Part shown: one piece after another, positions 1 through 64,000 of the stretch | Numbering within the stretch: position 1 is the stretch's first letter | How the letters are laid out: every line of letters starts with the position of its first letter | Notes under the pieces: model-generated | What the model was told of the DNA's origin: nothing | Seen by the model: the letters and a program-made list of their open reading frames with translations, nothing else | The model's database searches: none | Position numbers and translations under genes: made by a program | Source of the DNA: an uncultured Gammaproteobacteria bacterium | Lineage (GTDB): Bacteria > Pseudomonadota > Gammaproteobacteria > Arenicellales > JAANXG01 | DNA: 64,000 nucleotides | Assembly (NCBI GenBank): GCA_947258975.1 | Contig: CAMYKK010000006.1 | Location: forward strand, 1 to 64,000 | Direction of reading: 5' to 3'

Positions 1-2
1 CG

Positions 3-578
3 CGTGTCATCAAGGAAGCGGCCGCGAGCGGCATCGCCGACTCGACAATCACCGCGGCACAGCAGTCGCCGGTCTACAAATTCGTCAAGCAATGGGGACT
101 GGGACTACCCCTGCATCCGGAATTCCGCACCATTCCTAATTTGTTCTACGTGCCGCCGTTGTTGCCCACCATGGGTAGCGTGACCGACGGTATTTACGAT
201 ACGACGACCAAGTCGTTCTGGGGTGGCATTGAAAATTCGCGGCAACCGATGAAATATCTGGCGTCGCTGTTCACCGCTGGCGATACGCAAAGGGTTGAGG
301 CGGCCCTGAAGAAATTGCTCGCGGTCAAGATTCACCGGCGCATGGAGACCGTCGGCGATCTGCCGGCGGCGGAGGTGGCCTCGGCGCTGCAGGAAGCGGA
401 TATGGATCCGCGGACCGCAGACGATATATTCCGCTTGACTGCGCTTGCCATCAACGAAGAGCGTTTCGTGATTCCGCCGGCTCACCGCGAAGAGGCGATG
501 GAACTGGTGGAGGCCACGGGAGACCGGAAGGGAAATGTCGGGTTTGGCTTCATCGATCAACCGACCCGGGGGCTTTGA
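3..578 (+). CDS. narH: Respiratory nitrate reductase beta subunit, C-terminal part (5' truncated by window)
   Basis: This is the C-terminal end of NarH, the Fe-S electron-transfer subunit of membrane-bound nitrate reductase. It passes electrons from the NarI haems to the NarG molybdenum site on the cytoplasmic face. The frame is open from the window edge and ends with TGA at 576-578. Recognition rests on the NarH tail: a VYKFVKQWGL stretch, then HPEFRT and FYVPPL, followed by a helical region with RRMETVGD. The cluster-binding cysteines lie upstream, outside the window. narJ follows at once, with its Shine-Dalgarno overlapping the narH stop, so the two are translationally close. The usual order narG-narH-narJ-narI is kept. 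Confidence 0.93.
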   Translation, partial: RVIKEAAASGIADSTITAAQQSPVYKFVKQWGLGLPLHPEFRTIPNLFYVPPLLPTMGSVTDGIYDTTTKSFWGGIENSRQPMKYLASLFTAGDTQRVEAALKKLLAVKIHRRMETVGDLPAAEVASALQEADMDPRTADDIFRLTALAINEERFVIPPAHREEAMELVEATGDRKGNVGFGFIDQPTRGL

Positions 579-589
579 GGATGGCGCGC

Positions 590-1282
590 ATGACTCACTA
601 CTCGAAATTGGCGGACGTGTTCCGCTATCCCTCGGCGGATTATCTTGAGCAGGTGCGGCGATGCCAGGCGGAATTGGAAACAGCCTATCCTGAGGCATCG
701 GAGGAGCTTGGCAAATTTGTTGCCTACGCGACCGATGTCACGCACCAGCAGCGGCAAGAGCTATTCGTCAAGACCTTCGAGGTGCAGGCCTTATGTTATC
801 TGGATCTGGGGTTTGTGATCTTCGGGGAGGACTACAAGCGCGGCATGTTCCTCGTACACATGAAACGAGAACACGAGCGCGTGGGCAACGACTACGGAAC
901 GGAATTGCCGGATCATCTCGCCAACGTCCTGGTGTTAATCGAGAAAACGACGGACGAAGAATTCCGCAATGACCTGGTGGCGGGAATTGCAATACCCGCA
1001 ATCCGTAAAATGCTCGAGGGATTTGACAACAGCCGTATCAAAGAACGCGTGGCGCGCCTGAAAAAGCGGCACGATGCGGTTCTTCAGGAATCCCTCAACT
1101 ACGGCAACGTCTATCAATATACCTTGAAGGCGCTGCTCATGGTGTTGGAACAGGATTTTGCGCATACGGAATTTGATGTCCAACAAACCAAGGAAAGTTT
1201 CATTCCGATCTATCCGGACATGGGTGATGGGTCACTTGCACACAACTCATGTTCTTCACCGAGCGTAAGTCACGGAGGCTGA
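590..1282 (+). CDS. narJ: Nitrate reductase molybdenum cofactor assembly chaperone NarJ
   Basis: NarJ is a cytoplasmic all-helical chaperone of the TorD/DmsD type. It holds apo-NarG until the molybdenum cofactor is inserted and is not part of the final enzyme. The protein has about 230 residues, as usual for NarJ, with the typical opening YSKLADVFRYP and the central LYLDLG-like stretch (CYLDLGFV) followed by KRG and a HLAN/VLxLIE segment. I chose ATG 590 because a GAGG at 577-580 lies 9 bases upstream. The ATG at 581 would leave no spacing. It lies between narH and narI, 3 bases before narI. Confidence 0.92.
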   Translation: MTHYSKLADVFRYPSADYLEQVRRCQAELETAYPEASEELGKFVAYATDVTHQQRQELFVKTFEVQALCYLDLGFVIFGEDYKRGMFLVHMKREHERVGNDYGTELPDHLANVLVLIEKTTDEEFRNDLVAGIAIPAIRKMLEGFDNSRIKERVARLKKRHDAVLQESLNYGNVYQYTLKALLMVLEQDFAHTEFDVQQTKESFIPIYPDMGDGSLAHNSCSSPSVSHGG

Positions 1283-1285
1283 AAA

Positions 1286-2011
1286 ATGAACACTTCCGCA
1301 ATCTTCTTTGTGGCCTTGCCGTACACGGCGTTAGCGACCCTGATAATCGGAGTGCTGTATCGCTATATGACGCTGGGATTCAAGCTGACCTCCCTGTCTT
1401 CCCAATTCCTGGAGGGCAAAGTCCTGTTCTGGGGCAGTCAACCGTTTCACTGGGGAATATTGGTTGTATTCCTCGGGCATGTCGCGGCATTTGCGGTCCC
1501 CAGCACCTTATTGGCGTGGAACGGGGAACCGTGGCGTTTGATCATCCTGGAGGTCACCCTGTTTGCCTTCGCCATCGCGGCATTGTTCGGCCTGGCGGTG
1601 TTTATCTACCGCAGGATCACCCATGCACGCATTCGCTCGGTGACGACCAAAATGGATGCAGTGGTATACATCCTGTTGCTGATACAGATCATCACCGGCT
1701 TAGGCGTCGCGTTGTTTTACAACTGGGGATCCTCCTGGTTTGCGTCGTCGGTAACCCCATACCTGCGCTCGATCTTCGTGTTCAACCCGCAGGTCGATAC
1801 CGTGGCCAGCATGCCCTTTCTGGTACAGCTGCACATCGTTACCGCCTTCCTCATCTTTGGCATCCTGCCGTTCACACGGCTGATCCATTTCATGGTGTTT
1901 CCGTTGAATTACGTATGGCGCAGTTATCAGGTAGTGGTCTGGAACCGGGATCCAGCGAAGATTCGCTCCGAGGGCAGCTACTTTCCGGGCAAGGCATCGA
2001 CGAACAATTAA
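1286..2011 (+). CDS. narI: Respiratory nitrate reductase gamma subunit (cytochrome b)
   Basis: NarI is the quinol-oxidising di-haem b membrane subunit of nitrate reductase. It has 241 residues with five hydrophobic segments. Four histidines sit where the E. coli haem ligands are (56, 66, 187, 205): here H55 and H65 in the second helix and H183 and H201 in the last two. Both haems should therefore be present. A GGAGG at 1274-1278 precedes ATG 1286, giving a clear start 3 bases after the narJ stop. The C-terminus after the last helix (VWNRDPAKIRSEG) is cytoplasmic, where it would contact NarH. Confidence 0.95.
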   Translation: MNTSAIFFVALPYTALATLIIGVLYRYMTLGFKLTSLSSQFLEGKVLFWGSQPFHWGILVVFLGHVAAFAVPSTLLAWNGEPWRLIILEVTLFAFAIAALFGLAVFIYRRITHARIRSVTTKMDAVVYILLLIQIITGLGVALFYNWGSSWFASSVTPYLRSIFVFNPQVDTVASMPFLVQLHIVTAFLIFGILPFTRLIHFMVFPLNYVWRSYQVVVWNRDPAKIRSEGSYFPGKASTNN

Positions 2012-2102
2012 GCGTTCGATGTATGCAACCAACCACAAGTAAAAATGTTCGTTTGTCCTTGTAAGGAGGACGCCAAATAAAGCACCAATCGAGAACAAAG
2101 TC

Positions 2103-3779
2103 ATGGCACAAATCGATAAATTGGACGCGCAACCTCCCACGCAGTTGGGGAAAGGTACGGGCGGTGGGAGCCGTGCAGATATTGATACATGGGACGTGGA
2201 GGATGAAACCTTCTGGGAAACCACCGGGAAGAAGATCGCCAATCGGAATCTGTGGATTTCGATTCCCAGCCTCCTGTGTGGATTCGCCGTGTGGTTGTAC
2301 TGGGGCATCATCACGGTGCAGATGATCAATCTCGGGTTTCCTTTTACCAAACCCGAATTGTTTACCCTCGCGGCGATCGCCGGTCTCACTGGCGCCACGT
2401 TGCGCATTCCCAGCAGCTTTTTCGTGCGCATTGCGGGTGGCCGCAACACCATTTTCTTTACCACCGCCTTGCTGATGATTCCGGCGATTGGCGCGGGATT
2501 TGCACTGCAGGACAAGGACACGCCGCTGTGGGTATTCCAAATACTGGCCTTCCTGTCCGGCTTTGGCGGCGGCAATTTCGCGTCTTCGATGTCCAACATC
2601 AGTTTCTTTTTTCCGAAACGAACCCAGGGCCTGGCGCTGGGTTTGAACGCCGGCCTGGGTAACGCCGGTGTCACTACGATGCAGATCCTGGTGCCGCTGG
2701 TGATGACGGTCGGCATTTTCGGTGGCGCCCCGATGATTCTGGAAAACACGTCGGGGACGCTCATCGGCAAGATCCCCGCGGGTAGCGAGACCTACATCCA
2801 TAACGCGGGCTTCGTCTGGTTGTTTTTCCTGGTTCCACTGGCGTTCGCCGGCTGGCTCGGTATGAACAATATCCGCACCGAGGAGGTGTCGCCCCACATC
2901 GGTTCTCCGTTTGGCGCCTTCGGCAAGATCAGCGGCATGTTGATCGTCGGCTTCTTTACCGCCGCGATTGGGCTCTACCTCATTCTCCCGGCCCCCACCG
3001 GTTTGGGGCTGCCGTCGTGGACCAAGTGGTTCGTCCTGGTGGGCGTCATCGCGGCGACCGTGTTTCTGCTCAAATTGATCCCCGGGGATATCAAGCCGAA
3101 TCTGCAACGTCAATTCAAGATCTTCGGCAATAAGCACACCTGGGTGATGAGCGTTATCTACACCATGACTTTCGGATCCTTCATCGGTTATTCCGCGGGC
3201 TTCGCGCTGGCCATCAAGGTCATCTTCGGTTTCAGCCATATCATGGGCGCCGACGGCGTCATAACCCATGACACGGTCAATCCGAACGGACCCAGCGCCC
3301 TGATGTATGCGTGGATGGGACCGTTCATCGGTGCCCTGATCCGTCCGGTGGGTGGCTGGATCTCAGACCGGATGGGTGGCGCCAAGGTCACGCAGATCGT
3401 GGCAATTGTAATGATTGCCAGTGCCCTGGGAGTGGCGTACTACATGAGCGCCGCGTACCGGTCCGCGACGCCGGAAGAATACTTCGTGCCGTTCTTCGTG
3501 TTATTCCTGGTGCTGTTTGCGGGCACCGGCATCGGCAACGGGTCCACCTTCCGCACCATCGCCATGGTGTTTCCCAAGGAACAAGCCGGCCCCGCATTGG
3601 GTTGGACTTCCGCGGTGGCCGCATACGGTGCCTTTATTATTCCCAAGGTGTTTGGCGAGCAGATCAAGGCGACCACACCCGAATACGCCTTGTACGGTTT
3701 TGCCGTCTTCTACTTCATCTGCTTGCTGTTGAACTGGTGGTATTACCTGGGGCCCAAGGCAGAGATAAAAAATCCGTAA
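2103..3779 (+). CDS. narK: NarK2-type nitrate/nitrite antiporter, 14-TM form
   Basis: Major-facilitator transporter of the nitrate/nitrite porter family, exchanging nitrate and nitrite across the inner membrane. It has 558 residues. The nitrate signature (GGGNFASSM followed by NISFFFPK) is at about 156-172. The conserved substrate-binding arginine is R101 (LRIP) and the second lies in LIRPVGGW. A roughly 60-residue hydrophobic insert between the two halves (around 270-330) gives about 14 membrane segments instead of 12. The N-terminus opens with a DxEDETFW motif that also starts the second half of the next gene. The only strong Shine-Dalgarno (AAGGAGG, 2063-2069) is 33 bases before ATG 2103. 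A weaker GAGAA at 2091-2095 is better spaced. Confidence 0.9.
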   Translation: MAQIDKLDAQPPTQLGKGTGGGSRADIDTWDVEDETFWETTGKKIANRNLWISIPSLLCGFAVWLYWGIITVQMINLGFPFTKPELFTLAAIAGLTGATLRIPSSFFVRIAGGRNTIFFTTALLMIPAIGAGFALQDKDTPLWVFQILAFLSGFGGGNFASSMSNISFFFPKRTQGLALGLNAGLGNAGVTTMQILVPLVMTVGIFGGAPMILENTSGTLIGKIPAGSETYIHNAGFVWLFFLVPLAFAGWLGMNNIRTEEVSPHIGSPFGAFGKISGMLIVGFFTAAIGLYLILPAPTGLGLPSWTKWFVLVGVIAATVFLLKLIPGDIKPNLQRQFKIFGNKHTWVMSVIYTMTFGSFIGYSAGFALAIKVIFGFSHIMGADGVITHDTVNPNGPSALMYAWMGPFIGALIRPVGGWISDRMGGAKVTQIVAIVMIASALGVAYYMSAAYRSATPEEYFVPFFVLFLVLFAGTGIGNGSTFRTIAMVFPKEQAGPALGWTSAVAAYGAFIIPKVFGEQIKATTPEYALYGFAVFYFICLLLNWWYYLGPKAEIKNP

Positions 3780-3845
3780 AGTCCAACACGACAGCGAAAT
3801 CGGTGCAAAGACGCACCCTTTCCATTTTTGCCCTGGGGAGGATCG

Positions 3846-6608
3846 ATGACGACACAGACCAGAAAGCAAATCTCCGTATTGACCATGAGCACCTTGGCGT
3901 TCACGGTCAATTTTGCCGTGTGGACCATGTTCTCGATCATCGGTATCAAGATCAAAGCCGAGCTGGGACTCAATAATACGGAGTTCGGCCTGCTGGTGGC
4001 CACCCCGATCCTCACCGGTTCCCTGGTACGGCTGCCCCTCGGTATCATGACAGACCGCTTCGGCGGGCGGATTGTCTTTTTCATCCAGATGTTACTGGTC
4101 GCGATCCCCACCTACGGCCTGGTCTACGCCGACCAGTACTGGCAGTATCTGGTGATCGGGCTTTTCGTGGGTCTGGCCGGTGGATCTTTTGCCATTGGCA
4201 TCGCCTATACCGCCGCCTGGTTCAGCCAGGAACGCCAGGGGACCGCGATGGGCATCTTCGGTGCCGGAAACGCAGGCGCCGCGGTGACCAATCTCGCGGC
4301 GCCCTTGATCCTGGTCGCCTGGGGATGGCGGGCGGTTCCGCTGGTCTACTCCATCGCCATGGTCGTGATGGCGGTGGTGTTCTGGTTCTTCACTTACACC
4401 GACCCGCAATTGGAGGAGCGCCGCCGGACCAAGCAAAAGCGCAGCCTCGCTGAGCAGCTCGCGCCCCTGTCTGAGAGCCAGGTGTGGCGCTTTGGGCTGG
4501 CCTATTATTTCGTCTTCGGCGGTTTCGTGGCACTCGCGCTGTGGCTGCCCAAGTACTATGTGGGTGAGTATGGCCTGGATCTGAAGTCCGCGGCCTTCAT
4601 CACTATGATCTTCACCCTGCCCTCAGGGGTGATCCGCGCATTGGGCGGCTGGTTCTCCGACAAATGGGGCGGGGACACCGTGACCTGGTGGGTGTTTTGG
4701 GTGAGCATCGTGTGCCTGTTTTTCCTCTCCTACCCGCCGACCACCCTGACGTTTCACGGTATCTCCGGTGAATTCTCCGTCGAGGTCGGCCTCGGGGTGG
4801 GCGTGTTCACGGTGCTGGTGTTTATTGTCGGCATGGCTCAGGGCATCGGCAAGGCGAGCGTCTACCGTTGCCTGGCGGATTTTTATCCCACCAACATGGG
4901 ATCGGTAGGCGGTCTCGTGGGCGTCATCGGGGGGCTGGGTGGTTTTACCATGCCCATCATGTTCGGCGTCGCCGCCGACGCGCTTGACGTGCGCTCCAGC
5001 GCCTTCATGCTGATGTCCATCGTGCTCGCGGCGGTGATGATCTGGACCTGGATGGCGGCCCGCGGGGAACGGGAGGCGATCCTCGAGCGCCAGCCCGCCC
5101 TGCGTGACGAGCTGATCAAGGAGCACCTCCTGGAGGGGCGTCCGGCGCACGGCCGTTGGTTGTTGGACTGGCGTCCGGACGATGAGACCCTGTGGGCGCA
5201 ATATGGCCGACGTATCGCGCTGCGCAACCTGGTCTTTTCGATGCCGCCGCTGTTGCTCTCGTTCGCCGTATGGATGGTTTGGAGTGTGGTGGTGGTCGAA
5301 TTGCCCGAGATCGGCTTCCAATTCACCACCGGCGAGCTTTTCTGGTTGGCGGCGATCCCGGGTCTGTCGGGCGCGGTCTTGCGCCTCGCCTACTCCTTCG
5401 TGGTGCCGCTGTTCGGGGGCCGGAACTTCACGGTGTTCAGTACCGTATCCTTGCTGCTTCCCACCCTCTGGATGGCCTTTGCGGTACAGGATCCCACCAC
5501 CGACTACGTGGTGTTCGTGGTCATCGCGCTGCTGTGTGGCCTAGGCGGCGGCAACTTTTCGGCGAGCATGGCCAACATCAGTTTCTTCTTTCCCAAGCGC
5601 ATGCAGGGTACCGCCCTGGGTTGGAACGCCGGCGTCGGTAACCTCGGTGTGAGCGTCGTGCAGTTGACGGTGCCGCTGGTGATCTACGGTGGCGCGTCGG
5701 CCATATTCGGCGGCAGCCCCCAGGCCCAGGCCCAGGATGCGGAGATCGGGTATTGGAGCGTGCAACGGTTGGTGTGGATGCAGAACGCCGGTTACTTCTG
5801 GGTGCCGTTGATCCTGGCGGCGACCCTCGGTGCATGGTTCGGCATGAACAATATCCGCGATGTGCGCGCGTCGTTTCGTGAGCAGTTGGTGATCTTCCGG
5901 CGCAAGCACGCGTGGTTGCTGTCGTGGCTGTACCTGGGCACCTTCGGATCGTTCATCGGATTCGCCGCCGCGTTCCCAATACTGTTGTCTTCTCAATTTC
6001 CGGGTACAGGGGCCGCTCGCTACGCCTTCGTTGGACCGCTGCTGGGCGCCGTGATTCGACCCCTCGGCGGTTGGCTGGCGGATCGATTCGGCGGGGGAAG
6101 GGTCACGCTGTGGAACTTTGCCGTCATGCTGGTGTTGGCGGTCAGCATCTACGGTTTCCTGCCGTCGGGCGCCGACGTCACCCAGCTCGCCTGGTTCTAC
6201 GCCGCTTTCATGCTGCTGTTTCTTGCCACCGGTATCGGCAACGGCTCGGTATTCCGCATCGTTCCGAACGTTTTCCTGGAGTTCCACAAGGGATTGGCCG
6301 CCGGCAAGGATGAGGCGGCGAAGGCGCAGGCGGTTCGCGACGGCGAGATCGAGGCGTCGGTCGCCCTCGGGTTCACCGCCGCCATCGCCGCACTCGGGCT
6401 ATTCATGATCCCCGCCATCATCGGCGTGTCGGTGGCGATGACCGGTACGCCCCGTGCGGCGATGATGATTTTCGTGCTTTTCTACGCCAGCTGCCTGTTG
6501 TTGACCTGGGCGTACTACGCGCGTGCGGAATCCGGAGATCCCCGCCTGGATGTACACGAGCCGTTCGCGGCAGGCACCCCTCCCGCTACCTCCGGTTCGA
6601 CAACCTAA
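3846..6608 (+). CDS. narK: Fused NarK1-NarK2 nitrate/nitrite transporter
   Basis: A double MFS protein of 920 residues in which two complete nitrate porters are joined, as in Paracoccus-type NarK fusions. Residues 1 to about 415 form a NarK1-like module, thought to be a nitrate/proton symporter, with GIxTDRFGG and FYPTNMGSVGG motifs. Residues from about 440 form a NarK2-like nitrite/nitrate antiporter with the GGGNFSASM and NISFFFPKR signature. The second module is a clear paralogue of the stand-alone NarK upstream, including the DDETLWAQYGRRIALRN opening, but lacks that protein's extra pair of helices. ATG 3846 is preceded by GGGGAGGA at 3835-3842; the upstream TTG at 3828 has no such site. 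soxX follows 14 bases after the stop. Confidence 0.92.
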   Translation: MTTQTRKQISVLTMSTLAFTVNFAVWTMFSIIGIKIKAELGLNNTEFGLLVATPILTGSLVRLPLGIMTDRFGGRIVFFIQMLLVAIPTYGLVYADQYWQYLVIGLFVGLAGGSFAIGIAYTAAWFSQERQGTAMGIFGAGNAGAAVTNLAAPLILVAWGWRAVPLVYSIAMVVMAVVFWFFTYTDPQLEERRRTKQKRSLAEQLAPLSESQVWRFGLAYYFVFGGFVALALWLPKYYVGEYGLDLKSAAFITMIFTLPSGVIRALGGWFSDKWGGDTVTWWVFWVSIVCLFFLSYPPTTLTFHGISGEFSVEVGLGVGVFTVLVFIVGMAQGIGKASVYRCLADFYPTNMGSVGGLVGVIGGLGGFTMPIMFGVAADALDVRSSAFMLMSIVLAAVMIWTWMAARGEREAILERQPALRDELIKEHLLEGRPAHGRWLLDWRPDDETLWAQYGRRIALRNLVFSMPPLLLSFAVWMVWSVVVVELPEIGFQFTTGELFWLAAIPGLSGAVLRLAYSFVVPLFGGRNFTVFSTVSLLLPTLWMAFAVQDPTTDYVVFVVIALLCGLGGGNFSASMANISFFFPKRMQGTALGWNAGVGNLGVSVVQLTVPLVIYGGASAIFGGSPQAQAQDAEIGYWSVQRLVWMQNAGYFWVPLILAATLGAWFGMNNIRDVRASFREQLVIFRRKHAWLLSWLYLGTFGSFIGFAAAFPILLSSQFPGTGAARYAFVGPLLGAVIRPLGGWLADRFGGGRVTLWNFAVMLVLAVSIYGFLPSGADVTQLAWFYAAFMLLFLATGIGNGSVFRIVPNVFLEFHKGLAAGKDEAAKAQAVRDGEIEASVALGFTAAIAALGLFMIPAIIGVSVAMTGTPRAAMMIFVLFYASCLLLTWAYYARAESGDPRLDVHEPFAAGTPPATSGSTT

Positions 6609-6622
6609 GGAGGAAGATCGCT

Positions 6623-7099
6623 ATGCGGATCAGCAATATCTCGACATTGATGGCTTTGGCGCTCTTGAGCCTGATCGTTGGGCAGGTCACGGCGGACTCA
6701 TCCGCGGGTAACCGCGACGCGTTCGTTGCATGGACGGTGACGGATCTGGCAGTCCAGGGGCCGCTGGCCGGGCTGGAGGGAGATCCGCGACGGGGCCGGT
6801 CCGTGGCCATCAGCCCCGCAAAAGGAAATTGCCTGGCCTGTCACGTGATGCCGGTTGCAGAACAGGAGTTCCACGGCACCATCGGGCCGCCTCTTGCAGG
6901 CGTGGCGTCCCGCTATACCGAAGCCCAGCTGCGTCTGTTACTGGTTGACATAAAGCAGCTGAATCCCACGACCCTGATGCCGAGTTTCTATAAGAACCCG
7001 GCCGAACTTCAACGTGTCGCGAAGCGGTACCAGGGCAAGACCGTGTTGACGGCGCAGGAGATCGAGGACGTTGTGGCCTATCTGACGACATTGAAATGA
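6623..7099 (+). CDS. soxX: Sulfur-oxidising cytochrome c, SoxX subunit
   Basis: SoxX is the mono-haem subunit of the periplasmic SoxXA cytochrome. SoxXA oxidatively couples thiosulfate to the SoxY swinging-arm cysteine. The 158-residue precursor has a signal peptide (about 1-24) and one haem site C70-L-A-C73-H74 with M119 (TLMPSFY) as likely distal ligand. The family pattern GTIGPPLxGVxxRY and the C-terminal TAQEIEDVVAYLTTL match SoxX closely. AGGAGG at 6607-6612 fixes the start. It follows narK by 14 bases and precedes soxA by 13, so it should be co-transcribed with nitrate respiration genes. No soxY, soxZ or soxB is in the window. Confidence 0.9.
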   Translation: MRISNISTLMALALLSLIVGQVTADSSAGNRDAFVAWTVTDLAVQGPLAGLEGDPRRGRSVAISPAKGNCLACHVMPVAEQEFHGTIGPPLAGVASRYTEAQLRLLLVDIKQLNPTTLMPSFYKNPAELQRVAKRYQGKTVLTAQEIEDVVAYLTTLK

Positions 7100-7112
7100 G
7101 CGGGGGTAGCAA

Positions 7113-7955
7113 ATGTATACCAAGTCCATAGTGCGTTCCGGGTTGGTGTCCCTCGTCTTGGTCCTCGGAGCGAGTGGCGTTTCAGTGGCGATGGCCGCTG
7201 AAACGGTCTCCGCGGCCAAGGCACCTGAGTCCATCTCAGACGCCAAGACTGCCGGGCCCGTCTCCGGTTATGATTTCTTGCAGAAAGAAACGCAACAGAT
7301 GCAGGACGATGACTTCCTCAATCCGGGTATGCAGTGGGTCGAGTCGGGTAAGGACATGTTCAACAACCTGCAAGGCGAAAATGGAAAAACCTGTGCGTCC
7401 TGCCACGGTAAAGACGGCAGCAAGCTCGATCCGAAGAGAATCGCCCGGTACCCGGTGTTCAACGAAACGCTGGGAAAACCCGTCACCCTGCAGGGACAGG
7501 TGAACACCTGCTGGACCAAGCGATTGGGCCATCATCAGCTTCCTTACGATAGTGAGGGGCCGCTCAAGCTGGAGGTATTTGTGCACAACCTCGCGCGTGG
7601 AGAGAAGGTGAACGTGCAAGCCGATGGCCCCATGAAGCCCTATTACGAAAGAGGCGAAACGATCTACCGGACCCGGGCGGGGCAGTTGGATATGGCGTGT
7701 TCGGTCTGCCACGATCACAACGCCGGCAAGAAGATCCGGGGAAACACCTTGTCTCAGGGACAAGCCAATGGCTATCCCGCGTACCGTCTCAAGCATGGCA
7801 GTGTCGCGGGTCTACACAGTACGTTCAACGAGTGTTATCGCCTGTTCCGTGCCAGCGAAATGCCGCCCGGCAACGATGATTACACGGCTTTGGAGGTTTA
7901 CGTGACCGCGCGTGGTAACGGGCTGGCGATCGAAACCCCCGGAGTTCGCTTCTGA
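7113..7955 (+). CDS. soxA: Di-haem sulfur-oxidising cytochrome c, SoxA subunit
   Basis: SoxA is the larger subunit of the periplasmic SoxXA complex and carries the cysteine that becomes a persulfide haem ligand. The precursor has 280 residues with a signal peptide cleaved near AMA-AE (about 29). Two CxxCH sites are visible, C94/C97/H98 and C196/C199/H200, so this is the di-haem form. The catalytic cysteine is C241 in FNECYRLFRA, and the tail LEVYVTARGNGLAIETPGVR is the SoxA signature. Together with soxX it makes a complete SoxXA, but the carrier and hydrolase of the pathway must be elsewhere. Nothing continues the operon downstream on this strand. Confidence 0.92.
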   Translation: MYTKSIVRSGLVSLVLVLGASGVSVAMAAETVSAAKAPESISDAKTAGPVSGYDFLQKETQQMQDDDFLNPGMQWVESGKDMFNNLQGENGKTCASCHGKDGSKLDPKRIARYPVFNETLGKPVTLQGQVNTCWTKRLGHHQLPYDSEGPLKLEVFVHNLARGEKVNVQADGPMKPYYERGETIYRTRAGQLDMACSVCHDHNAGKKIRGNTLSQGQANGYPAYRLKHGSVAGLHSTFNECYRLFRASEMPPGNDDYTALEVYVTARGNGLAIETPGVRF

Positions 7956-7994
7956 GATTATCCGGGAGCCGCGACATCCGTATTCCGGGGACGA

Positions 7995-8013
7995 CCCCTA
8001 ATCGGGCTAGGGG
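7995..8013 (+). terminator. Possible hairpin after soxA
   Basis: CCCCTA at 7995-8000 pairs with TAGGGG at 8008-8013 around a 7-base loop, 40 bases past the soxA stop. There is no T-tract, so it may be a weak or Rho-assisted terminator, or simply a stable 3' end for the nar-sox message. Confidence 0.35.
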
Positions 8014-8139
8014 GTACGCGCGTTTCCGGGTGTATGGCGCTAAGCCGGTCATCGATCGAATGCCACATTGTCACCATTTTGTCGGCCTCTCTTTTTGCCG
8101 GCTTGGCGCAATTTGTGGGTCAATGCGCGCCGCACGTAA

Positions 8140-8520
8140 TGTGCGTCTATAGTAGTATACGGCCGAGGTCCTATCCGGGCTGGTGGCGCAGTAGATCGAC
8201 TTCCACGCATAGTTTTCACCCTCCAGATCGGGCCGCGGTTGCAGGAAGTGAATGAGCTGGTGCTGCCGGGCGGCGCGTCAGAAATCATCGATTGCTCCGC
8301 CCACGACACGAGCCTGGTAGCTACGGCGGCGATCATTCAACAGTTGGATCTGGTCATCACCGTCGACACCGTCACTGCGCATCTCGCGGGCACCTTGGGC
8401 AAGCCGGTGTGGGTATTGCTGCCCTATGCGCCCGACTGGCGTTGGATGCTCGAACGTCAAGATACGCCGTGGTATCCCAGTATGCGTCTGTTCCGGCAAT
8501 CCGCCCCCGGCGGCGCGTGT
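8140..8520 (+). pseudogene. Remnant of a TPR-linked family 9-like glycosyltransferase (C-terminal piece)
   Basis: Codons from about 8221 to 8505 encode the end of an ADP-heptose/family 9-type glycosyltransferase domain of the kind usually fused to TPR repeats. The recognisable blocks are LQIGP, the LDLVITVDTVTAHLAG sugar-nucleotide-binding segment, PVWVLLPYAPDWRWM and WYPSMRLFRQ. The frame is closed upstream by TAA at 8137-8139 and no TPRs or N-terminal Rossmann half precede it. Downstream the frame runs through a terminator hairpin into antisense of the next gene, so the natural C-terminus is lost too. I treat it as a decayed gene. It may once have glycosylated a surface product of the neighbouring island. 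Confidence 0.7.
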
Positions 8521-8564
8521 AAAAAACGAGTTGACACTGATTGCAAAAAACTGAAAAAAAATGA

Positions 8565-8605
8565 AAAAATAGGGGTCGGAGTCACGGACTCCGACCCCTA
8601 TTTTT
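8565..8605. terminator. Strong bidirectional hairpin terminator
   Basis: A perfect 19-bp inverted repeat (8565-8583 pairing with 8587-8605) with a 3-base loop. Runs of A on the left arm and T on the right (continuing as GTTTTTT) serve both strands. It lies between the glycosyltransferase remnant (+) and the methyltransferase gene (-). Its core (AGGGGTCGGAGTC) resembles the GGGGTC-type palindromes often dispersed in gammaproteobacteria, so it may be a repeat recruited as a terminator. Confidence 0.85.
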
Positions 8606-8632
8606 GTTTTTTATCTTGGTGCAATATCCGGG

Positions 8633-10258
8633 TTAAGCCACCAGCATTCCCATCCGCGCCAGGGACTGCAACGCCTGGCCGACGAACTGCTCCAGATCCG
8701 CGTCTGAGGACGAAACCGCCGCGCCGCCTGGGCGTTGCAGCTTGAGATCGCTGGTTTGGATTGCATCACGCACGTGCGCCACCAGGGCCTCGTGATCCCG
8801 GTTCCCATCCAACACCGGCACCAGCTTCTGTGCTACCGGGCCGAGATTGACGTATTGATGCCTTGGCCCCACCACTGGGGTGCCGGCACCGGCTTGAAGG
8901 GCCGCCAAGGGATTGGCCTTGGGCCGATCCGAAATCTCGGTGACACACTCCGGGTCCCAAGTGCAAAGTGCCACCATCTTGGCGGTGAACGCCTGCAACA
9001 TGTCTGTTGCCAGGTTGTTCCGTGCCGAGGGGATCTGGTTGGAATTGGGACGCAGGTTGTCGGGCAGTCGGTCAAGGGCCTTCTGAAACAGGTCCTCAAA
9101 CGGCAGCGATCTTGGTCGTAAATCGTTGAGCACCAACAACGCGGCCTTGGTGATCGGCCGTGTGACACTCAATGTGCCACCGAACCGGGTGCGCACGTTG
9201 AGCTTTGTGTCCGGTGTGAACTTGATGTTGTCCGTCTGCGGTACGGAACTGATGGTGATGCGAAACAAGGTCATGTCATCTGCCGTGACTTTGCGCTTCA
9301 CCTCAACTGCATCGTGCACCAACAACGTTTGCCGAAACGGCCGATTGCGCAGGAAATCCATGTACTGTTCTTTGCGCACAATGTCGTCACTGATGCGGTC
9401 CAGAGTCTGGCGGGTATTTTCGCTGAATCCACGGGCCAGCATGGTGCCGAAATCCGCCTCGCCGAGGTAACGCAGCTGGTGTTCCCTGGCCCATTCCGCG
9501 AATTGATGGAAATACAAGGGGCGATTCTGTTCTTCGAGATGTTCGTGAAACAGATACGAGTCGGCCTGCCGGTTGAGTAAATCCAACTCGCGCTTCAACA
9601 CCATGCCATGGGGATTATCTTGTTGCGGAACGGAGTCGGACATGAACTTCAACAGCGCCCGGGCCTGGCGGATACGCATCTCGGGTTTTTCGAACTGAGC
9701 GACGTGATAGTTCATCATGTGCCGGATCATGCCGCGCATATGCCATCCGGGATACGTGTTGTAACTGATGTAGCCGACGCCGTTGGCAGCCAGGTTCTCG
9801 GAATAGATGGCCAAGATCCGTTTCTGCACGTCTTCAGGTACCCAGGAAAAAACGCCATGACAAAGGATGTAATCGAATTCGCCCCAGGACTTATCGATAT
9901 CCAAGATGCTGGCGTGCTTGAGCTCGATGTTGTTCAAAGACAACGCCGCCAGCGTTTGCTGTCCGTCCTCGATCTGCTTCTTGGAAAGATCTACGCCGAC
10001 AAACCGGCTGCCCGGTAACTGCGCCGCCATGGGAACAATGTTGCCGCCGGCCGCGCAGCCTAACTCCAACACCCGGCACTCAGTGACCGGCGCCGGTTTC
10101 ATGCCGAACAGCTGCGCCATCGTTGCCAAATGATCGGGGTGGGATTGGGGATACGGGTGGCTGCTGTACGGGACCACATCGTAACTGTATTGTTCTTCCG
10201 ACAGATCTTCTTGAGTGATCTCTGTGGCGTCTTCGATATTTGTCTGTTTGGAATTCAT
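8633..10258 (-). CDS. SAM-dependent methyltransferase with methyltransferase regulatory domain (PKMT-like)
   Basis: A 541-residue class I methyltransferase. The SAM-binding motif I VLELGCAAGGN is at about 64-74, motif II GVDLSKKQI about 20 residues later, and motif IV FDYILCHGVFSWVP near 130. The middle (about 210-330) is the methyltransferase regulatory domain that defines this family, followed by a winged-helix-like C-terminal region. Known relatives with this architecture include the Rickettsia protein-lysine methyltransferases that modify an outer-membrane autotransporter. That makes the adjacent giant surface protein a plausible substrate, which is inference. The start ATG at 10258 opens an acidic segment (MNSKQTNIEDATEITQEDL). 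The gene faces away from the sulfotransferase, across a repeat-filled gap. Confidence 0.8.
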   Translation of the reverse strand: MNSKQTNIEDATEITQEDLSEEQYSYDVVPYSSHPYPQSHPDHLATMAQLFGMKPAPVTECRVLELGCAAGGNIVPMAAQLPGSRFVGVDLSKKQIEDGQQTLAALSLNNIELKHASILDIDKSWGEFDYILCHGVFSWVPEDVQKRILAIYSENLAANGVGYISYNTYPGWHMRGMIRHMMNYHVAQFEKPEMRIRQARALLKFMSDSVPQQDNPHGMVLKRELDLLNRQADSYLFHEHLEEQNRPLYFHQFAEWAREHQLRYLGEADFGTMLARGFSENTRQTLDRISDDIVRKEQYMDFLRNRPFRQTLLVHDAVEVKRKVTADDMTLFRITISSVPQTDNIKFTPDTKLNVRTRFGGTLSVTRPITKAALLVLNDLRPRSLPFEDLFQKALDRLPDNLRPNSNQIPSARNNLATDMLQAFTAKMVALCTWDPECVTEISDRPKANPLAALQAGAGTPVVGPRHQYVNLGPVAQKLVPVLDGNRDHEALVAHVRDAIQTSDLKLQRPGGAAVSSSDADLEQFVGQALQSLARMGMLVA

Positions 10259-10430
10259 TGTGTCCTCAGGCCCAAGCGTGCGATAAAGGCGGTGATTGTG
10301 CTATCAGCGTGATTTCGGAGCAAGTCGTCGAATCCTTAAACCAGCACTCTTCTGACTCTGTGAGAATGGCTTTCTGAATATGGCTGTGTGGTAGTGGCTT
10401 TGCACTGTGGTAGTGGCTTGCTCCCCTGCT

Positions 10431-10576
10431 GTGCGGGGACAAGCCCCCTGCTATGCGGGGACAAGCCCCCTGCTATGCGGGGACAAGCCCCCTGCTATGC
10501 GGGGACAAGCCCCCTGCTATGCGGGGACAAAGCCCCCTGCTATGCGGGGACAAGCCCTCTGCTGCGCGAGGACGAG
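10431..10576. repeat. Tandem array of 22-bp hairpin units, copy 1
   Basis: Seven consecutive units with a 22-bp period (one is 23). Each contains a small hairpin CCCC-N8-GGGG followed by ACAAG. The first six have the CCCC/GGGG stem. The last changes to CCTC/GAGG, with both arms altered so pairing is kept. There are no unique spacers, so this is not a CRISPR. It belongs with the REP elements that follow. Confidence 0.9.
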
Positions 10577-10577
10577 A

Positions 10578-10728
10578 GCCACGATTCGTTATTCGAGCCT
10601 GGAAGGCTCTCCCACAATGTTGTTCGAGCCTGCAAGGCTCTGCCACAAGTAGAGAGCCATGACTCTAATTCTGTGGGAGCACCTTCCAGGTGCGATTCAA
10701 TAAGCGAGTCTAAAAGGCTCTCCCACAC
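10578..10728. repeat. Cluster of REP-like palindromes
   Basis: Four imperfect palindromes end in the shared tail CTCCCAC (or GTGGGAG when inverted): GAGCC-TGGA-AGGCTC near 10595, GAGCC-TGCA-AGGCTC near 10625, GAGCACCTTCCAGGTGC near 10676 in opposite orientation, and GAGTCTAAAAGGCTC near 10706. Neighbouring inverted copies form a BIME-like arrangement. The gap from the methyltransferase start to the sulfotransferase start (10259-10825) otherwise holds only promoter-length sequence on each side. Confidence 0.8.
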
Positions 10729-10825
10729 CTTATATTTTGATACTGTTTACCTTCGCGGTAATATCGCCGGTCTTTGGTGCCGACCGCAGCACCACACAGT
10801 CTTGCCTTTATGAGAGGATTTGCGC

Positions 10826-12952
10826 GTGACCGACACAGTGAAGAAGAAGGAACCCAGTACCCACCGAGACAAAGCGTCGAGCGCGGAAAGCGAGGACGCT
10901 TCACCGGGCGCCTCCACATCCGATGATCTGCTGAAGGTGAGCGGTGTGCCTCTGTACGGCAAGGCTGGACCGCGTCCCACCATGGGTAAGCCGCTGAGCG
11001 CCAAGACCCCCATGAACTGGGGCCAAGCCAAGGCGCCGGGTCAGCCGGGCATGCAAGGCCAACCCGGGATGAAGGGGCAGCCTCGCATGCAGGGGCAGCC
11101 GGGTATGAAAGGCCAGCCCGGAATGCAAGGCCAGCCGGGAATGAAGGGCCAGCCCGGGATGCAGGGTCAGCCGGGGATGCAAGGCCAGCCTCTACCGCAG
11201 GGCCAACCGGGGCCACAGGTGAACATGCAGGAGATCAATTACATGTTTGGTCAGGCGCAGCAGGCCCTGCAGCAAGGACAACGGCCAGCGGCGGAGAATA
11301 CCTGCCGCCAGATCCTGCAACTGGTACCCAATCATCTGGGTGCTTTGCGCATGTTGACCGCATTGCGGCGCGATGCGGGCGACCAGCAGACGGTCGGCAG
11401 CCTGATCAGTCAGGCGCTGCGCGCCCATCCCCACAACGATCAAGTATTGGTCGATGCCGCGCAGTTTTTAGAAAACACCGGACGGGTCGCGCGTGCCGAG
11501 CAAAACTACGCCCGCGCCGCGCGCATCAATCCGCGTAATTTCGACGCCCAGGTCGGGCTCGCGCGCATGGCACAACGCCACGGCAATTCGGTGGCCGCCG
11601 AACACCACTATCGCCAGGCCTACTACCTGCAACCCCGCGCGGCGTTCGTGGCTGCGAGTCTGGCGCAGGTGTTGAGTCAACTCAATCGCTTCGAGGAATC
11701 CGAACGGTTTTATCGCATCGCGGTGTCACTCAATCCCAAGGACGCCGGCGCATTGCTCAATTGGGCCAAGATGGAGGAAGGTCGCAATGACGTCGATCGC
11801 GCCAATGAGCTGCTGGAAATGGCCAGAAAGATGCAACCGGACTTCCCGCTGATCGGCATGACCGAGGCGCAGATCGCGCGCCGCAAGAAAGACTATAAGG
11901 CGGCGGTAGAATCATTGGACACGATCAAAGTCGATCGTCTGCGGCCCGGCATGCAGGCGGCTTACTGGTACGAGCGCGGTAACACCCTGGACAAGGCCAA
12001 GGAGTACGCCGACGCATTTGCCGCGTACGACAAGGCCAACGAAATCAATCGTGAGAAGTTGGGTATCCGCTACCGGGCCGAGCACGTGGAAGATCTCGCG
12101 AATCGCATCAAGACCTTTTTCACCAAGGAAATCGCGGCCAAGCTGCCGCGTGCGAAGGCGCGAGAGGAAGGCGGTATTCTGCCGATTTTCATCTGTGGGT
12201 TTACCCGCTCGGGAACCAGCCTGGTGGAGCAGATCCTCGGCAGCCATCCCGATATCGCGCCCGGGGACGAGTTGTTTTACATCGCCGAGATCGCGCAGAA
12301 CGCCCCCCAGTTGGTGCAAAGCCGGCAGCGCTACCCGGAATGCCTGGAAGAGTTGATCCAGCCGGATAAGCAACACCTGGTGCAGCGATTTCGTGATGAG
12401 TACCTCAGCCGTGTGCGCATGACCGCGATCCTCGAGCCGGGGGCGCGGCGTTTCACCGACAAGATGCCGATGAATGAATTCCACTTGGGACTCATTCATC
12501 TTGCGTTTCCCGATACCCACATCGTCCACATGGCGCGGCATCCACTGGACACAGTGCTTGCGAGCTATTTCATCGACGCGCGACATGGCCAGTTCTGTAC
12601 CTATGATCTGGAGACTGCGGCGCAGCACTACGCGACCTTGTCCGAGTTGGCCAAACATTATCTGCAATGCTTTCCGGAGATAAAGTACACCCGCGTGCGC
12701 TACGAGGATGTGGTGGCCGACAACAAGAAAGAAACGGAAAAGATGTTGGCGTTTCTCGACGAGCCCTGGGACGACGCGGTACTCGAGTATTACAAAACGA
12801 CGCGCACCCCGCGCACGCCGAGCTACGCCGACGTCAAACAAAAGATCTATTCCGATTCCACCTACCGCTACAAGAACTACCGCGAACATGTCGACAAGAT
12901 CCTGCCCATCCTGGAGCCTTATATAAAGGAGTTGGGTTACACCGTCGATTGA
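10826..12952 (+). CDS. TPR-repeat sulfotransferase with N-terminal collagen-like tract
   Basis: A cytoplasmic enzyme expected to transfer sulfate from PAPS to an acceptor. It has 708 residues. A charged Lys/Ser-rich N-terminus is followed by a Gly-X-Y collagen-like tract (72-131), about seven TPR-like helical pairs (roughly 132-430) and a sulfotransferase domain (about 450-705). The PAPS 5'-phosphosulfate loop is FICGFTRSGTSLVEQILGSHP, and the 3'-phosphate-binding region is HMARHPLDTVLASYF. No signal peptide is seen. GTG 10826 is preferred because GAGAGGA lies 8 bases upstream; TTG 10820 is too close to it. The domain resembles tyrosylprotein/TPR sulfotransferases more than small-molecule ones. 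It lies just upstream of the giant Tyr-rich protein and is bracketed by two 22-bp hairpin arrays. Confidence 0.85.
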   Translation: MTDTVKKKEPSTHRDKASSAESEDASPGASTSDDLLKVSGVPLYGKAGPRPTMGKPLSAKTPMNWGQAKAPGQPGMQGQPGMKGQPRMQGQPGMKGQPGMQGQPGMKGQPGMQGQPGMQGQPLPQGQPGPQVNMQEINYMFGQAQQALQQGQRPAAENTCRQILQLVPNHLGALRMLTALRRDAGDQQTVGSLISQALRAHPHNDQVLVDAAQFLENTGRVARAEQNYARAARINPRNFDAQVGLARMAQRHGNSVAAEHHYRQAYYLQPRAAFVAASLAQVLSQLNRFEESERFYRIAVSLNPKDAGALLNWAKMEEGRNDVDRANELLEMARKMQPDFPLIGMTEAQIARRKKDYKAAVESLDTIKVDRLRPGMQAAYWYERGNTLDKAKEYADAFAAYDKANEINREKLGIRYRAEHVEDLANRIKTFFTKEIAAKLPRAKAREEGGILPIFICGFTRSGTSLVEQILGSHPDIAPGDELFYIAEIAQNAPQLVQSRQRYPECLEELIQPDKQHLVQRFRDEYLSRVRMTAILEPGARRFTDKMPMNEFHLGLIHLAFPDTHIVHMARHPLDTVLASYFIDARHGQFCTYDLETAAQHYATLSELAKHYLQCFPEIKYTRVRYEDVVADNKKETEKMLAFLDEPWDDAVLEYYKTTRTPRTPSYADVKQKIYSDSTYRYKNYREHVDKILPILEPYIKELGYTVD
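11039..11218 (+). repeat. 18-bp tandem repeats encoding a collagen-like Gly-X-Y tract
   Basis: Ten in-frame 18-bp units encode GQPGM(Q/K) hexapeptides, so every third residue is glycine (GQP-GMQ-GQP-GMK). Two units are degenerate (GQPRMQ and GQPLPQ). The tract separates the short charged N-terminus from the TPR domain. Near-identical codons across units suggest slippage-driven copy-number change. Confidence 0.9.
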
Positions 12953-12965
12953 GTGGGATCGGCTT

Positions 12966-13128
12966 CCTCCCCTGCTATGCGGGGACAAGCCCCCTGCTAT
13001 GCGGGGACAAGCCCTCTGCTGCGCGAGGACAAGCCCTCTGCTGCGCGAGGACAAGCCCTCTGCTGCGCGAGGACAAGCCCTCTAGCCCTCTGCTGCGCGA
13101 GGACAAGCCCTCTGCTGCGCGAGGACGA
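12966..13128. repeat. Tandem array of 22-bp hairpin units, copy 2
   Basis: Seven units plus an 8-bp partial unit, in the same orientation and order as the array before the sulfotransferase gene. Two CCCC/GGGG units come first, then five CCTC/GAGG units. The array leads into the same downstream block (GAGAGCCACGATTC then a REP). Arrays 1 and 2 thus flank the sulfotransferase gene as direct repeats. Confidence 0.9.
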
Positions 13129-13144
13129 GAGCCACGATTCTTTA

Positions 13145-13201
13145 TTCGAGCCTGAAAGGCTCTCCCACAACTTTGTTCGAGACTGTGAGGCTCTCCCACA
13201 A
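13145..13201. repeat. Two REP-like palindromes
   Basis: GAGCCTGAAAGGCTC and GAGACTGTGAGGCTC, each followed by TCCCACA, repeat the motif seen near 10.6 kb. The second stem has one mismatch. Confidence 0.75.
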
Positions 13202-13205
13202 GAAA

Positions 13206-13818
13206 TCCATCTAGAGATACTTATATATAGAGTACGCATCGGCGCGCTGCGTGCGCTGTCCGCACCGCGGTTCCCGCTTCTCGATCTGGAATGCGCCCAT
13301 GGGCGCTGCGCCAGTCTGTTAACCTGTGGTTAAGCCAATGGTTTATGCAAACTAGATGGCATATTTTCTAGAAAATTACTGTGGATCGATGTGCCACCAA
13401 GGTGGCGACTAAGCTTCGAGTGCTGCATGTGCCGTTGAGTCGAGCAAATCGGGCCGCGATTTGCTCGGTTGACGCATACATGGGCAGACATTATGCTGCT
13501 CGTTATCGGACGGGGGGGAGCCAGTACCGATGCCCTCCTTGTCCGGATAATAAATGGTTCATTGCTCCAAAGGAGAACCAACAATTAGAACAACAACGAG
13601 GTGCACCAAGCGGGGAGCGTGTGTCTGCGCGTCGGGCAGCGCGGGCGGGATTCGTACAACCTCACATTATCACTTTGGGAACCTCCTTTTGTGGCAGCGG
13701 CATCATTTTGCCGCGAAGAAATCATCGCGCTTGAAAAGCGCTCCCGCTGGTTTGTCCTTGTGGGAGCGGCTTGTAGCCGCGATTCGTGTCACTGGCTCAT
13801 TCATGGGATGTCGGGTCT
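13206..13818 (+). promoter_or_regulatory. Upstream region of the giant gene with a TTAACC palindrome and a REP
   Basis: About 610 bases with no convincing gene. It contains a perfect palindrome TTAACC-tgt-GGTTAA (13319-13333), which could be an operator, in a locally AT-rich stretch. It also contains a REP element GTGGGAGCGGC-ttgta-GCCGCG at about 13761-13786, only 30 bases before the giant-gene start. No -35/-10 pair could be assigned with confidence. Confidence 0.4.
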
Positions 13819-16800
13819 ATGAATAGAAAGCAACGACGAGCGCAGCGCAAGGTGCAGCGCAAACAAAATGCTGCGATCAGTGCGTCGGGACTGGATTCAC
13901 AATCGTTGATGATTGCGCTGGAGCCGCGCTACATGTTCGACGGCGCGGCAGTGATCACCGTAGACGCCGGTGTAGACGCGCAGACCGATGATTCCCCGGT
14001 GGAGGCGCCGCCGGAGTTCGCAACGGAAGCGCCCGCCAACGATACCGACACCGCAACGGCCCCCGGACCCACCACCGACGAAACCACTCAGCAGCAAGAA
14101 GAACAACAACCGGTCGATGTCGTCGCGCAACCCGATGCACCGACCGATGATACGGCCACCGGCGCCGCGCAAACCGAAAGCGTGGACGCGGATGCTGAAG
14201 GCACCCCCGACACCTCGAGCGACGCGCAGGCCGCGGCCGATGATCAACTGATTGACGAGCAGGCTGACGCGGCCAACGAAACCGAAGACAGTGCCGCTGC
14301 CGACACCGACCCACTGGGCGATCAGCCGGCCGACGGCGCGGCGGCCGACGCAGCCGGCGAGGACACGCAGGCTGCGGACGACACCGCCGACAGTCGCAAC
14401 GATCAACAGACCAACAATAATTCCGGCGAACAGACCAGCGAGGCGGAAACCGAAACGACTACCGAGGACACTGGTCCGGACGCGCCGGTGTCCACCGGCG
14501 AGGCCGACGGTCCGGTGATCGTGTTTGTCGATCACCGGGTGCAGGACCACGAGACCCTGCTGGACGGCATCGTCGAACCCGGCGGCACCGACGCCAATGC
14601 GCCCGCCGCCGACGCGGCGGCGCCGAATGTGGATTCGGCTTCCGCGGGTGACGACGACCCGGCGGCGAGCACGGCTGACAGTGCCGACACCGAGAACGAC
14701 GCGGATAGCGAGGCCGATACTTCGGCGGTCAACCCGGCCCCGACCGATACCGACGCAACGTATCTTGCCTCGCAGGACCCGAACGTCATCGTGGTGATGA
14801 TCAACGAGGACGAAGATGGCGTCGATGTGATCAGCGACGTGCTCGCGGGTTACAACGGCGTGGCGGCGGTGCACGTGCTGGCGCATGGCGGCGGCGGCAA
14901 CGCACTGTTGGGCAAGACCAATCTCAATCGTACCAACCTCGACCAGTACGCCGAGCAGATCGGCGGTTGGGGCGATGCCTTGTCCGCCGACGGCGACATA
15001 CTTTTATACGGTTGCCTGACTGCGGAAGACCAGACCGGCGGCGTCGAGTTCGTCGACTCGCTCGCGGCACTGACCGGCGCCGACATCGCCGCGGCGACCG
15101 GCAAGGTCGGCGACGGCGCATGGGGGTTGGATTACCACACCGGTTCCATCGAAGCGCAGGTCATCGTCAGCGAGCCCGCCCAGGCGGCCTATGCGCACGC
15201 CCTGGCGACCTTTCAAGTCACGGTCGGCGGAGACGTGGTGGATGGTAATTTCACACCCGGTAACCTGACGCTGCGCGAAGCCATCATCAGAGCCAACGGC
15301 ACCCTGGGCGCTGACTTGGTGGAAATCGATGCCGCGAACACCGGCGCTACGATTACGTTGACGTCCGACGTAGGAGACCTCGCGGGACCGGCATATGGTT
15401 ATGGTGTCAATGCAAACCAATACTACGGCGACCTGGACATCACCGATGATCTCGACATCAAGGCGATCAACGGCAACGTCACCATCGATGCATCGGGATT
15501 GGCGCGGGCGGACCGTGTGTTCCATGTGTACTCGGGCGCGACGGTCAACATGTACGAGAACGGCGGCTCTGGTATCACGATCACCGGCGGTGACGTGACC
15601 GCCGGGAGCCCGGACACCGGTTCGCAATACGGGGGTGGTATCCTTAACGAGGGGACATTGACACTCGATGGGATAACCAAGAAGATCGGTGCTACGACCG
15701 TGACGACCGTGACGGGCAACCAGGCCACGTTCGGCGGTGGTATCTCGAATGACGGCGGCACCCTCTACGTCAATTACAGCACCATCGAGTACAACACCGC
15801 CGTGGTAGACGGCGGCGGTATCTTTGCCGACTCGGGCACCGTCAACATCGATTCGAACTCCAACCACGGTAACTACATCTTTCGTAACCAGGCCGGCGAC
15901 GACGGCGGCGGACTGTCTATCGGCTCGGCGGCGACGGTCACCATCGGCGACGGGACGGAGTTTCGTGACAATAAGGCCTCCGGCGACGGCGGCGGCATCT
16001 ACAATGCCGGCACCCTGAATATAGACGTCAACGACGGCGGCGTGTACACGGTAAGCGCAGTTGGAAACGTCGCCGTTAACGGCGGCGGCATTTACAACGC
16101 AGGCACGCTCGACATATACGCCCACGGCGATACGGGCGCCGCCGGCGTCATACTCGAGGACAATGTGGCCACGGGTAACGGTGGTGACATCGCCAACAGC
16201 GGCGATCTGTATCTCGAGACCTACGCGGAAAACTACCAGGCCCGCATCACGATCTGGGGCAGTGACGCCGGCATGAACGGTGGCGGTATTTGGAATTCCG
16301 GTTACACCCGGATCCTCTCTCATGGCGACGGCGCAAAGGCCGATGTGGCCGTCGGCTTAGCGACGCATGAAGCGGTCAACGGCGCCGGCCTGTACAACAC
16401 CGCGGCCGGCACCGTGGAAATCTACGCCATTGGCGACAACTACGACGGTACTGTCCGTTTCCTGAACAACAAAGCCAGCAATGACGGCGGCGGTATCTGG
16501 AACGCGGGCACGCTCAATGTCAATGTCGGCTACTACAACGGGAACTACTATAACTATGGCCGGTTTGAGGTTGAGAACAACACCGCGGGCAACGACGGCG
16601 GCGGTATCCATAATTACGGCGGTGTTGTCACGCTCAATGGCGGCCCATCCGGCTATCTCTATGTGTCCGACAACACCGCCACGGTTGACGGCGGCGGCAT
16701 TTGGACCGGCGCCGGCGGCACGCTTAACGTATTGGACAGCACCATCGAGAACAACACCGCCACGGTTGACGGCGGCGGCATCTTCGCCGACTCGGGCACC

Positions 16801-19800
16801 GTCAACATCGATCCGACTTACATCAAGTACAACCAAGCCAACAACGACGGCGGCGGACTGTATATCGCCGCGGCGGCGACGGTCAACATCGATGAAGGGT
16901 CTTACATCTACAAGAACACGGCCGATGACCACGGCGGCGGCATCTACAATGCCGGCAAGCTGAACATCAACGTCAATACCGGCGGCACGGTTTCCATCGA
17001 CAACAACATTGCCGACTTTAAAGCCGATAACGTCGGCGACGGCGGTGGCATCCACAACGCCGCCACCGGTCAATTTAACGCGTCCATCAAGTACGGTTAT
17101 GTGTTCGTCGATGACAACACCGCGTTCGACGGCGGCGGCATCTGGAACGCCGGCACCGCCGACATCGACTCCGGCGATGGAATCACTGCGCCCGGCAATT
17201 TCTATGTCGACGACAACTATGCGACGCGTGACGGCGGCGGGGTGTGGAACTCGGGGAAATTCGAGGTAGACACCGCTTCCGACGGCAGCTTTTATGTTCA
17301 ATACAACCAGGCCAGTTTCGACGGCGGCGGGGTCCATAACTCGGGAACCTTCGATGTCTACGCCGACAGCGGCTACGTTGCCGTCGCGAAAAACTTCGCC
17401 TTGGTGTATGGCGGAGGCATCTATAATATCGACGGCACCGTGTATCTGAAGGGTGACGCAAGTCCACCGCCTTTCAACAACGCCCGGGTGCAATACAACG
17501 AAGCCTACGTCTCCGGGGGCGGCATCTTCTCCACCGGCGCCAGCGCCTACGTCTACCTGGACAATGCCGCTGTTTACGCCAACGAGGCGTCCTACCATGG
17601 CGGGGGCATCTACAACTATGCCGGCGTGGTGCAAATCAACGACAGCGCGATCAGCAGCAATGTCGCCGGTTATATTTATGTCGATTACGGTCCCAGCGCG
17701 CCGATGGCCGCGCTGGTCAACGGCGGCGCCGGCGGCGGCATCTACAATACCGGCGGCGGCAAGGTGTTCATCGACCCGTCCGTGGTCTCGTCCAACCAGG
17801 CGTTCATCGGGAACAGCGGCCTGCCTTACGCCGGCAGCGGCGGCGGCATCGCCAACATCGGTGCCGACAGCATCCTGCAGGTGGACAAGGGTTTCATTTA
17901 CCAAAACTACGCCGAAAACAACGGCGGCGGTATCTATAACGTTCAGGGCAGCGTGTTTCTGAGCAACCAGAGTTTCGTTGGTAAAAACGAGACCCAACAG
18001 CACGGCGGTGGCGTGTTCTCCACCGGCCAGTATGCCGACGTCATGCTCGATAACTCGTACTTGGGTTTCAACCAGGCGCGGTTCAACGGCGGCGGTGTCT
18101 ACAACGCGGCCGGCAGCGACCTGGAGGTCACCAACGCCAGCCGCATCTACGCCAACATTGCCGGGGATAAGTTCAACAGTTACGGTAAGGGGCCGGCCGT
18201 CAACGCCTACCATGGCGGTTCCGGCGGTGGCATCTTCAACGACGGCGTTGCCAGTCAGGTACTGATCACCGACGGCAGCTCGATCGGTAAGCCGTCGTAT
18301 GGAAACCTTGCGGTGTCCGGGCCGGTGGCAGCGGGACCTACCTACGGCGGCGGATTCGGCGGTGGTATCTATAACCTCTATGGCGGCGTCAGCCTCAAGC
18401 CGGGTGGGATCGGCGGTGTCCGGCCGGACGTTGTCGGCAACTTCGCGCAGTACGACGGCGGCGGCATCTGGAACCGGGGCAATCTCGATCTCGGCCAGAC
18501 CGGTTTCCAGTCCAACGTGGCCGGCGCTAAGTTCGCCCCGGCGCTGACATCCAACGCGAACTATGGCGGCTATGGCGGGGCGATCTTCAACTACAAGGGC
18601 GATTACACCTTCGCCGGTCGCGGTTTTGCCAAGACCGGCAGCGCGGCGTTATCCGGTGGCGTCTATCCATACAACAACCTGGCCAACGGCGGCAATGTGC
18701 GACCGGCGCCGTATACCTACACCAGCCCATACTATCCAGCGAACAACTACGACTTCATCTACCCGTACCCGCAGGACACCGCGCGTATCGAGGTCACCAC
18801 CGCCTTCGACATCGTCGACGGTAACACCTCCAGCTTCAAGAGCCTGCTCATCGATCCCGGCGCCGACGGGCGCATCTCGCTGCGCGAGGCGGTCATCGCC
18901 GCCAACAACCAGTCGGTGGACGTGTACAACAACATGCCCGGCGGGGCCTCGACCTACACCGACTACATCGCCATCAATCTGAACGAGGTCGCCGAGAGTT
19001 TGTACTACTATACCCTCGGAAGCGGCCAGTTCTACGGCGCCTACAACACCCTGTACCTGTCGCAAAAGACCGCATTGACGGTCAAGAACGACCCGGCCGC
19101 AACCTTGGATCTGGCGGTGTACATCTCCGACTACGACCCGGTGTTGCTCGGCGGCTACCTGACCAACATCTACGACACGGCGCTGATCGACGGTTATGCC
19201 AACAGCGGCATCTTCAAGCTCAACCCCTACACCGGCATCGGCCTGTACGATCTGACGCTGTACAATGGCAGCGCCACTACCAATGGCGGCGCACTGTACA
19301 TGTCGGAGTACTCCTACGCGGTACTCGACAGTGTCCATGTCAAAGACAACACCGCGGCGATCGATGGCGGCGGCATCTTTGCCGACTACGGCACCCGGCT
19401 GTTTCTCACCGACGATGCAGCGGCGAACAACATCTTCGCCGGCACTTTGGGGCGCATCGCGCCGCTGTACAGCTACAGTTTCCCACCGGCGACCTTGACC
19501 GCCGGCGGCGTGGGTTACGGCACCGGTGTGACCAAGGTGTCCGGCAACTACGCCGGCAACGATGGCGGCGGTATCAATCTGTACGGTACCGCGGCCTATC
19601 CGACGTACCTGTATGCCTATGAAGGCACGGTCATCGACGGCAACACCGCCGGTGACGACGGCGGCGGCGTCTTTGCCAGCGACGACACCTATATCTACCT
19701 CATAGACGACGGTGTGGACGACTACAAAAATGTCTACGTCACCGACAACGCGGCCTACGACGACGGCGGCGGCATCCATACCTCCGGTTATCTGTCCGCC

Positions 19801-22800
19801 AAGGACACCACCTTCAGCGGCAACAGCGCCAACGGCGCGACGGGCGACGCCGCCGGCGGCGCGCTGTTTTTGACAGGCAGTGCTTATGCCACCATCAGCG
19901 ACAGCGTGTTCGAGGCCAACGACGCCAACCACACCCCGGGCAGCGGCGCAGCCAGCGCGCGGGGCGGTGCCATCTATACCGCATCGGGTTATTACGCCTA
20001 CCCGTTCGGGAAGATCACCCCGGGCCTGGTCATCAGCAACACCGATTTCTATGCCAACATCGCCTACGCCAAGAGCGTCGATGACAAAGCCACCGCCCAC
20101 GGTGGCGCGCTCCACAATAGCGGTGTGGTCGACATCAGCGAATCGAAATTCGGCGACGCCGGATACTACGCCAAGTATCCGGATTTGAAGGGTGGTTACG
20201 ACTATCGTTACAACGGCAATCTCGCCAAGGCCGTTGGGCCGACCTTCGGCTATTACAAGACCACCGCGGCCGGCGGCGCGATCTTCAACAAGGCTGGCGG
20301 CCTGGTCACTCGCGACCCGTCCCCGGGGTATTACAACACCGCCTACGCCTATGGACAGAAGGCCTATGCCCTAGGCGGCGACACCGCCAACTACGGCAAG
20401 GTCAACGGTGACAACACCTATTACAAGGGCAACCTCGCCGAGGCCTACGGCAAGCGGGTCAAGGTCGCCGCACCGGCCTTCGCCTACGCCTATGCGCGCG
20501 GCGGCGCGTTCTTCAACGCCGCCGGCGCCTATGCGGACATCGACTCCACCGATGCGTCGAAATACGGTTTCACGAAAAACAGTGCCTACGCGCACACCTA
20601 TGTGCTCGCGCAGTCGGCGAACTCCAAGGGCTACGCCACCGCCACCGGCGGCGGCATCCACAACGCGGCCGGCGCGACCCTCGGTGATGCCTCCAAGGTA
20701 GGCACGGCCGGTACCGATGGCCTGACCGAGATCGATTTTTACGCCAACGATACCACCGCCATCGTCAACACCGACACCAAGGGCTACAAATATGGTTACG
20801 CCGTGGCGGCGGCCTACGGCGGTGGGTTGTACAGTGGGGACACCATCACCGGCGGCCTGCTGTACAGCGCTAAGGTGCCCTTCGAGTTTTACAACAATCT
20901 TGCCAACGCGAATGCCGACAGCCAGGTCACCGGCGCGGTCAACGTCGGCTATGCCTACACCAAGGCCACCGGCCTGGGCGGCGGCTTTCACTACGCCGCC
21001 AACGCGCCGCTGGCGCTGTACAAGCTCGACTTCAAGGACAACACCGCGCAGGGCTATGCGTACGCGAATTCGGACGCCAACACCGCCCAGGCGAATGCCG
21101 TCGGCATCGGCCGCGGCGGCGGTCTGTATCACAGCACCGGCGACCTGACCCTCACTCAAGGTGATTTCCGAAACAACTATGCCAAGGGCCTCGCCGATAC
21201 CTATACCGTGGCTTACATCGAGGCCAAGGCCAACTCCTATGCTTATGGTCAAGGCGGCGGCGTGTTTCACGACGGCGGCACGCTGACCCTGGATGACGCC
21301 GATTTCTTCGCCAACAGCGCCCTGATCGGCGGGTTTGCGAACGCCGATGCCAACGGTGACGCCTTCGCCTACATCTACGGCCTGGCCACCGGCGGCGGCG
21401 TCCACCAGGGCAAGGGCGAGGTGACGGTCACCGATTCCACCTTCCAGGCCAACACCGCCGAGGTGTACGGTAAGAAGGCTCCGATACTCAACGCCTACGC
21501 CAACTCCGGCGCCACCGCCTATGCCGATGCGCTGGGCAAGGCCTATGGCGGCGGGCTGTACGTCACCGAGGCGTACATCGTTGCCGCCGGCAAGGGTCTG
21601 TATCTGGACCACAACAGCGATTTTTACCAAAACGAGGCCAATGCCTACGCCAACAGCTATGCCTACGGCGCACGACAGACCGGGCCGACCTCGAAGATCT
21701 ACTCCGGTGATGCCAAGGCGTACGCCGACGCCTACGCCGGCGGTGGCGGCGTATCGGTGGCCTCCGGCGACGTCACCCTGCTCGGCTACGACAAGTACGA
21801 CTTCCAGACGTTCACGGACAACAAGGCGCAAAGCGATGCCTACGCCTACGTCGGTCCGTACTACATCTACTTCAAGGCCAAGGTGCCTTACGGCGGTTAT
21901 TACTACACCAACAACGGTTACGCCTACGCCGACAGCAAGGCGAGCGGCGGTGCGGTAGAGGTGCGCAACGGCGCCACCGATATCGATTACGGTTATTTCA
22001 GCGATAATGAGGCCAACGCCTACGGCTACGCGCGGGTCAACGACACCTACCTGTATGCCAAGTCGATCAGCAACGTGGTCGCCGCCGGCGGTGCGGTGAT
22101 GCAGGTTGCCGGCACCCTGGATATCGACCGGTCAACGGTCCGCGAAAACAAGGCGTACGCCGAGACCAAGGCCTACGCCGAGTCCTATTCCAACTTCTAT
22201 GGGCCGCCGCCCACCAGCGCCGATGCCTACGCGGGCGCCAACGGCTCCGCCCAGGGCGGCGGGGTGTGGGTGGGCGACATCGACCTCGATCTGTCCTATG
22301 TCTATATCCAGTACAACGATGCCTATGCGACCTTTGAAGTAAGGAGCTACGCCGATTACGCTAACGCCAAGGCGTACGCCGACGTCGATGCCACCGGCGG
22401 CGGCCTGCATTCCGGCGCCGGTACCCTAACCCTAAGCGACAGCACTTTCTCCGACAATGATGCCTATGCGCAGAACGGTTACGCTAAATCGCGCGCCCTC
22501 GACGCGGCGACCACCAAAGCGGTGGTTGACGCCATCGGCGGCGGGGTTGCCCACGACGGCGACGGCGACATCACCCTCACCGACAGCGTTTTTGATGCCA
22601 ACCGTGCGCGGGTGGAAGCCTCTTACGTCTACGCGACCGCCTATGCCGCCGACGCGATTGCCGATGCCGAGTTCACCGGCACCGCGCTGGGTGGCGGGCT
22701 GTACACCCAAGACGGCACCCTGATCCTGGACAAGGGTGCGGGGGCAGGCAGTCCGTTCACCGATAACCTTGCGTCGGTCAGCGATACGAAGGTATATGCC

Positions 22801-25800
22801 TACGCGAACAGCGCGCCGGGCGGCACCGCCAACGCCAGGCTGTATGCCGATGCCGCCGGGGGCGGCATCGATCACGGCGACGACAGCCACAACACGGTGG
22901 CCATCAGCGACAGTTATTTCGACGCCAACCTCGCGAAGGTGACGTTTTCCTATGCCTACGCGTACACCGATAACGGCAGCGATCCCGACACCGACCAAGC
23001 CTATGCGCTGGTTGATGCGGATGCCGCCGGGGGCGGGCTGAACCTGCGCCATGGGGGAGCGGATGCGTATATGGGCACGCTGTCGGTCACCGACAGTCCG
23101 TTCACCGACAACAATGCGTATATCTACTACACGTTCGCCGATGCGTATGCCGATGCCTATGCGCAGGCGAACATCAACGCGGCGGCCCGCGGCGGCGGTA
23201 TTGCCCACGGTGACGGCGAGATCACCCTCACCGACAGTAAATTTGATTACAACCAGGCAACCATATTGGTTTCGTACACCGGCGCGTATGCGTATGCCGC
23301 CGGGGCCACCGCCGATACCCAGTTCACCGGCACCGCGCTGGGCGGCGGGCTGTACACCCAAGACGGCACCCTCACCCTTAGCAAAGATACGGGAGCAGGC
23401 AGCCCGTTCACCAATAACCTCGCGGCGGTCAGCGATACGAACGTATATGCCTACGCGAACAGCGTGGAGGGCGGCGCCGCCGACGCCAGGCTCTATGCCG
23501 ACGCCGCCGGTGGCGGCATCGATCACGGCGACGACAGCCACAACACGGTGCCCATCAGCGACAGTTATTTCACCGGCAATCAGGCACGGGTGACGTATTC
23601 CTATGCCACTGCGGACACCTATGATGGCAGTGATCCGGATACCGACCGGGCCTACGCGCTGGTGGATGCCTATGCCGCCGGTGGCGGATTGAACCTGCGT
23701 CATGGTGGGGCGGATGCAGACAAGGGCGCGCTGTTGGTCACCGGCAGTCCGTTCACCGGTAACCAGGCGTACGTCGACAGGACATTTGCCGCAGCGTATG
23801 CCGACGCCGACGCCGACGCCGATATCAAGGCCGGCGCCCAGGGCGGCGGCATCGCCCACGGTGACGGCGACCTCACCCTCACCGACAATGCCTTCGATGC
23901 CAACAGCGCGACGGTCACGTATTCGTATGCCGGCGCGACCGCCTATGCCGCCGATGCGATTGCCGATGCCCAGTTCACCGGCACCGCGCTGGGCGGCGGG
24001 CTGTACACCAAAGACGGCACGTTAAAGCTGGATATGGATACCGGGGCGGGCAGCCCGTTTGCGAACAACTACGCGTCGGTTAGTTTTGGCTATGTAGCCG
24101 CCTACGCCAACAGCGCGCCGGGCGGCACCGCCAACGCCACGCTCCATGCCGACGCCGCCGGCGGCGGCATCGATCACGGCGACAGCGCTTACAACACGGT
24201 GTCCATCAGCGACAGCGGGTTCAACACCAACCAGGCGTATGTGTACAACGTCATTGCTAGCGCCGACACCAAGGATGGCAGTGATCCGGACACCGACACC
24301 GCCACGGCGTTGGTGGATGCCTATGCCGGCGGCGGCGGCCTGCACACGAATCAGGGCATCCTGACGGTCACCGACAGCCCGTTCGAATTCAACGATACGT
24401 ACGTCGCGAGCACGCTCGCCGACGCGGCGGCGGACGCCAACGCCAACGCCCAGCTGCTTGCCGATACGTATGGCGGCGGGGTGGCGCATCATGGTGACGG
24501 TAGCATCACCCTTACCGACAGCGCCTTCACTGACAACAGCGCCTACGTGTACATGTCCAAGGCCTACGCTGACGCCTACGCCACCGGGGCGATCGCCGAT
24601 GCCGAGTTCAAGGGCACCGCGCTGGGAGGCGGGCTCTACACTCAAGACGGCACGCTGACCCTCACCAAGGGGGCGACCGCCACCGGCAGTCCGTTCAGCT
24701 TCAACACGGCATACGCGAATAACAACTACGTCACAGCGAACGCGAACAGCACGCCGGGCGGCACCGCCGACGCCAGGCTCTACGCCGACGTTGCCGGCGG
24801 CGGCTTCGACCATGGCGATGACAGCGCCAAAAACACCGTGTCTATCAGCGACAGCGCCTTCAAGAGCAATCAGGCGTATGTGGAGTTCACTTACGCCTAT
24901 GCGGACACCAAGGACGGCAGCGACCCGGATACCGACACCGCATCTGCGTTGGTGGACATTTACGCCTCCGGCGCCGGATTGAACATGCAGAACGGCACGC
25001 TGTCGATCACCGACAGCGCGTTCGAAACCAACGAAATGTACGTCTATTACACGCAGGCCGACGCCGTTTCCGATGCGAACGCCAACGCCCAGCTCAATGT
25101 CGACATGAACGGGGCCGGGGTGGCCCATCAAGGCACGGGTGACATCACCCTCACCGACAGCGCCTTCTATTTCAACCGGGTACGCCTGTGGAACTCCTAC
25201 GCGTACGCGGACGCCTATGCGGCTGCGGCAATTGCCGATGCGGGATTCGATGGCAATGCGTTCGGCGGCGGGTTGTATGCCGCAGACGGCGCCTTGACCG
25301 TGACCTCGGGTAAGACCGGGACCGGCAGTCCGTTCAGCAAGAACTATGTGTATATCTACTACACGTATGTCCAGGCCTACGCGAACAGCGCGCCGGACGG
25401 CAAAGCCTATGCGGAGATCTTGGCCGATGTCGCCGGTGGCGGCATCGATCATGGTGACGGCGATGTCACCATCACCGATTCCCCATTCGACGACAACAAG
25501 GCGTTTATCTATACCGTATCCGCCATTGCGGACGCTGACTTGGGTCCCACCGCCTCGATCGCGGACACGCAGTTTGGACTCACCGCCTATGGCGGCGGTG
25601 TGCACACCGGTGGCGGTGCGTTGACATTGGATGACGGTGCGGCAGGCATCGGCAGTGCGTTTACTGGCAACCAGGCGTTGATCGGCAGTGCTTATTATTA
25701 TTATGCCGGTAATTATTATTATTATGGGGTGAGTGCCACGGCGACCGGTTACAGCGCCGCTGTGACGGGCACGGCGTTCGCGGCCGGCGGCGGTGTGGAC

Positions 25801-27447
25801 CACGCGGGTACCACCACGGCGTCGATCATAGATAGTCCGTTCACGGACAACCTAGCGTATGTATATGAGGTGTATGGCGCCGCGACCAGTATTTACGGTG
25901 ATGGTGCCGGCACTGCGTATACGGTATCGGTGGCATCGGTGGATCTGACCACGGGTGTGACCGGCGGCGGGGTGCGCACCGCGGCCAACGATGTCACCGT
26001 GGGTGAGGCGCGCTACGACGCCAAGCTGAAAACCTATACCGGCTACGGCAGTCCGTTTACCGGCAACCAGGCGCACGTGGGCAGTGTGTACTATGGTGCC
26101 GGCGGAGTGTACGGCACGGCTGTGGGTCATAACTCCGCTGTGACCGAGACCACCTATGCCTATGGCGGTGGGTTGGATCAGGGCAAGGCGCCGGCGGCGG
26201 CGAGCTTGTCGCTTATATCCAGTCCGTTCACGAACAACCTGGCTTACGTGTACGACGTGTATGGCGCGGCGACCAGCGGCATCGGATTTGCCGGCACCGG
26301 TTATGCGTTGGCCACGGCGAAGGTATTGCAGGACACCTATGCCTATGGCGGCGGAGTGCGCACGCCGGCGGCATCGCTGGTGATCGGCGCGAAGTACCCG
26401 GCGGCATCGCTGGTGATCGGCGCGAAGTACGGCACGGCGGCGACGGGGTATTACTACGGTGGCAGCGCCTTTAGCGGCAACCGGGCATTTATTGGCAGCG
26501 CTTTTTATTTAGCCGGTGGGGTGAGCGGCACGGCCACCGGTTACGGCGCCGATGTGACGGGCACGGCGCTGGCGGCGGGCGGTGGTGTGGACCAGTCGGG
26601 GACCACGACGGCGTCGATCCTGTCCAGTCCGTTCACGTACAACTATGCGTATGTGTACGATGTGTACGGCGGGGCGTTCAGTGCTTACGGCGATGCGGCC
26701 GGTAAGCCCTATCCCGATTCGGTGGCGTCGGTGGATCTGACCACCGGGGCGGCCGGGGGCGGGGTGCGCACCGCGGCGAACGATGTGGGCGTGGGCGCGC
26801 TGTATGGCGCCCCGGTCTATGGATACAGCTATTTCGGCAGCCCGTTCAGTTACAACCGCGCGTTTGTGGGCAGCTATGCTCGTCGGGCCGGCGGTGGGGT
26901 GTACGGTACGGCGCTGGGTTATGACGCCGATGTGACCGAGACCACCTATGCCTATGGCGGCGGGTTGGATCAGGGCCCGGCGCCGGCGGCTTCGAGCCTG
27001 TCGCTGGTTGCCAGTCCGTTCACCTACAACTCGGCGTATGTGTACGACGTGTATGGCGCGGCGACCAGCGGCATTGGTTTTGCCGGCACCGGTTATGCGT
27101 TAGCCACGGCGAATGTGTTGCAGGACACCTATGCCTATGGCGGCGGGGTGCGCACGCCGGCCGAGATGCTGGTGATCGGCGCGAAGTACGGCGCGGCGGC
27201 GACGGGGTATTACTACGGTGGCAGCGCCTTTAGCGGCAACCGGGCGTTTATTGGCAGCGCTTACTATCTTGCCGGCGGGGTATATGGCACGGGATGTGAC
27301 GGGCACGGCGCTGGCGGCCGGCGGCGGTGTGGACCAGTCGGGGACCACGACGGCGTCGATCCTGTCCAGTCCGTTCACGTACAACTATGCGTATGTGTAC
27401 GACGTGTACGGCGGGGCGTTCAGTGCTTACGGCGATGCGGCCGGTAA
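13819..27447 (+). CDS. Giant LEPR/DUF4347 beta-helix repeat surface protein, part before frameshift
   Basis: This frame encodes 4,542 residues of a giant, probably secreted or surface protein. ATG 13819 opens the basic MNRKQRRAQRK; no Sec signal is present. The LEPRYMFDGAA motif (about 34-44) is followed by an acidic Asp/Ala/Thr linker (45-230) and a DUF4347 domain (about 230-465, with VHVLAHGGGG and ILLYGCLTAED). A CSLREA-like LREAIIRAN follows near 485. Then come right-handed beta-helix repeats built on GGGIYN motifs (to about 1600), a second LREAVIAAN near 1690, Ala/Tyr-rich repeats, about five 640-bp units (22.5-25.6 kb) and units of about 770 bp. RTX nonapeptides are not evident, and cysteine is almost absent. 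The reading frame breaks near 27290 and stops at 27447. The same frame reopens later, so the gene was probably longer. Likely role is adhesion or a surface coat, by family inference. Confidence 0.88.
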   Translation: MNRKQRRAQRKVQRKQNAAISASGLDSQSLMIALEPRYMFDGAAVITVDAGVDAQTDDSPVEAPPEFATEAPANDTDTATAPGPTTDETTQQQEEQQPVDVVAQPDAPTDDTATGAAQTESVDADAEGTPDTSSDAQAAADDQLIDEQADAANETEDSAAADTDPLGDQPADGAAADAAGEDTQAADDTADSRNDQQTNNNSGEQTSEAETETTTEDTGPDAPVSTGEADGPVIVFVDHRVQDHETLLDGIVEPGGTDANAPAADAAAPNVDSASAGDDDPAASTADSADTENDADSEADTSAVNPAPTDTDATYLASQDPNVIVVMINEDEDGVDVISDVLAGYNGVAAVHVLAHGGGGNALLGKTNLNRTNLDQYAEQIGGWGDALSADGDILLYGCLTAEDQTGGVEFVDSLAALTGADIAAATGKVGDGAWGLDYHTGSIEAQVIVSEPAQAAYAHALATFQVTVGGDVVDGNFTPGNLTLREAIIRANGTLGADLVEIDAANTGATITLTSDVGDLAGPAYGYGVNANQYYGDLDITDDLDIKAINGNVTIDASGLARADRVFHVYSGATVNMYENGGSGITITGGDVTAGSPDTGSQYGGGILNEGTLTLDGITKKIGATTVTTVTGNQATFGGGISNDGGTLYVNYSTIEYNTAVVDGGGIFADSGTVNIDSNSNHGNYIFRNQAGDDGGGLSIGSAATVTIGDGTEFRDNKASGDGGGIYNAGTLNIDVNDGGVYTVSAVGNVAVNGGGIYNAGTLDIYAHGDTGAAGVILEDNVATGNGGDIANSGDLYLETYAENYQARITIWGSDAGMNGGGIWNSGYTRILSHGDGAKADVAVGLATHEAVNGAGLYNTAAGTVEIYAIGDNYDGTVRFLNNKASNDGGGIWNAGTLNVNVGYYNGNYYNYGRFEVENNTAGNDGGGIHNYGGVVTLNGGPSGYLYVSDNTATVDGGGIWTGAGGTLNVLDSTIENNTATVDGGGIFADSGTVNIDPTYIKYNQANNDGGGLYIAAAATVNIDEGSYIYKNTADDHGGGIYNAGKLNINVNTGGTVSIDNNIADFKADNVGDGGGIHNAATGQFNASIKYGYVFVDDNTAFDGGGIWNAGTADIDSGDGITAPGNFYVDDNYATRDGGGVWNSGKFEVDTASDGSFYVQYNQASFDGGGVHNSGTFDVYADSGYVAVAKNFALVYGGGIYNIDGTVYLKGDASPPPFNNARVQYNEAYVSGGGIFSTGASAYVYLDNAAVYANEASYHGGGIYNYAGVVQINDSAISSNVAGYIYVDYGPSAPMAALVNGGAGGGIYNTGGGKVFIDPSVVSSNQAFIGNSGLPYAGSGGGIANIGADSILQVDKGFIYQNYAENNGGGIYNVQGSVFLSNQSFVGKNETQQHGGGVFSTGQYADVMLDNSYLGFNQARFNGGGVYNAAGSDLEVTNASRIYANIAGDKFNSYGKGPAVNAYHGGSGGGIFNDGVASQVLITDGSSIGKPSYGNLAVSGPVAAGPTYGGGFGGGIYNLYGGVSLKPGGIGGVRPDVVGNFAQYDGGGIWNRGNLDLGQTGFQSNVAGAKFAPALTSNANYGGYGGAIFNYKGDYTFAGRGFAKTGSAALSGGVYPYNNLANGGNVRPAPYTYTSPYYPANNYDFIYPYPQDTARIEVTTAFDIVDGNTSSFKSLLIDPGADGRISLREAVIAANNQSVDVYNNMPGGASTYTDYIAINLNEVAESLYYYTLGSGQFYGAYNTLYLSQKTALTVKNDPAATLDLAVYISDYDPVLLGGYLTNIYDTALIDGYANSGIFKLNPYTGIGLYDLTLYNGSATTNGGALYMSEYSYAVLDSVHVKDNTAAIDGGGIFADYGTRLFLTDDAAANNIFAGTLGRIAPLYSYSFPPATLTAGGVGYGTGVTKVSGNYAGNDGGGINLYGTAAYPTYLYAYEGTVIDGNTAGDDGGGVFASDDTYIYLIDDGVDDYKNVYVTDNAAYDDGGGIHTSGYLSAKDTTFSGNSANGATGDAAGGALFLTGSAYATISDSVFEANDANHTPGSGAASARGGAIYTASGYYAYPFGKITPGLVISNTDFYANIAYAKSVDDKATAHGGALHNSGVVDISESKFGDAGYYAKYPDLKGGYDYRYNGNLAKAVGPTFGYYKTTAAGGAIFNKAGGLVTRDPSPGYYNTAYAYGQKAYALGGDTANYGKVNGDNTYYKGNLAEAYGKRVKVAAPAFAYAYARGGAFFNAAGAYADIDSTDASKYGFTKNSAYAHTYVLAQSANSKGYATATGGGIHNAAGATLGDASKVGTAGTDGLTEIDFYANDTTAIVNTDTKGYKYGYAVAAAYGGGLYSGDTITGGLLYSAKVPFEFYNNLANANADSQVTGAVNVGYAYTKATGLGGGFHYAANAPLALYKLDFKDNTAQGYAYANSDANTAQANAVGIGRGGGLYHSTGDLTLTQGDFRNNYAKGLADTYTVAYIEAKANSYAYGQGGGVFHDGGTLTLDDADFFANSALIGGFANADANGDAFAYIYGLATGGGVHQGKGEVTVTDSTFQANTAEVYGKKAPILNAYANSGATAYADALGKAYGGGLYVTEAYIVAAGKGLYLDHNSDFYQNEANAYANSYAYGARQTGPTSKIYSGDAKAYADAYAGGGGVSVASGDVTLLGYDKYDFQTFTDNKAQSDAYAYVGPYYIYFKAKVPYGGYYYTNNGYAYADSKASGGAVEVRNGATDIDYGYFSDNEANAYGYARVNDTYLYAKSISNVVAAGGAVMQVAGTLDIDRSTVRENKAYAETKAYAESYSNFYGPPPTSADAYAGANGSAQGGGVWVGDIDLDLSYVYIQYNDAYATFEVRSYADYANAKAYADVDATGGGLHSGAGTLTLSDSTFSDNDAYAQNGYAKSRALDAATTKAVVDAIGGGVAHDGDGDITLTDSVFDANRARVEASYVYATAYAADAIADAEFTGTALGGGLYTQDGTLILDKGAGAGSPFTDNLASVSDTKVYAYANSAPGGTANARLYADAAGGGIDHGDDSHNTVAISDSYFDANLAKVTFSYAYAYTDNGSDPDTDQAYALVDADAAGGGLNLRHGGADAYMGTLSVTDSPFTDNNAYIYYTFADAYADAYAQANINAAARGGGIAHGDGEITLTDSKFDYNQATILVSYTGAYAYAAGATADTQFTGTALGGGLYTQDGTLTLSKDTGAGSPFTNNLAAVSDTNVYAYANSVEGGAADARLYADAAGGGIDHGDDSHNTVPISDSYFTGNQARVTYSYATADTYDGSDPDTDRAYALVDAYAAGGGLNLRHGGADADKGALLVTGSPFTGNQAYVDRTFAAAYADADADADIKAGAQGGGIAHGDGDLTLTDNAFDANSATVTYSYAGATAYAADAIADAQFTGTALGGGLYTKDGTLKLDMDTGAGSPFANNYASVSFGYVAAYANSAPGGTANATLHADAAGGGIDHGDSAYNTVSISDSGFNTNQAYVYNVIASADTKDGSDPDTDTATALVDAYAGGGGLHTNQGILTVTDSPFEFNDTYVASTLADAAADANANAQLLADTYGGGVAHHGDGSITLTDSAFTDNSAYVYMSKAYADAYATGAIADAEFKGTALGGGLYTQDGTLTLTKGATATGSPFSFNTAYANNNYVTANANSTPGGTADARLYADVAGGGFDHGDDSAKNTVSISDSAFKSNQAYVEFTYAYADTKDGSDPDTDTASALVDIYASGAGLNMQNGTLSITDSAFETNEMYVYYTQADAVSDANANAQLNVDMNGAGVAHQGTGDITLTDSAFYFNRVRLWNSYAYADAYAAAAIADAGFDGNAFGGGLYAADGALTVTSGKTGTGSPFSKNYVYIYYTYVQAYANSAPDGKAYAEILADVAGGGIDHGDGDVTITDSPFDDNKAFIYTVSAIADADLGPTASIADTQFGLTAYGGGVHTGGGALTLDDGAAGIGSAFTGNQALIGSAYYYYAGNYYYYGVSATATGYSAAVTGTAFAAGGGVDHAGTTTASIIDSPFTDNLAYVYEVYGAATSIYGDGAGTAYTVSVASVDLTTGVTGGGVRTAANDVTVGEARYDAKLKTYTGYGSPFTGNQAHVGSVYYGAGGVYGTAVGHNSAVTETTYAYGGGLDQGKAPAAASLSLISSPFTNNLAYVYDVYGAATSGIGFAGTGYALATAKVLQDTYAYGGGVRTPAASLVIGAKYPAASLVIGAKYGTAATGYYYGGSAFSGNRAFIGSAFYLAGGVSGTATGYGADVTGTALAAGGGVDQSGTTTASILSSPFTYNYAYVYDVYGGAFSAYGDAAGKPYPDSVASVDLTTGAAGGGVRTAANDVGVGALYGAPVYGYSYFGSPFSYNRAFVGSYARRAGGGVYGTALGYDADVTETTYAYGGGLDQGPAPAASSLSLVASPFTYNSAYVYDVYGAATSGIGFAGTGYALATANVLQDTYAYGGGVRTPAEMLVIGAKYGAAATGYYYGGSAFSGNRAFIGSAYYLAGGVYGTGCDGHGAGGRRRCGPVGDHDGVDPVQSVHVQLCVCVRRVRRGVQCLRRCGR
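22500..25620 (+). repeat. Five tandem ~640-bp coding repeats
   Basis: The block FTGTALGGGLYTQDGTL recurs at about 22675, 23325, 23975, 24610 and (diverged) 25245, giving a period of 634-650 bp (about 212-217 residues). Each unit holds three beta-helix sub-blocks: GGGLYTQDG, GGGIDHGD and GGGL/GGGIAHGDG. The first three copies are the most alike, and the last two increasingly divergent. Confidence 0.85.
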
Positions 27448-30280
27448 GCCCTATGCCGCATCGGTGGCGTCGGTGGATCTGACCACCGGGGCAATCGGTG
27501 GCGGGGCGCGCACCGCGGCGAACGAGGTGACGGTGGGCGCGCTGTATGGCGACACTACCTATGGGTACAGTTATTTCAGCAGCCCGTTTACCGGCAACCA
27601 GGCGTTTGTGGGCAGCGTCACTTATCTGGCCGGTGGGGTATACGGCACGGCGGTGGGTTATGACGCCGCTGTGACCGAGACCACCTATGCCTATGGCGGT
27701 GGGTTGGATCAGGGCAGCGCGCCGGCGGCGGCGCCTATGCCTATGGCGGTGGGTTGGATCAGGGCAGCGCGCCGGCGGCGGCGGGCCTGTCGCTGGTATC
27801 CAGCCCGATCACGAACAATCAGGCGTATGTGTACAACGTGTATGGCGCGGCGACCAGCGGCATCGGTTTCAAGGGCGCGGGTTATGGGTTGGCCACGGCG
27901 AACGTGCTGCAGGACACCAAGGCCTATGGCGGCGGGGTGCGCACGCCGGCGGCATCGCTGGTGATCGGCGCGAAGTACGGGTCGGCGGCGACGGGTTATT
28001 TCTACGGCGGCAGCGCGTTTAGCGGCAACCGGGCGCATATCGGCAGCGCGTATTATTTGGCCGGCGGCGTGAGTGGAGTGGCGACGGGTTACAGCGCCGA
28101 TGTGACCGGCACGGCGCTGGCGGCGGGCGGTGGTGTGGACCAGTCGGGGACCACCACCGCGTCGATCCTGTCCAGTCCGTTCACGTACAACTACGCGTAT
28201 GTGTTCGACGTGTACGGCGGGGCGTTCAGTGCCTACGGCGACGGTGCCGGCAAACCGTATCCCGGTTCGGTGGCGTCGGTGGATCTGACCACCGGGGCGG
28301 CCGGGGGCGGGGTGCGCACCGCGGCGAACGATGTGAGCGTGGGCGCACTGTATGGCGACCCGGTCTATGGATACGGGTATTTCGGCAGCCCGTTCAGCTA
28401 CAACCAGGCCTTCGTGGGCAGCATCTATGCTCGTCGGGCCGGCGGTGGGGTGTACGGTACGGCGTTGGGTTATGACGCCGATGTCACCGAGACCACCTAT
28501 GCCTACGGCGGTGGATTGGATCAGGGTAAGGCGCCGACGGCTTCGAGCTTGTCGTTGGTTGCCAGTCCGTTCACATACAACTCGGCGTATGTGTACAGCG
28601 TGTACGGTGCGGCGACCAGCGACACCGGTTATGCCGGGAAGGGTTATGGGTCGGCGACGGCGAACGTCGTGCAGGACACCCGGGCCTACGGCGGCGGGGT
28701 GCGCACGCCGGCCGAGATGCTGGTGATCGGTGCCAAGTACGGTACGGCGGCCACGAAGTATTTCTACGCCGGCAGTGCGTTTACCGGCAACCAGGCGTTT
28801 ATCGGCAGCGCTGTGCGTTATGCCGGCGGGGTGAGTGGCACGGCGGTTGGTTATAGCGCGGACGTGACCGGTACGGCGCTGGCGGCCGGCGGTGGCGTGG
28901 AACAGTCGGGCACCACGACCGCATCGATCCTGTCCAGTCCGTTCACGTTCAATGACGCGTATGTGTACAACGTCTATGGTGCGGCGTTTAGTGCTTACAG
29001 CTACGGCGCCGGCCTGGTATACGCGGCATCGGTGGCGTCGGTGGATCTGACCACGGGGGCGATCGGTGGCGGGGTGCGCACCGCGGCGAACGCGGTGACG
29101 GTGGGCGCGCTGTATGGCGATCCGGTCTACGGCTACGGATATTTCGGCAGCCCGTTCCGTTATAACCGGGCGTTCGTGGGTGGCACGTCGTATTTTGGGG
29201 CCGGCGGGGTATATGGTACGGCGTTGGGTTATGACGCCGATGTCACCGAGACCACCTATGCCTATGGCGGCGGTCTGGATCAGGACAAGGCGCCGGCGGC
29301 GACGAGTCTGTCGATCGTTTCCAGTCCGTTCTCGAACAATCTGACGTACGTCACCAGCGTCTACGGCGCGGCGACCAGCGGCATCGGTTTGGGCGGCGCA
29401 GGTTATCCGTTGGCGACTGCGAATGTGCTGCAGGACACCCGGGCCTATGGCGGCGGGGTGCGTACGCCCGCCGAGTCGCTGATGATCGGTGCGAAATATG
29501 GCACAGCGGCGACGGGTTATTTGTACGGCGGCAGCAGCATCTTCAGTTTTAACCGTGCCTTTATAGGCAGTATCGGAAAATACTTCGGCGGAACCGGGGT
29601 GAGCGGCACGGCGACGGGGTACGGCGCCGATGTGACCGGCACCGCGCTGGCGGCGGGCGGTGGTGTGGACCAGTCGGGGACCACCAGCCTGGCGGCGATC
29701 GGCAGCGCGTTCTACAACAACTATGCCTATGTCTACGACGTGTACGGCGGGGCGTTCAGCGCCTACGGCGACGGCGCCGGTAAGTCGTACCCCGGTTCGG
29801 TGGCGTTGGTGGATCTGACTACCGGGGCGGCCGGGGGCGGGGTGCGCACTGCGGCGAACGACGTGACGGTCGGTGTGCTGTATGGCGATCCGGTCTATGG
29901 GTACGGGTATTTCGGCAGCCCGTTCAGCTACAACGAGGCCTTCGTGGGCAGCACCTATTATCTGGCCGGTGGCGTGTACGGTACTGCGGTGGGTTATGAC
30001 GCGGATGTCACCGAGACCACCTATGCCTATGGCGGCGGCCTGGATCAAAGCACGGCGCCGGCGGCGGCGAGCCTGTCGCTGATCGCCAGTTCGTTCACAT
30101 ACAACTTCGCGTACGTGTACAACGTCGGCGGCACCGCGACCAGCGGCGCGGGCAACGGATATAACGGGGACACCGCGGATGTGACGCAGACCTCGCGGGC
30201 ATACGGCGGTGGTGTGAACACGCCGGCGCTGACCCTGACCGTCGGCAAGGTGTTCGGGACATTGGCGACGGGTTATTACT
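25620..30280 (+). repeat. Six tandem ~770-bp coding repeats
   Basis: TGTALAAGGGVDQSGTTT recurs near 25765 (diverged), 26565, 27298, 28105, 28873 and 29636, spaced about 735-808 bp. Long stretches are nearly identical in DNA, so expansion is recent. An exact 33-bp in-frame duplication (26365-26397 and 26398-26430, encoding PAASLVIGAKY twice) shows slippage inside one unit. The 17-bp loss and 50-bp duplication lie in this block. Confidence 0.88.
27290..27783 (+). pseudogene. Frame-shifted segment joining the two halves of the giant gene
   Basis: Compared with neighbouring repeat copies, 17 bases are missing at about 27290-27293 (after TATATGGCACG). The repeat protein then continues in the +2 frame (TGTALAAGGGVDQ... 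to GGGLDQGSAPAAA). At 27684-27783 a 50-bp unit is tandemly duplicated exactly (27684-27733 and 27734-27783), which returns translation to the original frame. The net change of +33 bases is in frame. Either two slippage mutations have occurred, the second compensating for the first, or both are assembly errors in repetitive DNA. Confidence 0.85.
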
Positions 30281-33200
30281 ACGCGGGCAGCGACTTCACC
30301 GGCAACGCAGCCTTCGTTCTCGAGTCCTATGCCGGCGCCTATGCGGATGATGCGGCCACTGCCCAGCAGTACCTCTACGCCGCCGGCGGCGGCATCGCCC
30401 ACGGTGATGGCGATACCGTCATCGATCACAGTAACTTCAAAAACAACGACGCTTACGTGCGCGATGTGAATGCCGCGGCGACTGCCTACGGTACATACGG
30501 GATAGCCTTAAGCGACGTGACCGCCGGCGCCTTCGGCGGCGGTCTGCAATCCGGTGACGGTGCGCTGACCGTGTATGGCGCCGCGCCGTACGCGTACAGT
30601 TTCTACGACAACAATGCCTACATCAATGCCATCGTCAACAACGCCCTTGGCTACGGCGCCAGCGCCGTCACTACGGCGGAGGCGGCCGGCGGCGGCATCG
30701 ACCACGGTGACGGCGCTACCTATTTCTACGGCCTCGACTTCAACGCCAACGACGCCTATATCTACGGCCTGACCAACTACGCCGACAGCAGCGGCTACGG
30801 GCCGCCCAACAACGCCGGTGCGGTGATCGACGCCTACGCCCATGGCGGCGGCGTGCACACCGGCGGCGGTGATCTGATCGTCGGTGCGTACTATGCGGCC
30901 GGTTACGACACGCGCTTCTACGACAATAACGCGGTCGTCAAGGCCTTGTATGCCAATGCCTATGATGCGGAGTATGGCGCCTACGCCGATGTCCATGCCG
31001 TTGCGGCCGGGGGCGGCATCGACCACAACAGCTACCGCTACACGCCCGGCGTGGGTCTTCCCTATGCCAAGTCCGGTCCGGCCGCCACGGTGACCATCGA
31101 CAATGCGGCGTTCTACAAGAATGACGTCTACGTCGGCGATCCCCTGGCCGCAGGCTACGACATCAAGTCTTATGCCAACAGCGTGTTCGGTTTGGCCTAC
31201 GCCGACGTGCATGCCCAGGCCCATGGCGGCGGCGCGCGAACTGGCGACGGCCCCTTGAACATCATCGATTCGACGTTCGGGTCCTACGGCGGCGGCGACG
31301 CCTACAGCAATAACGCGTTCGTCAACAAGGTCAAGGCGGATGCCTATTCTGCGTTTACTTATGCGTATGCGAGTGTGTTCGTGGACGCCGCGGGTGGCGG
31401 TATCGACCATGGCGACGGCGACGTCACCGTTGACGATAGCGAGTTCTATTACAACGAGGCCTATGTGGCGTATACCTACGCCCAGGCCGATACCTACGCC
31501 AGTGTGCAAAAGGCGTTGCTGGACAACAGTGCCAGCGGCGGCGGCATCAACAGCGGGGACGGGGTGCTCTACCTGTATCCGGCGACCTTCAAGTTCAATC
31601 AGGCCTATGTCTACGCCAGCACCGCGTATGCCTACACCTCTTATGGTTTCGATGCGACCGCCACGGTGAAGGCCGATGCCGCGGGCGGCGGGGTGAACCA
31701 CGGCGACGGCGCGGTGGGGGTATATGCCAGCGGCTTCAGCGACAACAACGCGTTCGTGGACCAGTCCCTGGCGTATGCTTACAGCTACTATGGCGCGGCC
31801 AACGCGTTGCTGTACGCCACCACCTATGGCGGCGGTGTTCATACCGGTCTGGACAATCCGTTGACGATCGGCAAGGCAGGCTACGGCAGCACCTTCGACG
31901 ACAACAATGCCTTCATCAAGGACCAGTGCGCCGACGCGGACAGCGAATACGGCGACGCCTACGCGCACGTGAACCTGTTGGCCGCCGGTGGCGGTGTCGA
32001 TCACAATTTTTACACCTATATGCCGGCGCCCGGCGTGTTCTATGCGAAGCCCGGCGCCGACGCGGCGGTGGTGATCGTGGACAGCACGTTCACCCGGAAC
32101 GATGCCTATGTGGGCGATCCGGCCGCGGGCGGTTACGACATCAAGGCGGATGCCTACAGCTACGATTACTCCGCTTACGCCTTCGTCGTGGCGGGCGCCG
32201 TCGGCGGCGGCGTGCACACCGCGGGTGGGACCCTGGATGTCATCGATTCGCTGTTCGGGTCCTACGCGGGCGGCGATGCCTACAGCAACAATGCCTCGGT
32301 CAACTACGTGTCGGCACTCAGTAACAGCTACTATGACGCGGGATCGGTGATTCTGAGCGGCGCTGGGGGCGGGGGCATCGATCACGCCGACGGCGACGTA
32401 AAAGTAGACGACAGCGAGTTTTACTACAACAGCGCCTACATCCGCTACACCTACGCCAGCTCCGAAACCTATGGCGCGTATTACGCGGCCTTTTCACTGG
32501 TGGGCAACTTCGCCAGCGGCGGAGGCATCGACACCGGCGACGGCGATCTGGCGGTGTACGATTACAGTTATTTCTACTTCAACGATGCGACCCTGGGAAA
32601 TGCGAAGGCCTATGCCTACGCCGACAACGCCAACTATGGTTACGCGGGCGCGACGGTGTTTGGCTATGCCGGCGGCGGCGGAATTAACCACGGTTACTCG
32701 GTTTACAATACGGTCACCATCGACGACAGTTATTTCAAGGGCAACCGCGCCTACGGCTACAACCAGTACAGCTTGGCGGACGCCTCCGATGGCGTGGGGG
32801 GTAATTACGGTGGTGCCGCCTATGCCGGGTTGAATGTCACCCTGTCGGGCGGCGGGATCGATACCAACGACGGCACGTTGTCGGTCGATGACGGCACATT
32901 CCGTTACAACGACGCTGAACTCGACGCCGGCGCCTATGCCAAGTCGTTTGCCGACGACGTCGCCAATGCCAGCACCAATCTGACGGTGACCGGCGGCGCG
33001 ATCGCCCACGGCGACGGCGATGTCGATGTCGATGCCGGCGATTTCTATTACAACGAAGCCTACGTGAACAGCGTCGGCGCTTACGCCTACACCTACGGCG
33101 TGATGGGTTACGCCTACGCTTACGGGAACGTCATCGCCTACGGCGGCGGGCTGTACACCGGTGACGGGGATCTCACGGTCACTGACAGCTATTTTGGATA

Positions 33201-36200
33201 TAACGACGCGGAGCTGGACAGGAGCCACGTCTACGCCTATGCCGACGATGACGACGGCGGTTACGCCACGGCGCTGGGCAATGTGTATGTAGCGGGTGGC
33301 GGTATCGATCACGGTAACACCGACTACAACACGGTCACCATCACCGGCAGCACTTTTACTTACAACGACGCCGATGCCAATAGTGTCTACTTGCGCGCCG
33401 ACGTCTACGGAAAGGGCTACACCGGCGGCACCGCCTACGCCCTGGGTTATGTCAGCATCGCTGGCGGCGGGTTGAATACCAATAACGGCAGCTTGTACGT
33501 CGGCAGCAGCGATTTTTTCGGCAATGACGCCGACCAGGATACCGACCATTACGTTTACGCCTTGGCCCATGCGGACGGCGATGCGCAAACCGTCGACGCC
33601 TATGCGGGTGTCGCCAGCAAGGTCGTCGGCGGCGGTATCGCCCACGGTGACGGCGAAGTCTACGTCTACAACAGCGATTTCTATTACAACGAGGCCTTCA
33701 TTGACGACGTCGGCGCGAAATCCTACACCTACGGCGCTATGGGTTATGCCGCTGCCACTGGGTTAGTCATCGCTTATGGCGGCGGGCTGTATACCGGCGA
33801 TGGGAATTTGTACGTCTACGGCAGCAATTTCTATGAAAACTATGCCGAGCTGGACGATAGCCACACCTACGCCTATGCCGATGATGCTAACGACGGTTAT
33901 GCCGTCGCGTCGAGCGGCGCCTACATCGCGGGCGGTGGCATCGACCACGGCAATACCCAATACAACACGGTCAGCATCCTCGAGAGCAGTTTCGAATCGA
34001 ACGCTGCGCAAGCTAATGCTGGGCATGTCGAGGCCGACGCCTATGGGGCGGGGTACACGGGCGGTACCGCCTATGCGCTGTTTGATTTCACCATCTCCGG
34101 TGGTGGGTTGAACACTACAGACGGCACGCTGTCTGTCAATGACAGCACATTCCGTGATAACGACGCCGAGAATGACGACGGTTTTTACGTGCGCGCCTAC
34201 GCCCATGCCGATGCGGATACGGCCACCACTGACGCCTACGCAGGCACCAAGAACCACATCACCGGCGGTGGCATCGCCCACGGGAATGGCGACGTCACTA
34301 TCGACGACGGTTACTTCTCAGGAAACAGGGCGGAACTCGACGACAACTACACCTACGCCTACACCTATGGCAAGACGGGTAGTGCCTATGCGAAGAATTC
34401 CGCCATGGTCTCCGGCGGCGGCCTGTATACCGGTGACGGGAATCTAACGATTCGCGGTGGCAGCTATTTCGGCGAGAACAATGCTGAGGCCGATGACAGC
34501 CATGTCCGGGCGTCCGCCGAGGTCGATGACGGTGACGCCAAGGCGGCGTTCATCGGTGAGACCGCCGGCGGCGGCGTTGCCCACGGGGTGGGTGATGTCA
34601 CCATCACCGACAGCAAGTTCTACAGCAACCAGACCTACATCGATAATCTCGATTACGTGACCGCCGACGCCTTTACCGGCGGGGTGGCCGGCGGCAACGC
34701 CTATGTGCTCGCCGATATGACCGCCCGCGGCGGTGGGCTCGCCACTGCCGGCGGCACGTTGTCCATCGCCGATAGCTATTTCAAATCTAACCAGGCCTAT
34801 GTCCGCGATTCCGACGGCCGATCCTACGGCTATGATGCGGCGACCTCGAATGTATACGTGTCCGTGTTGGGCGGCGGTGTGTTCCACGGCTACGGTGGAC
34901 TGTCGATTGCCGGCAGCTATTTCTATTACAACGACGCGTATGTAGAGTATATCGACACCCGGGCGCATATCTATGGTGACGAGAATACCGCTTACGCCAG
35001 CGGCGTGATTGGCGTCTACGGGGGCGGCGTGTACACCGGCGACTCCGTGGCGACGGTGACCGGCAGCAATTTCAAATACAACGACGCCTACGCGCAAAAG
35101 GTTGATGTAAACGCCTACGCCGAGTATGCCGACGACGCCTATGCCAAGGCGGTGTTGACGGCAGATGCCGGCGGCGGCGCGATCGACCACGGCAACACCG
35201 GCGGCACGCTCACCGTCGGCGGCGGTTACTTTTACTCTAACGACGCGTACATCCTGGATGTTTACGTCCACGCCGATGCCTATAACGCCGGCTACACAGG
35301 CGGCACGGCGGCGGCCAAGGCCGACCTCACCGCCACCGGCGGTGCGCTGAACAGCAACTACGGCACCCTGGGGGTCACCGATTCCGTTTTTAAATACAAC
35401 CGCAGCTTGGTCGGTTACTTGGTCCCCATCGACCTGGACGCCATAGCCGACGGTGATGCCAAGGCGACGCTCTATGCCGAGGCCCAGGGCGGCGCCATCG
35501 GTTTGCACGATGGGAGCGGCTCGGTATCCGGCAGCACCTTCGCTCACAACAAGTCTTACGTGAATGCCGACAACGACATTACCTATGCCTACTCCGCTAG
35601 CGGTTATGCCACCGCCGATGCCGTCGGTTACGCCCAGGGCGGGGCGATCGGTATCGAAGATTCGGCTCTGTCCATCGGTGGATCGACATTCACCTACAAC
35701 GTGGTGAAGAGCTATGTGAAGAGCTATGCCAAAGGCGCCTCGGGCGGGTATGCGGATGCCGCCAGCCGCGGCGAGGGCGGCGCGTTGTTCGCCGAGGGCA
35801 CCGGCGGCTTCGGTGTGAGCCTGAGCACCTTTACCTACAATCGCGTCGGCGGGTACGCCTACAGCAAAGGCAGCACGACCTCCACCGCCACCGGCATCGG
35901 CGCCGGCGGCGCGGTGTTCAACTCTGCCGCAGCTTCCACGGTGACCACCAGCGGCCTCTATGACAACAGCGCCTACGGCGGTGCTACCGCCAAAGGTATG
36001 GGGACCAACACCGCCATCGGCAAGGGACTGGGCGGCGCGGTCGGCAATGACGGCTACCTGACGGTTACCCGCAGTACGCTCGCCTACAACGCAGCCTACG
36101 GCGGCTACAGTTACGTAGCCGGAGGCGCGCTGAGCGCCGGCGGATTTGGCGGCGGCGCGGCCAACGAGACCGGCGGCATGCTGACCCTGCGCAACTCCAC

Positions 36201-37308
36201 CATCTATGCCAACACCGTGGGCGCCACAACCGGTGCGGCGCTGGGCGGCGGGGTCGCCAATGTGGGCGGGATCACGTATTTGTTGCACGATACGGTGTCG
36301 TATAACACCATGTATGCGGCGTACAACGGTGGTGGGACATTCTTCGTTGCCAACACCATTCTCGCCAACAGCGTCGGCAGCGACGATGCCTTGGGTACGT
36401 TCTCTGCCGGTGGTATCAACCTGGTAGAGAGTCCCGGTGGCAGCGCCGGCTTCGGGGGACCGGACATCCTCGGCGATGATCCGTTACTTGCACCGTTGGC
36501 GTTCAACGGCGGGCCGACCAAGACCCTAGCACTGCTTGCCGGCAGCCCGGCGATCGACACCGCGCTGCCGGGTCTGGCGCTCATCGATCAGCGGGGCTTC
36601 CCGCGTCCGATCGGCAACGGTTACGACATCGGCGCCTACGAGTCACCGTTCGCGCGATCGGGACCGCCGCCAACACCGGGACCGCCGCCAACACCGGGAC
36701 CGTACATTCCACCGCCGGTCATTGTGCCGCCACCACCGGTTCCGGAGTATCCGGCCTCGCAGTTCATACCGGAGACGCCGTTCTTGCAGTTACCGCGGCC
36801 GCTCACGGATCTGATTCCGTTCCTGCCGCGGTTCCTGACGCTGTCGCTGTACCGGGATCCCGCGTCGTTGCTGGAGTTCGAGTTGCGCTTCCTCGGTTCT
36901 GATGTGGAGTTCGATATCAACTGTGTGATGCAGTGGGTGCTCGATCCGGATCGGCTTAAGGAATGCCTGGACGTCAGCATGCTGATGCCGGAAACCGGCG
37001 GCCCGTCCATGGCGCCGGGGCCCGCTACGGATGACGGTATCCAGCATGCCGACATGGTGCCGACGGACGAGGAGAATCCTGAGACGGTGCTCACACCGGC
37101 GTCGGCGGATGAGATTACCGACGTGGTGATACCGGGACCCGCGGAACCGGTGGGTATGCCGGTAGACAGCGCCCTGTTGCACGCGATTGACTCGCTGGAT
37201 GAGGGGCGGATGTCCACGGCGGTGGGATTGAGCGCGCAGCTGCAGGATGCGGATGGATTCGAGCGCGAGCAACTGGCGTTGCTGTCGGCTGCGGAAGGGA
37301 TTAATTAG
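27754..37308 (+). CDS. Giant LEPR/DUF4347 beta-helix repeat surface protein, part after frameshift
   Basis: This is the continuation, about 3,184 residues in the same frame as the first part. The codon at 27754 is only where the frame re-opens and is not a credible start. The remaining 770-bp units run to about 30.25 kb. They are followed by about 6 kb of shorter units of roughly 65-70 residues, patterned GGGIDHGDGDVTVDDSEF then YNxAYV and an Ala/Tyr/Asp strand. The end has a choice-of-anchor-like block (LAGSPAIDTA, DQRGFPRP, DIGAYE at about 36535-36640) and a proline hinge (PPPTPGPPPTPG). The non-repetitive C-terminal domain of about 190 residues contains the only close cysteine pair (INCVMQW and KECLDV). 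That C-terminal region is a candidate export or anchoring signal. If the frameshifts are not real, the whole protein would be about 7,830 residues. Confidence 0.85.
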   Translation: MDQGSAPAAAGLSLVSSPITNNQAYVYNVYGAATSGIGFKGAGYGLATANVLQDTKAYGGGVRTPAASLVIGAKYGSAATGYFYGGSAFSGNRAHIGSAYYLAGGVSGVATGYSADVTGTALAAGGGVDQSGTTTASILSSPFTYNYAYVFDVYGGAFSAYGDGAGKPYPGSVASVDLTTGAAGGGVRTAANDVSVGALYGDPVYGYGYFGSPFSYNQAFVGSIYARRAGGGVYGTALGYDADVTETTYAYGGGLDQGKAPTASSLSLVASPFTYNSAYVYSVYGAATSDTGYAGKGYGSATANVVQDTRAYGGGVRTPAEMLVIGAKYGTAATKYFYAGSAFTGNQAFIGSAVRYAGGVSGTAVGYSADVTGTALAAGGGVEQSGTTTASILSSPFTFNDAYVYNVYGAAFSAYSYGAGLVYAASVASVDLTTGAIGGGVRTAANAVTVGALYGDPVYGYGYFGSPFRYNRAFVGGTSYFGAGGVYGTALGYDADVTETTYAYGGGLDQDKAPAATSLSIVSSPFSNNLTYVTSVYGAATSGIGLGGAGYPLATANVLQDTRAYGGGVRTPAESLMIGAKYGTAATGYLYGGSSIFSFNRAFIGSIGKYFGGTGVSGTATGYGADVTGTALAAGGGVDQSGTTSLAAIGSAFYNNYAYVYDVYGGAFSAYGDGAGKSYPGSVALVDLTTGAAGGGVRTAANDVTVGVLYGDPVYGYGYFGSPFSYNEAFVGSTYYLAGGVYGTAVGYDADVTETTYAYGGGLDQSTAPAAASLSLIASSFTYNFAYVYNVGGTATSGAGNGYNGDTADVTQTSRAYGGGVNTPALTLTVGKVFGTLATGYYYAGSDFTGNAAFVLESYAGAYADDAATAQQYLYAAGGGIAHGDGDTVIDHSNFKNNDAYVRDVNAAATAYGTYGIALSDVTAGAFGGGLQSGDGALTVYGAAPYAYSFYDNNAYINAIVNNALGYGASAVTTAEAAGGGIDHGDGATYFYGLDFNANDAYIYGLTNYADSSGYGPPNNAGAVIDAYAHGGGVHTGGGDLIVGAYYAAGYDTRFYDNNAVVKALYANAYDAEYGAYADVHAVAAGGGIDHNSYRYTPGVGLPYAKSGPAATVTIDNAAFYKNDVYVGDPLAAGYDIKSYANSVFGLAYADVHAQAHGGGARTGDGPLNIIDSTFGSYGGGDAYSNNAFVNKVKADAYSAFTYAYASVFVDAAGGGIDHGDGDVTVDDSEFYYNEAYVAYTYAQADTYASVQKALLDNSASGGGINSGDGVLYLYPATFKFNQAYVYASTAYAYTSYGFDATATVKADAAGGGVNHGDGAVGVYASGFSDNNAFVDQSLAYAYSYYGAANALLYATTYGGGVHTGLDNPLTIGKAGYGSTFDDNNAFIKDQCADADSEYGDAYAHVNLLAAGGGVDHNFYTYMPAPGVFYAKPGADAAVVIVDSTFTRNDAYVGDPAAGGYDIKADAYSYDYSAYAFVVAGAVGGGVHTAGGTLDVIDSLFGSYAGGDAYSNNASVNYVSALSNSYYDAGSVILSGAGGGGIDHADGDVKVDDSEFYYNSAYIRYTYASSETYGAYYAAFSLVGNFASGGGIDTGDGDLAVYDYSYFYFNDATLGNAKAYAYADNANYGYAGATVFGYAGGGGINHGYSVYNTVTIDDSYFKGNRAYGYNQYSLADASDGVGGNYGGAAYAGLNVTLSGGGIDTNDGTLSVDDGTFRYNDAELDAGAYAKSFADDVANASTNLTVTGGAIAHGDGDVDVDAGDFYYNEAYVNSVGAYAYTYGVMGYAYAYGNVIAYGGGLYTGDGDLTVTDSYFGYNDAELDRSHVYAYADDDDGGYATALGNVYVAGGGIDHGNTDYNTVTITGSTFTYNDADANSVYLRADVYGKGYTGGTAYALGYVSIAGGGLNTNNGSLYVGSSDFFGNDADQDTDHYVYALAHADGDAQTVDAYAGVASKVVGGGIAHGDGEVYVYNSDFYYNEAFIDDVGAKSYTYGAMGYAAATGLVIAYGGGLYTGDGNLYVYGSNFYENYAELDDSHTYAYADDANDGYAVASSGAYIAGGGIDHGNTQYNTVSILESSFESNAAQANAGHVEADAYGAGYTGGTAYALFDFTISGGGLNTTDGTLSVNDSTFRDNDAENDDGFYVRAYAHADADTATTDAYAGTKNHITGGGIAHGNGDVTIDDGYFSGNRAELDDNYTYAYTYGKTGSAYAKNSAMVSGGGLYTGDGNLTIRGGSYFGENNAEADDSHVRASAEVDDGDAKAAFIGETAGGGVAHGVGDVTITDSKFYSNQTYIDNLDYVTADAFTGGVAGGNAYVLADMTARGGGLATAGGTLSIADSYFKSNQAYVRDSDGRSYGYDAATSNVYVSVLGGGVFHGYGGLSIAGSYFYYNDAYVEYIDTRAHIYGDENTAYASGVIGVYGGGVYTGDSVATVTGSNFKYNDAYAQKVDVNAYAEYADDAYAKAVLTADAGGGAIDHGNTGGTLTVGGGYFYSNDAYILDVYVHADAYNAGYTGGTAAAKADLTATGGALNSNYGTLGVTDSVFKYNRSLVGYLVPIDLDAIADGDAKATLYAEAQGGAIGLHDGSGSVSGSTFAHNKSYVNADNDITYAYSASGYATADAVGYAQGGAIGIEDSALSIGGSTFTYNVVKSYVKSYAKGASGGYADAASRGEGGALFAEGTGGFGVSLSTFTYNRVGGYAYSKGSTTSTATGIGAGGAVFNSAAASTVTTSGLYDNSAYGGATAKGMGTNTAIGKGLGGAVGNDGYLTVTRSTLAYNAAYGGYSYVAGGALSAGGFGGGAANETGGMLTLRNSTIYANTVGATTGAALGGGVANVGGITYLLHDTVSYNTMYAAYNGGGTFFVANTILANSVGSDDALGTFSAGGINLVESPGGSAGFGGPDILGDDPLLAPLAFNGGPTKTLALLAGSPAIDTALPGLALIDQRGFPRPIGNGYDIGAYESPFARSGPPPTPGPPPTPGPYIPPPVIVPPPPVPEYPASQFIPETPFLQLPRPLTDLIPFLPRFLTLSLYRDPASLLEFELRFLGSDVEFDINCVMQWVLDPDRLKECLDVSMLMPETGGPSMAPGPATDDGIQHADMVPTDEENPETVLTPASADEITDVVIPGPAEPVGMPVDSALLHAIDSLDEGRMSTAVGLSAQLQDADGFEREQLALLSAAEGIN

Positions 37309-37348
37309 TCGCTGGGATCTGAAAGTAGTTTGTGGGAACCGAAAGTTA

Positions 37349-37378
37349 TTTTTGGGAGTGGCTTGTAGCCGCGATGCC
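37349..37378. repeat. REP-like palindrome after the giant gene
   Basis: TTTGGGAGTGGC-ttgta-GCCGCGATG, the same family as the copies near 13.77 and 41.69 kb, lies in the 141-base gap between the giant gene and the first TolC gene. One stem base differs (GTGGC against GCCGC). Confidence 0.75.
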
Positions 37379-37449
37379 TTAGAGGTTGTTTTCGCTACAG
37401 GCGAGCACTGAACACTAGAGAAGAAAACCAGAGAAGTAGGAACAAGGCC

Positions 37450-39951
37450 ATGATCAAACAACATTTACGCAAGTCATTGGTCTGTATCGCGACTGCGGGC
37501 TTAGTGTCTGGTTGCGCCATCAACCCGAAACCGGTCACTCCGGAAGATCGCGTGGCGCGCGCTGCCGCGGACCTCGAGGCCCTGTTTGCGGGTCAGGAGG
37601 CGGTGACCGGTGGCATCACCCTGGCCGAGGCGATGGCTCGGGCGATCAAGTACAACCTCGATCACCGCGTCAAGCTGATGGAGGAAGCGGTGACCCAAGC
37701 CGAGGCGAAAGTCGCGCGCATGGACATGCTGCCTGACCTTGCCGTATCGGCGGGTTATTCCACACGCAGTAACGTGCCGGCGTCGAGCAGCCAGTCGGTG
37801 ATCACCGGCCTGGAGTCCCTGGAGCCTTCTACGTCACAGGAGCGTACGCGACAACTTGCCGACGCCACTATGGTCTGGAACATCCTGGACTTTGGGGTCA
37901 GCTATGTCACCGCCAAGCAACGCGCGGACCGTACTCTGATCGCCTCAGAAAAGCGGCGCAAGGCGATCCAGAACATTATTCAAGACGTACGGGTGGCGTA
38001 TTGGCAGGCGTTGAGCGCCGCACGCTTGGCATCCGAAACCGACGAATTACTCATACTCACCCGGTCCGCCCTCGACCGCTCGCGCCAGCTACAGGAGCAG
38101 GGTCTGCAGCCGCCGCTGGCGGCGATGCAGTATCAGGAGGGCCTGCTGTCGACGCTGCGCTCGCTGCTGCAGCTGCGTCAGCAATTGTCCACCGCGCGCA
38201 CCGAACTCGCGAGCTTGATGAACATCCGTCCGGGCGATGAATTTCAACTCACACCGTCCGCTGCCGAAGTGGAGGCGCCGGAAGTGAACACCGAGCTGGC
38301 GGAACTCGAGGATTTCGGCTTGCTGCACCGCCCGGAACTCATCGAGGAGGACCTGCGGGTGCGCATCGCCAGCGCCGATGTCAAGAAGGCGATGCTGCGC
38401 ATGTTGCCCGGGTTGGAGATCGATTTTGGTGCCCACTACGACAGCAACAAATTCCTGGTCAACAACGAGTGGTCCAATGCCGGCGTGCGGATCGGTTGGA
38501 ACCTGTTCAACCTGATCGGAGGTCCGGCGCAACAAAAGCGCGCCGAGGCGCAGCTCGATGTCGATAAGACCCGGCGGCTGGCGACCAGCATGGCGGTGTT
38601 GACCCAAGTCAACGTCGGTTACCAACGGTACCTGTTGTCGCAAAAGGACTTCGAGTTGGCGAACGTGTTACAACAGGTGAAGGATGACATCGCTCAGGAA
38701 GAACGTACCCGGCGCCAGGTGGCGGTGTCAGACGAGTTTACCGAGATCCGGGCGCGTCTCGACGCGCTGGTCGCAAAACTCCAGCGGGATCAAGCGTTGG
38801 CGGAACTGCAAAACTCGGTGGGCCGTATTCACAACTCGATCGGTCTCGACCCCTTGCCGCCGGAAGTGAGCGGTTACGATATTGCCACCTTGGCGACGGC
38901 GATCGAAAACCATCAGACAACTTTGAAGGACATGCTGGTGCAGCCGCAAATGGATCCGGATGCCTACGACCGCATCGCGGCGGTGGTCAAGTACGAGCGA
39001 GCGGTTAACGACAAACAGGCGGCGGAGGTTGCGGTGGCCGAAGCCGAGGAGATGCGCGCGGAACGCGAGCAGCTCGCAGCTGCGGCGCGAGAGGAAGCCT
39101 TAGCAGTGCAACGCCTGGCGATTGAGGCGGCGTTACTGGAGGCGGATGGCAACCGGGCAGCCGAATTGCGAGCCATGGAGGAGGCGGCGCGGTTGGCCGA
39201 AGAACAGGCCGCGGCGCAAGCGGCGCGGGAGGCGGCGGAGATGGCGGCGGCGCAAGCGGCCGCTGCCCAGGAGCGCGCGGAAGCGGCGCAACGCGCCGTG
39301 GCAGAAGCGCAGCGCGTCACTGAAGAAGCTGCCGCGCAACGCGCGGCGGAGGCAGAGCGTCTCGCGGCCGAGGTGCAGGCCAGGATCGACGCCGCGGTCG
39401 AGGCTGCAGTGGTGGCGGGCGCGGCGCAGAACCAGATGGACGAAGCCGCACAGGCGGCGCGGGAAGCCAAGGAACGGGCCGACAGCATCAAGGTTCCAGA
39501 GGCGCCCGAGGGCGCCTCGCAGTCATCGGGTTCGGAGCAAAAGCAATCCAAGCGGCTCGAGAGTATTGAGATGCGTAATGACCCCGCGGCGCTGGCTGAG
39601 CAATCCGCAGACACCGAATCAGCCCGCGAATCCGCGGTGTCCGCTGATCCCGCAATGCCGCGGCGATCAGGCGCGGCTGCATCTTGGGCCGATCCGGCGC
39701 CGCCGATCCGGCAACAGGTTATGCCTGCTACGTTCGTGATCGGGTTGGAACACCCCGAGTTCTACGCGCGGATGACGATGCCAAACGTCTTGATGAAGCG
39801 CTTTATCTTGGATGCGAAGCTATCTCGATTTGATCCGGGTATGTCGACGCCACGACCCGCCCCGGAATCCGATCTCAAAGAGTTGACCCCGCCGGCACCG
39901 TTGTCGTTTGTGGATAAAGATCCGTTTACCGGCGAGCCGCTTATCAAATAG
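37450..39951 (+). CDS. TolC-family outer-membrane lipoprotein with long C-terminal coiled coil
   Basis: Outer-membrane channel component of a tripartite exporter. It has 833 residues, against about 450-500 for usual TolC proteins. A lipobox LVSGC (Cys 22) marks it as a lipoprotein. The TolC domain (about 50-500) shows the LAEAMARAIKYNLDHRVKLME opening helix, the WNILDFGVSY strand and the paired repeats typical of OEP proteins. An Ala/Glu-rich predicted coiled coil (about 515-680) follows, then a Ser/Pro-rich tail ending near PFTGEPLIK. That extension is absent from the paralogue downstream. It follows the giant gene by 141 bases, which suggests dedicated export of that protein. Confidence 0.87.
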   Translation: MIKQHLRKSLVCIATAGLVSGCAINPKPVTPEDRVARAAADLEALFAGQEAVTGGITLAEAMARAIKYNLDHRVKLMEEAVTQAEAKVARMDMLPDLAVSAGYSTRSNVPASSSQSVITGLESLEPSTSQERTRQLADATMVWNILDFGVSYVTAKQRADRTLIASEKRRKAIQNIIQDVRVAYWQALSAARLASETDELLILTRSALDRSRQLQEQGLQPPLAAMQYQEGLLSTLRSLLQLRQQLSTARTELASLMNIRPGDEFQLTPSAAEVEAPEVNTELAELEDFGLLHRPELIEEDLRVRIASADVKKAMLRMLPGLEIDFGAHYDSNKFLVNNEWSNAGVRIGWNLFNLIGGPAQQKRAEAQLDVDKTRRLATSMAVLTQVNVGYQRYLLSQKDFELANVLQQVKDDIAQEERTRRQVAVSDEFTEIRARLDALVAKLQRDQALAELQNSVGRIHNSIGLDPLPPEVSGYDIATLATAIENHQTTLKDMLVQPQMDPDAYDRIAAVVKYERAVNDKQAAEVAVAEAEEMRAEREQLAAAAREEALAVQRLAIEAALLEADGNRAAELRAMEEAARLAEEQAAAQAAREAAEMAAAQAAAAQERAEAAQRAVAEAQRVTEEAAAQRAAEAERLAAEVQARIDAAVEAAVVAGAAQNQMDEAAQAAREAKERADSIKVPEAPEGASQSSGSEQKQSKRLESIEMRNDPAALAEQSADTESARESAVSADPAMPRRSGAAASWADPAPPIRQQVMPATFVIGLEHPEFYARMTMPNVLMKRFILDAKLSRFDPGMSTPRPAPESDLKELTPPAPLSFVDKDPFTGEPLIK

Positions 39952-39965
39952 CCGGGAGAGAGAAG

Positions 39966-41630
39966 ATGCGTTATATGTCAGGCGGTATTGTCGCTCTTAC
40001 GGCTGTCAGTATCGTGCTCATCGGCTGCGCGACACCACCGGTGGAAGTCAGCGAGGACGAACGCCGCACGAAGGCGCAAGAATTGCAGGCATTGTTTGAT
40101 GAGCAGGAACCCATCACCCAGCCGCTGACCGTCGCCGATGCCATGGCGCGTGCCATCAAATACAACGTGGATCACCGCGTACGGCTGATGGAGCAGGTGC
40201 TCGCGCGCACCGACCTGGATGTGTCGCGCATGGACCTGCTGCCGCGGCTGGTCGCGGACGCGGGCTATTCCGAGCGCAGTAATGAGAACGCGTCCAGCAG
40301 TGAATCGGTAATTACCGGCCGCCAGAGCCTGGAGCCGTCGCGCTCCACCGAACGCGAGCAGGGTGTGGTCAATGCATCCCTGGTCTGGAACCTGCTCGAT
40401 TTCGGCGTCAGTTACGTGAGCGCGAAACAACGCGCCGATCACGTGTTGATCGCTGAGCAACGGCGGCGCAAGGCGATTCAGAACATTCTTCAAGACGTTC
40501 GCCGCGCCTATTGGCAGGCGCTGTACGCGCAACGCCTGGGTGGCGATCTCGATCAGCTGATTATTGATGTCGAGTCCGCTTTAGAGAAGTCCCGGGAATT
40601 GCGGGAGCAAGGCCTGCAGCCGCCCTCCCTTGCGGCACGGTTTCAGGATGCCCTGCTCACTACAATGCGCCAGCTATGGCGGATCCGAAGAGATCTTGAA
40701 ACCTCCCACACCGAGTTGGCACAACTGATCAATGTGTCCCCCGGCACCGAGTTTGAACTCGATCCAACGCCGGATGAAATGGGCCTGCCGATGGTGGATG
40801 AAACCCCGGTGGAACTCGAGCAGCGTGCGTTGACCGATCGTCCCGAGTTGCGGGAGGAGGATTACCAGTTGCGCATCGATCAGGCGGAAGTCAAAAAGGC
40901 CATGCTGCGCATGCTGCCGGGTCTCGAGATCGATCTGGGGGTCCACTACGACAGCAACGATTTTCTGGTTAACAACGATTGGTCCGATGCCGGTCTACAG
41001 ATCAGTTGGAATTTGTTCAATGTGTTTTCGGGACCCGCATTCAGCGATCAGGCAAAAGCACGGGTGGATCTGGACAATGTACGCCGGCTGGCGATCTCGA
41101 TGGCGGTGCTGACCCAAGTGCACGTTGCATTTGAAAATTTCCGGGATGCCAAGATCAACTATGAACTCGCCAACGAATTGATGGCGGTGAGCACGCAGAT
41201 TTTGAATCAGTATGAGGCGCAACAACGGGCCGAGGCGGCGACCGAGTTCGCGAACATTCGCTCACGCGCCCGGGCCTTGGTGGCGCAGTTGCAACGCGAA
41301 AAGGCGTTCGCCCAGGTTCAGAATGCGATCGGCCGTATTCATAACTCCATTGGCATGGATCCGATGCCGGAGACGACTGCCAGTTATGACCTGCCGACAT
41401 TGGCCACCGCGATTACCGAGCGCCAGATGCAGTTGAACCGGGCGCTGCAGCGGACGACCCGACCCGCCGACGCCGAGCACCCGCAAGATGTCGAATCTCA
41501 GCCGCTGACCACCGGTAAGGACGCGGTCATTGAATATCAACCAACTCCGGCCACCCTGGAGTCGATCATCGACTTGCAACCGATCACCACCGAAATTCAT
41601 CGGTCTGCATACCAGCAGCAAGGGCTCTAG
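39966..41630 (+). CDS. Second TolC-family outer-membrane lipoprotein
   Basis: A 554-residue paralogue of the preceding gene without its coiled-coil tail. It has a signal peptide with a lipobox ending IGC (about Cys 21). The opening VADAMARAIKYNVDHRVRLME, the VWNLLDFGVSYVSAKQRADH block, MLRMLPGLEIDLGVHYDSN and the GRIHNSIGMDPMP block are nearly the same as in the first copy. The pair therefore arose by tandem duplication. It lies 14 bases after the first gene with GGGAGAGAAG before the ATG. The channel may be a heterotrimer, or the two could serve different adaptors. Confidence 0.87.
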   Translation: MRYMSGGIVALTAVSIVLIGCATPPVEVSEDERRTKAQELQALFDEQEPITQPLTVADAMARAIKYNVDHRVRLMEQVLARTDLDVSRMDLLPRLVADAGYSERSNENASSSESVITGRQSLEPSRSTEREQGVVNASLVWNLLDFGVSYVSAKQRADHVLIAEQRRRKAIQNILQDVRRAYWQALYAQRLGGDLDQLIIDVESALEKSRELREQGLQPPSLAARFQDALLTTMRQLWRIRRDLETSHTELAQLINVSPGTEFELDPTPDEMGLPMVDETPVELEQRALTDRPELREEDYQLRIDQAEVKKAMLRMLPGLEIDLGVHYDSNDFLVNNDWSDAGLQISWNLFNVFSGPAFSDQAKARVDLDNVRRLAISMAVLTQVHVAFENFRDAKINYELANELMAVSTQILNQYEAQQRAEAATEFANIRSRARALVAQLQREKAFAQVQNAIGRIHNSIGMDPMPETTASYDLPTLATAITERQMQLNRALQRTTRPADAEHPQDVESQPLTTGKDAVIEYQPTPATLESIIDLQPITTEIHRSAYQQQGL

Positions 41631-41685
41631 CACGGATCCCCATATCTGTGGCAGCGGCATTTATCTGGTGGAAGTGGCAATAATC

Positions 41686-41920
41686 TGGTGGGAGCGGCTT
41701 TGAGCCGCGAAGCAATTGTCGCACCTGCAAGGTGCTCCCACAGGAGACAATAGAAGGAATCGCGCCTGGCTTATCTCCGCCTTGCCCCCGCACGGCAGGA
41801 GAGACAGCCGCTTTATTGCCTTTCTGCGAAAAACCCTTTCTGTAAGTGCGCCTTCCTGTGGGAGCGGCTTTCCCCTGCTGTGCGGGGACAAGTCCCCCGC
41901 TGTGCGGGGACAAGTCCTGC
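41686..41920. repeat. REP pair and short 22-bp hairpin array
   Basis: Two head-to-head REPs (GTGGGAGCGGC-tttga-GCCGCG and GCACC-tgca-AGGTGCTCCCAC, 41688-41742) are followed by another partial REP at about 41857. Two units of the same 22-bp hairpin repeat found at 10.4 and 13.0 kb run from 41873 to 41918. These fill the 335-base gap between the second TolC gene and the adaptor gene. No gene is seen in the rest of it. Confidence 0.8.
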
Positions 41921-41965
41921 GATTAGCCTTACAATGTGGGCAACCATGGCTCGCGCATTAACCCA

Positions 41966-42751
41966 GTGAATACAAGTTGCTCACAACCCATCTGCGCTTG
42001 GTTGTTACCAGTGCTATGCGGCATGACGCTAACGGCCGCGGCCCAGCAGTCCGGACTGGGGGTTGAGCAACCCGGTGCCGCGCCCAATCAGCGCGAGATA
42101 CGCGCGCTTTTGGTCGCCCGCACCGAGTCCGTGCTGTCCAGTCAGATCACCGGACGCATCGTCAAGATCACGGTGAAGCATGGCGCGCGATTCGAGAAAG
42201 GCCAATCGCTCGTCCAGTTCGACTGCGCGGTTGCCCGTGCCGAAATGTCCAAGGCCCGCGCCGAGCACGATGCGGCCAGAAAGACTCACGAGTCGAACCT
42301 CCAATTACAGAAACACCGTGCCGTGGGCAAGCTGGAAGAGGAGATCTCGCAGGCGCGGTTACAGAAGGCCAAGGCGGATATTTCCCGCAATCAAGCGTTC
42401 ATGCGCATGTGTAACATCAAAGCGCCGTTTGCGGGCCGGGTGGTCAAGATTCACGTCAATCCCTACGAGACCGTTACCCAGGGGCAACCGGTGATTGAGG
42501 TGTTGGACGACAGCCGCTTCAAGATGCAAATCAACGTGCCGTCTAACTGGCTGGGCTGGTTGCAGCCGGGCACTGAATTTATGGTCACCATCGATGAGAC
42601 CGGACGCGAATATCCCGCCGCCGTGACCGACTTGGGGGCGCGGGTAGACCCGGTGAGTCAGACGCTGGAAGTTGAAGCGCAGATCAGCGGTACTCACAAA
42701 GAATTGATCGCGGGCATGAGCGGAGTTGCGCGGTTTTCCGTCCCGCGATGA
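41966..42751 (+). CDS. Periplasmic adaptor (HlyD/RND membrane-fusion) protein
   Basis: A membrane-fusion protein that would bridge the inner-membrane component to the TolC channel. It has about 261 residues from GTG 41966, which puts a hydrophobic signal (ICAWLLPVLCGMTLTAAA) at the N-terminus. An earlier GTG at 41936 is possible but adds a poor leader, and neither has a clear ribosome site. The biotinyl-lipoyl half-motifs are SQITGRIVKITVKHGARFEKGQ and IKAPFAGRVVKIHVNPYE, separated by a short helical hairpin (KTHESNLQLQKH region). A beta-barrel domain follows. The stop overlaps the start of the next gene (ATGA). Confidence 0.85.
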   Translation: MNTSCSQPICAWLLPVLCGMTLTAAAQQSGLGVEQPGAAPNQREIRALLVARTESVLSSQITGRIVKITVKHGARFEKGQSLVQFDCAVARAEMSKARAEHDAARKTHESNLQLQKHRAVGKLEEEISQARLQKAKADISRNQAFMRMCNIKAPFAGRVVKIHVNPYETVTQGQPVIEVLDDSRFKMQINVPSNWLGWLQPGTEFMVTIDETGREYPAAVTDLGARVDPVSQTLEVEAQISGTHKELIAGMSGVARFSVPR

Positions 42752-44109
42752 CCGAGGCACCTATCGATTCGCGCGCAGTACGCCTCAGCGCTCTGCTGCA
42801 GCTCGAACAGGAGGCACGGCAAGCCGCGACTCCGACCGAACTTGGTTTTGTCATCGTCAACGAGACCCACCGATTGATTCCCTATCAACGCGCCGTGCTG
42901 TGGCGAATGACCGGAGCCGGCCGTGTGTCTGTCGAGGCGGTATCGGGACTGGCAGAGGTCGAACGCCACTCTCCCTACCTGGTGTGGGTGCGCAAGGTCG
43001 TCAAGACGCTGTGCACCGCTGAGGAATCTCACGCCTGCCGCATCGTGGAAAGCGAACAACTGCCCGACCAGTTGCGGCCAGGCTGGTCGGAATGGTGTCC
43101 TGGACCGGCGGTGTGGTGTCCCTTCGTCGGCAGAAACGGGGGCATCGTGGGTGGTTTCTGGTTGGTTCGTGAACCGCACTGGGAACCCGGTGAAATCACC
43201 TTACTCGAGCGTGTTACCGACGCCTACGGTCATGCCTGGGACGCGCTCGACGCGCGCCGCGCATCTACATTCCGTGGACGGTGGTTCGAGCGTTTCCCTG
43301 GTCGTGGCGTAAAGCTCGCGATTCTGGCCGGCGCCGTCGGCAGTTTGTTTATTCCGGTGCGGTTATCGGTGCTCGCGCCCGCCGATGTGATTCCGGTGCA
43401 GCCGGTCATCGTGAGCTCACCCATCGAAGGGGTGATTCAGACCATTCCGGTGCGTCCCAATCAGCCGGTGGAGCAGGGCGACTTGTTGTTCAGCCTCGAT
43501 GACGCGGCGTTGTCGAGCCGTCATGAGGTCGCACAAAAGGCGTTGGCAGTGGCCGAAGCGGATTATCTGCGCGCCGTGCAGAAGGCCTTTAATGATGCCG
43601 CCAGCAAGGCCGAGGCAGCCATGCGCAAGGCGGTCGTGGAGGAGAAAACCGCGGAGGTGGCATATACACAACGTTTGTTGGAGCGCGTTGCAGTGCGGGC
43701 GCCGCGAGCGGGAATTGCAGTGTTCGGCGACCCAAACGATTGGATCGGCAAGCCGGTTGCGGTCGGTGAGAAGGTCATGACAGTCGCCGACCCGGGGCGC
43801 ACCGAAGCCCAGGCTTGGGTGCCCGTGGGAGACGCCATCAACCTGGAGCCCGGCGCAGAAATGCGGCTCTTCCTGAACACCGATCCGACCCGGCCGCTCG
43901 CGGCGCGTATCTACGAGTCCAGTTACGAGGCCAAGAAGAACGCCGCCGGCCTGCTCGCGTTTCACGTCAAGGCCCGTTTCGAGGAGGGTCAGCAGGCGCC
44001 CCGAATCGGCCTGAAAGGAACCGCCAAGATCTACGGTGAGACCGTCCGCTTGGGTTATTATTTGTTGCGCCGGCCGATCGCCGCGGGCCGGCAGTTCTTC
44101 GGACTGTGA
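42748..44109 (+). CDS. GAF-like domain fused to an HlyD-type adaptor
   Basis: A 453-residue membrane-anchored adaptor. Residues 1 to about 170 form a GAF-like sensory or regulatory domain (TPTELGFVIVNETHRLIPYQRAVLW and VWCPFVGRNGGIVGGFWLV). One membrane helix follows near 190-205 (LAILAGAVGSLFIPV). The biotinyl-lipoyl motif (VSSPIEGVIQTIPVRPNQPVEQGD), an alpha-helical hairpin and the second lipoyl half (VAVRAPRAGIAVFGDPNDWIG) come after it. The order puts GAF in the cytoplasm and the adaptor in the periplasm. The coupling to the previous gene is translational (4-base overlap), and the next gene starts 7 bases after its stop. Confidence 0.82.
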   Translation: MTEAPIDSRAVRLSALLQLEQEARQAATPTELGFVIVNETHRLIPYQRAVLWRMTGAGRVSVEAVSGLAEVERHSPYLVWVRKVVKTLCTAEESHACRIVESEQLPDQLRPGWSEWCPGPAVWCPFVGRNGGIVGGFWLVREPHWEPGEITLLERVTDAYGHAWDALDARRASTFRGRWFERFPGRGVKLAILAGAVGSLFIPVRLSVLAPADVIPVQPVIVSSPIEGVIQTIPVRPNQPVEQGDLLFSLDDAALSSRHEVAQKALAVAEADYLRAVQKAFNDAASKAEAAMRKAVVEEKTAEVAYTQRLLERVAVRAPRAGIAVFGDPNDWIGKPVAVGEKVMTVADPGRTEAQAWVPVGDAINLEPGAEMRLFLNTDPTRPLAARIYESSYEAKKNAAGLLAFHVKARFEEGQQAPRIGLKGTAKIYGETVRLGYYLLRRPIAAGRQFFGL

Positions 44110-44116
44110 GTAGTCG

Positions 44117-46273
44117 ATGAGTACGATCGCGGAAAGTATTTCGGAATCAGCGGTCCCACAGGCGCCGCCCGTGGTCGCGCCGCTACGTGATGATCTCAAT
44201 CTCTACCCCGGCGGACGCACCAGCGAAGGTGCGGCGACCTGGACGCTTCACGATCCAGTGCGTAATCGATATTTCAAGCTCGGTTGGCTCGAGTTTGAAC
44301 TGCTCAGGCGCTGGAAGTTCGGTCACGTGGCCACCATCACCGAGGGGGTGAACCGGGAAACGCCGCTGCACGCGGACGAACATGCTGTACGACGGCTGGA
44401 GGCGTTTCTCGACCAAAATCAGCTTCTACAGCGACTTACTCCGATGGCGACGCGCAAATTGTTGCAGCTGCGCGAACGCATTCGCAAACAAAAACGGCGT
44501 GTCCGCTTGCAACAATTGATGTTTTTCCGCATGCCGCTCTTCCGCCCCGACCGGTTTCTATCGACGACGCTTCCCTATATCCGTTTCGTCTACACCCGGG
44601 GATTCGCCGTATCTATTACTGTGATCGCCGTCATCGGCCTGGTCCTTGTAAGCCAGCAGTGGGCGTCGTTTACAAACTCATTTTCTTATCTGTTTTCCTT
44701 CGAGGGCATGATCCTGTTCGGTATTGCGATCACGATCACCAAGGCGGTGCACGAACTGGGACATGCCTACACAGCCAAATTCCTGGGACTCAAGGTGCCT
44801 ACCATCGGATTGGCGCTGCTGATTTTCTGGCCGGTGCTGTACACAGACACCACCGACTCGTGGCGTTTACGCAGCTCCCGGCAGCGGTTGAACATCGGTA
44901 TTGCGGGGGTCGTCGCTGAGCTGATACTCGCCGCCCTCGCAACTTTGTTGTGGAGCTTTCTGCCTGATGGCCCGTTGCGCAGCACCGTGTTCTTTGTTGC
45001 CACCGTGTCCTGGGTATTGACGCTGTTGGTTAATCTCAATCCATTTCTCAGATGGGACGGTTATTATGTATTGTCGGACCTTTGGGGGGTGGAGAACCTG
45101 CAACAGCGCTCGTTCGCTCTGGCAAGGTGGTGGTTGCGGCGCACCCTATGGGCCTTGGAGGACCCGCCGCCGGAGCGGTTTTCAGTTCGTCAGCGGCGGC
45201 TGCTCATTCTGTATGCGTTTGCGACCTGGGCCTATCGTTTTTTGCTGTTCGCAAGCATCGGGGTCCTGATGTACGAGTTCGCCTTCAAGATCGTCGGCAT
45301 TGCCTTGCTCGGGATGTTGTTAACAGCTTTTATCCTGCGCCCGGTCTCGGGGGAGTTGCGTATCTGGTGGCGCCGCCGGGCTGACATCGGCGCGGTTCGC
45401 AGATCGATGGTATTGATTCTATTTTTTGGCGGCTTGAGCGCCATATTGTTGGTGCCATGGAGCCGTACCATAGATGTGCCGGCCCTCATGCGTCCCCACC
45501 AACACACGTCGCTGTTTGCGCCGGTACCGGCGCGCGTCGCGGCGGTGCAGGCCGAAGACAAGCAGAAGGTGGTGGCCGGAGATGTCTTGTTCCGACTCGA
45601 AAGTCCGGCTCTGTATCATGAACAACAACAGGTAGGCTTGCGCATCGAGATGCTTCGTTCGCAGATTGCGCGGCAAAGTGCGCATGATCTGATGCTCGAG
45701 CGGCAACAGGTGTTGGAGCAGCAACTTTCCGCAGCCTTGGCGCAGCACCGGGGCAACGCGCAGCAGCTCGCGCGGCTGACCATCCGCGCCCCGTTTGACG
45801 GCACGGTGGTGGATATCGCCGGCCATCTGGAACCGGGGCGGTGGATCCGCGATAATTTACAACTGGGAGTGATCATCGACACCGGTGCCTACGAAGTTGT
45901 TGCCTATGTCAGCGAGACGGATCTTGCCCGCGTCGAGCCTGGGGTCGTGGGGAAGTTCTACGCCGACGATACCGAGCACCCGTCGGTCGCGCTGAGGGTA
46001 GTGGAAGTTGACCAGGCCAACATCCGGGTCCTCGACGAGCCCTACAGCGCCTCCGTCTATGGCGGCCGCGTAGGCGTCCAGCAGGGCCCCGGCGGTGAGT
46101 TGAACACAATCGAATCCTTGTACCGGTTGCGTTTGAAACCGGAGGGCGCGATGGCAGTTCAGCCGCCGCGGACCTTGCGCGGACAGGTGCGGCTGCGTGT
46201 CGCGTCGCGCAGTCTGATGGATCGGCTGTGGCGGTTGGTCGGTGCCGTACTCATCCGGGAAAGTGGTTTCTGA
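44117..46273 (+). CDS. Site-2-protease-like (M50) membrane protein with PqqD-like N-terminus and C-terminal HlyD domain
   Basis: A 718-residue inner-membrane protein of three parts. Residues about 25-125 form a PqqD-like winged helix (NRYFKLGWLEFELLRRW). Residues about 150-440 form a polytopic peptidase M50 domain with zinc motif H212-E-L-G-H216 and the second metal site NLNPFLRWDG (D314). Residues about 465-690 form a periplasmic lipoyl/HlyD domain (SLFAPVPARVAAVQAEDKQK and LTIRAPFDGTVVDIAG). All zinc ligands are present, so proteolysis is possible. The gene occupies the place of the inner-membrane exporter in a type I-like operon that has no ABC ATPase. It might process or pull the giant protein. 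This architecture occurs in other export loci, but I know no proven mechanism. Confidence 0.82.
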   Translation: MSTIAESISESAVPQAPPVVAPLRDDLNLYPGGRTSEGAATWTLHDPVRNRYFKLGWLEFELLRRWKFGHVATITEGVNRETPLHADEHAVRRLEAFLDQNQLLQRLTPMATRKLLQLRERIRKQKRRVRLQQLMFFRMPLFRPDRFLSTTLPYIRFVYTRGFAVSITVIAVIGLVLVSQQWASFTNSFSYLFSFEGMILFGIAITITKAVHELGHAYTAKFLGLKVPTIGLALLIFWPVLYTDTTDSWRLRSSRQRLNIGIAGVVAELILAALATLLWSFLPDGPLRSTVFFVATVSWVLTLLVNLNPFLRWDGYYVLSDLWGVENLQQRSFALARWWLRRTLWALEDPPPERFSVRQRRLLILYAFATWAYRFLLFASIGVLMYEFAFKIVGIALLGMLLTAFILRPVSGELRIWWRRRADIGAVRRSMVLILFFGGLSAILLVPWSRTIDVPALMRPHQHTSLFAPVPARVAAVQAEDKQKVVAGDVLFRLESPALYHEQQQVGLRIEMLRSQIARQSAHDLMLERQQVLEQQLSAALAQHRGNAQQLARLTIRAPFDGTVVDIAGHLEPGRWIRDNLQLGVIIDTGAYEVVAYVSETDLARVEPGVVGKFYADDTEHPSVALRVVEVDQANIRVLDEPYSASVYGGRVGVQQGPGGELNTIESLYRLRLKPEGAMAVQPPRTLRGQVRLRVASRSLMDRLWRLVGAVLIRESGF

Positions 46274-46292
46274 CTTCGAGGAGCGCGTTTGA

Positions 46293-46811
46293 ATGAGCGG
46301 CATCAAGCAAATTTTCGTCAACTACGTCCCCGCCCAGGACCGCATTCTGGTGCGTGTCAGCACCACCGACGACACCGAGATGCGTATGTGGTTGACCCGC
46401 CGGTTCGTCACCATCCTGTGGCCGGTGATGTTGCAGATGCTCGAGTCCGATCCCAGTGTCGTTGGGCAAGCGAATACCCAGACCAAGCAAGAAGTGCTTT
46501 CATTCCGCCACGAGGAGGCGATTAGCAAGACCCGCTTCACCAAGAGTTATCAGAGTCCGCCACAGGTCAAGCAGGTCAATCAGGTGCCGTTCCTGATCAC
46601 GAAGCTCAGCACCAAGCGATTGGATAACGGCCGCACGCAAATGATATTCGGTACCGCTAAAGGCCGCAGTGTGCAGTTCGTTGTGGATCGCACACTCACG
46701 CATTCGTTGTGTAAACTGATCGCCGACTGCACGAAAAAAGCGACCTGGGGTCTCGATGTGGAAATTACCAAGTCCTCGGCGGTAGCGTCGGGCGACCGCA
46801 CCATCAACTAG
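46293..46811 (+). CDS. Unknown conserved-looking cytoplasmic protein in the export operon
   Basis: I do not recognise a family. The protein has 172 residues, no signal peptide and no membrane segment. The N-terminal part (FVNYVPAQDRILVRVSTTDDTEMRMWLTRR) reads like a small beta-sheet domain followed by an amphipathic helix (FVTILWPVMLQMLES). The middle is rich in Gln/Lys, and the C-terminal half is a beta-rich segment with one helix (LTHSLCKLIADCTKK). GAGGAG at 46278-46283 is well spaced for ATG 46293. It lies 19 bases after the M50-HlyD gene and before a secreted unknown, so it is probably an accessory or chaperone of the export system. Confidence 0.7.
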   Translation: MSGIKQIFVNYVPAQDRILVRVSTTDDTEMRMWLTRRFVTILWPVMLQMLESDPSVVGQANTQTKQEVLSFRHEEAISKTRFTKSYQSPPQVKQVNQVPFLITKLSTKRLDNGRTQMIFGTAKGRSVQFVVDRTLTHSLCKLIADCTKKATWGLDVEITKSSAVASGDRTIN

Positions 46812-46825
46812 CCCGGATCCGGCAT

Positions 46826-47338
46826 ATGCGTTGGACGATGTTTGCGCTTGTATTGCTGCTCCACCAAGGCGCAGCCGCGGCCGCGGAGCGGATCCAGATT
46901 GTGCTGCCGTTTCACGACGTGGCGTTGATACCGGGTCATGTCGTGCGTCTCAAGGCCGAGACCATGCGTATTCATCCGGATTTTGATTTCAGCAGCGTCG
47001 ACCTCGATTCGGTCGACATCGTGGCCAAGTCACGTATGGGCCAGGGCCACATTGCGCTCCGGGTAGGCAACCAATACTCCGAGCGCAAGCCGATCCCCGG
47101 TCGCAAGCCGGACTACGACGATCCCGCGGCAGCGTCTTTTCACAGCGTATCGATCCGGCACCACGGCGCCTCGAGCAACGGTTTGTGGCAACTGCTGGTG
47201 GTTGGGTACATCAAGATCAGACGTGTGGTGTTGCACATGCGGCCGCGAAACGAGGACGTCTTGTCGCGGCGCGCCGTTACGTTCGCAGCAGCGCCGGCAC
47301 GCGTGCCGCAAGACACCGGGAGCAATATGACTCGGTGA
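46826..47338 (+). CDS. Unknown secreted protein in the export operon
   Basis: I do not recognise a family. A 170-residue precursor with a signal peptide (MRWTMFALVLLLHQGAAAAA, cleaved near residue 21). The mature part is beta-rich (IQIVLPFHDVALIPGHVVRLKAET, then SVDIVAKSRMGQGHIALRVGN). Its RLK/IRRVVLHMRP segments suggest a compact beta-sandwich. No cysteines and no lipobox are present. The stop codon overlaps the start of the sulfatase gene (TGATG), so the two are translated together. It may be a periplasmic helper of the secreted giant protein. Confidence 0.68.
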   Translation: MRWTMFALVLLLHQGAAAAAERIQIVLPFHDVALIPGHVVRLKAETMRIHPDFDFSSVDLDSVDIVAKSRMGQGHIALRVGNQYSERKPIPGRKPDYDDPAAASFHSVSIRHHGASSNGLWQLLVVGYIKIRRVVLHMRPRNEDVLSRRAVTFAAAPARVPQDTGSNMTR

Positions 47339-48819
47339 TGCCCATCGACGGAGAAAAGCCGAATTTTCTGATCATCCTGACAGACCAGGAACGTGCGCCG
47401 ATGCACTGGCCGTCTGGGTGGGCCGAGGAAAACCTGCCCGCCACCGAGCGGTTGAAACGGCACGGCCTGACGTTCCGAAACGCATTCACCAATACCTGCC
47501 AGTGCTCGCCGAGCCGGGCGACGCTGCACACCAGCACCTACCCGTCCGAACACGGCGTCACCTCGACGTTTGGGCCAGGTGCCGGCAGGTTGCCGCCGTC
47601 CTTGCGTGCCAATCAGTGCAACCTGGCCAAGGTATTGCGAATGTCCGGCTATCATGTCGTATACAAAGGTAAATGGCATTTGAGCCGGCCGGTGAATCAA
47701 CCGTTGGTCGCGCCCGGCACCTGGACCGCGGCTGACATCCAACATTTGGACAACCGTTTTGGGTACGCGGAATGGAACCCGCCCGATGCCGGCCATTCCC
47801 TGGGAGACTTGACAACCCTGGGAGATGGCAAAGCGCAGCACGATCGCCGCTATGTTCTCGGCACGAGCGGGCGCCAGCGGGGGAAAGATTACGGCGAGAG
47901 CGCGATCGAGTTCCTAGACCACTACGAGGGAGACCGGCCTTTTTGCCTGTTTGTGTCGTTGGTGAATCCTCATGACATCTTCGCTTATCCGGGAAGCTAT
48001 CGGAAGGCGGGCTTCAAGTTGAAGAACTTCAAGGACACACCCATCGAACTGCCGGGCAACTACGCCGACGACTTGACGACCAAACCGGTGATCCAACGCG
48101 TGCTGCTCGAATATTTCCGCCGCTATAATCCGATAAAGGATACCAAGCAGGCGCTCAATTATGTCCGCTTCTACGCGTGGCTGCACACGCAGGTGGATGC
48201 CCACGTCCTGACTTTATTGGACAAGCTGGTGGAACGTGGCCTGGACGACAACACAGTGATTATTCGCACCAGCGACCATGGTGAGATGGGCCTGTCCCAC
48301 GGTGGATTGCGGCAGAAGGAATACAACTGCTACGAAGAGACCCTGCGGGTACCGTTGGTGATCTCCAATCCAGTGATGTTTCCCGAGCCGGTGGAGACCG
48401 ATGCGCTGGCGGGGTTGATTGATATCCTGCCGACACTGGCGGGCCTCGCGGGGGTAGCGCGCGAACATGCACCAGGATTCCGCGGCGTCGATCTGACGCC
48501 GGTGCTGTCCGATCCTGCTGCCGCGGTGCAGGAGTCCATACACTTTACCTATGATGACGACTTTCTGCCCAATGTCGGTGTCCCGGTTTTTATCCGTTGC
48601 CTGCGCACCGATCGCTGGAAGTATGCGGTGTACTTCGATCCCCTGAGCGGTGATGTGGACTATGAGCTCTATGACCTGGCGGTCGACCCGTTGGAACTCG
48701 ACAACCTCGCCTGGGAAGGCTTGGATCGCAACTGGCACCGCAAGCTCCATGATCAGCTGTATTCGGTCATGCAGCGTGCCCGCACCGTGCCCGATGAGAT
48801 TGTGTGGCCGGTGATATGA
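47338..48819 (+). CDS. Sulfatase (formylglycine type)
   Basis: A 493-residue alkaline-phosphatase-superfamily sulfatase that would hydrolyse a sulfate ester. The signature C56-S-P-S-R60 carries the cysteine converted to formylglycine. The N-terminal metal site is PNFLIILTDQER, the YKGKWHL motif follows at about 112, and the second metal site is TSDHGEMGLSHGG. There is no signal peptide from ATG 47338, so it looks cytoplasmic unless a start is missed. It overlaps the previous gene by one base and ends the export operon. The presence of a sulfotransferase and a sulfatase in the same island suggests that sulfate is put on and taken off a shared molecule. No formylglycine-generating enzyme is in the window. 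Confidence 0.85.
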   Translation: MPIDGEKPNFLIILTDQERAPMHWPSGWAEENLPATERLKRHGLTFRNAFTNTCQCSPSRATLHTSTYPSEHGVTSTFGPGAGRLPPSLRANQCNLAKVLRMSGYHVVYKGKWHLSRPVNQPLVAPGTWTAADIQHLDNRFGYAEWNPPDAGHSLGDLTTLGDGKAQHDRRYVLGTSGRQRGKDYGESAIEFLDHYEGDRPFCLFVSLVNPHDIFAYPGSYRKAGFKLKNFKDTPIELPGNYADDLTTKPVIQRVLLEYFRRYNPIKDTKQALNYVRFYAWLHTQVDAHVLTLLDKLVERGLDDNTVIIRTSDHGEMGLSHGGLRQKEYNCYEETLRVPLVISNPVMFPEPVETDALAGLIDILPTLAGLAGVAREHAPGFRGVDLTPVLSDPAAAVQESIHFTYDDDFLPNVGVPVFIRCLRTDRWKYAVYFDPLSGDVDYELYDLAVDPLELDNLAWEGLDRNWHRKLHDQLYSVMQRARTVPDEIVWPVI

Positions 48820-48837
48820 AGCAGAGGTTTGGAGGTT

Positions 48838-48852
48838 TGGGGTCAGACCCCA
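48838..48852. terminator. Short palindrome between convergent genes
   Basis: TGGGGTC-a-GACCCCA is a perfect 7-bp inverted repeat with a one-base centre. It lies 18 bases after the sulfatase stop and 4 bases before the comC stop. There is no T-tract. It may end transcription from both sides or be a dispersed GGGGTC-type palindrome. Confidence 0.45.
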
Positions 48853-48856
48853 CGGC

Positions 48857-49855
48857 TCACGATAAAGAGCGTAACTCATCGTAGGTAGTGCGGGGAATCT
48901 CAATGAACTCCGCAGCGGCGCGGGCGGTTAGGCGCCGGCTGCCAGGCAGACGGGTGCCGGGTTGTTCGAGCACCGCCGTGATGAGCGTTTCGAGGCGCCG
49001 GTCCAGGGTGCCGCCGGACAACGTCCCGCCATGCAACGCGATCAGCAGTTGACCCACACCGGGCGGCGGTCCGTCGGCGTCGAAAAACGACGACGCCTCG
49101 AACCCGAAATTGGCTCCGGTCAACGCCGCGGCGAGGATCTCCACCATCATCACCAAGGCGGCTCCTTTGGCGTCACCCATTGGCAGCATCGTCCCCGCGA
49201 GGGCCGCCTGCGGATCCGTGGTGGGGTTTCCCCTGGGATCCAGGGCCCAGTCCGGTTCGATGGGTTCCCCGCGCTGGGCGGCGACCATGACCTTTCCGCG
49301 CGCGATCTTGCTCAGAGAAAGGTCAATGACCAATGGCGGGTGGTCGGCGCGCGGCACCGCAAACGCGATCGGATTGGTGCCGAAAATTCCGCTATGCCCT
49401 CCCCACGGGGCGATCGCCTTCGGGCTGTTGCCAAACAGCAGGCCCACGCGGCCACGCTGGGCTAGTTGTTCCACATGATAACCCGCCTGACCGAAATGAT
49501 GGGACCGATGCACCGCGGCGACCGCGATCCCGGTCTCCGTGACCAAGTTATCCAAAGCGCTGATCGCCGCAGCCAGCGCCGGATATGCGAAGCCGTTGCA
49601 GGCGTCCACGCGCACCGCCGCCGCGCCCGCATGTTGCACAACCGGCACCGCGCGACCGTCGACTTTGCCTGCCGCCGCCTGCGCGGCATAACTCGGCAAT
49701 CGGGATAAACCGTGTCCCGACTGGCCGTCGATCTCGGCGGCGATGAGCGCGTCCATCACGCACGCGGTATTCTCCTGACTGGTGTTGTGGCGCTGCAGGA
49801 TCGCGACGCCCAGCGACCGGCAGTCGTCAACAGGCAGCGTCACCACGTCATTCAT
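48857..49855 (-). CDS. comC: (R)-sulfolactate dehydrogenase-like enzyme (malate/L-lactate dehydrogenase family)
   Basis: NAD(P)-dependent 2-hydroxyacid dehydrogenase of the Ldh_2 fold, expected to interconvert sulfopyruvate and (R)-sulfolactate. It has 332 residues. Visible family blocks are ADxQSGHGLSRLPSY (here AEIDGQSGHGLSRL), SHHFGQAGYHVEQLA with the catalytic histidine, FGTNPIAFAVPR, and DLSLSKIARGKVMVAAQRGE. The sequence follows the ComC subgroup closely (EASSFFDADGPPPGVGQLL). The last 4 bases of slcC overlap its start. In Chromohalobacter-type operons, ComC and SlcC together invert sulfolactate through sulfopyruvate. A general malate or ureidoglycolate dehydrogenase is less likely. Confidence 0.8.
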   Translation of the reverse strand: MNDVVTLPVDDCRSLGVAILQRHNTSQENTACVMDALIAAEIDGQSGHGLSRLPSYAAQAAAGKVDGRAVPVVQHAGAAAVRVDACNGFAYPALAAAISALDNLVTETGIAVAAVHRSHHFGQAGYHVEQLAQRGRVGLLFGNSPKAIAPWGGHSGIFGTNPIAFAVPRADHPPLVIDLSLSKIARGKVMVAAQRGEPIEPDWALDPRGNPTTDPQAALAGTMLPMGDAKGAALVMMVEILAAALTGANFGFEASSFFDADGPPPGVGQLLIALHGGTLSGGTLDRRLETLITAVLEQPGTRLPGSRRLTARAAAEFIEIPRTTYDELRSLS

Positions 49856-50781
49856 GCGGATGCCAATACCCGTTTTATATGAGCGGCGGTCAGCGCGCTG
49901 ACCCGTACATTGGATTCCTCCGTGACCCCGGCGACATGCGGCGTCAAGATGAGATTCGGTACGTTTCGGAACCGCTCACCCACCGCCGCGGTCAGCGGTT
50001 CGGTCGCGTAGACATCCAACGCCGCGCCGCCGAGCCGGCCGGCAATGAGCGCATCGATGACGGCTTGTTCATTGACGATGCCACCGCGCGCGGTGTTGAT
50101 CAACACTCCTTCAGGCTTCATTTTTCTGAGCAGGGCCACATCAACCAGCCCATGGGTTGCGTCGTTTAGTGGGATATGAATGCTGACCACGTCGGCGCCC
50201 GCAAACACGGCTTCGAGGTCCAGCTTCCGGATGCCGCGCCACGCCGCATGTTCTCCGGCCACAAACGGATCGTGAGCGGCGACCGTCATACCGAGGGCCC
50301 GCGCGCGCTGCGCGGTCTGGCGCGCGATACCGCCGAGGCCCACCAGGCCCAGCGTTTTGCCTTGAATCTCCCTGCCGATGCATGGTTGCCGCGGCCACTT
50401 CCCGGCAATTACCGAGGAACTGGCCCGGTAGCACCCACGCAACAGCAACATGGCGGCGGCAATGACGTATTCTGCCACTGCGGCATCGTTGGCGCCCGTT
50501 GCCGGACACACCGCGATCCCCCGTCGCTCGCATTCGGCGACGTCGATATTGTCCAGTCCGACTCCGAGGCGGCCGACCACCTGTAAGCGCTGCGCCTGCT
50601 CCAACAATGCGCCGCGGACCGGGGTTCGATTGCGCACCACCAAGCCGTCGGCGTCGATGATACGCGTCATCAGTTCTGCGGGTTTATCCACCAGATCGGG
50701 ATCGTAGTAAACCTGATAATCGCGACGCAGATCGTCGACAGCGGCTTCATCCATAAACTCGGTGATCAGAACCTTGGTCAT
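49852..50781 (-). CDS. slcC: (S)-sulfolactate dehydrogenase-like D-2-hydroxyacid dehydrogenase
   Basis: An NAD-dependent dehydrogenase of the SerA/D-isomer-specific family, expected to oxidise (S)-sulfolactate to sulfopyruvate. It has 309 residues. The nucleotide loop GLVGLGGIARQ is at 145-155, and the catalytic triad is R232 (NTARGG), E261 (ATEPL) and H282 (TPHVAG). The segments VVGRLGVGLDNID, CPATGAN and TPHVAGVTEESNVRVS match SlcC rather than PGDH. No ACT domain is present. It overlaps comC by 4 bases and follows the tartrate-dehydratase-like gene by 1 base, so the operon is tightly coupled. Confidence 0.8.
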   Translation of the reverse strand: MTKVLITEFMDEAAVDDLRRDYQVYYDPDLVDKPAELMTRIIDADGLVVRNRTPVRGALLEQAQRLQVVGRLGVGLDNIDVAECERRGIAVCPATGANDAAVAEYVIAAAMLLLRGCYRASSSVIAGKWPRQPCIGREIQGKTLGLVGLGGIARQTAQRARALGMTVAAHDPFVAGEHAAWRGIRKLDLEAVFAGADVVSIHIPLNDATHGLVDVALLRKMKPEGVLINTARGGIVNEQAVIDALIAGRLGGAALDVYATEPLTAAVGERFRNVPNLILTPHVAGVTEESNVRVSALTAAHIKRVLASA

Positions 50782-50782
50782 C

Positions 50783-51952
50783 TCAGTCTCCGGTGAGACG
50801 CTGCAATTCCGCGTACAGGTCTTGTTTCAGCTCTACGCCCATTCCCGGCGTATCGTGACCCCGGGTGTAGCCGTCGACGACGGGTATGCCATCGGCGAAT
50901 CCACCGAAGGGCTGAAACACACCGGGATAGGATTCAGCGCCGCCGGTTTGTAGACCCAAAGCGATGTTCAGCGCCAACTGATGTCCGCCGTGGGGAATCA
51001 GCCGGCGCCGCGACCAACCGTGGGCCTCGGCCGCCTCCATCACCCGCAGGTACTCGGTGAGCCCGTAACTCAGGGCTGGGTCGAGCTGGATCCAATCGCG
51101 GTCCGGCCGCAGTCCGCCATAACGCAACAAGTTCACTAGATCCTGATGCGAAAACAGATTCTCTCCGGTGGCGAGAGCGGCGGGATAGTGTTGCGCCAAG
51201 GTGGCGTGCAGCAGATAGTCCAGCGGGTCCCCGGGTTCCTCGTACCAGAAAAGATCGTAGCCACGCATCGCCTCGCCGTACGCCATCGCCTGCGGTAAAT
51301 CGAAGCGGCCATTCGCGTCCACCGCGAGATTGCGGCCATCTCCGACCACCTCGAGCACCGCGTCGATGCGGCGCATATCGGTGTCCAGATCGGCGCCGCC
51401 GATTTTCATCTTCACCACTCGATAGCCGGCGTCACGATACCCTCGCATTTCCTCCTGGAGCTGTGCGAGTTGTTTTCCGGGATAGTAATAGCCGCCACCC
51501 GGGTATACCAGCGCCCGCCGGTCGCATTGGCCACCGTTGTATCGCTCAGACAACAACCGCCAAAGTGGCTGCCCGTCGATCTTGGCCACTGCGTCCCAAA
51601 CCGCCATGTCCAGGGCGCCGGCCGCCACCGCCCGATCGCCGTGCCCGCCCGGTTTCTCGTTGGCCATGAATGTGTTCCAGATCTTGTGTGGATCGAGATT
51701 GTCGCCCACGTCCGTGCGCAGGCTTTCGGGAGTGGCTTCGATGATGCGGGGTATGAATCGTTCTCTGAGGATGCCGCCCTGCGCGTACCGGCCGTTTGAC
51801 GAGAAGCCGTAGCCAATGACCGGCGCGCCGCCGCGGACTACATCGGTAATCAACGCGACGACGCTAACCGTCATACTGCTGAAATCAATGTAGGCATTGC
51901 GTATCGACGAACTGATCGATGCGCTGCGCTCGCGTATGTCGACAATCCGCAT
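50783..51952 (-). CDS. tarD: D-tartrate dehydratase-type enolase-superfamily enzyme
   Basis: Mandelate racemase/muconate lactonising group enzyme of 389 residues, closest in sequence pattern to D-tartrate dehydratase, which makes oxaloacetate. The KxK catalytic lysines (VVKMKIG, 181 and 183), metal ligands D212 (VDANGRF), E238 (WYEEPGDP) and E264 (ATGENLF), and catalytic H321 (IPHGGHQ) are all present. The neighbourhoods RNAYIDFSSMT and NEKPGGHG are TarD hallmarks. ATG 51952 (MRIVDIRE) is chosen over an upstream extension that would overlap tctB. In this operon the true substrate could be another hydroxy acid that enters by the same transporter. Confidence 0.8.
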   Translation of the reverse strand: MRIVDIRERSASISSSIRNAYIDFSSMTVSVVALITDVVRGGAPVIGYGFSSNGRYAQGGILRERFIPRIIEATPESLRTDVGDNLDPHKIWNTFMANEKPGGHGDRAVAAGALDMAVWDAVAKIDGQPLWRLLSERYNGGQCDRRALVYPGGGYYYPGKQLAQLQEEMRGYRDAGYRVVKMKIGGADLDTDMRRIDAVLEVVGDGRNLAVDANGRFDLPQAMAYGEAMRGYDLFWYEEPGDPLDYLLHATLAQHYPAALATGENLFSHQDLVNLLRYGGLRPDRDWIQLDPALSYGLTEYLRVMEAAEAHGWSRRRLIPHGGHQLALNIALGLQTGGAESYPGVFQPFGGFADGIPVVDGYTRGHDTPGMGVELKQDLYAELQRLTGD

Positions 51953-51963
51953 AGGCCTATATT

Positions 51964-52428
51964 TTAGAAAAAACGTCCGCTGGGGAGGGGGACCAATAAG
52001 ACCTTGGTGAACAGAACATAGAACCCGAGCACAATGGCGGCGCCAACCAGCGGATACACGATCAACCTGCCGCGCGTCCACGGATCGTACATGGCCAGCC
52101 ACACGATCGCGGCAAACGCCAACAGGCCGGATAACAAGAACCCGGTGTACGGCATCAACAGGGCGGTGACCAGCATTGCCGTTACCAGGCCGATGCGGCG
52201 AGGTGTAGATTCGGCACGTCGCGATACGACGTCAATCGGGCGTACCAGGCACCACGCAATCAATGCGATGCAGAAAACGATCATCGATCCGGCAACGGTA
52301 CGGGGAAACACGAAGGAGTCGGCATCTGTATAGTCAAAGGTGTCCCACAACGCCAGCACGCCGATCAATATGCAGATCGCCGCTACGATCATGCCGCCGG
52401 TATCGCGGGATTGCTGCTCAGTCGGCAC
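51964..52428 (-). CDS. tctB: Tripartite tricarboxylate transporter small membrane subunit
   Basis: TctB-family subunit of 154 residues with four hydrophobic segments. It works with TctA and the binding protein TctC to import a carboxylate by a secondary, ion-driven mechanism. The helices are at about 11-30, 45-65, 80-112 and 123-145. The PRTVAG and DPWTRGRL motifs after helices 1 and 3 fit the family. It overlaps tctA by 11 bases, and tarD starts 11 bases after its stop. Confidence 0.85.
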   Translation of the reverse strand: MPTEQQSRDTGGMIVAAICILIGVLALWDTFDYTDADSFVFPRTVAGSMIVFCIALIAWCLVRPIDVVSRRAESTPRRIGLVTAMLVTALLMPYTGFLLSGLLAFAAIVWLAMYDPWTRGRLIVYPLVGAAIVLGFYVLFTKVLLVPLPSGRFF

Positions 52429-53926
52429 GGGCCAGGTCTCGTTTGACGCGAAAACGTTTCAACAACAGGGGCGAAAACAAAGACAATAAAATGAATGCGA
52501 AGATGCCCATCGAGATCGGCCGGCCGAAGAACTCGCCCCATAAATTCTCGGCCGCCGCGCCAATGGTCCATCCTTGTACGAAACCCTGCTCGGCGATGGA
52601 CCCCAATATCAGTCCCAATACGATGGGTGATGCCGAGAAACCGAACCGGCCCAGGACCCAGCCCAACACGCCCAGCACGATCATGATTACGACATCGGAA
52701 ACGCTATTACGAATGGCGTAGGTCCCGATCAAGGTCATGAAAGCGACGGTCGGCACCAGCAGCGCCTTGGGCACGGTGACGATGAAACGATAGGCGTAGC
52801 GGCCGATCAGCAAGCCGACCGGAAGCATGAGTACGGTGGCGAGCAATAGGCCCCAGATAAAGACATAAACTATAGAGCCATGCTCGGAAAACAGATTGGG
52901 GCCGGTGCGTACCCCTTGGATCAGCAACGCGCCGAGGATCACCGCGTCCGGGGGGGTGCCCGGAATGCCGAGCACCAGGGTCGGAATAAAACCACCGCCA
53001 ACGGTCGCGTTGTTGGCCGACTCGGTGGCCTGGACTCCCTCTGGAGCACCATGACCGAAAGTGTCCTGCCGTTTCGACGATCGCCGTGCTTCGGAATAGG
53101 CCACCAGACCGGCAATGGAACCCCCGGCCCCCGGCAAGATGCCGACCAAGGTCCCGAGCACAGAACTGCGTGCCAGGTTGAACTTGGATCGCCAAGAGAT
53201 CGCCAACGCCTCATGCAGCCGGTATCCGCGTGACACATCTTGTACCTTGAGATGGCGGTCGGGGGTCGCAACGAGATCGATCAAGACCGGAATGCAATAC
53301 AGGCCGATCAAGGCCGACACCACTTCGATGCCGCCGAGCAGGGTCTGGCTGCCGAAGGTCAAGCGGATGTCGGCGCTGATTTCGGCCACACCGATGCACG
53401 ACAGCAATAAACCAAAACAGGCGCCGATCAAGCCCTTGAGCAGATTTCCCTGCGACAGCGCCGAGATCAGGGTCAGGCCCAGGATGGCCAGCCAGAAATA
53501 CTCGACCGGTCCGAACGCGAGCGCCACATTCGCGAGTGGGGGCGCCAGAAACAGCAGGAACAGCGCACCAACGAGCCCCCCGCATACCGAAGCAATGCAC
53601 GCGAGGGTAATTGCCAGATCACCGTCGCCGCGTTTGGCCATGGGGTAACCGTCGAAGGTGGTGGCAATCGCCGACGGCGTGCCGGGTGTATTCAGCAGGA
53701 TCGCGGCATAGGCGCCGCCGTAGATGGCGCCGGTATAAATGGCACCCATGAGGATCAACGCCGATGCGGGCGCCATGGAGAAGGTGATCGGAATCAACAC
53801 CGCCACCGCCATGGTGGCGGTCAGTCCCGGCAGCGAGCCGACGACGGTTCCCGCGACCACGCCGCCGATGGCCAGCGCGACATGATAGGGGGTGAGCGCT
53901 GCGAGTAAATAACCCAGGCTGTTCAT
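52418..53926 (-). CDS. tctA: Tripartite tricarboxylate transporter large membrane subunit
   Basis: TctA-family permease with 502 residues and about 12 membrane segments. The N-terminal motif GVVAGTVVGSLPGLTATMAVAVLIP and the internal repeat SVLGTLVGILPGAGGSIAGLVAYSEA are the two family signatures. The segment GAYAAILLNTPGTPSAIATTFDGYPMAKRG between them is the hallmark cytoplasmic loop. The substrate is set by the binding protein. The sulfolactate-type dehydrogenases next to it suggest a sulfonated or hydroxy C3-C4 acid. Confidence 0.92.
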   Translation of the reverse strand: MNSLGYLLAALTPYHVALAIGGVVAGTVVGSLPGLTATMAVAVLIPITFSMAPASALILMGAIYTGAIYGGAYAAILLNTPGTPSAIATTFDGYPMAKRGDGDLAITLACIASVCGGLVGALFLLFLAPPLANVALAFGPVEYFWLAILGLTLISALSQGNLLKGLIGACFGLLLSCIGVAEISADIRLTFGSQTLLGGIEVVSALIGLYCIPVLIDLVATPDRHLKVQDVSRGYRLHEALAISWRSKFNLARSSVLGTLVGILPGAGGSIAGLVAYSEARRSSKRQDTFGHGAPEGVQATESANNATVGGGFIPTLVLGIPGTPPDAVILGALLIQGVRTGPNLFSEHGSIVYVFIWGLLLATVLMLPVGLLIGRYAYRFIVTVPKALLVPTVAFMTLIGTYAIRNSVSDVVIMIVLGVLGWVLGRFGFSASPIVLGLILGSIAEQGFVQGWTIGAAAENLWGEFFGRPISMGIFAFILLSLFSPLLLKRFRVKRDLARAD

Positions 53927-53932
53927 ACAAGC

Positions 53933-53956
53933 GGCCGCCGCTGGTCAGCGGCGGCC
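53933..53956 (-). promoter_or_regulatory. Intercistronic hairpin between tctC and tctA
   Basis: A perfect 11-bp GC-rich inverted repeat (GGCCGCCGCTG pairing with CAGCGGCGGCC, 2-base loop) lies directly after the tctC stop. With no T-tract it is more likely to stabilise the binding-protein message or reduce read-through than to terminate fully. That gives more TctC than TctA/TctB, as is usual for such operons. Confidence 0.6.
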
Positions 53957-53969
53957 AACCTCGATGAAT

Positions 53970-54929
53970 TTACTTGATGACGCCGGCTTCCTTGGCGGCG
54001 GCGGCATAACCTCGCTTTTTTTCCTCCATGAACGCCTTCATGCCTTTGTAATCGACATTTACCAGTGCGAAGCCGTCGTTTTCCATTCTTTGCTTGAACC
54101 CGGCGTCGGCGTTGATCTGGTCGATTAAAGAGGATAACTTTACGCGGACGTCCTCGGGCGTGGAGTTTGGCACCGCAATGCCGCGATAGGCACCGGAGAC
54201 GATATCAAAACCCAGTTCCTTAAAGGTGGGCACATTGGGAAATCTGGGATGACGTTGCTCCATGGCAACGGCCAACAAGCGCACTTTGTCGGCATGTTTC
54301 GCTCCCACCGAGGTGTAGCCCCATTGCCCCATCACTTGATTACCGAGCAACGCGGTCACCGATGCGCCGGTTCCTTTGAACGCCACATAGGTTGTTTTGG
54401 TGCCAGCCAGTTTGTCGAAGGTGACTTGGGCGAGGTGATTGGCGGTGCCTTTGCCGGAGCCCGAGAATGTCACCTTGCCCGGATTCTTCTTGGCGTGGTC
54501 GATCAGGTCCTGCAGAGTCTTGAACTGGCTGTCCGCCGTCACCACCACCGCGTCGGGGGTGTAGTGAAACATGTAGATCAACGCCAGTTCGTCAGTTTTG
54601 AAGCCCACATCCTTTTGCAGCGGCTTGACGATGATATGGGGTAGATTGACACCCATGATGTTGTAACCGTCGCCGGGCATGTCGTTGAGCTGCGCCCAGC
54701 CCACGGCGCCACCCCCGCCGGGCTTGTAGGAAATAATCAGGTCCTGCCCGAACTTCTGTTTAAAGAACGATTGTTGGTGGCGGGCGGTGATGTCGGATTC
54801 CCCTCCCGGCCCGAACGGAATTACGTAACTTATTGGTTTTGCCGGATATTCGGCAATGGCCCCGGCGGAAAGCGTCAATAGCGCCGCCGCCAACGGCGCG
54901 AGGATAATCCGCTTGATGATCGTCAACAT
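53970..54929 (-). CDS. tctC: Tripartite tricarboxylate transporter periplasmic binding protein
   Basis: A Bug/TctC-family solute receptor with 319 residues and a signal peptide (about 1-26, cut near AIA-EYPAKP). Family features are YPAKPISYVIPFGPGGESDITAR near the mature N-terminus, YKPGGGGAVGWAQL, the GSGKGTANHLA loop and GAYRGIAVPNSTPEDVR. It captures a carboxylate in the periplasm and delivers it to TctAB. It is the first intact gene of the operon, just downstream of the broken suyAB genes. Confidence 0.9.
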   Translation of the reverse strand: MLTIIKRIILAPLAAALLTLSAGAIAEYPAKPISYVIPFGPGGESDITARHQQSFFKQKFGQDLIISYKPGGGGAVGWAQLNDMPGDGYNIMGVNLPHIIVKPLQKDVGFKTDELALIYMFHYTPDAVVVTADSQFKTLQDLIDHAKKNPGKVTFSGSGKGTANHLAQVTFDKLAGTKTTYVAFKGTGASVTALLGNQVMGQWGYTSVGAKHADKVRLLAVAMEQRHPRFPNVPTFKELGFDIVSGAYRGIAVPNSTPEDVRVKLSSLIDQINADAGFKQRMENDGFALVNVDYKGMKAFMEEKKRGYAAAAKEAGVIK

Positions 54930-54963
54930 TTTTCTCTCCCGTTAGATTGTTAATACAAGCCGT

Positions 54964-55317
54964 TTATGCGCTTCGAAACAACTTTGTCAGTACGAACTCC
55001 CGGTGCCCCAAAGCCTCGGCCGCTGTCAGCCGGCCGTTGCAGGTTCGAATTGTCGTCTCAATCAATTGATCACCGGCCCCGTCCAAGGTCATCTCGCGGC
55101 GCAACAAGCCGGATACATCGAGATCCACGTGTTCGCTCATCGTGCTTACGGTACGAAGATTTCCCGTGAGTTTGATGACCGGTTCGATCGGATTACCGAT
55201 GATATTGCCTTGACGGGTCGGAAACAAATGGACCACAAAACCCGCTGCCGCCTGCAGCGTAACACACTCCGCCGCCGCCGATGAGGTATCCATTCGCACC
55301 TCAGTTCTGACGCCCAT
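54964..55317 (-). pseudogene. suyB: C-terminal fragment of a sulfolactate sulfolyase large subunit (SuyB/UxaA family)
   Basis: The 117 codons match only the C-terminal tail of the altronate dehydratase/sulfolyase family: [52 protein letters not shown] and [21 protein letters not shown] full SuyB has about 380-390 residues, so roughly the first 270 are missing, including the substrate and metal sites. The ATG at 55317 is probably chance. The reading matches SuyB better than UxaA or GarD tails, and slcC and comC downstream support this. The fragment should not be active. Confidence 0.75.
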
Positions 55318-55319
55318 TG

Positions 55320-55502
55320 CCGGAATTCCTTGGCCTTGCAGCTCGCGGTGGTGCTGGTATCACCATTCGGGACGTCGTCGAGAACCTTGACCTCCAGGAG
55401 CTGGTCGACATCCATGAGTCATCCAGTCAGGGTCTGATTGGCTTTCACGTCTTCTACGACCACCACGTCCATGGTGTCGGTGGCTGCCAGAAATCGAGTC
55501 AT
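55320..55502 (-). pseudogene. suyA: N-terminal fragment of sulfolyase small subunit (SuyA) with in-frame stop
   Basis: From ATG 55502 the frame reads MTRFLAATDTMDVVVVEDVK and then LTG, followed by TGA at 55421-55419. It resumes in the same frame as [20 protein letters not shown]. Intact SAF-domain sulfolyase subunits read LTGW-MDxD at this point, so the TGA replaces a tryptophan codon. After VPNGD the similarity is lost and the sequence runs into the suyB fragment. A deletion has therefore removed the rest of suyA and most of suyB. Point mutation and deletion together show an old inactivation. Confidence 0.7.
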
Positions 55503-55857
55503 GCAGTAACTCCCGGGAGTCCGTGCGACATGGCCGCGACTTTAAAACACCGCTATTGTTCAAGCAACTTTATGACATGGATGCATTCACCGCATTATGA
55601 AAACGACACGGAATTAATTGGTAACGTTTTGTATCAATTAACTGTACCATGGGCGCCCGTTGCGTAAATTGCGCGACATTGCATAACGATGCGCGACTCA
55701 CTCCCGCAAAAGTCCCGCATGCAAATTCAGAATGAAACCATTTTCTCGCAACACAGAATCCCTGAATATCCACACAACTTCAATGTATTACACTCGTTGT
55801 AATTGAGAATTTACCCACACACTTCCGCGTAGATCCAAAGAAGTTATCATTAGCTCC
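55503..55857. promoter_or_regulatory. Divergent control region between the suy/tct operon and the ABC-F gene
   Basis: About 355 AT-rich bases with no gene seen. An inverted repeat TTAATTGGTA (55614-55623) pairs with TATCAATTAA (55632-55641) across 8 bases, with 9 of 10 positions matching. It lies some 110 bases upstream of the suyA start and is a good candidate operator for the leftward operon. Promoter hexamers could not be assigned with confidence on either strand. Confidence 0.45.
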
Positions 55858-57756
55858 ATGTTGCAGTTTGAGAACGTGAGTTTACGGCGTGGACCCAGGC
55901 TTCTGTTCGAGAACGCCAGCTTCCGTATTTATCCCGGCCATAAAGCCGGTGTTACCGGAGCGAACGGCAGTGGGAAGTCGAGCATGCTTGCGCTGATCAG
56001 CAAAGCGTTGCAGGCGGACGTCGGAGAGGTGTATGTGCCCAAGGGGTGGGTCGTCGCTTCGGTTGCCCAAGAGACCAGAGCGGACGCACAGGCGGCCATC
56101 GATTTTGTGCTGGATGGCGATAAAGAACTACGAGAAATCGAACGGGCTCTGCAGGTTGCGCACCAAAGCGATGACGGCGCGCATATCGCTACATTATATG
56201 GGCGGTTGGAAGCGATAGACGGCTACACGGCACGCAGCCGGGCGGCCCGATTACTCCAAGGACTGGGATTTCGGGCCGAAGATGAAGACCGGACGGTGTC
56301 GGAGTTTTCCGGCGGTTGGCGTATGCGGCTCAATCTCAGTCAGGCGCTGATGTGCCGGTCGGATTTATTGTTGCTGGACGAGCCCAGCAATCATTTGGAT
56401 CTTGACGCTGTCATCTGGCTTGAAAATTGGTTGTTGAGTTACACCGGTACTTTGCTGTTGATTTCGCACGATCGCGAATTTCTCGACCGTACCACCAACA
56501 ACATCGTTAATATTGAGCGCCAACGGGTGCGCGCCTACAAAGGCAATTACTCGGCCTTTGAGAAGTTGCGTGCGGCGTATCTTGCCAACCAACAATCACA
56601 ATATATAAAGCAACAGCGGGAGATCGCGCATATTCGGTCCTACGTGGATCGGTTTAGATATAAGGCAACCAAGGCACGCCAAGCACAAAGCCGGCTCAAG
56701 GCATTGGAAAAGATGGAACAGATTGCCCCAGCGCACATAGATTCACCGTTTCATTTCAGTCTGCACGCACCGCGCAAAATCCCCAACCCATTGTTGAAAC
56801 TGAGCGGGGTGAGTGTGGGCTACCACGAGCCTCCGGTTTTGTCTCACCTCAATCTAAGTCTCACGCCGGGGGATCGAATCGGATTGTTGGGCCGTAACGG
56901 TGCCGGTAAATCAACGTTAATCAAATTGCTGGCGAGTGAGTTGGCGCCGATGCAGGGTAAGCGCGAACCATGCAAAGACTTATGTGTCGGTTATTTTGCG
57001 CAACATCAACTGGAACAACTGCACCCGGATCACTCACCCATAGAACATCTGTTGCAAATAGATCCAGGCATGCGTGAGCAACAGGCGCGCAACTATTTAG
57101 GTGGCTTCGGATTTGGAAGCGATCAGGCGGTATCCAAAGTTCGTCCCTTTTCCGGCGGCGAAAAGTCGCGGTTGGTATTGGCGCTGCTGGTGCACAAACG
57201 ACCCAACCTTTTGTTGCTCGATGAGCCCACGAATCATCTGGATTTAGAGATGCGGCAAGCACTGGCCGTGGCGCTGCAGGATTTCAGCGGGGCGATGGTG
57301 ATTGTGTCTCATGATCGGCATTTGTTACGGGTGACTACCGATCAGTTGCTGTTGGTCCATGACGGCAAAGTGGACGAATTTGAAAACAGCCTGGATGATT
57401 ATGCAAAATGGTTGCTTAATCATAGTCAACCGGTAGCCAAGCGAGACAATGGAGAAGAATCGGGAAACCGGGCAACCGTAGCACGCGTGGACCGGAAACA
57501 ACAACGGCGTGTACAAGCAGCCAAGAGAAAAATCCAACAGCCGTTACAAAAAAAAATCAAACAAGCAGAGTTATTGATGAAGACTTTGGCCGAAAAGAAA
57601 AAGGAATTGGAAACGCAGCTCGCCAATTCCCAAATCTATCTGGACAATAACAAGGATAGATTGCGCGCGGTATTGGCGGAGAAGGCCAGTACGGAGCATC
57701 AACTCAAGGCGGCGGAGGCTGACTGGTTGTCGGCAAGTGAACAGCTCGAGGCGTAA
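55858..57756 (+). CDS. yheS: ABC-F family ATPase (YheS-like)
   Basis: A soluble translation-associated ABC-F protein with two ATPase domains and no membrane segments, 632 residues. The Walker A motifs are GANGSGKSS (about 36-44) and GRNGAGKST (about 347-355). The ABC signatures are FSGGW and FSGGEKS, and the Walker B motifs are LLLLDEPSNHLD and LLLLDEPTNHLD. The inter-domain arm (about 235-300, YRATKARQAQSRLKALEK-like) is the ribosome-contacting linker. The C-terminus from about 535 is a Lys/Gln-rich coiled coil, as in YheS/Uup. It would act on stalled ribosomes at the E site. It is a single-gene unit, convergent with the next gene. Confidence 0.9.
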   Translation: MLQFENVSLRRGPRLLFENASFRIYPGHKAGVTGANGSGKSSMLALISKALQADVGEVYVPKGWVVASVAQETRADAQAAIDFVLDGDKELREIERALQVAHQSDDGAHIATLYGRLEAIDGYTARSRAARLLQGLGFRAEDEDRTVSEFSGGWRMRLNLSQALMCRSDLLLLDEPSNHLDLDAVIWLENWLLSYTGTLLLISHDREFLDRTTNNIVNIERQRVRAYKGNYSAFEKLRAAYLANQQSQYIKQQREIAHIRSYVDRFRYKATKARQAQSRLKALEKMEQIAPAHIDSPFHFSLHAPRKIPNPLLKLSGVSVGYHEPPVLSHLNLSLTPGDRIGLLGRNGAGKSTLIKLLASELAPMQGKREPCKDLCVGYFAQHQLEQLHPDHSPIEHLLQIDPGMREQQARNYLGGFGFGSDQAVSKVRPFSGGEKSRLVLALLVHKRPNLLLLDEPTNHLDLEMRQALAVALQDFSGAMVIVSHDRHLLRVTTDQLLLVHDGKVDEFENSLDDYAKWLLNHSQPVAKRDNGEESGNRATVARVDRKQQRRVQAAKRKIQQPLQKKIKQAELLMKTLAEKKKELETQLANSQIYLDNNKDRLRAVLAEKASTEHQLKAAEADWLSASEQLEA

Positions 57757-57768
57757 CCTAGTCGGTGG

Positions 57769-58419
57769 TTAGTTTTTCCGCCAAACCGTGGCCAGCCAAG
57801 GTTGTTGGCTTTGGGGCTTTCCGGATGGTCGATAATAATGCTGTAATTCTGCAAAACCGGCCTGAATCATATAACGTCGCCACTGATCGAGATCGTGGTA
57901 ACACCCATAGCGGGTGTCACTCCATCCTTCTTGATTATTGCCGCGGGGGTTGGAACAGAAAAGTACGCCGCCCGGTTTGAGCGTATCCCAAAGTGCCTGC
58001 ATCACCCCGCTGAGCTCTTGGCGGGGGACATGAAATAATGAGGCGTTTGCGAACACACCATCGAAAAGCGACGCCGGTAAATCCAGCGACAAAAAATCCT
58101 GTAACCATACTTCACAACCGGAATTTTGACGGGCCAAGGCGACGAATTCGGCAGAACCGTCCAGGCCCACGGGTTCATGCTCCAGGGCTTTGAATTGGAC
58201 CAGGTCGCGACCGGGCCCACAGCCAAAATCCAGGATGCGAAACGGCGGATTGCCGATAATGTGGGTCAGGAGTGCAACGACGTTTTGCGAGACATCGTGG
58301 TCCTTGGTTCCCACCCAAAAGCTTGCGGCGTTGTCATCATAGTGCCGGATGGTCCTGCGCGTGACGGCCTGCAATTCATCCTTGGACAGCGGTCGCTCAT
58401 GGTTTTGATCTTCAGACAT
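57769..58419 (-). CDS. Class I SAM-dependent methyltransferase
   Basis: A small stand-alone methyltransferase of 216 residues. Motif I is ILDFGCGPGRDL (about 62-73), motif II VGLDGSAEF, motif IV FDGVFANASLFHVP and motif V LKPGGVLFCSNPRG. The substrate is not predictable. The N-terminal segment TIRHYDDNAASFW resembles the tellurite-resistance-like methyltransferases of the TehB/UbiE neighbourhood. It converges with the ABC-F gene, with 12 bases between stops. Confidence 0.82.
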   Translation of the reverse strand: MSEDQNHERPLSKDELQAVTRRTIRHYDDNAASFWVGTKDHDVSQNVVALLTHIIGNPPFRILDFGCGPGRDLVQFKALEHEPVGLDGSAEFVALARQNSGCEVWLQDFLSLDLPASLFDGVFANASLFHVPRQELSGVMQALWDTLKPGGVLFCSNPRGNNQEGWSDTRYGCYHDLDQWRRYMIQAGFAELQHYYRPSGKPQSQQPWLATVWRKN

Positions 58420-58441
58420 AGGGTAACTGAGGTCGGTTCGT

Positions 58442-58639
58442 AATTCAGGGGACAGTATACGCAGTTAGACCCGCGCCCGGGCGCGGGGTTGCGTGTGCAC
58501 AGATCCCGTCCGAGTCGTAATTCGGTATTGTGTCCTCGGACTTCATTCGCGGCCAAAGGCCGCTCCCACAACATACTGTGTACTTCCGCTGCATCGGAAT
58601 TCGAAGGACAGAATTCGGGGACAGCATACGCAATTTGAC
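58442..58639. repeat. Two direct repeats of a GGGGACAG-type element, with a REP between
   Basis: AATTCaGGGGACAGtATACGC at 58442 recurs as AATTCGGGGACAGcATACGC at 58612, in the same orientation, 170 bases apart. Between them is a REP-like palindrome GCGGCCAAAGGCCGCTCCCAC at about 58550-58571. Elements of the GGGGACAG(T/C)ATAC kind are often dispersed in gammaproteobacteria. No transposase is linked here except the IS91 remnant. Confidence 0.7.
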
Positions 58640-58649
58640 TTGCGGCTGG

Positions 58650-58771
58650 GTGGTCGGTTGTTCGAGATGATCGAGGATCGTTCGGATGACGACCGGATGT
58701 TCGATACAGGCGATGATCTTAACGGTGCCGCCGCACTGCGCGCAGGTTTCGATATCGACTTGAATACGCAT
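58650..58771 (-). pseudogene. C-terminal remnant of an IS91-family transposase
   Basis: On the minus strand the codons read IQVDIETCAQCGGTVKIIA, then CIEHPVVIRTILDHLEQP. This is the conserved zinc-binding tail of Y2/IS91-type transposases (DIxTCxxCGG, then IEDPxVIxxILxHL). Only about 35 residues remain. A stop lies directly upstream and no catalytic HUH domain or terminal sequence is present. It marks an old insertion. Confidence 0.75.
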
Positions 58772-58870
58772 TTAATGTATCACGTTCAGAGATAAATGTG
58801 CGTGCCGATGGTGCAGTGGGTGGCCGATCCCGCGCGGCTCGGCCGAGATGCACGGAGGGAAGGTTCAATG

Positions 58871-59275
58871 CTATGTTGAACTCGATGCGGTGAAAAATTC
58901 GTCTACGAAGGCCTCTGACTCGGATGTTGTGGTGCGCATGAGATTCTCGGACAATAGTCCGTCGGCCTGCAGTGCATCGACGAAATTAATATCGTCACTC
59001 AGCTGACAAATACCGTACCTGAAGCCTCCATTTGGCGAACTGTCGGGTATCATCCAGGCGATGGACACTTGTGCTTTCAATTGATGAACGATGAGTGTCA
59101 GTTCGGGTTCATCCGGTAACCGCCGAGCCGTGGCGACGCACATGCCCGTTTTTGATACATTCAAAATCTTGAATGGGATGTTATCATCGCCGGGAGCGAG
59201 ATAAATATAACCCTCGATCGTACCTTTTACTTGGTATCTGACCTCGCGCCTTAGCTCGGGTCCCTGGTCATTCAT
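58871..59275 (-). CDS. PilZ-domain protein, probable cyclic-di-GMP binder
   Basis: A 134-residue single-domain protein. The first c-di-GMP motif RxxxR is R9-R-E-V-R-Y, and the second (D/N)xSxxG is NVSKTGMCV at about 39-47. Both are needed for binding the dinucleotide and both look intact. The remainder is a beta-barrel, and a 25-residue Ser/Thr/Glu-rich tail follows. It may control motility, polysaccharide or adhesin output. The upstream 235 bases (59276-59510) separate it from a divergent exchanger gene and hold no other gene. Confidence 0.85.
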   Translation of the reverse strand: MNDQGPELRREVRYQVKGTIEGYIYLAPGDDNIPFKILNVSKTGMCVATARRLPDEPELTLIVHQLKAQVSIAWMIPDSSPNGGFRYGICQLSDDINFVDALQADGLLSENLMRTTTSESEAFVDEFFTASSST

Positions 59276-59510
59276 CGCGGGATAGCTCCACTACCTGGGT
59301 CTGTGATGTAACCGTACACGAACGCCCCCATCTTCGGCGGGTTGGATACATTAAGTTTAGTACGAGGGCGTTGACTTCTCCATGTATCGGTTAAATTATT
59401 TTCCAGATTAATGTATGTATAAACATAGAGTTATAGCGCAGCAATAGAATTGTGCCCAGCCCCCGGAGAATCCATGCCGATGTCACGTACAGCCTAGCCG
59501 GTTGCGCCGA

Positions 59511-60515
59511 ATGAATCTATATATCCAGCTTTTGGCTTCTCTGATTGTTATCGTCATCGCTGCCGAAATCTTTACCAATGCCCTGGAGCACCTTGGTGAG
59601 CGTTTGAAAATTTCCGAAGGGGTGACCGGATCCTTGTTTGCCGCCGTGGGCACGGCAATGCCGGAAAGCATGATTCCCTTACTCGCTCTGCTCGCCGGAA
59701 CTCAAAGCCAAGAACTCAACGAAGAGATCGGTGTGGGGGCGATTCTCGGGGCACCGCTGATGCTGTCTACCCTAACATTGTGCCTGATGGCGTTGTCAGT
59801 GGCACGCAGCCGTGGCCTGTCCGGCGAATTGAATCCCGAGCGCACTGGTCTGGAACGCGATACCAACTTTTTTCTATTGGCGTTTGGCTTAGCTACCGTC
59901 GCGTTGTTTGTGCCTCACCGCTGGATGGTGCTCAGGGCCATGATCGCGGCCGGATTGGTAGTCACCTACTTTATTTATGTGTTGATGACTTTGCGAATGT
60001 CGGCAAAGTTGGTGGAAGACGGACATGGTACTGAAAGCCACAAGGTTTTGTTGATCATGCGGTTGGGCCTGCCGGACACCATGCCGGTGGTTGTGTTCCA
60101 GATTGCGTTCGGTTTGGCCTTGCTCGTGGCCGGTGCCAAGGGCTTCATTCATAGTGTCGAGTACGCGGCAAACATGCTCGGCGTGTCGGCTCTGTTGCTG
60201 TCGTTACTTATTATACCGATCGCCACGGAACTGCCCGAGAAGGTCAACAGCATACTCTGGATTCGACGTGGGAAGGACACTCTGGCATTTGGCAACATCA
60301 CTGGCGCCATGGTGTTCCAAGGCACATTACTGCCGGCGATTGGGATCTTACTTACCCCCTGGGAACCGCGGCGGGAGGTTGCCTTGGGTGTGTTGATTAC
60401 CTATGTTGCTGCGATATGGTTGCGTACGGCAATGCAACGAGGGAAGCTCAAGATATGGCAGTTATGTGTGAATGGTGGTTTGTATTTGGTTTATCTAGGA
60501 TCGGTCCTGGCCTGA
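59511..60515 (+). CDS. CaCA-superfamily sodium/calcium exchanger-like membrane protein
   Basis: A polytopic cation exchanger with 334 residues and about ten membrane helices in two inverted halves. The alpha-1 repeat is GSLFAAVGTAMPES (about 38-51) and the alpha-2 repeat is IIPIATELPEKVNS (about 230-243). They carry the conserved acidic residues E50 and E238, which bind the ion. The long loop near 150-185 joins the halves. ATG 59511 (MNLYIQLL) is chosen; a TTG 9 bases upstream is possible and neither has a strong ribosome site. The ion exchanged cannot be fixed from the sequence. Confidence 0.85.
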   Translation: MNLYIQLLASLIVIVIAAEIFTNALEHLGERLKISEGVTGSLFAAVGTAMPESMIPLLALLAGTQSQELNEEIGVGAILGAPLMLSTLTLCLMALSVARSRGLSGELNPERTGLERDTNFFLLAFGLATVALFVPHRWMVLRAMIAAGLVVTYFIYVLMTLRMSAKLVEDGHGTESHKVLLIMRLGLPDTMPVVVFQIAFGLALLVAGAKGFIHSVEYAANMLGVSALLLSLLIIPIATELPEKVNSILWIRRGKDTLAFGNITGAMVFQGTLLPAIGILLTPWEPRREVALGVLITYVAAIWLRTAMQRGKLKIWQLCVNGGLYLVYLGSVLA

Positions 60516-60540
60516 TCCGCTCCCCGGAGGATGCCGCCGC

Positions 60541-60714
60541 TCAGGCCAGAAAGCCAAACATGAGCAATCCGGCGACCACCGAGACAGTGATCAGCACGAC
60601 GGCGCCGATCCCGGAACCGGAAGTGTGTGGATTTGCATCATGGTGGAAGATATTCACACCGTCATATCGACGTTTGCTAAGCTGATATTCGCGAGCGCAG
60701 TTGAATTTGCCCAT
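60541..60714 (-). CDS. Small single-pass membrane protein
   Basis: A 57-codon gene that I translated from the minus strand. A charged N-terminal part (MGKFNCAREYQLSKRRYDGV) is followed by a Gly/Ser hinge (PHTSGSGIG) and a single hydrophobic helix (AVVLITVSVVAGLLMFGFLA) at the extreme C-terminus. The design is that of a tail-anchored small protein with its N-terminus in the cytoplasm. No clear ribosome site is seen, so it is tentative. It is convergent with the exchanger, 25 bases after that gene's stop. The following 238 bases hold no gene. Confidence 0.5.
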   Translation of the reverse strand: MGKFNCAREYQLSKRRYDGVNIFHHDANPHTSGSGIGAVVLITVSVVAGLLMFGFLA

Positions 60715-60952
60715 CTTATGTCTTGCCGAGCTTCTGTTATTTAAGATTGATCCCGTCCACTTGCGTAAAGCATAGCCTATGCCCCAGTGAAATCAATGCC
60801 TTGGTTCGGTTTACGGGCGCGCCCCCGTGTTGCACCGCGGTGGTGACCGGAAGAACTGAAGGGGATTCGAAATTTAGGACTTCGACCGATGCCCGGCATC
60901 ACGCCCGGTGCCCGATTTTGGGGCCGTTCCCGGCGCCGGCTCGCATACGATG

Positions 60953-61768
60953 CTAGACCACCTTGATGTGCCAGGGTTCATAACGAACCCCGAGGAGGTT
61001 GTCCTGTGGGTAGCGTAACCGCGCGTAGCCCAAATCCACCAATTTCGCATACACGTCGGTGTTGGCAAAGTCAGCTGAGAAATTACGCGCCCCCCACCCA
61101 CGCTTTCCGACGTCGAAATCCCCCGCGGCATGGAAGGAGTAGCCAGGGGGTGCCAGTGAACGTGATGCGCGAGAGAGGTTGCCCTTGGTGCGTAGTGCCT
61201 TGGCGAGAAACAAATACATCTGTTTGGCCATTCCCCGCACCCCCGAGGTAAGCACGACATCCTTCCCCAACCTGTCACTGATTTGTTTATAGGTCACCAA
61301 CGGCGTTCCCTTGAAAAGGAATTGGCCGGTGCGGCGAACTTTGGTGCTGTTCCGGTTCGGCACCCGATCGGTGAGGCCGTTCAAGACTTTCTGACCATAA
61401 AATCCATAACGCGCTGCGTCCCGGTAAAACACATCTTCGAGAAAATCTATTTCCTTTTTCGAAAATCGCCCGACCTTGGAATAATTCCTGCCAATGCGCA
61501 GCGTGTCATCGAAACACAGTAACGAAAAATTGCCATGACCCACGATGCCGCGCACACGCCGTAGCCGGGTTACGACCGATTTCAAGATGACCATCTGATC
61601 TGGGGAGAGGCGAATGTCGTCGACGTGATTCGCATCGAAGTTGCGCACCTTATCAATATAGGAATCTTCCGGGCGGCAGATCAGCGCATAAGCGGAGGTG
61701 GACACGCTACCTGCCGCGGCCGTAATGAGGATCCCCCCTGCCGTCTTCAAGAATTGCCTCTTATCCAT
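60953..61768 (-). CDS. M15-type D-alanyl-D-alanine carboxypeptidase-like protein
   Basis: A zinc peptidase probably acting on peptidoglycan peptides, 271 residues. The leader MDKRQFLKTAGGILITAAAG resembles a Tat signal with KR in place of RR. The catalytic core shows SGVRGMAKQMYLF, GYSFHAAGDFDVG (zinc His and Asp) and YEPWHIKV (catalytic Glu and third zinc ligand). The His-to-Asp spacing is one residue shorter than the usual SxHxxGxAxD. The N-terminal half (about 30-140) is a helical region without a family match. It is a single gene between two minus-strand neighbours. Confidence 0.8.
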   Translation of the reverse strand: MDKRQFLKTAGGILITAAAGSVSTSAYALICRPEDSYIDKVRNFDANHVDDIRLSPDQMVILKSVVTRLRRVRGIVGHGNFSLLCFDDTLRIGRNYSKVGRFSKKEIDFLEDVFYRDAARYGFYGQKVLNGLTDRVPNRNSTKVRRTGQFLFKGTPLVTYKQISDRLGKDVVLTSGVRGMAKQMYLFLAKALRTKGNLSRASRSLAPPGYSFHAAGDFDVGKRGWGARNFSADFANTDVYAKLVDLGYARLRYPQDNLLGVRYEPWHIKVV

Positions 61769-61846
61769 CGTTGTTAAAGACTCCGTATGAACTAAACCTT
61801 AACGCTTGTTATTTTCCCTACAGGCAAAGTTTATCAAAGGTTGACG

Positions 61847-61900
61847 CTAAAAAAAGGTAAAAAATCCGCAGCCGTTCGATAAAAGTAGTCTTGCTGCGGA
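61847..61900 (-). terminator. Intrinsic terminator of the FAD/Fe-S oxidoreductase gene
   Basis: TCCGCAGC (61865-61872) pairs perfectly with GCTGCGGA (61893-61900). Read on the minus strand, the hairpin is followed by GATTTTTTACCTTTTTTT. It lies 56 bases past the stop at 61957. Confidence 0.75.
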
Positions 61901-61956
61901 CTGACGGGCCTCTCGTCACGCCGATGAAGTGCCGAGAACCGGTCCGGCCGGTCTCG

Positions 61957-64000
61957 CTAGAGGAGCACGCGCTCGATGCCTCCCGAATTGGCCTGGCTTA
62001 CGAACTCGTCCAGCCAGCCATCGCCCATCGATCGCTTGACCAACTCCACGACAATATAGTCCGGCTCCAAGCCGGTGTCATCGGCGAAACGCGCCAATCC
62101 CTGCTGACAGGCTGGGCACGCCGTGAGCAGTTTCACCTGCTCACCCCGGGACCGCTGCTTACCCGTTAACTTGTTGATTCCTTTGCTCAATTCCTCTTGT
62201 TTACGGAAACGAACTTGGGTCGCAATATCCGGGCGCGCGACGGCAAACGTTCCCGCTTCGCCGCAGCATCTGTCAGAAAGCAATACGGATTGACCGGTAA
62301 GTCGTGACACAACGCGCACCGGATCATGAGTTTTCATCGGACTGTGACACGGATCGTGATACAAGTATTGCACGCCGCTCAATCCCGCGAGGCGGTGACC
62401 TTTTTCCATGAGGTACTCATGGATATCGAGCAATCGGCATCCAGGAAAGATTTGTTCGAACTCGTAGGCCAGCAATTGATCCATGCAGGTGCCGCAGGAC
62501 ACAATTACTGTTTTGATATCCAGGTAGTTGAGGGTGTTGGCGACGCGATGAAAGAGCACCCTGTTCTCGGTCGTGATTTGACTGCCTGTGATGATGTCGC
62601 CGCTGGACGTTTGCGGATAACCACAGCACAGATACCCCGGAGGCAGCACGGTCTGTACGCCCGCCCGGTATAACATCGCGAGCGTGGCAAGCCCGATCTG
62701 GCTGAACAGCCGTTCCGATCCGCACCCCGGAAAATAGAACACGGCCTCGGAGTCCTCGGTTACACCGGTCGGATCGCGAAGGATCGGCACGGTGTTATGG
62801 TCTCCCAGCCGCAGCAGCGATCGCATCGGTTTGCGCGGTACACTCTTCGGCAACGGCCGGTTGACGAAATGTATGATTTGTTTCGAGACTCTTGGTTTAT
62901 GCGTAGTCGCCGGGGGTCGTTGCTTATCAGCGTGGAGACCGGGAATACCCTGATACAAACGGTAAGCGGCCCGCTGTCCGCGAAACCCCCATTCGATCAT
63001 CAACTTGCGCATTAGGTTGATCGTCGCCGGGTCTTTGGCGTTGAGAAACGCCATAGACAGCATGGTGCCAATGCTAAAACGCCGCTTACCGCGTTCCTTC
63101 AGGATCTTACGCATATTTACGGTCACGTCCCCGAAATCGATGTCTACCGGGCACGGGTTGAGACATTTGTGACAGATCGTGCAGTGGTCCGAGACGTCGT
63201 TCATTTCGTCGAAGTGACGCAGTGACACGCCGCGACGTGTTTGTTCCTCATAAAGAAACGCCTCGATAATCAACCCGGTAGCGAGAATCTTGTTGCGCGG
63301 CGAATATTGCAGGTTCGCCCTGGGCACGTGAGTAGTACAGAGTGGTTTACACTTTCCGCAGCGCAGACAGTGTTTGATCATGTTGTTGAGCTTGCCAAGC
63401 TCGCTTTCCTCCAAGATCAGCGCCTCTTGTTGCACTAATCTCAGTGACGGCGTATAGGCGTTTCCCAAGCCCGACCCAACGAGCAACTTTCCGCGGTTGA
63501 AGCGCCCATCCGGGTCCACTTGTTGTTTGTACCTGGCGAACGCATCTACCGCTTCGGGCTCAAGATATTGCATCTTGGTGAGACCGATGCCGTGTTCACC
63601 GGAGATCACGCCACCCAGCGACTGAGCCAGGGACATGATCCGGCCGACAATGCGTTCTGCGTTGTGCAGCATCTCATAGTCGTTGGAGTTGACCGGAATG
63701 TTGGTATGCACGTTGCCATCTCCCGCATGCATGTGCAGCGCAATGAATAAGCGGCTGCTGCGGATATCGGCGTGTAGTGCATCCAATTTGTCGCGCACCA
63801 ACTGCATGTCACCGCCGCCAAAGATATCCTTGAGTGGTTTTTCCACCTCGCGGCGGTAGGAGATGCGCAGTTTCCGGCGCAGGAACAACTCGAAGAGGGT
63901 CGTGTCCTTCGGTGCATCGGCGTCGATGGCCGTGGGACGCATGTTTCGCACCTCGGCCACGGGTGAGTCCAGATGATCCAAGATGGTCTGCCAGCGTTGG
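61957..64000 (-). CDS. Large FAD-linked / 4Fe-4S oxidoreductase, C-terminal half (5' end outside window)
   Basis: The C-terminal roughly 680 residues of a fused D-lactate-dehydrogenase-like enzyme; the frame is still open at the window edge. The first part is the FAD-oxidase C-terminal domain (LHMHAGDGNVHTNIPV and SGEHGIGLTKMQYL). It is followed by two 4Fe-4S motifs (CLRCGKCKPLC and CTICHKCLNPCP) and two CCG domains (PGCGSERLF with LCCGYP, and HDPCHSPMK with RCCGEAGTF), which bind a further iron-sulfur or haem-linked centre. The order matches the DUF3683-type proteins of about 1,280 residues. It would pass electrons from a 2-hydroxyacid to the quinone pool. The substrate is unknown. Confidence 0.87.
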   Translation of the reverse strand, partial: QRWQTILDHLDSPVAEVRNMRPTAIDADAPKDTTLFELFLRRKLRISYRREVEKPLKDIFGGGDMQLVRDKLDALHADIRSSRLFIALHMHAGDGNVHTNIPVNSNDYEMLHNAERIVGRIMSLAQSLGGVISGEHGIGLTKMQYLEPEAVDAFARYKQQVDPDGRFNRGKLLVGSGLGNAYTPSLRLVQQEALILEESELGKLNNMIKHCLRCGKCKPLCTTHVPRANLQYSPRNKILATGLIIEAFLYEEQTRRGVSLRHFDEMNDVSDHCTICHKCLNPCPVDIDFGDVTVNMRKILKERGKRRFSIGTMLSMAFLNAKDPATINLMRKLMIEWGFRGQRAAYRLYQGIPGLHADKQRPPATTHKPRVSKQIIHFVNRPLPKSVPRKPMRSLLRLGDHNTVPILRDPTGVTEDSEAVFYFPGCGSERLFSQIGLATLAMLYRAGVQTVLPPGYLCCGYPQTSSGDIITGSQITTENRVLFHRVANTLNYLDIKTVIVSCGTCMDQLLAYEFEQIFPGCRLLDIHEYLMEKGHRLAGLSGVQYLYHDPCHSPMKTHDPVRVVSRLTGQSVLLSDRCCGEAGTFAVARPDIATQVRFRKQEELSKGINKLTGKQRSRGEQVKLLTACPACQQGLARFADDTGLEPDYIVVELVKRSMGDGWLDEFVSQANSGGIERVLL

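Follow-up and report, generated by a model that had tools for sequence, protein, structure and literature searches.

In the 64,000-nt stretch of DNA analysed here (the window), which forms the start of contig C6 of a 96%-complete draft genome (G000) of 5.49 Mb in 214 contigs, a sulfotransferase gene lies between two arrays of 22-bp repeats built from the same kinds of units. The locus raises the question of whether gene and arrays belong together, or whether the arrays arose by a process of their own. On balance, the arrays are probably tandem expansions of a non-autonomous 22-nt hairpin micro-repeat, which was copied into the loops of other hairpins (REPs) and then grew by slippage.

The arrays, the gene and its orthologue in a relative

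Tandem Repeats Finder placed array 1 at 10423-10563 (period 22 bp, 6.4 copies, 96% match) and array 2 at 12972-13126 (period 22 bp). Read unit by unit, array 1 consists of six CCCC/GGGG units followed by one CCTC/GAGG unit, and array 2 of two CCCC/GGGG units followed by five CCTC/GAGG units, plus an 8-nt scrap. Both arrays have the same orientation and seven units, with the CCCC/GGGG stems ahead of the CCTC/GAGG stems, and their last units with the REP tail (119 nt; 10531-10649 and 13084-13202) are 90% identical, which confirms the two ordered arrays in direct orientation that the initial annotation had described around the gene. The short version that it had placed at 41.87 kb was found in part: array 3 comprises two CCCC units, with neither CCTC units nor the GAGAGCC tail, and is not the whole block. 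A search for further copies of the whole composite block returned partial matches only. All three arrays are located between main genes.

Table 1. Coordinates of the repeat and gene features in the window
Feature	Position	Strand	Basis or remark
Left half of host REP 1 (GTGGTAGTGGCTT + 2-nt loop)	10407..10421	+	sequence; 6 bp pairing with AGCCAC at 10577
Array 1: seven 22-nt hairpin units in the loop of REP 1; one extra base past unit 5	10422..10576	+	
Right half of host REP 1 (AGCCACGATTCG)	10577..10588	+	sequence and arm pairing
Bare 23-nt REP, inverted (GTGGGAGAGCCTTCCAGGCTCGA); REPIN-like pair with REP 1	10593..10615	-	genome REP search
TPR-sulfotransferase gene, collagen-like N-terminal repeat	10820..12952	+	Sulfotransfer_3 E 7.9e-41; TPR; Collagen
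Left half of host REP 2 (GTGGGATCGGCTT + 2-nt loop)	12953..12967	+	sequence
Array 2: seven units of 22 nt and a partial one of 8 nt (13078-13085)	12968..13129	+	
Right half of host REP 2 (AGCCACGATTC)	13130..13140	+	outer stem only 4 bp
Bare 23-nt REP, inverted	13146..13168	-	genome REP search
Bare 23-nt REP (GTGGGAGCGGCTTGTAGCCGCGA), no unit (empty host form)	13760..13782	+	genome REP search
Bare 23-nt REP	41688..41710	+	genome REP search
Array 3: two units behind GTGGGAGCGGCTT REP left half, intergenic gap	41871..41914	+	

Array 1 is laid out as GTGGTAGTGGCTT-GC, seven units and AGCCACGATT, and array 2 as GTGGGATCGGCTT-CC, seven units and AGCCACGATT. Since an inverted bare REP follows each of them after a short spacer, as in a REPIN, each array is one half of a REPIN-like pair. 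The short outer stem of host REP 2 suggests that it is possibly a chimera with the REP 1 type, with CGGCT in the left half and AGCCAC in the right half.

The open reading frame between the arrays has 710 codons (start uncertain, TTG 10820 or GTG 10827) and encodes collagen-like, TPR and sulfotransferase domains. Its N-terminus contains collagen-like 18-nt repeats (GQPGMKGQPGMQ; 11038-11211) in about 8.5 copies, compared with about 21 in the orthologue of the related genome G001 (L009, 4820-5204). Further downstream (13786-37308), a 4553-codon reading frame ends at an apparent shifted frame at 27447 and a 3184-codon one opens at 27754. A perfect 50-bp tandem repeat (27684-27783) adjoins their junction, and the two may together encode a single giant protein, divided by a frameshift or an assembly error.

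Among the six genomes of the genus (G000 to G005), the sulfotransferase orthologue was found only in G000 and G001, with 84-86% protein identity; the other four genomes have no orthologue and offer nothing closer than matches of 23-29% identity. The G001 gene is preceded by a REP-like stretch that holds one degenerate unit, and is followed by no array but by the same downstream neighbour, a related large reading frame. Since the only relative with the gene has it without the arrays, the arrays did not carry the gene, and a composite element bracketing it was rejected: flanking copies that move a gene, as in a composite transposon, were not seen in this one relative. Either the gene is older and the arrays expanded or inserted next to it afterwards, or they were lost in G001.

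The upstream side is different. In G001, the upstream methyltransferase gene adjoins another sulfotransferase gene (C94, L157), a 44%-identical paralogue whose counterpart in G000 is on C62 (L156). Because the sulfotransferase neighbour of the methyltransferase gene differs between the two genomes, synteny is broken between 10330 and 10756, and array 1 lies within about 60-400 bp of the break. This fits a repeat-associated rearrangement, judged from one relative only.

It was also considered that the gene and its two flanking arrays make up a recombining unit, or one resembling a composite transposon, through which the gene is deleted, duplicated or moved, much as the initial annotation had suggested. 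The direct orientation, the 90% identical tails and the synteny break at array 1 agree with this, and so does the loss of DNA between two unit sites in copies of a MITE (see below), so that the recombination part of that suggestion retains some support from repeat-repeat exchange elsewhere. However, the repeat occurs at dozens of unrelated places without the gene, the G001 orthologue keeps its downstream neighbour without arrays, albeit in a single relative, and the empty site expected in related genomes, a single array without the gene, was not found among the genomes compared. A gene without paired arrays is close to the result that the initial annotation itself had named as contrary to its proposal. 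A joint unit of arrays and gene is thus improbable, and the arrays are probably passengers of the intergenic DNA, incidental to the sulfotransferase gene.

A dispersed 22-nt unit in the loops of REP hairpins

The unit is YCCCCTGCTNNGCGGGGACAAG; searched as CCCCTGCTNTGCGGGGACAAG with at most 2 mismatches, it matched at 98 places in G000, while the reversed pattern that served as control matched nowhere, an abundance far above chance. The exact form with NN is present in 5 of 60 related genomes (G000 included), all five within the genus, while it was absent from the 7 other members of the family and the 47 other members of the order. In the class, 1 of 369 genomes matched, which was G000 itself, with none among the 368 others. 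The exact counts in G000 to G005 were 57, 1, 124, 0, 41 and 71, in draft assemblies where several units lie at contig ends and array lengths may be mis-assembled. The unit is therefore dispersed and genus-specific. A viral origin was rejected, as viral contigs gave 0 matches, and so was a CRISPR array, as the units abut at period 22 with no unique spacers. Like a REP element, the unit is a short palindrome in many dispersed copies (the 98 matches above) and folds with a 4+2 bp stem; it carries no 5' tag of the GTAG/GTGG type. Units were also seen within another intergenic repeat of the GATTCTT...CTGCGCTCAGAATGAC type (L117, L066, L152).

Many of the G000 units, including both arrays around the gene, sit in the apical loop of a REP hairpin of the form GTGGGAGCGGCTT-NN-AGCCGCGA. 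These host repeats have the GTGG tag, the short stem-loop and the high copy number of REP elements. A search of G000 with the REP pattern and a free loop of 0-30 nt returned 83 matches (control 0), and their lengths were bimodal: 70 measured 23 nt, one 24 nt, and nine 44-46 nt with exactly one unit, the remaining three (39, 40 and 46 nt) being REPs that overlap REPs. Filled REPs had GCGGCT, GTGGCT and GTGACA stems in the genome search, and also GCGCCT and GAGCCT among the fetched loci. Part of these loci were picked for holding units or matching an array, the G002 and G004 loci are among the matches listed, and most G005 loci come from DNA matches to a 20-kb stretch shared by the relatives, so that ratios of bare to filled copies there do not represent prevalences.

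Orientation was uniform. All 26 clusters with a REP left flank carry the unit in the same orientation and none is reversed; a direct search for inverted units in REPs yielded one weak candidate (L052). A test blind to the identity of the host found arms of at least 5 paired bases around 27 of 74 G000 clusters, where permuted flanks gave 9.8%; with a minimum of 6 bp, the figures were 18 of 74 and 4.5%. The 3' offset was 0-2 nt. In G002 (5/24, control 12.9%), G004 (4/14, 15.4%) and G005 (6/9, 61.9%), the result of this test did not clearly exceed the control.

In the listed loci L012, L049 and L072 of G000, the GAGCCT-stem REPs carry CCTC/GAGG units (3/3), and among the REP-flanked clusters of the fetched loci no single REP with a GCGGCT or GTGACA stem has such a unit. 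To judge by these sequences, guest and host stems seem linked.

Simple slipped-strand tandem repetition, in which nothing is copied from one locus to another, would explain why variants are locally uniform in each array (array 1 has TAT, the arrays of C9 and C15 have TGT). Slippage cannot, however, put the same 22 nt into the loops of unrelated hairpins at many loci; on this ground slippage alone was rejected. The dispersed single units largely refute it, and we regard it as very improbable indeed.

Other hosts: a MITE, a 24-nt hairpin and the unit itself

REPs are not the only hosts. In the 20-kb stretch common to the relatives (G002:C29, G005:C14, G004:C21, G000:C46), a MITE with inverted ends of the GCCCRTATATTGCACCAAGG type is flanked by TA on both sides. 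At site S4 it measures 250 nt in G005, and the site is bare in G002, G004 and G000; at site S2 it measures 395 nt in G002, and the site is bare in G000. The repeat thus shows terminal inverted repeats, TA on both sides and empty sites in relatives, the features of a TA-target MITE. Polymorphic MITE positions, with precisely empty counterparts in relatives, were noted in L178 (G005:C14, near contig position 8640-8881) and in L159 (G002:C29) at 12350-12745 and 13840-14149.

In the fetched loci, 43 MITE copies were recognised. Nine have a bare 19-nt core, typically GGGCGGCTGGA^CGCCGC, and others contain multiples of 22 nt in the core, a 24-nt hairpin, or both. The inner length is exactly 19+24a+22b in 22 of the 43 copies, compared with 8.7% of the integers in the range, and half of the lengths do not fit this rule. 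Some copies, including a G002/G005 pair, miss DNA between two unit sites, which suggests unit-unit recombination within the MITE. In G004, the 24-nt hairpin occurs in the opposite orientation (CACTGC..CAGCACAAG) in MITE copies of L141 and L151.

The unit was also found in its own loop, in LLRR and LLLRRR forms, where L and R are its halves. The triple nest is present in G000, inside a GTGACA REP, and in G001. Of 182 units, 16 have extra left and right halves, 16 a left half only, 4 a right half only and 146 neither; the halves co-occur (Fisher p 5.6e-11, a descriptive value, since copies are related and not independent), and extra left halves that lack a partner equal the matched nests in number. 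The 24-nt hairpin and the unit are each found in the loop of the other (LABR, ALRB, LALRBR). Many runs of L and R tokens are unbalanced, some through decayed halves and some truly, as in LLLLR. Quasipalindrome correction was rejected as a source of LLRR nesting, as complementarity between the L and R halves does not extend past the GGGG/GC core.

In summary of position, the unit is an exact addition of 22 nt, or a multiple of it, on the 3' side of the loop in hairpins that are unrelated to each other. These are REPs, with four or more different stems, two hairpins inside the TA-flanked MITE, and the unit's own loop. Bare copies exist of the REPs and MITEs that bear units, and no target duplication was seen at the additions. 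Since no orthologous REP that is bare in one genome and filled in another was found among the genomes compared, we infer movement of the 22-nt unit itself, as distinct from the MITE, by comparing copies.

Conversely, a long-loop REP could be ancestral, with bare REPs formed by precise loss of the inner hairpin and nothing inserted. REPs do fall almost only into two length classes, and the unit does extend the REP stem into one long hairpin. Loss, however, leaves aside the units in the MITE, in the 24-nt hairpin and in themselves, and bare REPs (70 of 23 nt) far outnumber filled ones (nine). Units and REPs also vary independently: REP counts in G000 to G005 are 83, 8, 1, 0, 2 and 2, so that units abound in G002 and G005 with only one and two REPs. 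Ancestral long loops are therefore unlikely, and insertion into loops is preferred.

Folding, a possible mechanism and known systems

The 192 unit-like sequences of the fetched loci comprise 141 with CCCC/GGGG stems, 25 with CCTC/GAGG and one with CCGC/GCGG. Fully paired non-CCCC stems number 26, against a mean of 4.3 in arm shuffles (0 of 2000 shuffles reached 26), nearly all being of one alternative pair type in copies that are not independent. The paired stem changes noted in the initial annotation are borne out by this count, and so is the predicted folding of the arrays: RNA folds of the two array regions were more stable than shuffles (z -3.6 and -2.9). The calculated folding energy is -7.3 kcal/mol for a bare REP, -13.2 kcal/mol for a filled one, which forms one long hairpin, and -21.5 kcal/mol for the triple nest.

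Paired arms and stable folds, together with the start of host REP 2 at the first base past the sulfotransferase stop codon, could mean that the arrays serve neighbouring genes as transcription or mRNA-stability hairpins kept by selection. Yet the arrays share no position relative to genes, array 1 being upstream of two divergent genes and array 2 downstream of one, and the scan found no terminator-like sites at the arrays. Rfam gave 0 matches within 10000-14000 of the window, and a known structured RNA was rejected on that basis. Matched arms can come from template switching as well as from selection, as template switching is described as able to fix stem pairing (PMC8794818); quasipalindrome correction is possible for the paired arm changes. 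A role of this kind is, in our estimate, quite unlikely.

Returning to copying into loops, the position, length and orientation of the units, their bare and filled copies and the presence or absence of the MITE at orthologous sites are read directly from the DNA; the steps that follow would account for them. The unit would be copied in trans into hairpin loops of single-stranded DNA on the lagging strand, by structure-directed insertion or by a template switch, possibly through an enzyme of the HUH/RAYT type. Local copies would then multiply by slippage, as period 22 and locally uniform variants suggest, while arm changes would stay matched through quasipalindrome template switching or selection. 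Finally, arrays may recombine together, whereby the left half of one host may join the right half of another. A bolder version, which we hold only as a tentative and rather doubtful one, is that the 22-nt hairpin is a transposable unit recognising structure and not sequence, which enters the apical loop of any extruded hairpin (REPs, MITE hairpins, itself) by precise copying at the 3' side and so builds nested palindromes.

Candidate enzymes were sought among the Y1_Tnp genes. Since these are present in all six genus genomes, including G003 with five of them and no exact unit, they do not track the unit. Few repeats lie beside the Y1 transposase genes, with no clear unit or REP cluster among them, and the RAYT link sought there was not found.

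Little is understood of the way in which short palindromic repeats spread through bacterial genomes. In the present case, the hosts and the guest belong to distinct hairpin families, of which both bare and filled copies exist, so that the sequence reveals where and how precisely insertion takes place. If loop-directed copying is real, composite repeat arrays could be explained with no role for the genes that they enclose, and hairpin-targeted insertion or template switching could be tested on a simple substrate. If the bolder version is true, a structure-recognising 22-nt hairpin would rank with the smallest known mobile units and would imply a novel activity that directs insertion into loops.

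Small dispersed repeats of Nostoc, the subject of work by Elhai in 2008, are reportedly very small hairpin repeats thought to be mobile.

Among better-documented systems, REP/REPIN clusters and insertions into existing REPINs have been described (Bertels and Rainey 2011, PMC3116915; Di Nocera 2013, PMC3733652). The hosts of the present unit resemble the REPs and REPINs associated with RAYT (TnpA-REP) in their 5' GTGG tag, 6-bp stem, short loop, inverted pairs and high copy number (PMC3116915, PMC3733652), whereas the 22-nt unit has no 5' GTRG tag, lies inside the REP loop, forms tandem arrays there and nests in itself. Insertion sequences also target REPs, namely ISPsy8 at the symmetry axis of the REP hairpin, IS1397 and IS621 (PMC1525189). 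The REP hairpin is a specific insertion target in both cases, but those elements carry genes, and ISPsy8 is accompanied by a 3-bp direct repeat, while the unit has 22 nt, no gene and no duplication seen.

Palindromes within palindromes are already known, in Volvox organelles and in a few bacterial REP dimers. In A. variabilis, T. roseum and H. neapolitanus, REP dimers are inserted within other palindromes (PMC3733652), so that one palindromic repeat is likewise enclosed by the arms of a second. In those genomes the REP acts as guest, whereas here it is the host, and the guest is found in hosts of several types and also within itself. In Volvox carteri, organelle palindromes are inserted into one another (PMC2670323), and short hairpins nested in hairpins similarly build large mosaics, but in organelle DNA with mostly AT-rich palindromes of variable length, in contrast with a GC-rich unit of fixed 22 nt at one loop position in a bacterial chromosome. 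A search of open-licence PMC papers found no prior report of fixed-length guest repeats nested in REP loops. What is new here is that a guest of fixed 22-nt length occupies one loop position in several host families, nests in itself and grows in tandem.

Follow-up and report, generated by a model that had tools for sequence, protein, structure and literature searches.

In the 64,000-nucleotide stretch of gammaproteobacterial DNA analysed here (the window), a leader-reading protease appears to be fused to its own periplasmic adaptor, beside TolC genes and the gene of a giant protein with an N-terminal LEPR motif and with no ABC transporter gene in the locus, which partly supports the original prediction for this protein. 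The domain architecture of the fusion, its conserved zinc residues, the surrounding gene set, the co-occurrence with LEPR giants and the lack of a linked ABC or SecA gene in its clade were all directly observed. We lean, with moderate confidence for the three steps taken jointly, towards a route in which an RRE domain would bind the leader of the giant protein, a site-2 protease (S2P) domain would cut it, and three adaptors together with TolC would export the chain. That the housekeeping SecA moves this chain over the inner membrane is a separate proposal, held tentatively as a possibility that stops short of probable.

Domain architecture of the M50-HlyD fusion

The fusion protein and its parts map to the following positions:

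44117..46273, + strand: M50-HlyD fusion, 718 aa, comprising RRE, seven-helix site-2 protease and periplasmic adaptor
44168..44491, + strand: predicted N-terminal RRE/PqqD-like leader-binding domain, residues 18-125
44549..45451, + strand: M50/S2P membrane domain, residues 145-445, seven membrane-size helices, N-terminus in and HlyD out
44750..44764, + strand: HELGH zinc motif, residues 212-216 (H212, E213, H216)
45056..45058, + strand: third zinc ligand, D314 (NLNPFLRWDGY)
45452..46270, + strand: HlyD/MacA-like periplasmic adaptor domain, residues 446-718, with the clade-conserved C-terminus RESGF

Starting with the ATG at 44117, the reading frame stays open for 718 aa until the stop at 46273, and two Pfam families were found above their cut-offs, M50 (E = 3.7e-9) and HlyD_3 (E = 3.1e-13). 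In an AlphaFold model of the whole fusion (mean pLDDT 82.4), a beta-beta-beta-alpha-alpha-alpha N-terminal domain is predicted to be followed by seven membrane-size helices and then by the adaptor. This odd helix count would place the basic N-terminal domain in the cytosol and the HlyD adaptor in the periplasm. Among 369 genomes of the class, 63 were matched by a profile of the fusion, some through partial or adaptor-only hits, and such recurrence argues against a chance fusion. Pfam, conservation and fold matches thus confirmed the claimed union of a winged helix, a zinc protease and a lipoyl adaptor. The C-terminal RESGF (46256-46270) is kept across most of the window's clade and not in the SecA-bearing branch described below, and is a possible docking tag.

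Because a fold search with the whole model returned adaptor matches only, the N-terminal domain was folded and searched separately. Modelled alone (pLDDT 89.7), it is predicted to adopt the three-strand, three-helix winged fold of leader-binding domains, and its top matches among solved structures were RREs, namely the lasso-peptide B1 protein with bound leader (6jx3, Z 10.6), TbiB1 with leader (5v1u/5v1v, Z about 10) and PqqD (5sxy, Z 8.8), and most of the matches ranked after these were further RiPP enzymes that carry an RRE. The description of this region as a PqqD-like winged helix was therefore right. At the level of sequence profiles the link was weaker: Pfam PqqD matched the N-terminal domains of 5 of 23 relatives (best E = 5.9e-6) and gave no match to the window's own, and a profile comparison with PqqD 3g2b gave E = 0.31.

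In the membrane domain, H212, E213 and H216 are retained by 78 of the 79 homologues and D314 by every one of them, and the zinc residues were also invariant in a first set of 23 members, which bears out the complete zinc site read earlier from the sequence. The lone exception (locus L115) has its own HEDLH located elsewhere and is probably a misalignment. An HExxH motif and a distal Asp within a membrane domain assign the protein to peptidase family M50, its proteolytic activity being predicted. The fusion matched the daptide protease model NF041824 over residues 87-405 (E = 7e-49) with 166.9 bits, below the 300-bit equivalog cut-off, and all 23 relatives matched the same model. By sequence, the M50 domain is thus homologous to the RiPP-leader metalloproteases of daptides and of epipeptides (YydH/LiaK), with scores below cut-off for both; RseP and MJ0392 were matched weakly in a profile search.

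The adaptor domain matches the structures of MacA, EmrA and MexA (Z about 13-16), and the elements of an HlyD/MFP adaptor, that is, a barrel-sandwich lipoyl domain, a hairpin and a beta-barrel, were all found in the fusion. Together with the HlyD_3 match, these structures substantiate the periplasmic lipoyl domain.

The operon and its presumed cargo

Upstream of the fusion, in order, lie the giant gene, two tandem TolC genes and two HlyD genes, the second being of GAF-HlyD type:

13819..37308, + strand: giant surface protein gene, presumed cargo, with DUF4347 near the N-terminus and then repeats
13918..13944, + strand: leader motif LEPRYMFDG, with cleavage predicted at the F/D junction, after nucleotide 13938
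37450..39951, + strand: TolC-family outer membrane factor, copy 1, with a long C-terminal extension
39966..41630, + strand: TolC-family outer membrane factor, copy 2
41936..42751, + strand: third adaptor, HlyD/RND-MFP type, above the RND_mfp cut-off
42748..44109, + strand: second adaptor, one membrane helix, GAF-HlyD type
46293..46811, + strand: 172-aa protein, family unknown; a counterpart occurs only next to the locus of the closest relative, and it is unlikely to be core
46826..47338, + strand: 170-aa protein of unknown family, found in close relatives only; probably not core

No Pfam match to GAF was obtained for the window's second adaptor, the domain being detected in relatives' copies. 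The two TolC genes form a tandem duplication (blocks of 70-78% DNA identity at a spacing of 2510), whereas most relatives have one TolC, and the C-terminal extension of copy 1 is rich in Ala and Glu.

The giant is listed as two open reading frames (13786-27447 and 27754-37308) that share a frame, and between them its repeats run on in frame +1. A single gene of some 7,800 codons is thus the probable reading, its frame interrupted by a pair of compensating frameshifts within 27200-27760 that are probably an assembly error. Its start is most likely the ATG at 13819; the listed GTG start at 13786 comes directly after a copy of a REP-like palindrome, GTGGGAGCGGCTTNNAGCCGCGATT, which occurs at 13760-13784, 37352-37376, 41688-41712 and 58545-58569 (0 expected by chance). 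Copies of this palindrome closely flank the giant gene on both sides, and another lies within the operon. Upstream of the giant, 10820-12952 encodes a protein with collagen-like repeats, TPRs and a sulfotransferase domain.

At its N-terminus the giant has a basic stretch followed by ALEPRYMFDGAAVITV and, after that, DUF4347. A plain LEPR occurs near the start of 25 reading frames around the cassette, and 24 of the 25 continue as xxx[SDA][AG]. More broadly, the motif [LMV]E.R.xx[SDA][AGD] was found within the first 120 residues of 34 of 1029 reading frames of at least 200 aa around the cassette, versus 0.22 by shuffling, an excess that is partly by construction since the expression was shaped on the same loci. 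Against the LEPR-XLL profile NF012209, the LEPRYMFDG variant scored 12.4, under the 17-bit cut-off. A hydropathy scan of the substrate leaders, that of the giant included, did not reveal the hydrophobic core of a classical Sec signal peptide: the median of the best 12-residue window was 1.38 in the substrates, versus 2.37 in TolC and 2.22 in HlyD controls (p = 2.5e-10). Leaders lacking this core count against a plain SecA/SecYEG route and would also make an intramembrane cut unusual.

Proposed route of export

The daptide protease likewise joins an RRE to an S2P domain, and cleavage of daptides takes place after ELE-x5 (PMC10036551, PMC12338566). With a likeness between ELE and LEPR that is short, we predict that the giant is cut in ALEPRYMF/DGA at the F/D bond, immediately ahead of the conserved [SD][AG]. 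Fold and homology suggest a first step in which the cytosolic RRE of the fusion would bind the basic, LEPR-containing N-terminal leader. By analogy with the daptide protease, the membrane S2P domain would then cut just after LEPRYMF, leaving a mature N-terminus that begins DGAAV. Since three different adaptors are encoded in one operon, HlyD, GAF-HlyD and M50-HlyD may form a mixed ring that docks TolC, through which the chain would leave. The RRE fold, the homology to NF041824 and the conserved LEPR-xxx-[SD][AG] of neighbouring giants thus strengthen the idea that the protein would read and cut a leader.

M50/S2P enzymes such as RseP function in signalling, and the protease might accordingly serve regulation or quality control, cutting another membrane protein when export stalls rather than the giant itself. 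The weak RseP-like profile match and the GAF domain in the partner adaptor of relatives fit such a role. We nevertheless give it little credence, as the N-terminal fold is that of an RRE, the closest relatives are RiPP leader proteases, the fusion co-occurs with LEPR leaders, and no sigma or anti-sigma gene is annotated in the plasmid cassettes described below.

Relatives and plasmid copies of the cassette

About 80 neighbourhoods were read, and the same set of TolC, HlyD, GAF-HlyD and M50-HlyD recurred in them beside a large protein, giving a conserved cassette of giant protein, TolC, HlyD, second HlyD and M50-HlyD. The tree of M50-HlyD proteins has two branches, and the type of the cargo motif, D (window) or S, changes once on it. 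The window, which stands in the tree as the 79%-identical locus L032, belongs to a clade of 34 rows (support 100) with the cargo motif LEPRxMFD[AG]. No linked ABC exporter was found in this clade, and no linked SecA in any of its rows: 27 of the 34 clearly have none, and the remaining 7 are on contigs too short to judge.

In the sister branch, whose cargo motif is of the LEPRxLLSAD type, a gene for a SecA-type ATPase adjoins that of the M50-HlyD protein (30 of 78 tree rows); its product has SecA_DEAD, preprotein-binding and P-loop domains. This linkage is not universal, the gene being absent at 8 S-type loci, and five of those genomes have a single SecA. A copy of the SecA branch is also present in the window's own source genome, on contig C21, where its only secondary SecA lies beside another M50-HlyD gene. 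Locus L047 (11712-13637) encodes a degenerate SecA-like protein beside M50-HlyD that is without the expected Walker A sequence and gave no match to a P-loop or preprotein domain.

Copies of the cassette were found in 64 plasmid records, among them 18 from Escherichia, 13 from Azospirillum and 8 from Citrobacter. It is a five-gene unit on the E. coli and Kosakonia plasmids and has six genes in Azospirillum, which encodes the DUF4347 protein apart from the giant. The substrate leaders read RFALESRQLFDGA in E. coli and LLAWSLEPRMLFDGA and FAMALEPRFMFDAA in the Kosakonia and Azospirillum cassettes, respectively; the annotated cargo of a Magnetospirillum plasmid copy lacks the LEPR motif. No motor gene was found in the three full contexts from E. 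coli, Kosakonia and Azospirillum plasmids, and for a cassette to function in hosts this diverse, its motor would have to be one that all of them possess, or it would need none. The IncHI1B E. coli plasmid NZ_CP060066.1 (locus L121) carries its copy in a region of insertion sequences, with lac and fec genes close by. Near the Pseudomonas and Kosakonia cassettes, a sulfotransferase-like reading frame (by eye) and tail-fibre-like proteins were noted (L010 12798-14036, L010 15055-15693, L122 16119-18226), and a tail-fibre gene is annotated near an Azospirillum copy too.

Energy source for export

The fusion had been said to occupy the place of the ABC transporter of a type I system, and this held: the operon has no ABC gene, and TolC and the giant with its LEPR motif adjoin the fusion. 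A partner encoded elsewhere was looked for among ABC families. Canonical type I ABC families were above cut-off in 3 of 16 genomes with the window-type clade; the source genome had none over cut-off, nor did 12 of the 15 others, so that an unlinked canonical type I ABC was rejected as a requirement (lacking in 13 of 16). MsbA-type, non-T1SS ABC exporters are present in every one of the 16 and could serve as partners. An unlinked general ABC or RND exporter might pair with the adaptors, the M50 domain then solely maturing the cargo, and both these MsbA-type proteins and the resemblance of the adaptor domain to MacA, EmrA and MexA suit that arrangement; the scarcity of canonical type I ABCs, missing from the source genome as well, and the five-gene plasmid cassettes without such an ABC make it quite improbable. 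Two further sets of ABC-like reading frames were set aside as partners: the two directly downstream in L110/L111 read, by eye from sequence, as Uup-type ABC-F proteins, and those in L038, L060, L099, L100, L102 and L112, at distances of kilobases, were treated as neighbours with no connection to the cassette. An unlinked secondary SecA was likewise rejected, since 19 clade genomes have the housekeeping SecA only.

The locus thus encodes no motor, in keeping with the puzzle raised from the beginning over the energy source; the sister branch encodes a SecA-type ATPase beside the same fusion. For this reason SecA is our best guess for the motor: in the last step of the route, the housekeeping SecA would most likely move the chain, perhaps aided by folding outside the cell.

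Alternatively, the M50-HlyD membrane domain and its partners might themselves form an inner-membrane passage that works without SecYEG or a dedicated ATPase, driven by the push of the ribosome, by proton motive force or by folding outside the cell. To our knowledge, no S2P protease of known structure is a protein channel, and the retention of a SecA-type ATPase in the sister branch suggests that a motor is useful, both of which weigh against this passage. The conserved set nevertheless holds no ATPase, 19 genomes have a single housekeeping SecA, the leader is unlike a Sec signal, and a seven-helix domain is fused to the adaptor; moreover, the M50 domain has been proposed as a pore (Kamneva et al. 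2015, PMC4452313). We judge a motor-free passage unlikely. A distinct trans-envelope pathway, in which an RRE would recognise the LEPR leader of proteins thousands of residues long, an adaptor-fused S2P would license export by cutting, and the cargo would leave by TolC without an ABC or dedicated ATPase, the M50 domain being part of the passage, is also unlikely in our estimate.

Relation to known systems

The fusion is not unique, as a related SecA-bearing module was already described by Kamneva et al. in 2015 (PMC4452313). That HlyD/M50/GAF module is the nearest known system and has in common with the window clustered M50-HlyD, GAF-HlyD and HlyD genes, sometimes TolC, and no ABC; in contrast, its linked secondary SecA_DEAD protein is absent from the window's locus and clade. 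Its authors noted the missing ABC, suggested SecA as the ATPase and left the role of the module open, naming no substrate, and the main text is without LEPR, DUF4347 or PqqD (PMC4452313). Like the fusion, the daptide leader protease (MpaP/DapP, NF041824) has an RRE followed by an M50 membrane domain and serves a short leader motif (ELE-x5 versus xLEPRxxx), but it has no adaptor domain, a small peptide cargo and no TolC. The epipeptide metalloprotease YydH/LiaK (EpeP, NF058609) is also an M50 membrane protease and is believed to cleave its own peptide as well as export it (PMC10885120); unlike the window's protein, which scores below cut-off against NF058609, it is Gram-positive, has no RRE-HlyD fusion and handles a small peptide. 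Type I secretion (HlyB-HlyD-TolC, LapBCE) resembles the window in setting periplasmic adaptors and a TolC-family channel beside a giant repetitive protein, whereas the window has no ABC transporter, a conserved motif that is N-terminal, three adaptors and a protease fused to one of them. Proteins with the LEPR-XLL domain (NF012209) share with the window's giant this N-terminal motif family and a very large, repetitive build.

Literature searches on LEPR-XLL, DUF4347 and RREs with HlyD returned no functional paper and no role for the LEPR-XLL motif; subscription papers and preprints lay mostly outside these searches, and earlier work may exist. Relative to the literature searched, the present analysis adds the SecA-less clade, the RRE, LEPR giants as the likely cargo and a predicted cut site. 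It would give LEPR-XLL a proposed function, as the leader for an RRE-protease, and the SecA/HlyD/M50 module a proposed class of substrates, lacking since 2015. The leader recognition of small RiPPs would thereby extend to giant surface proteins, and with a motor-less clade present on E. coli plasmids, the power source of this export becomes directly testable.
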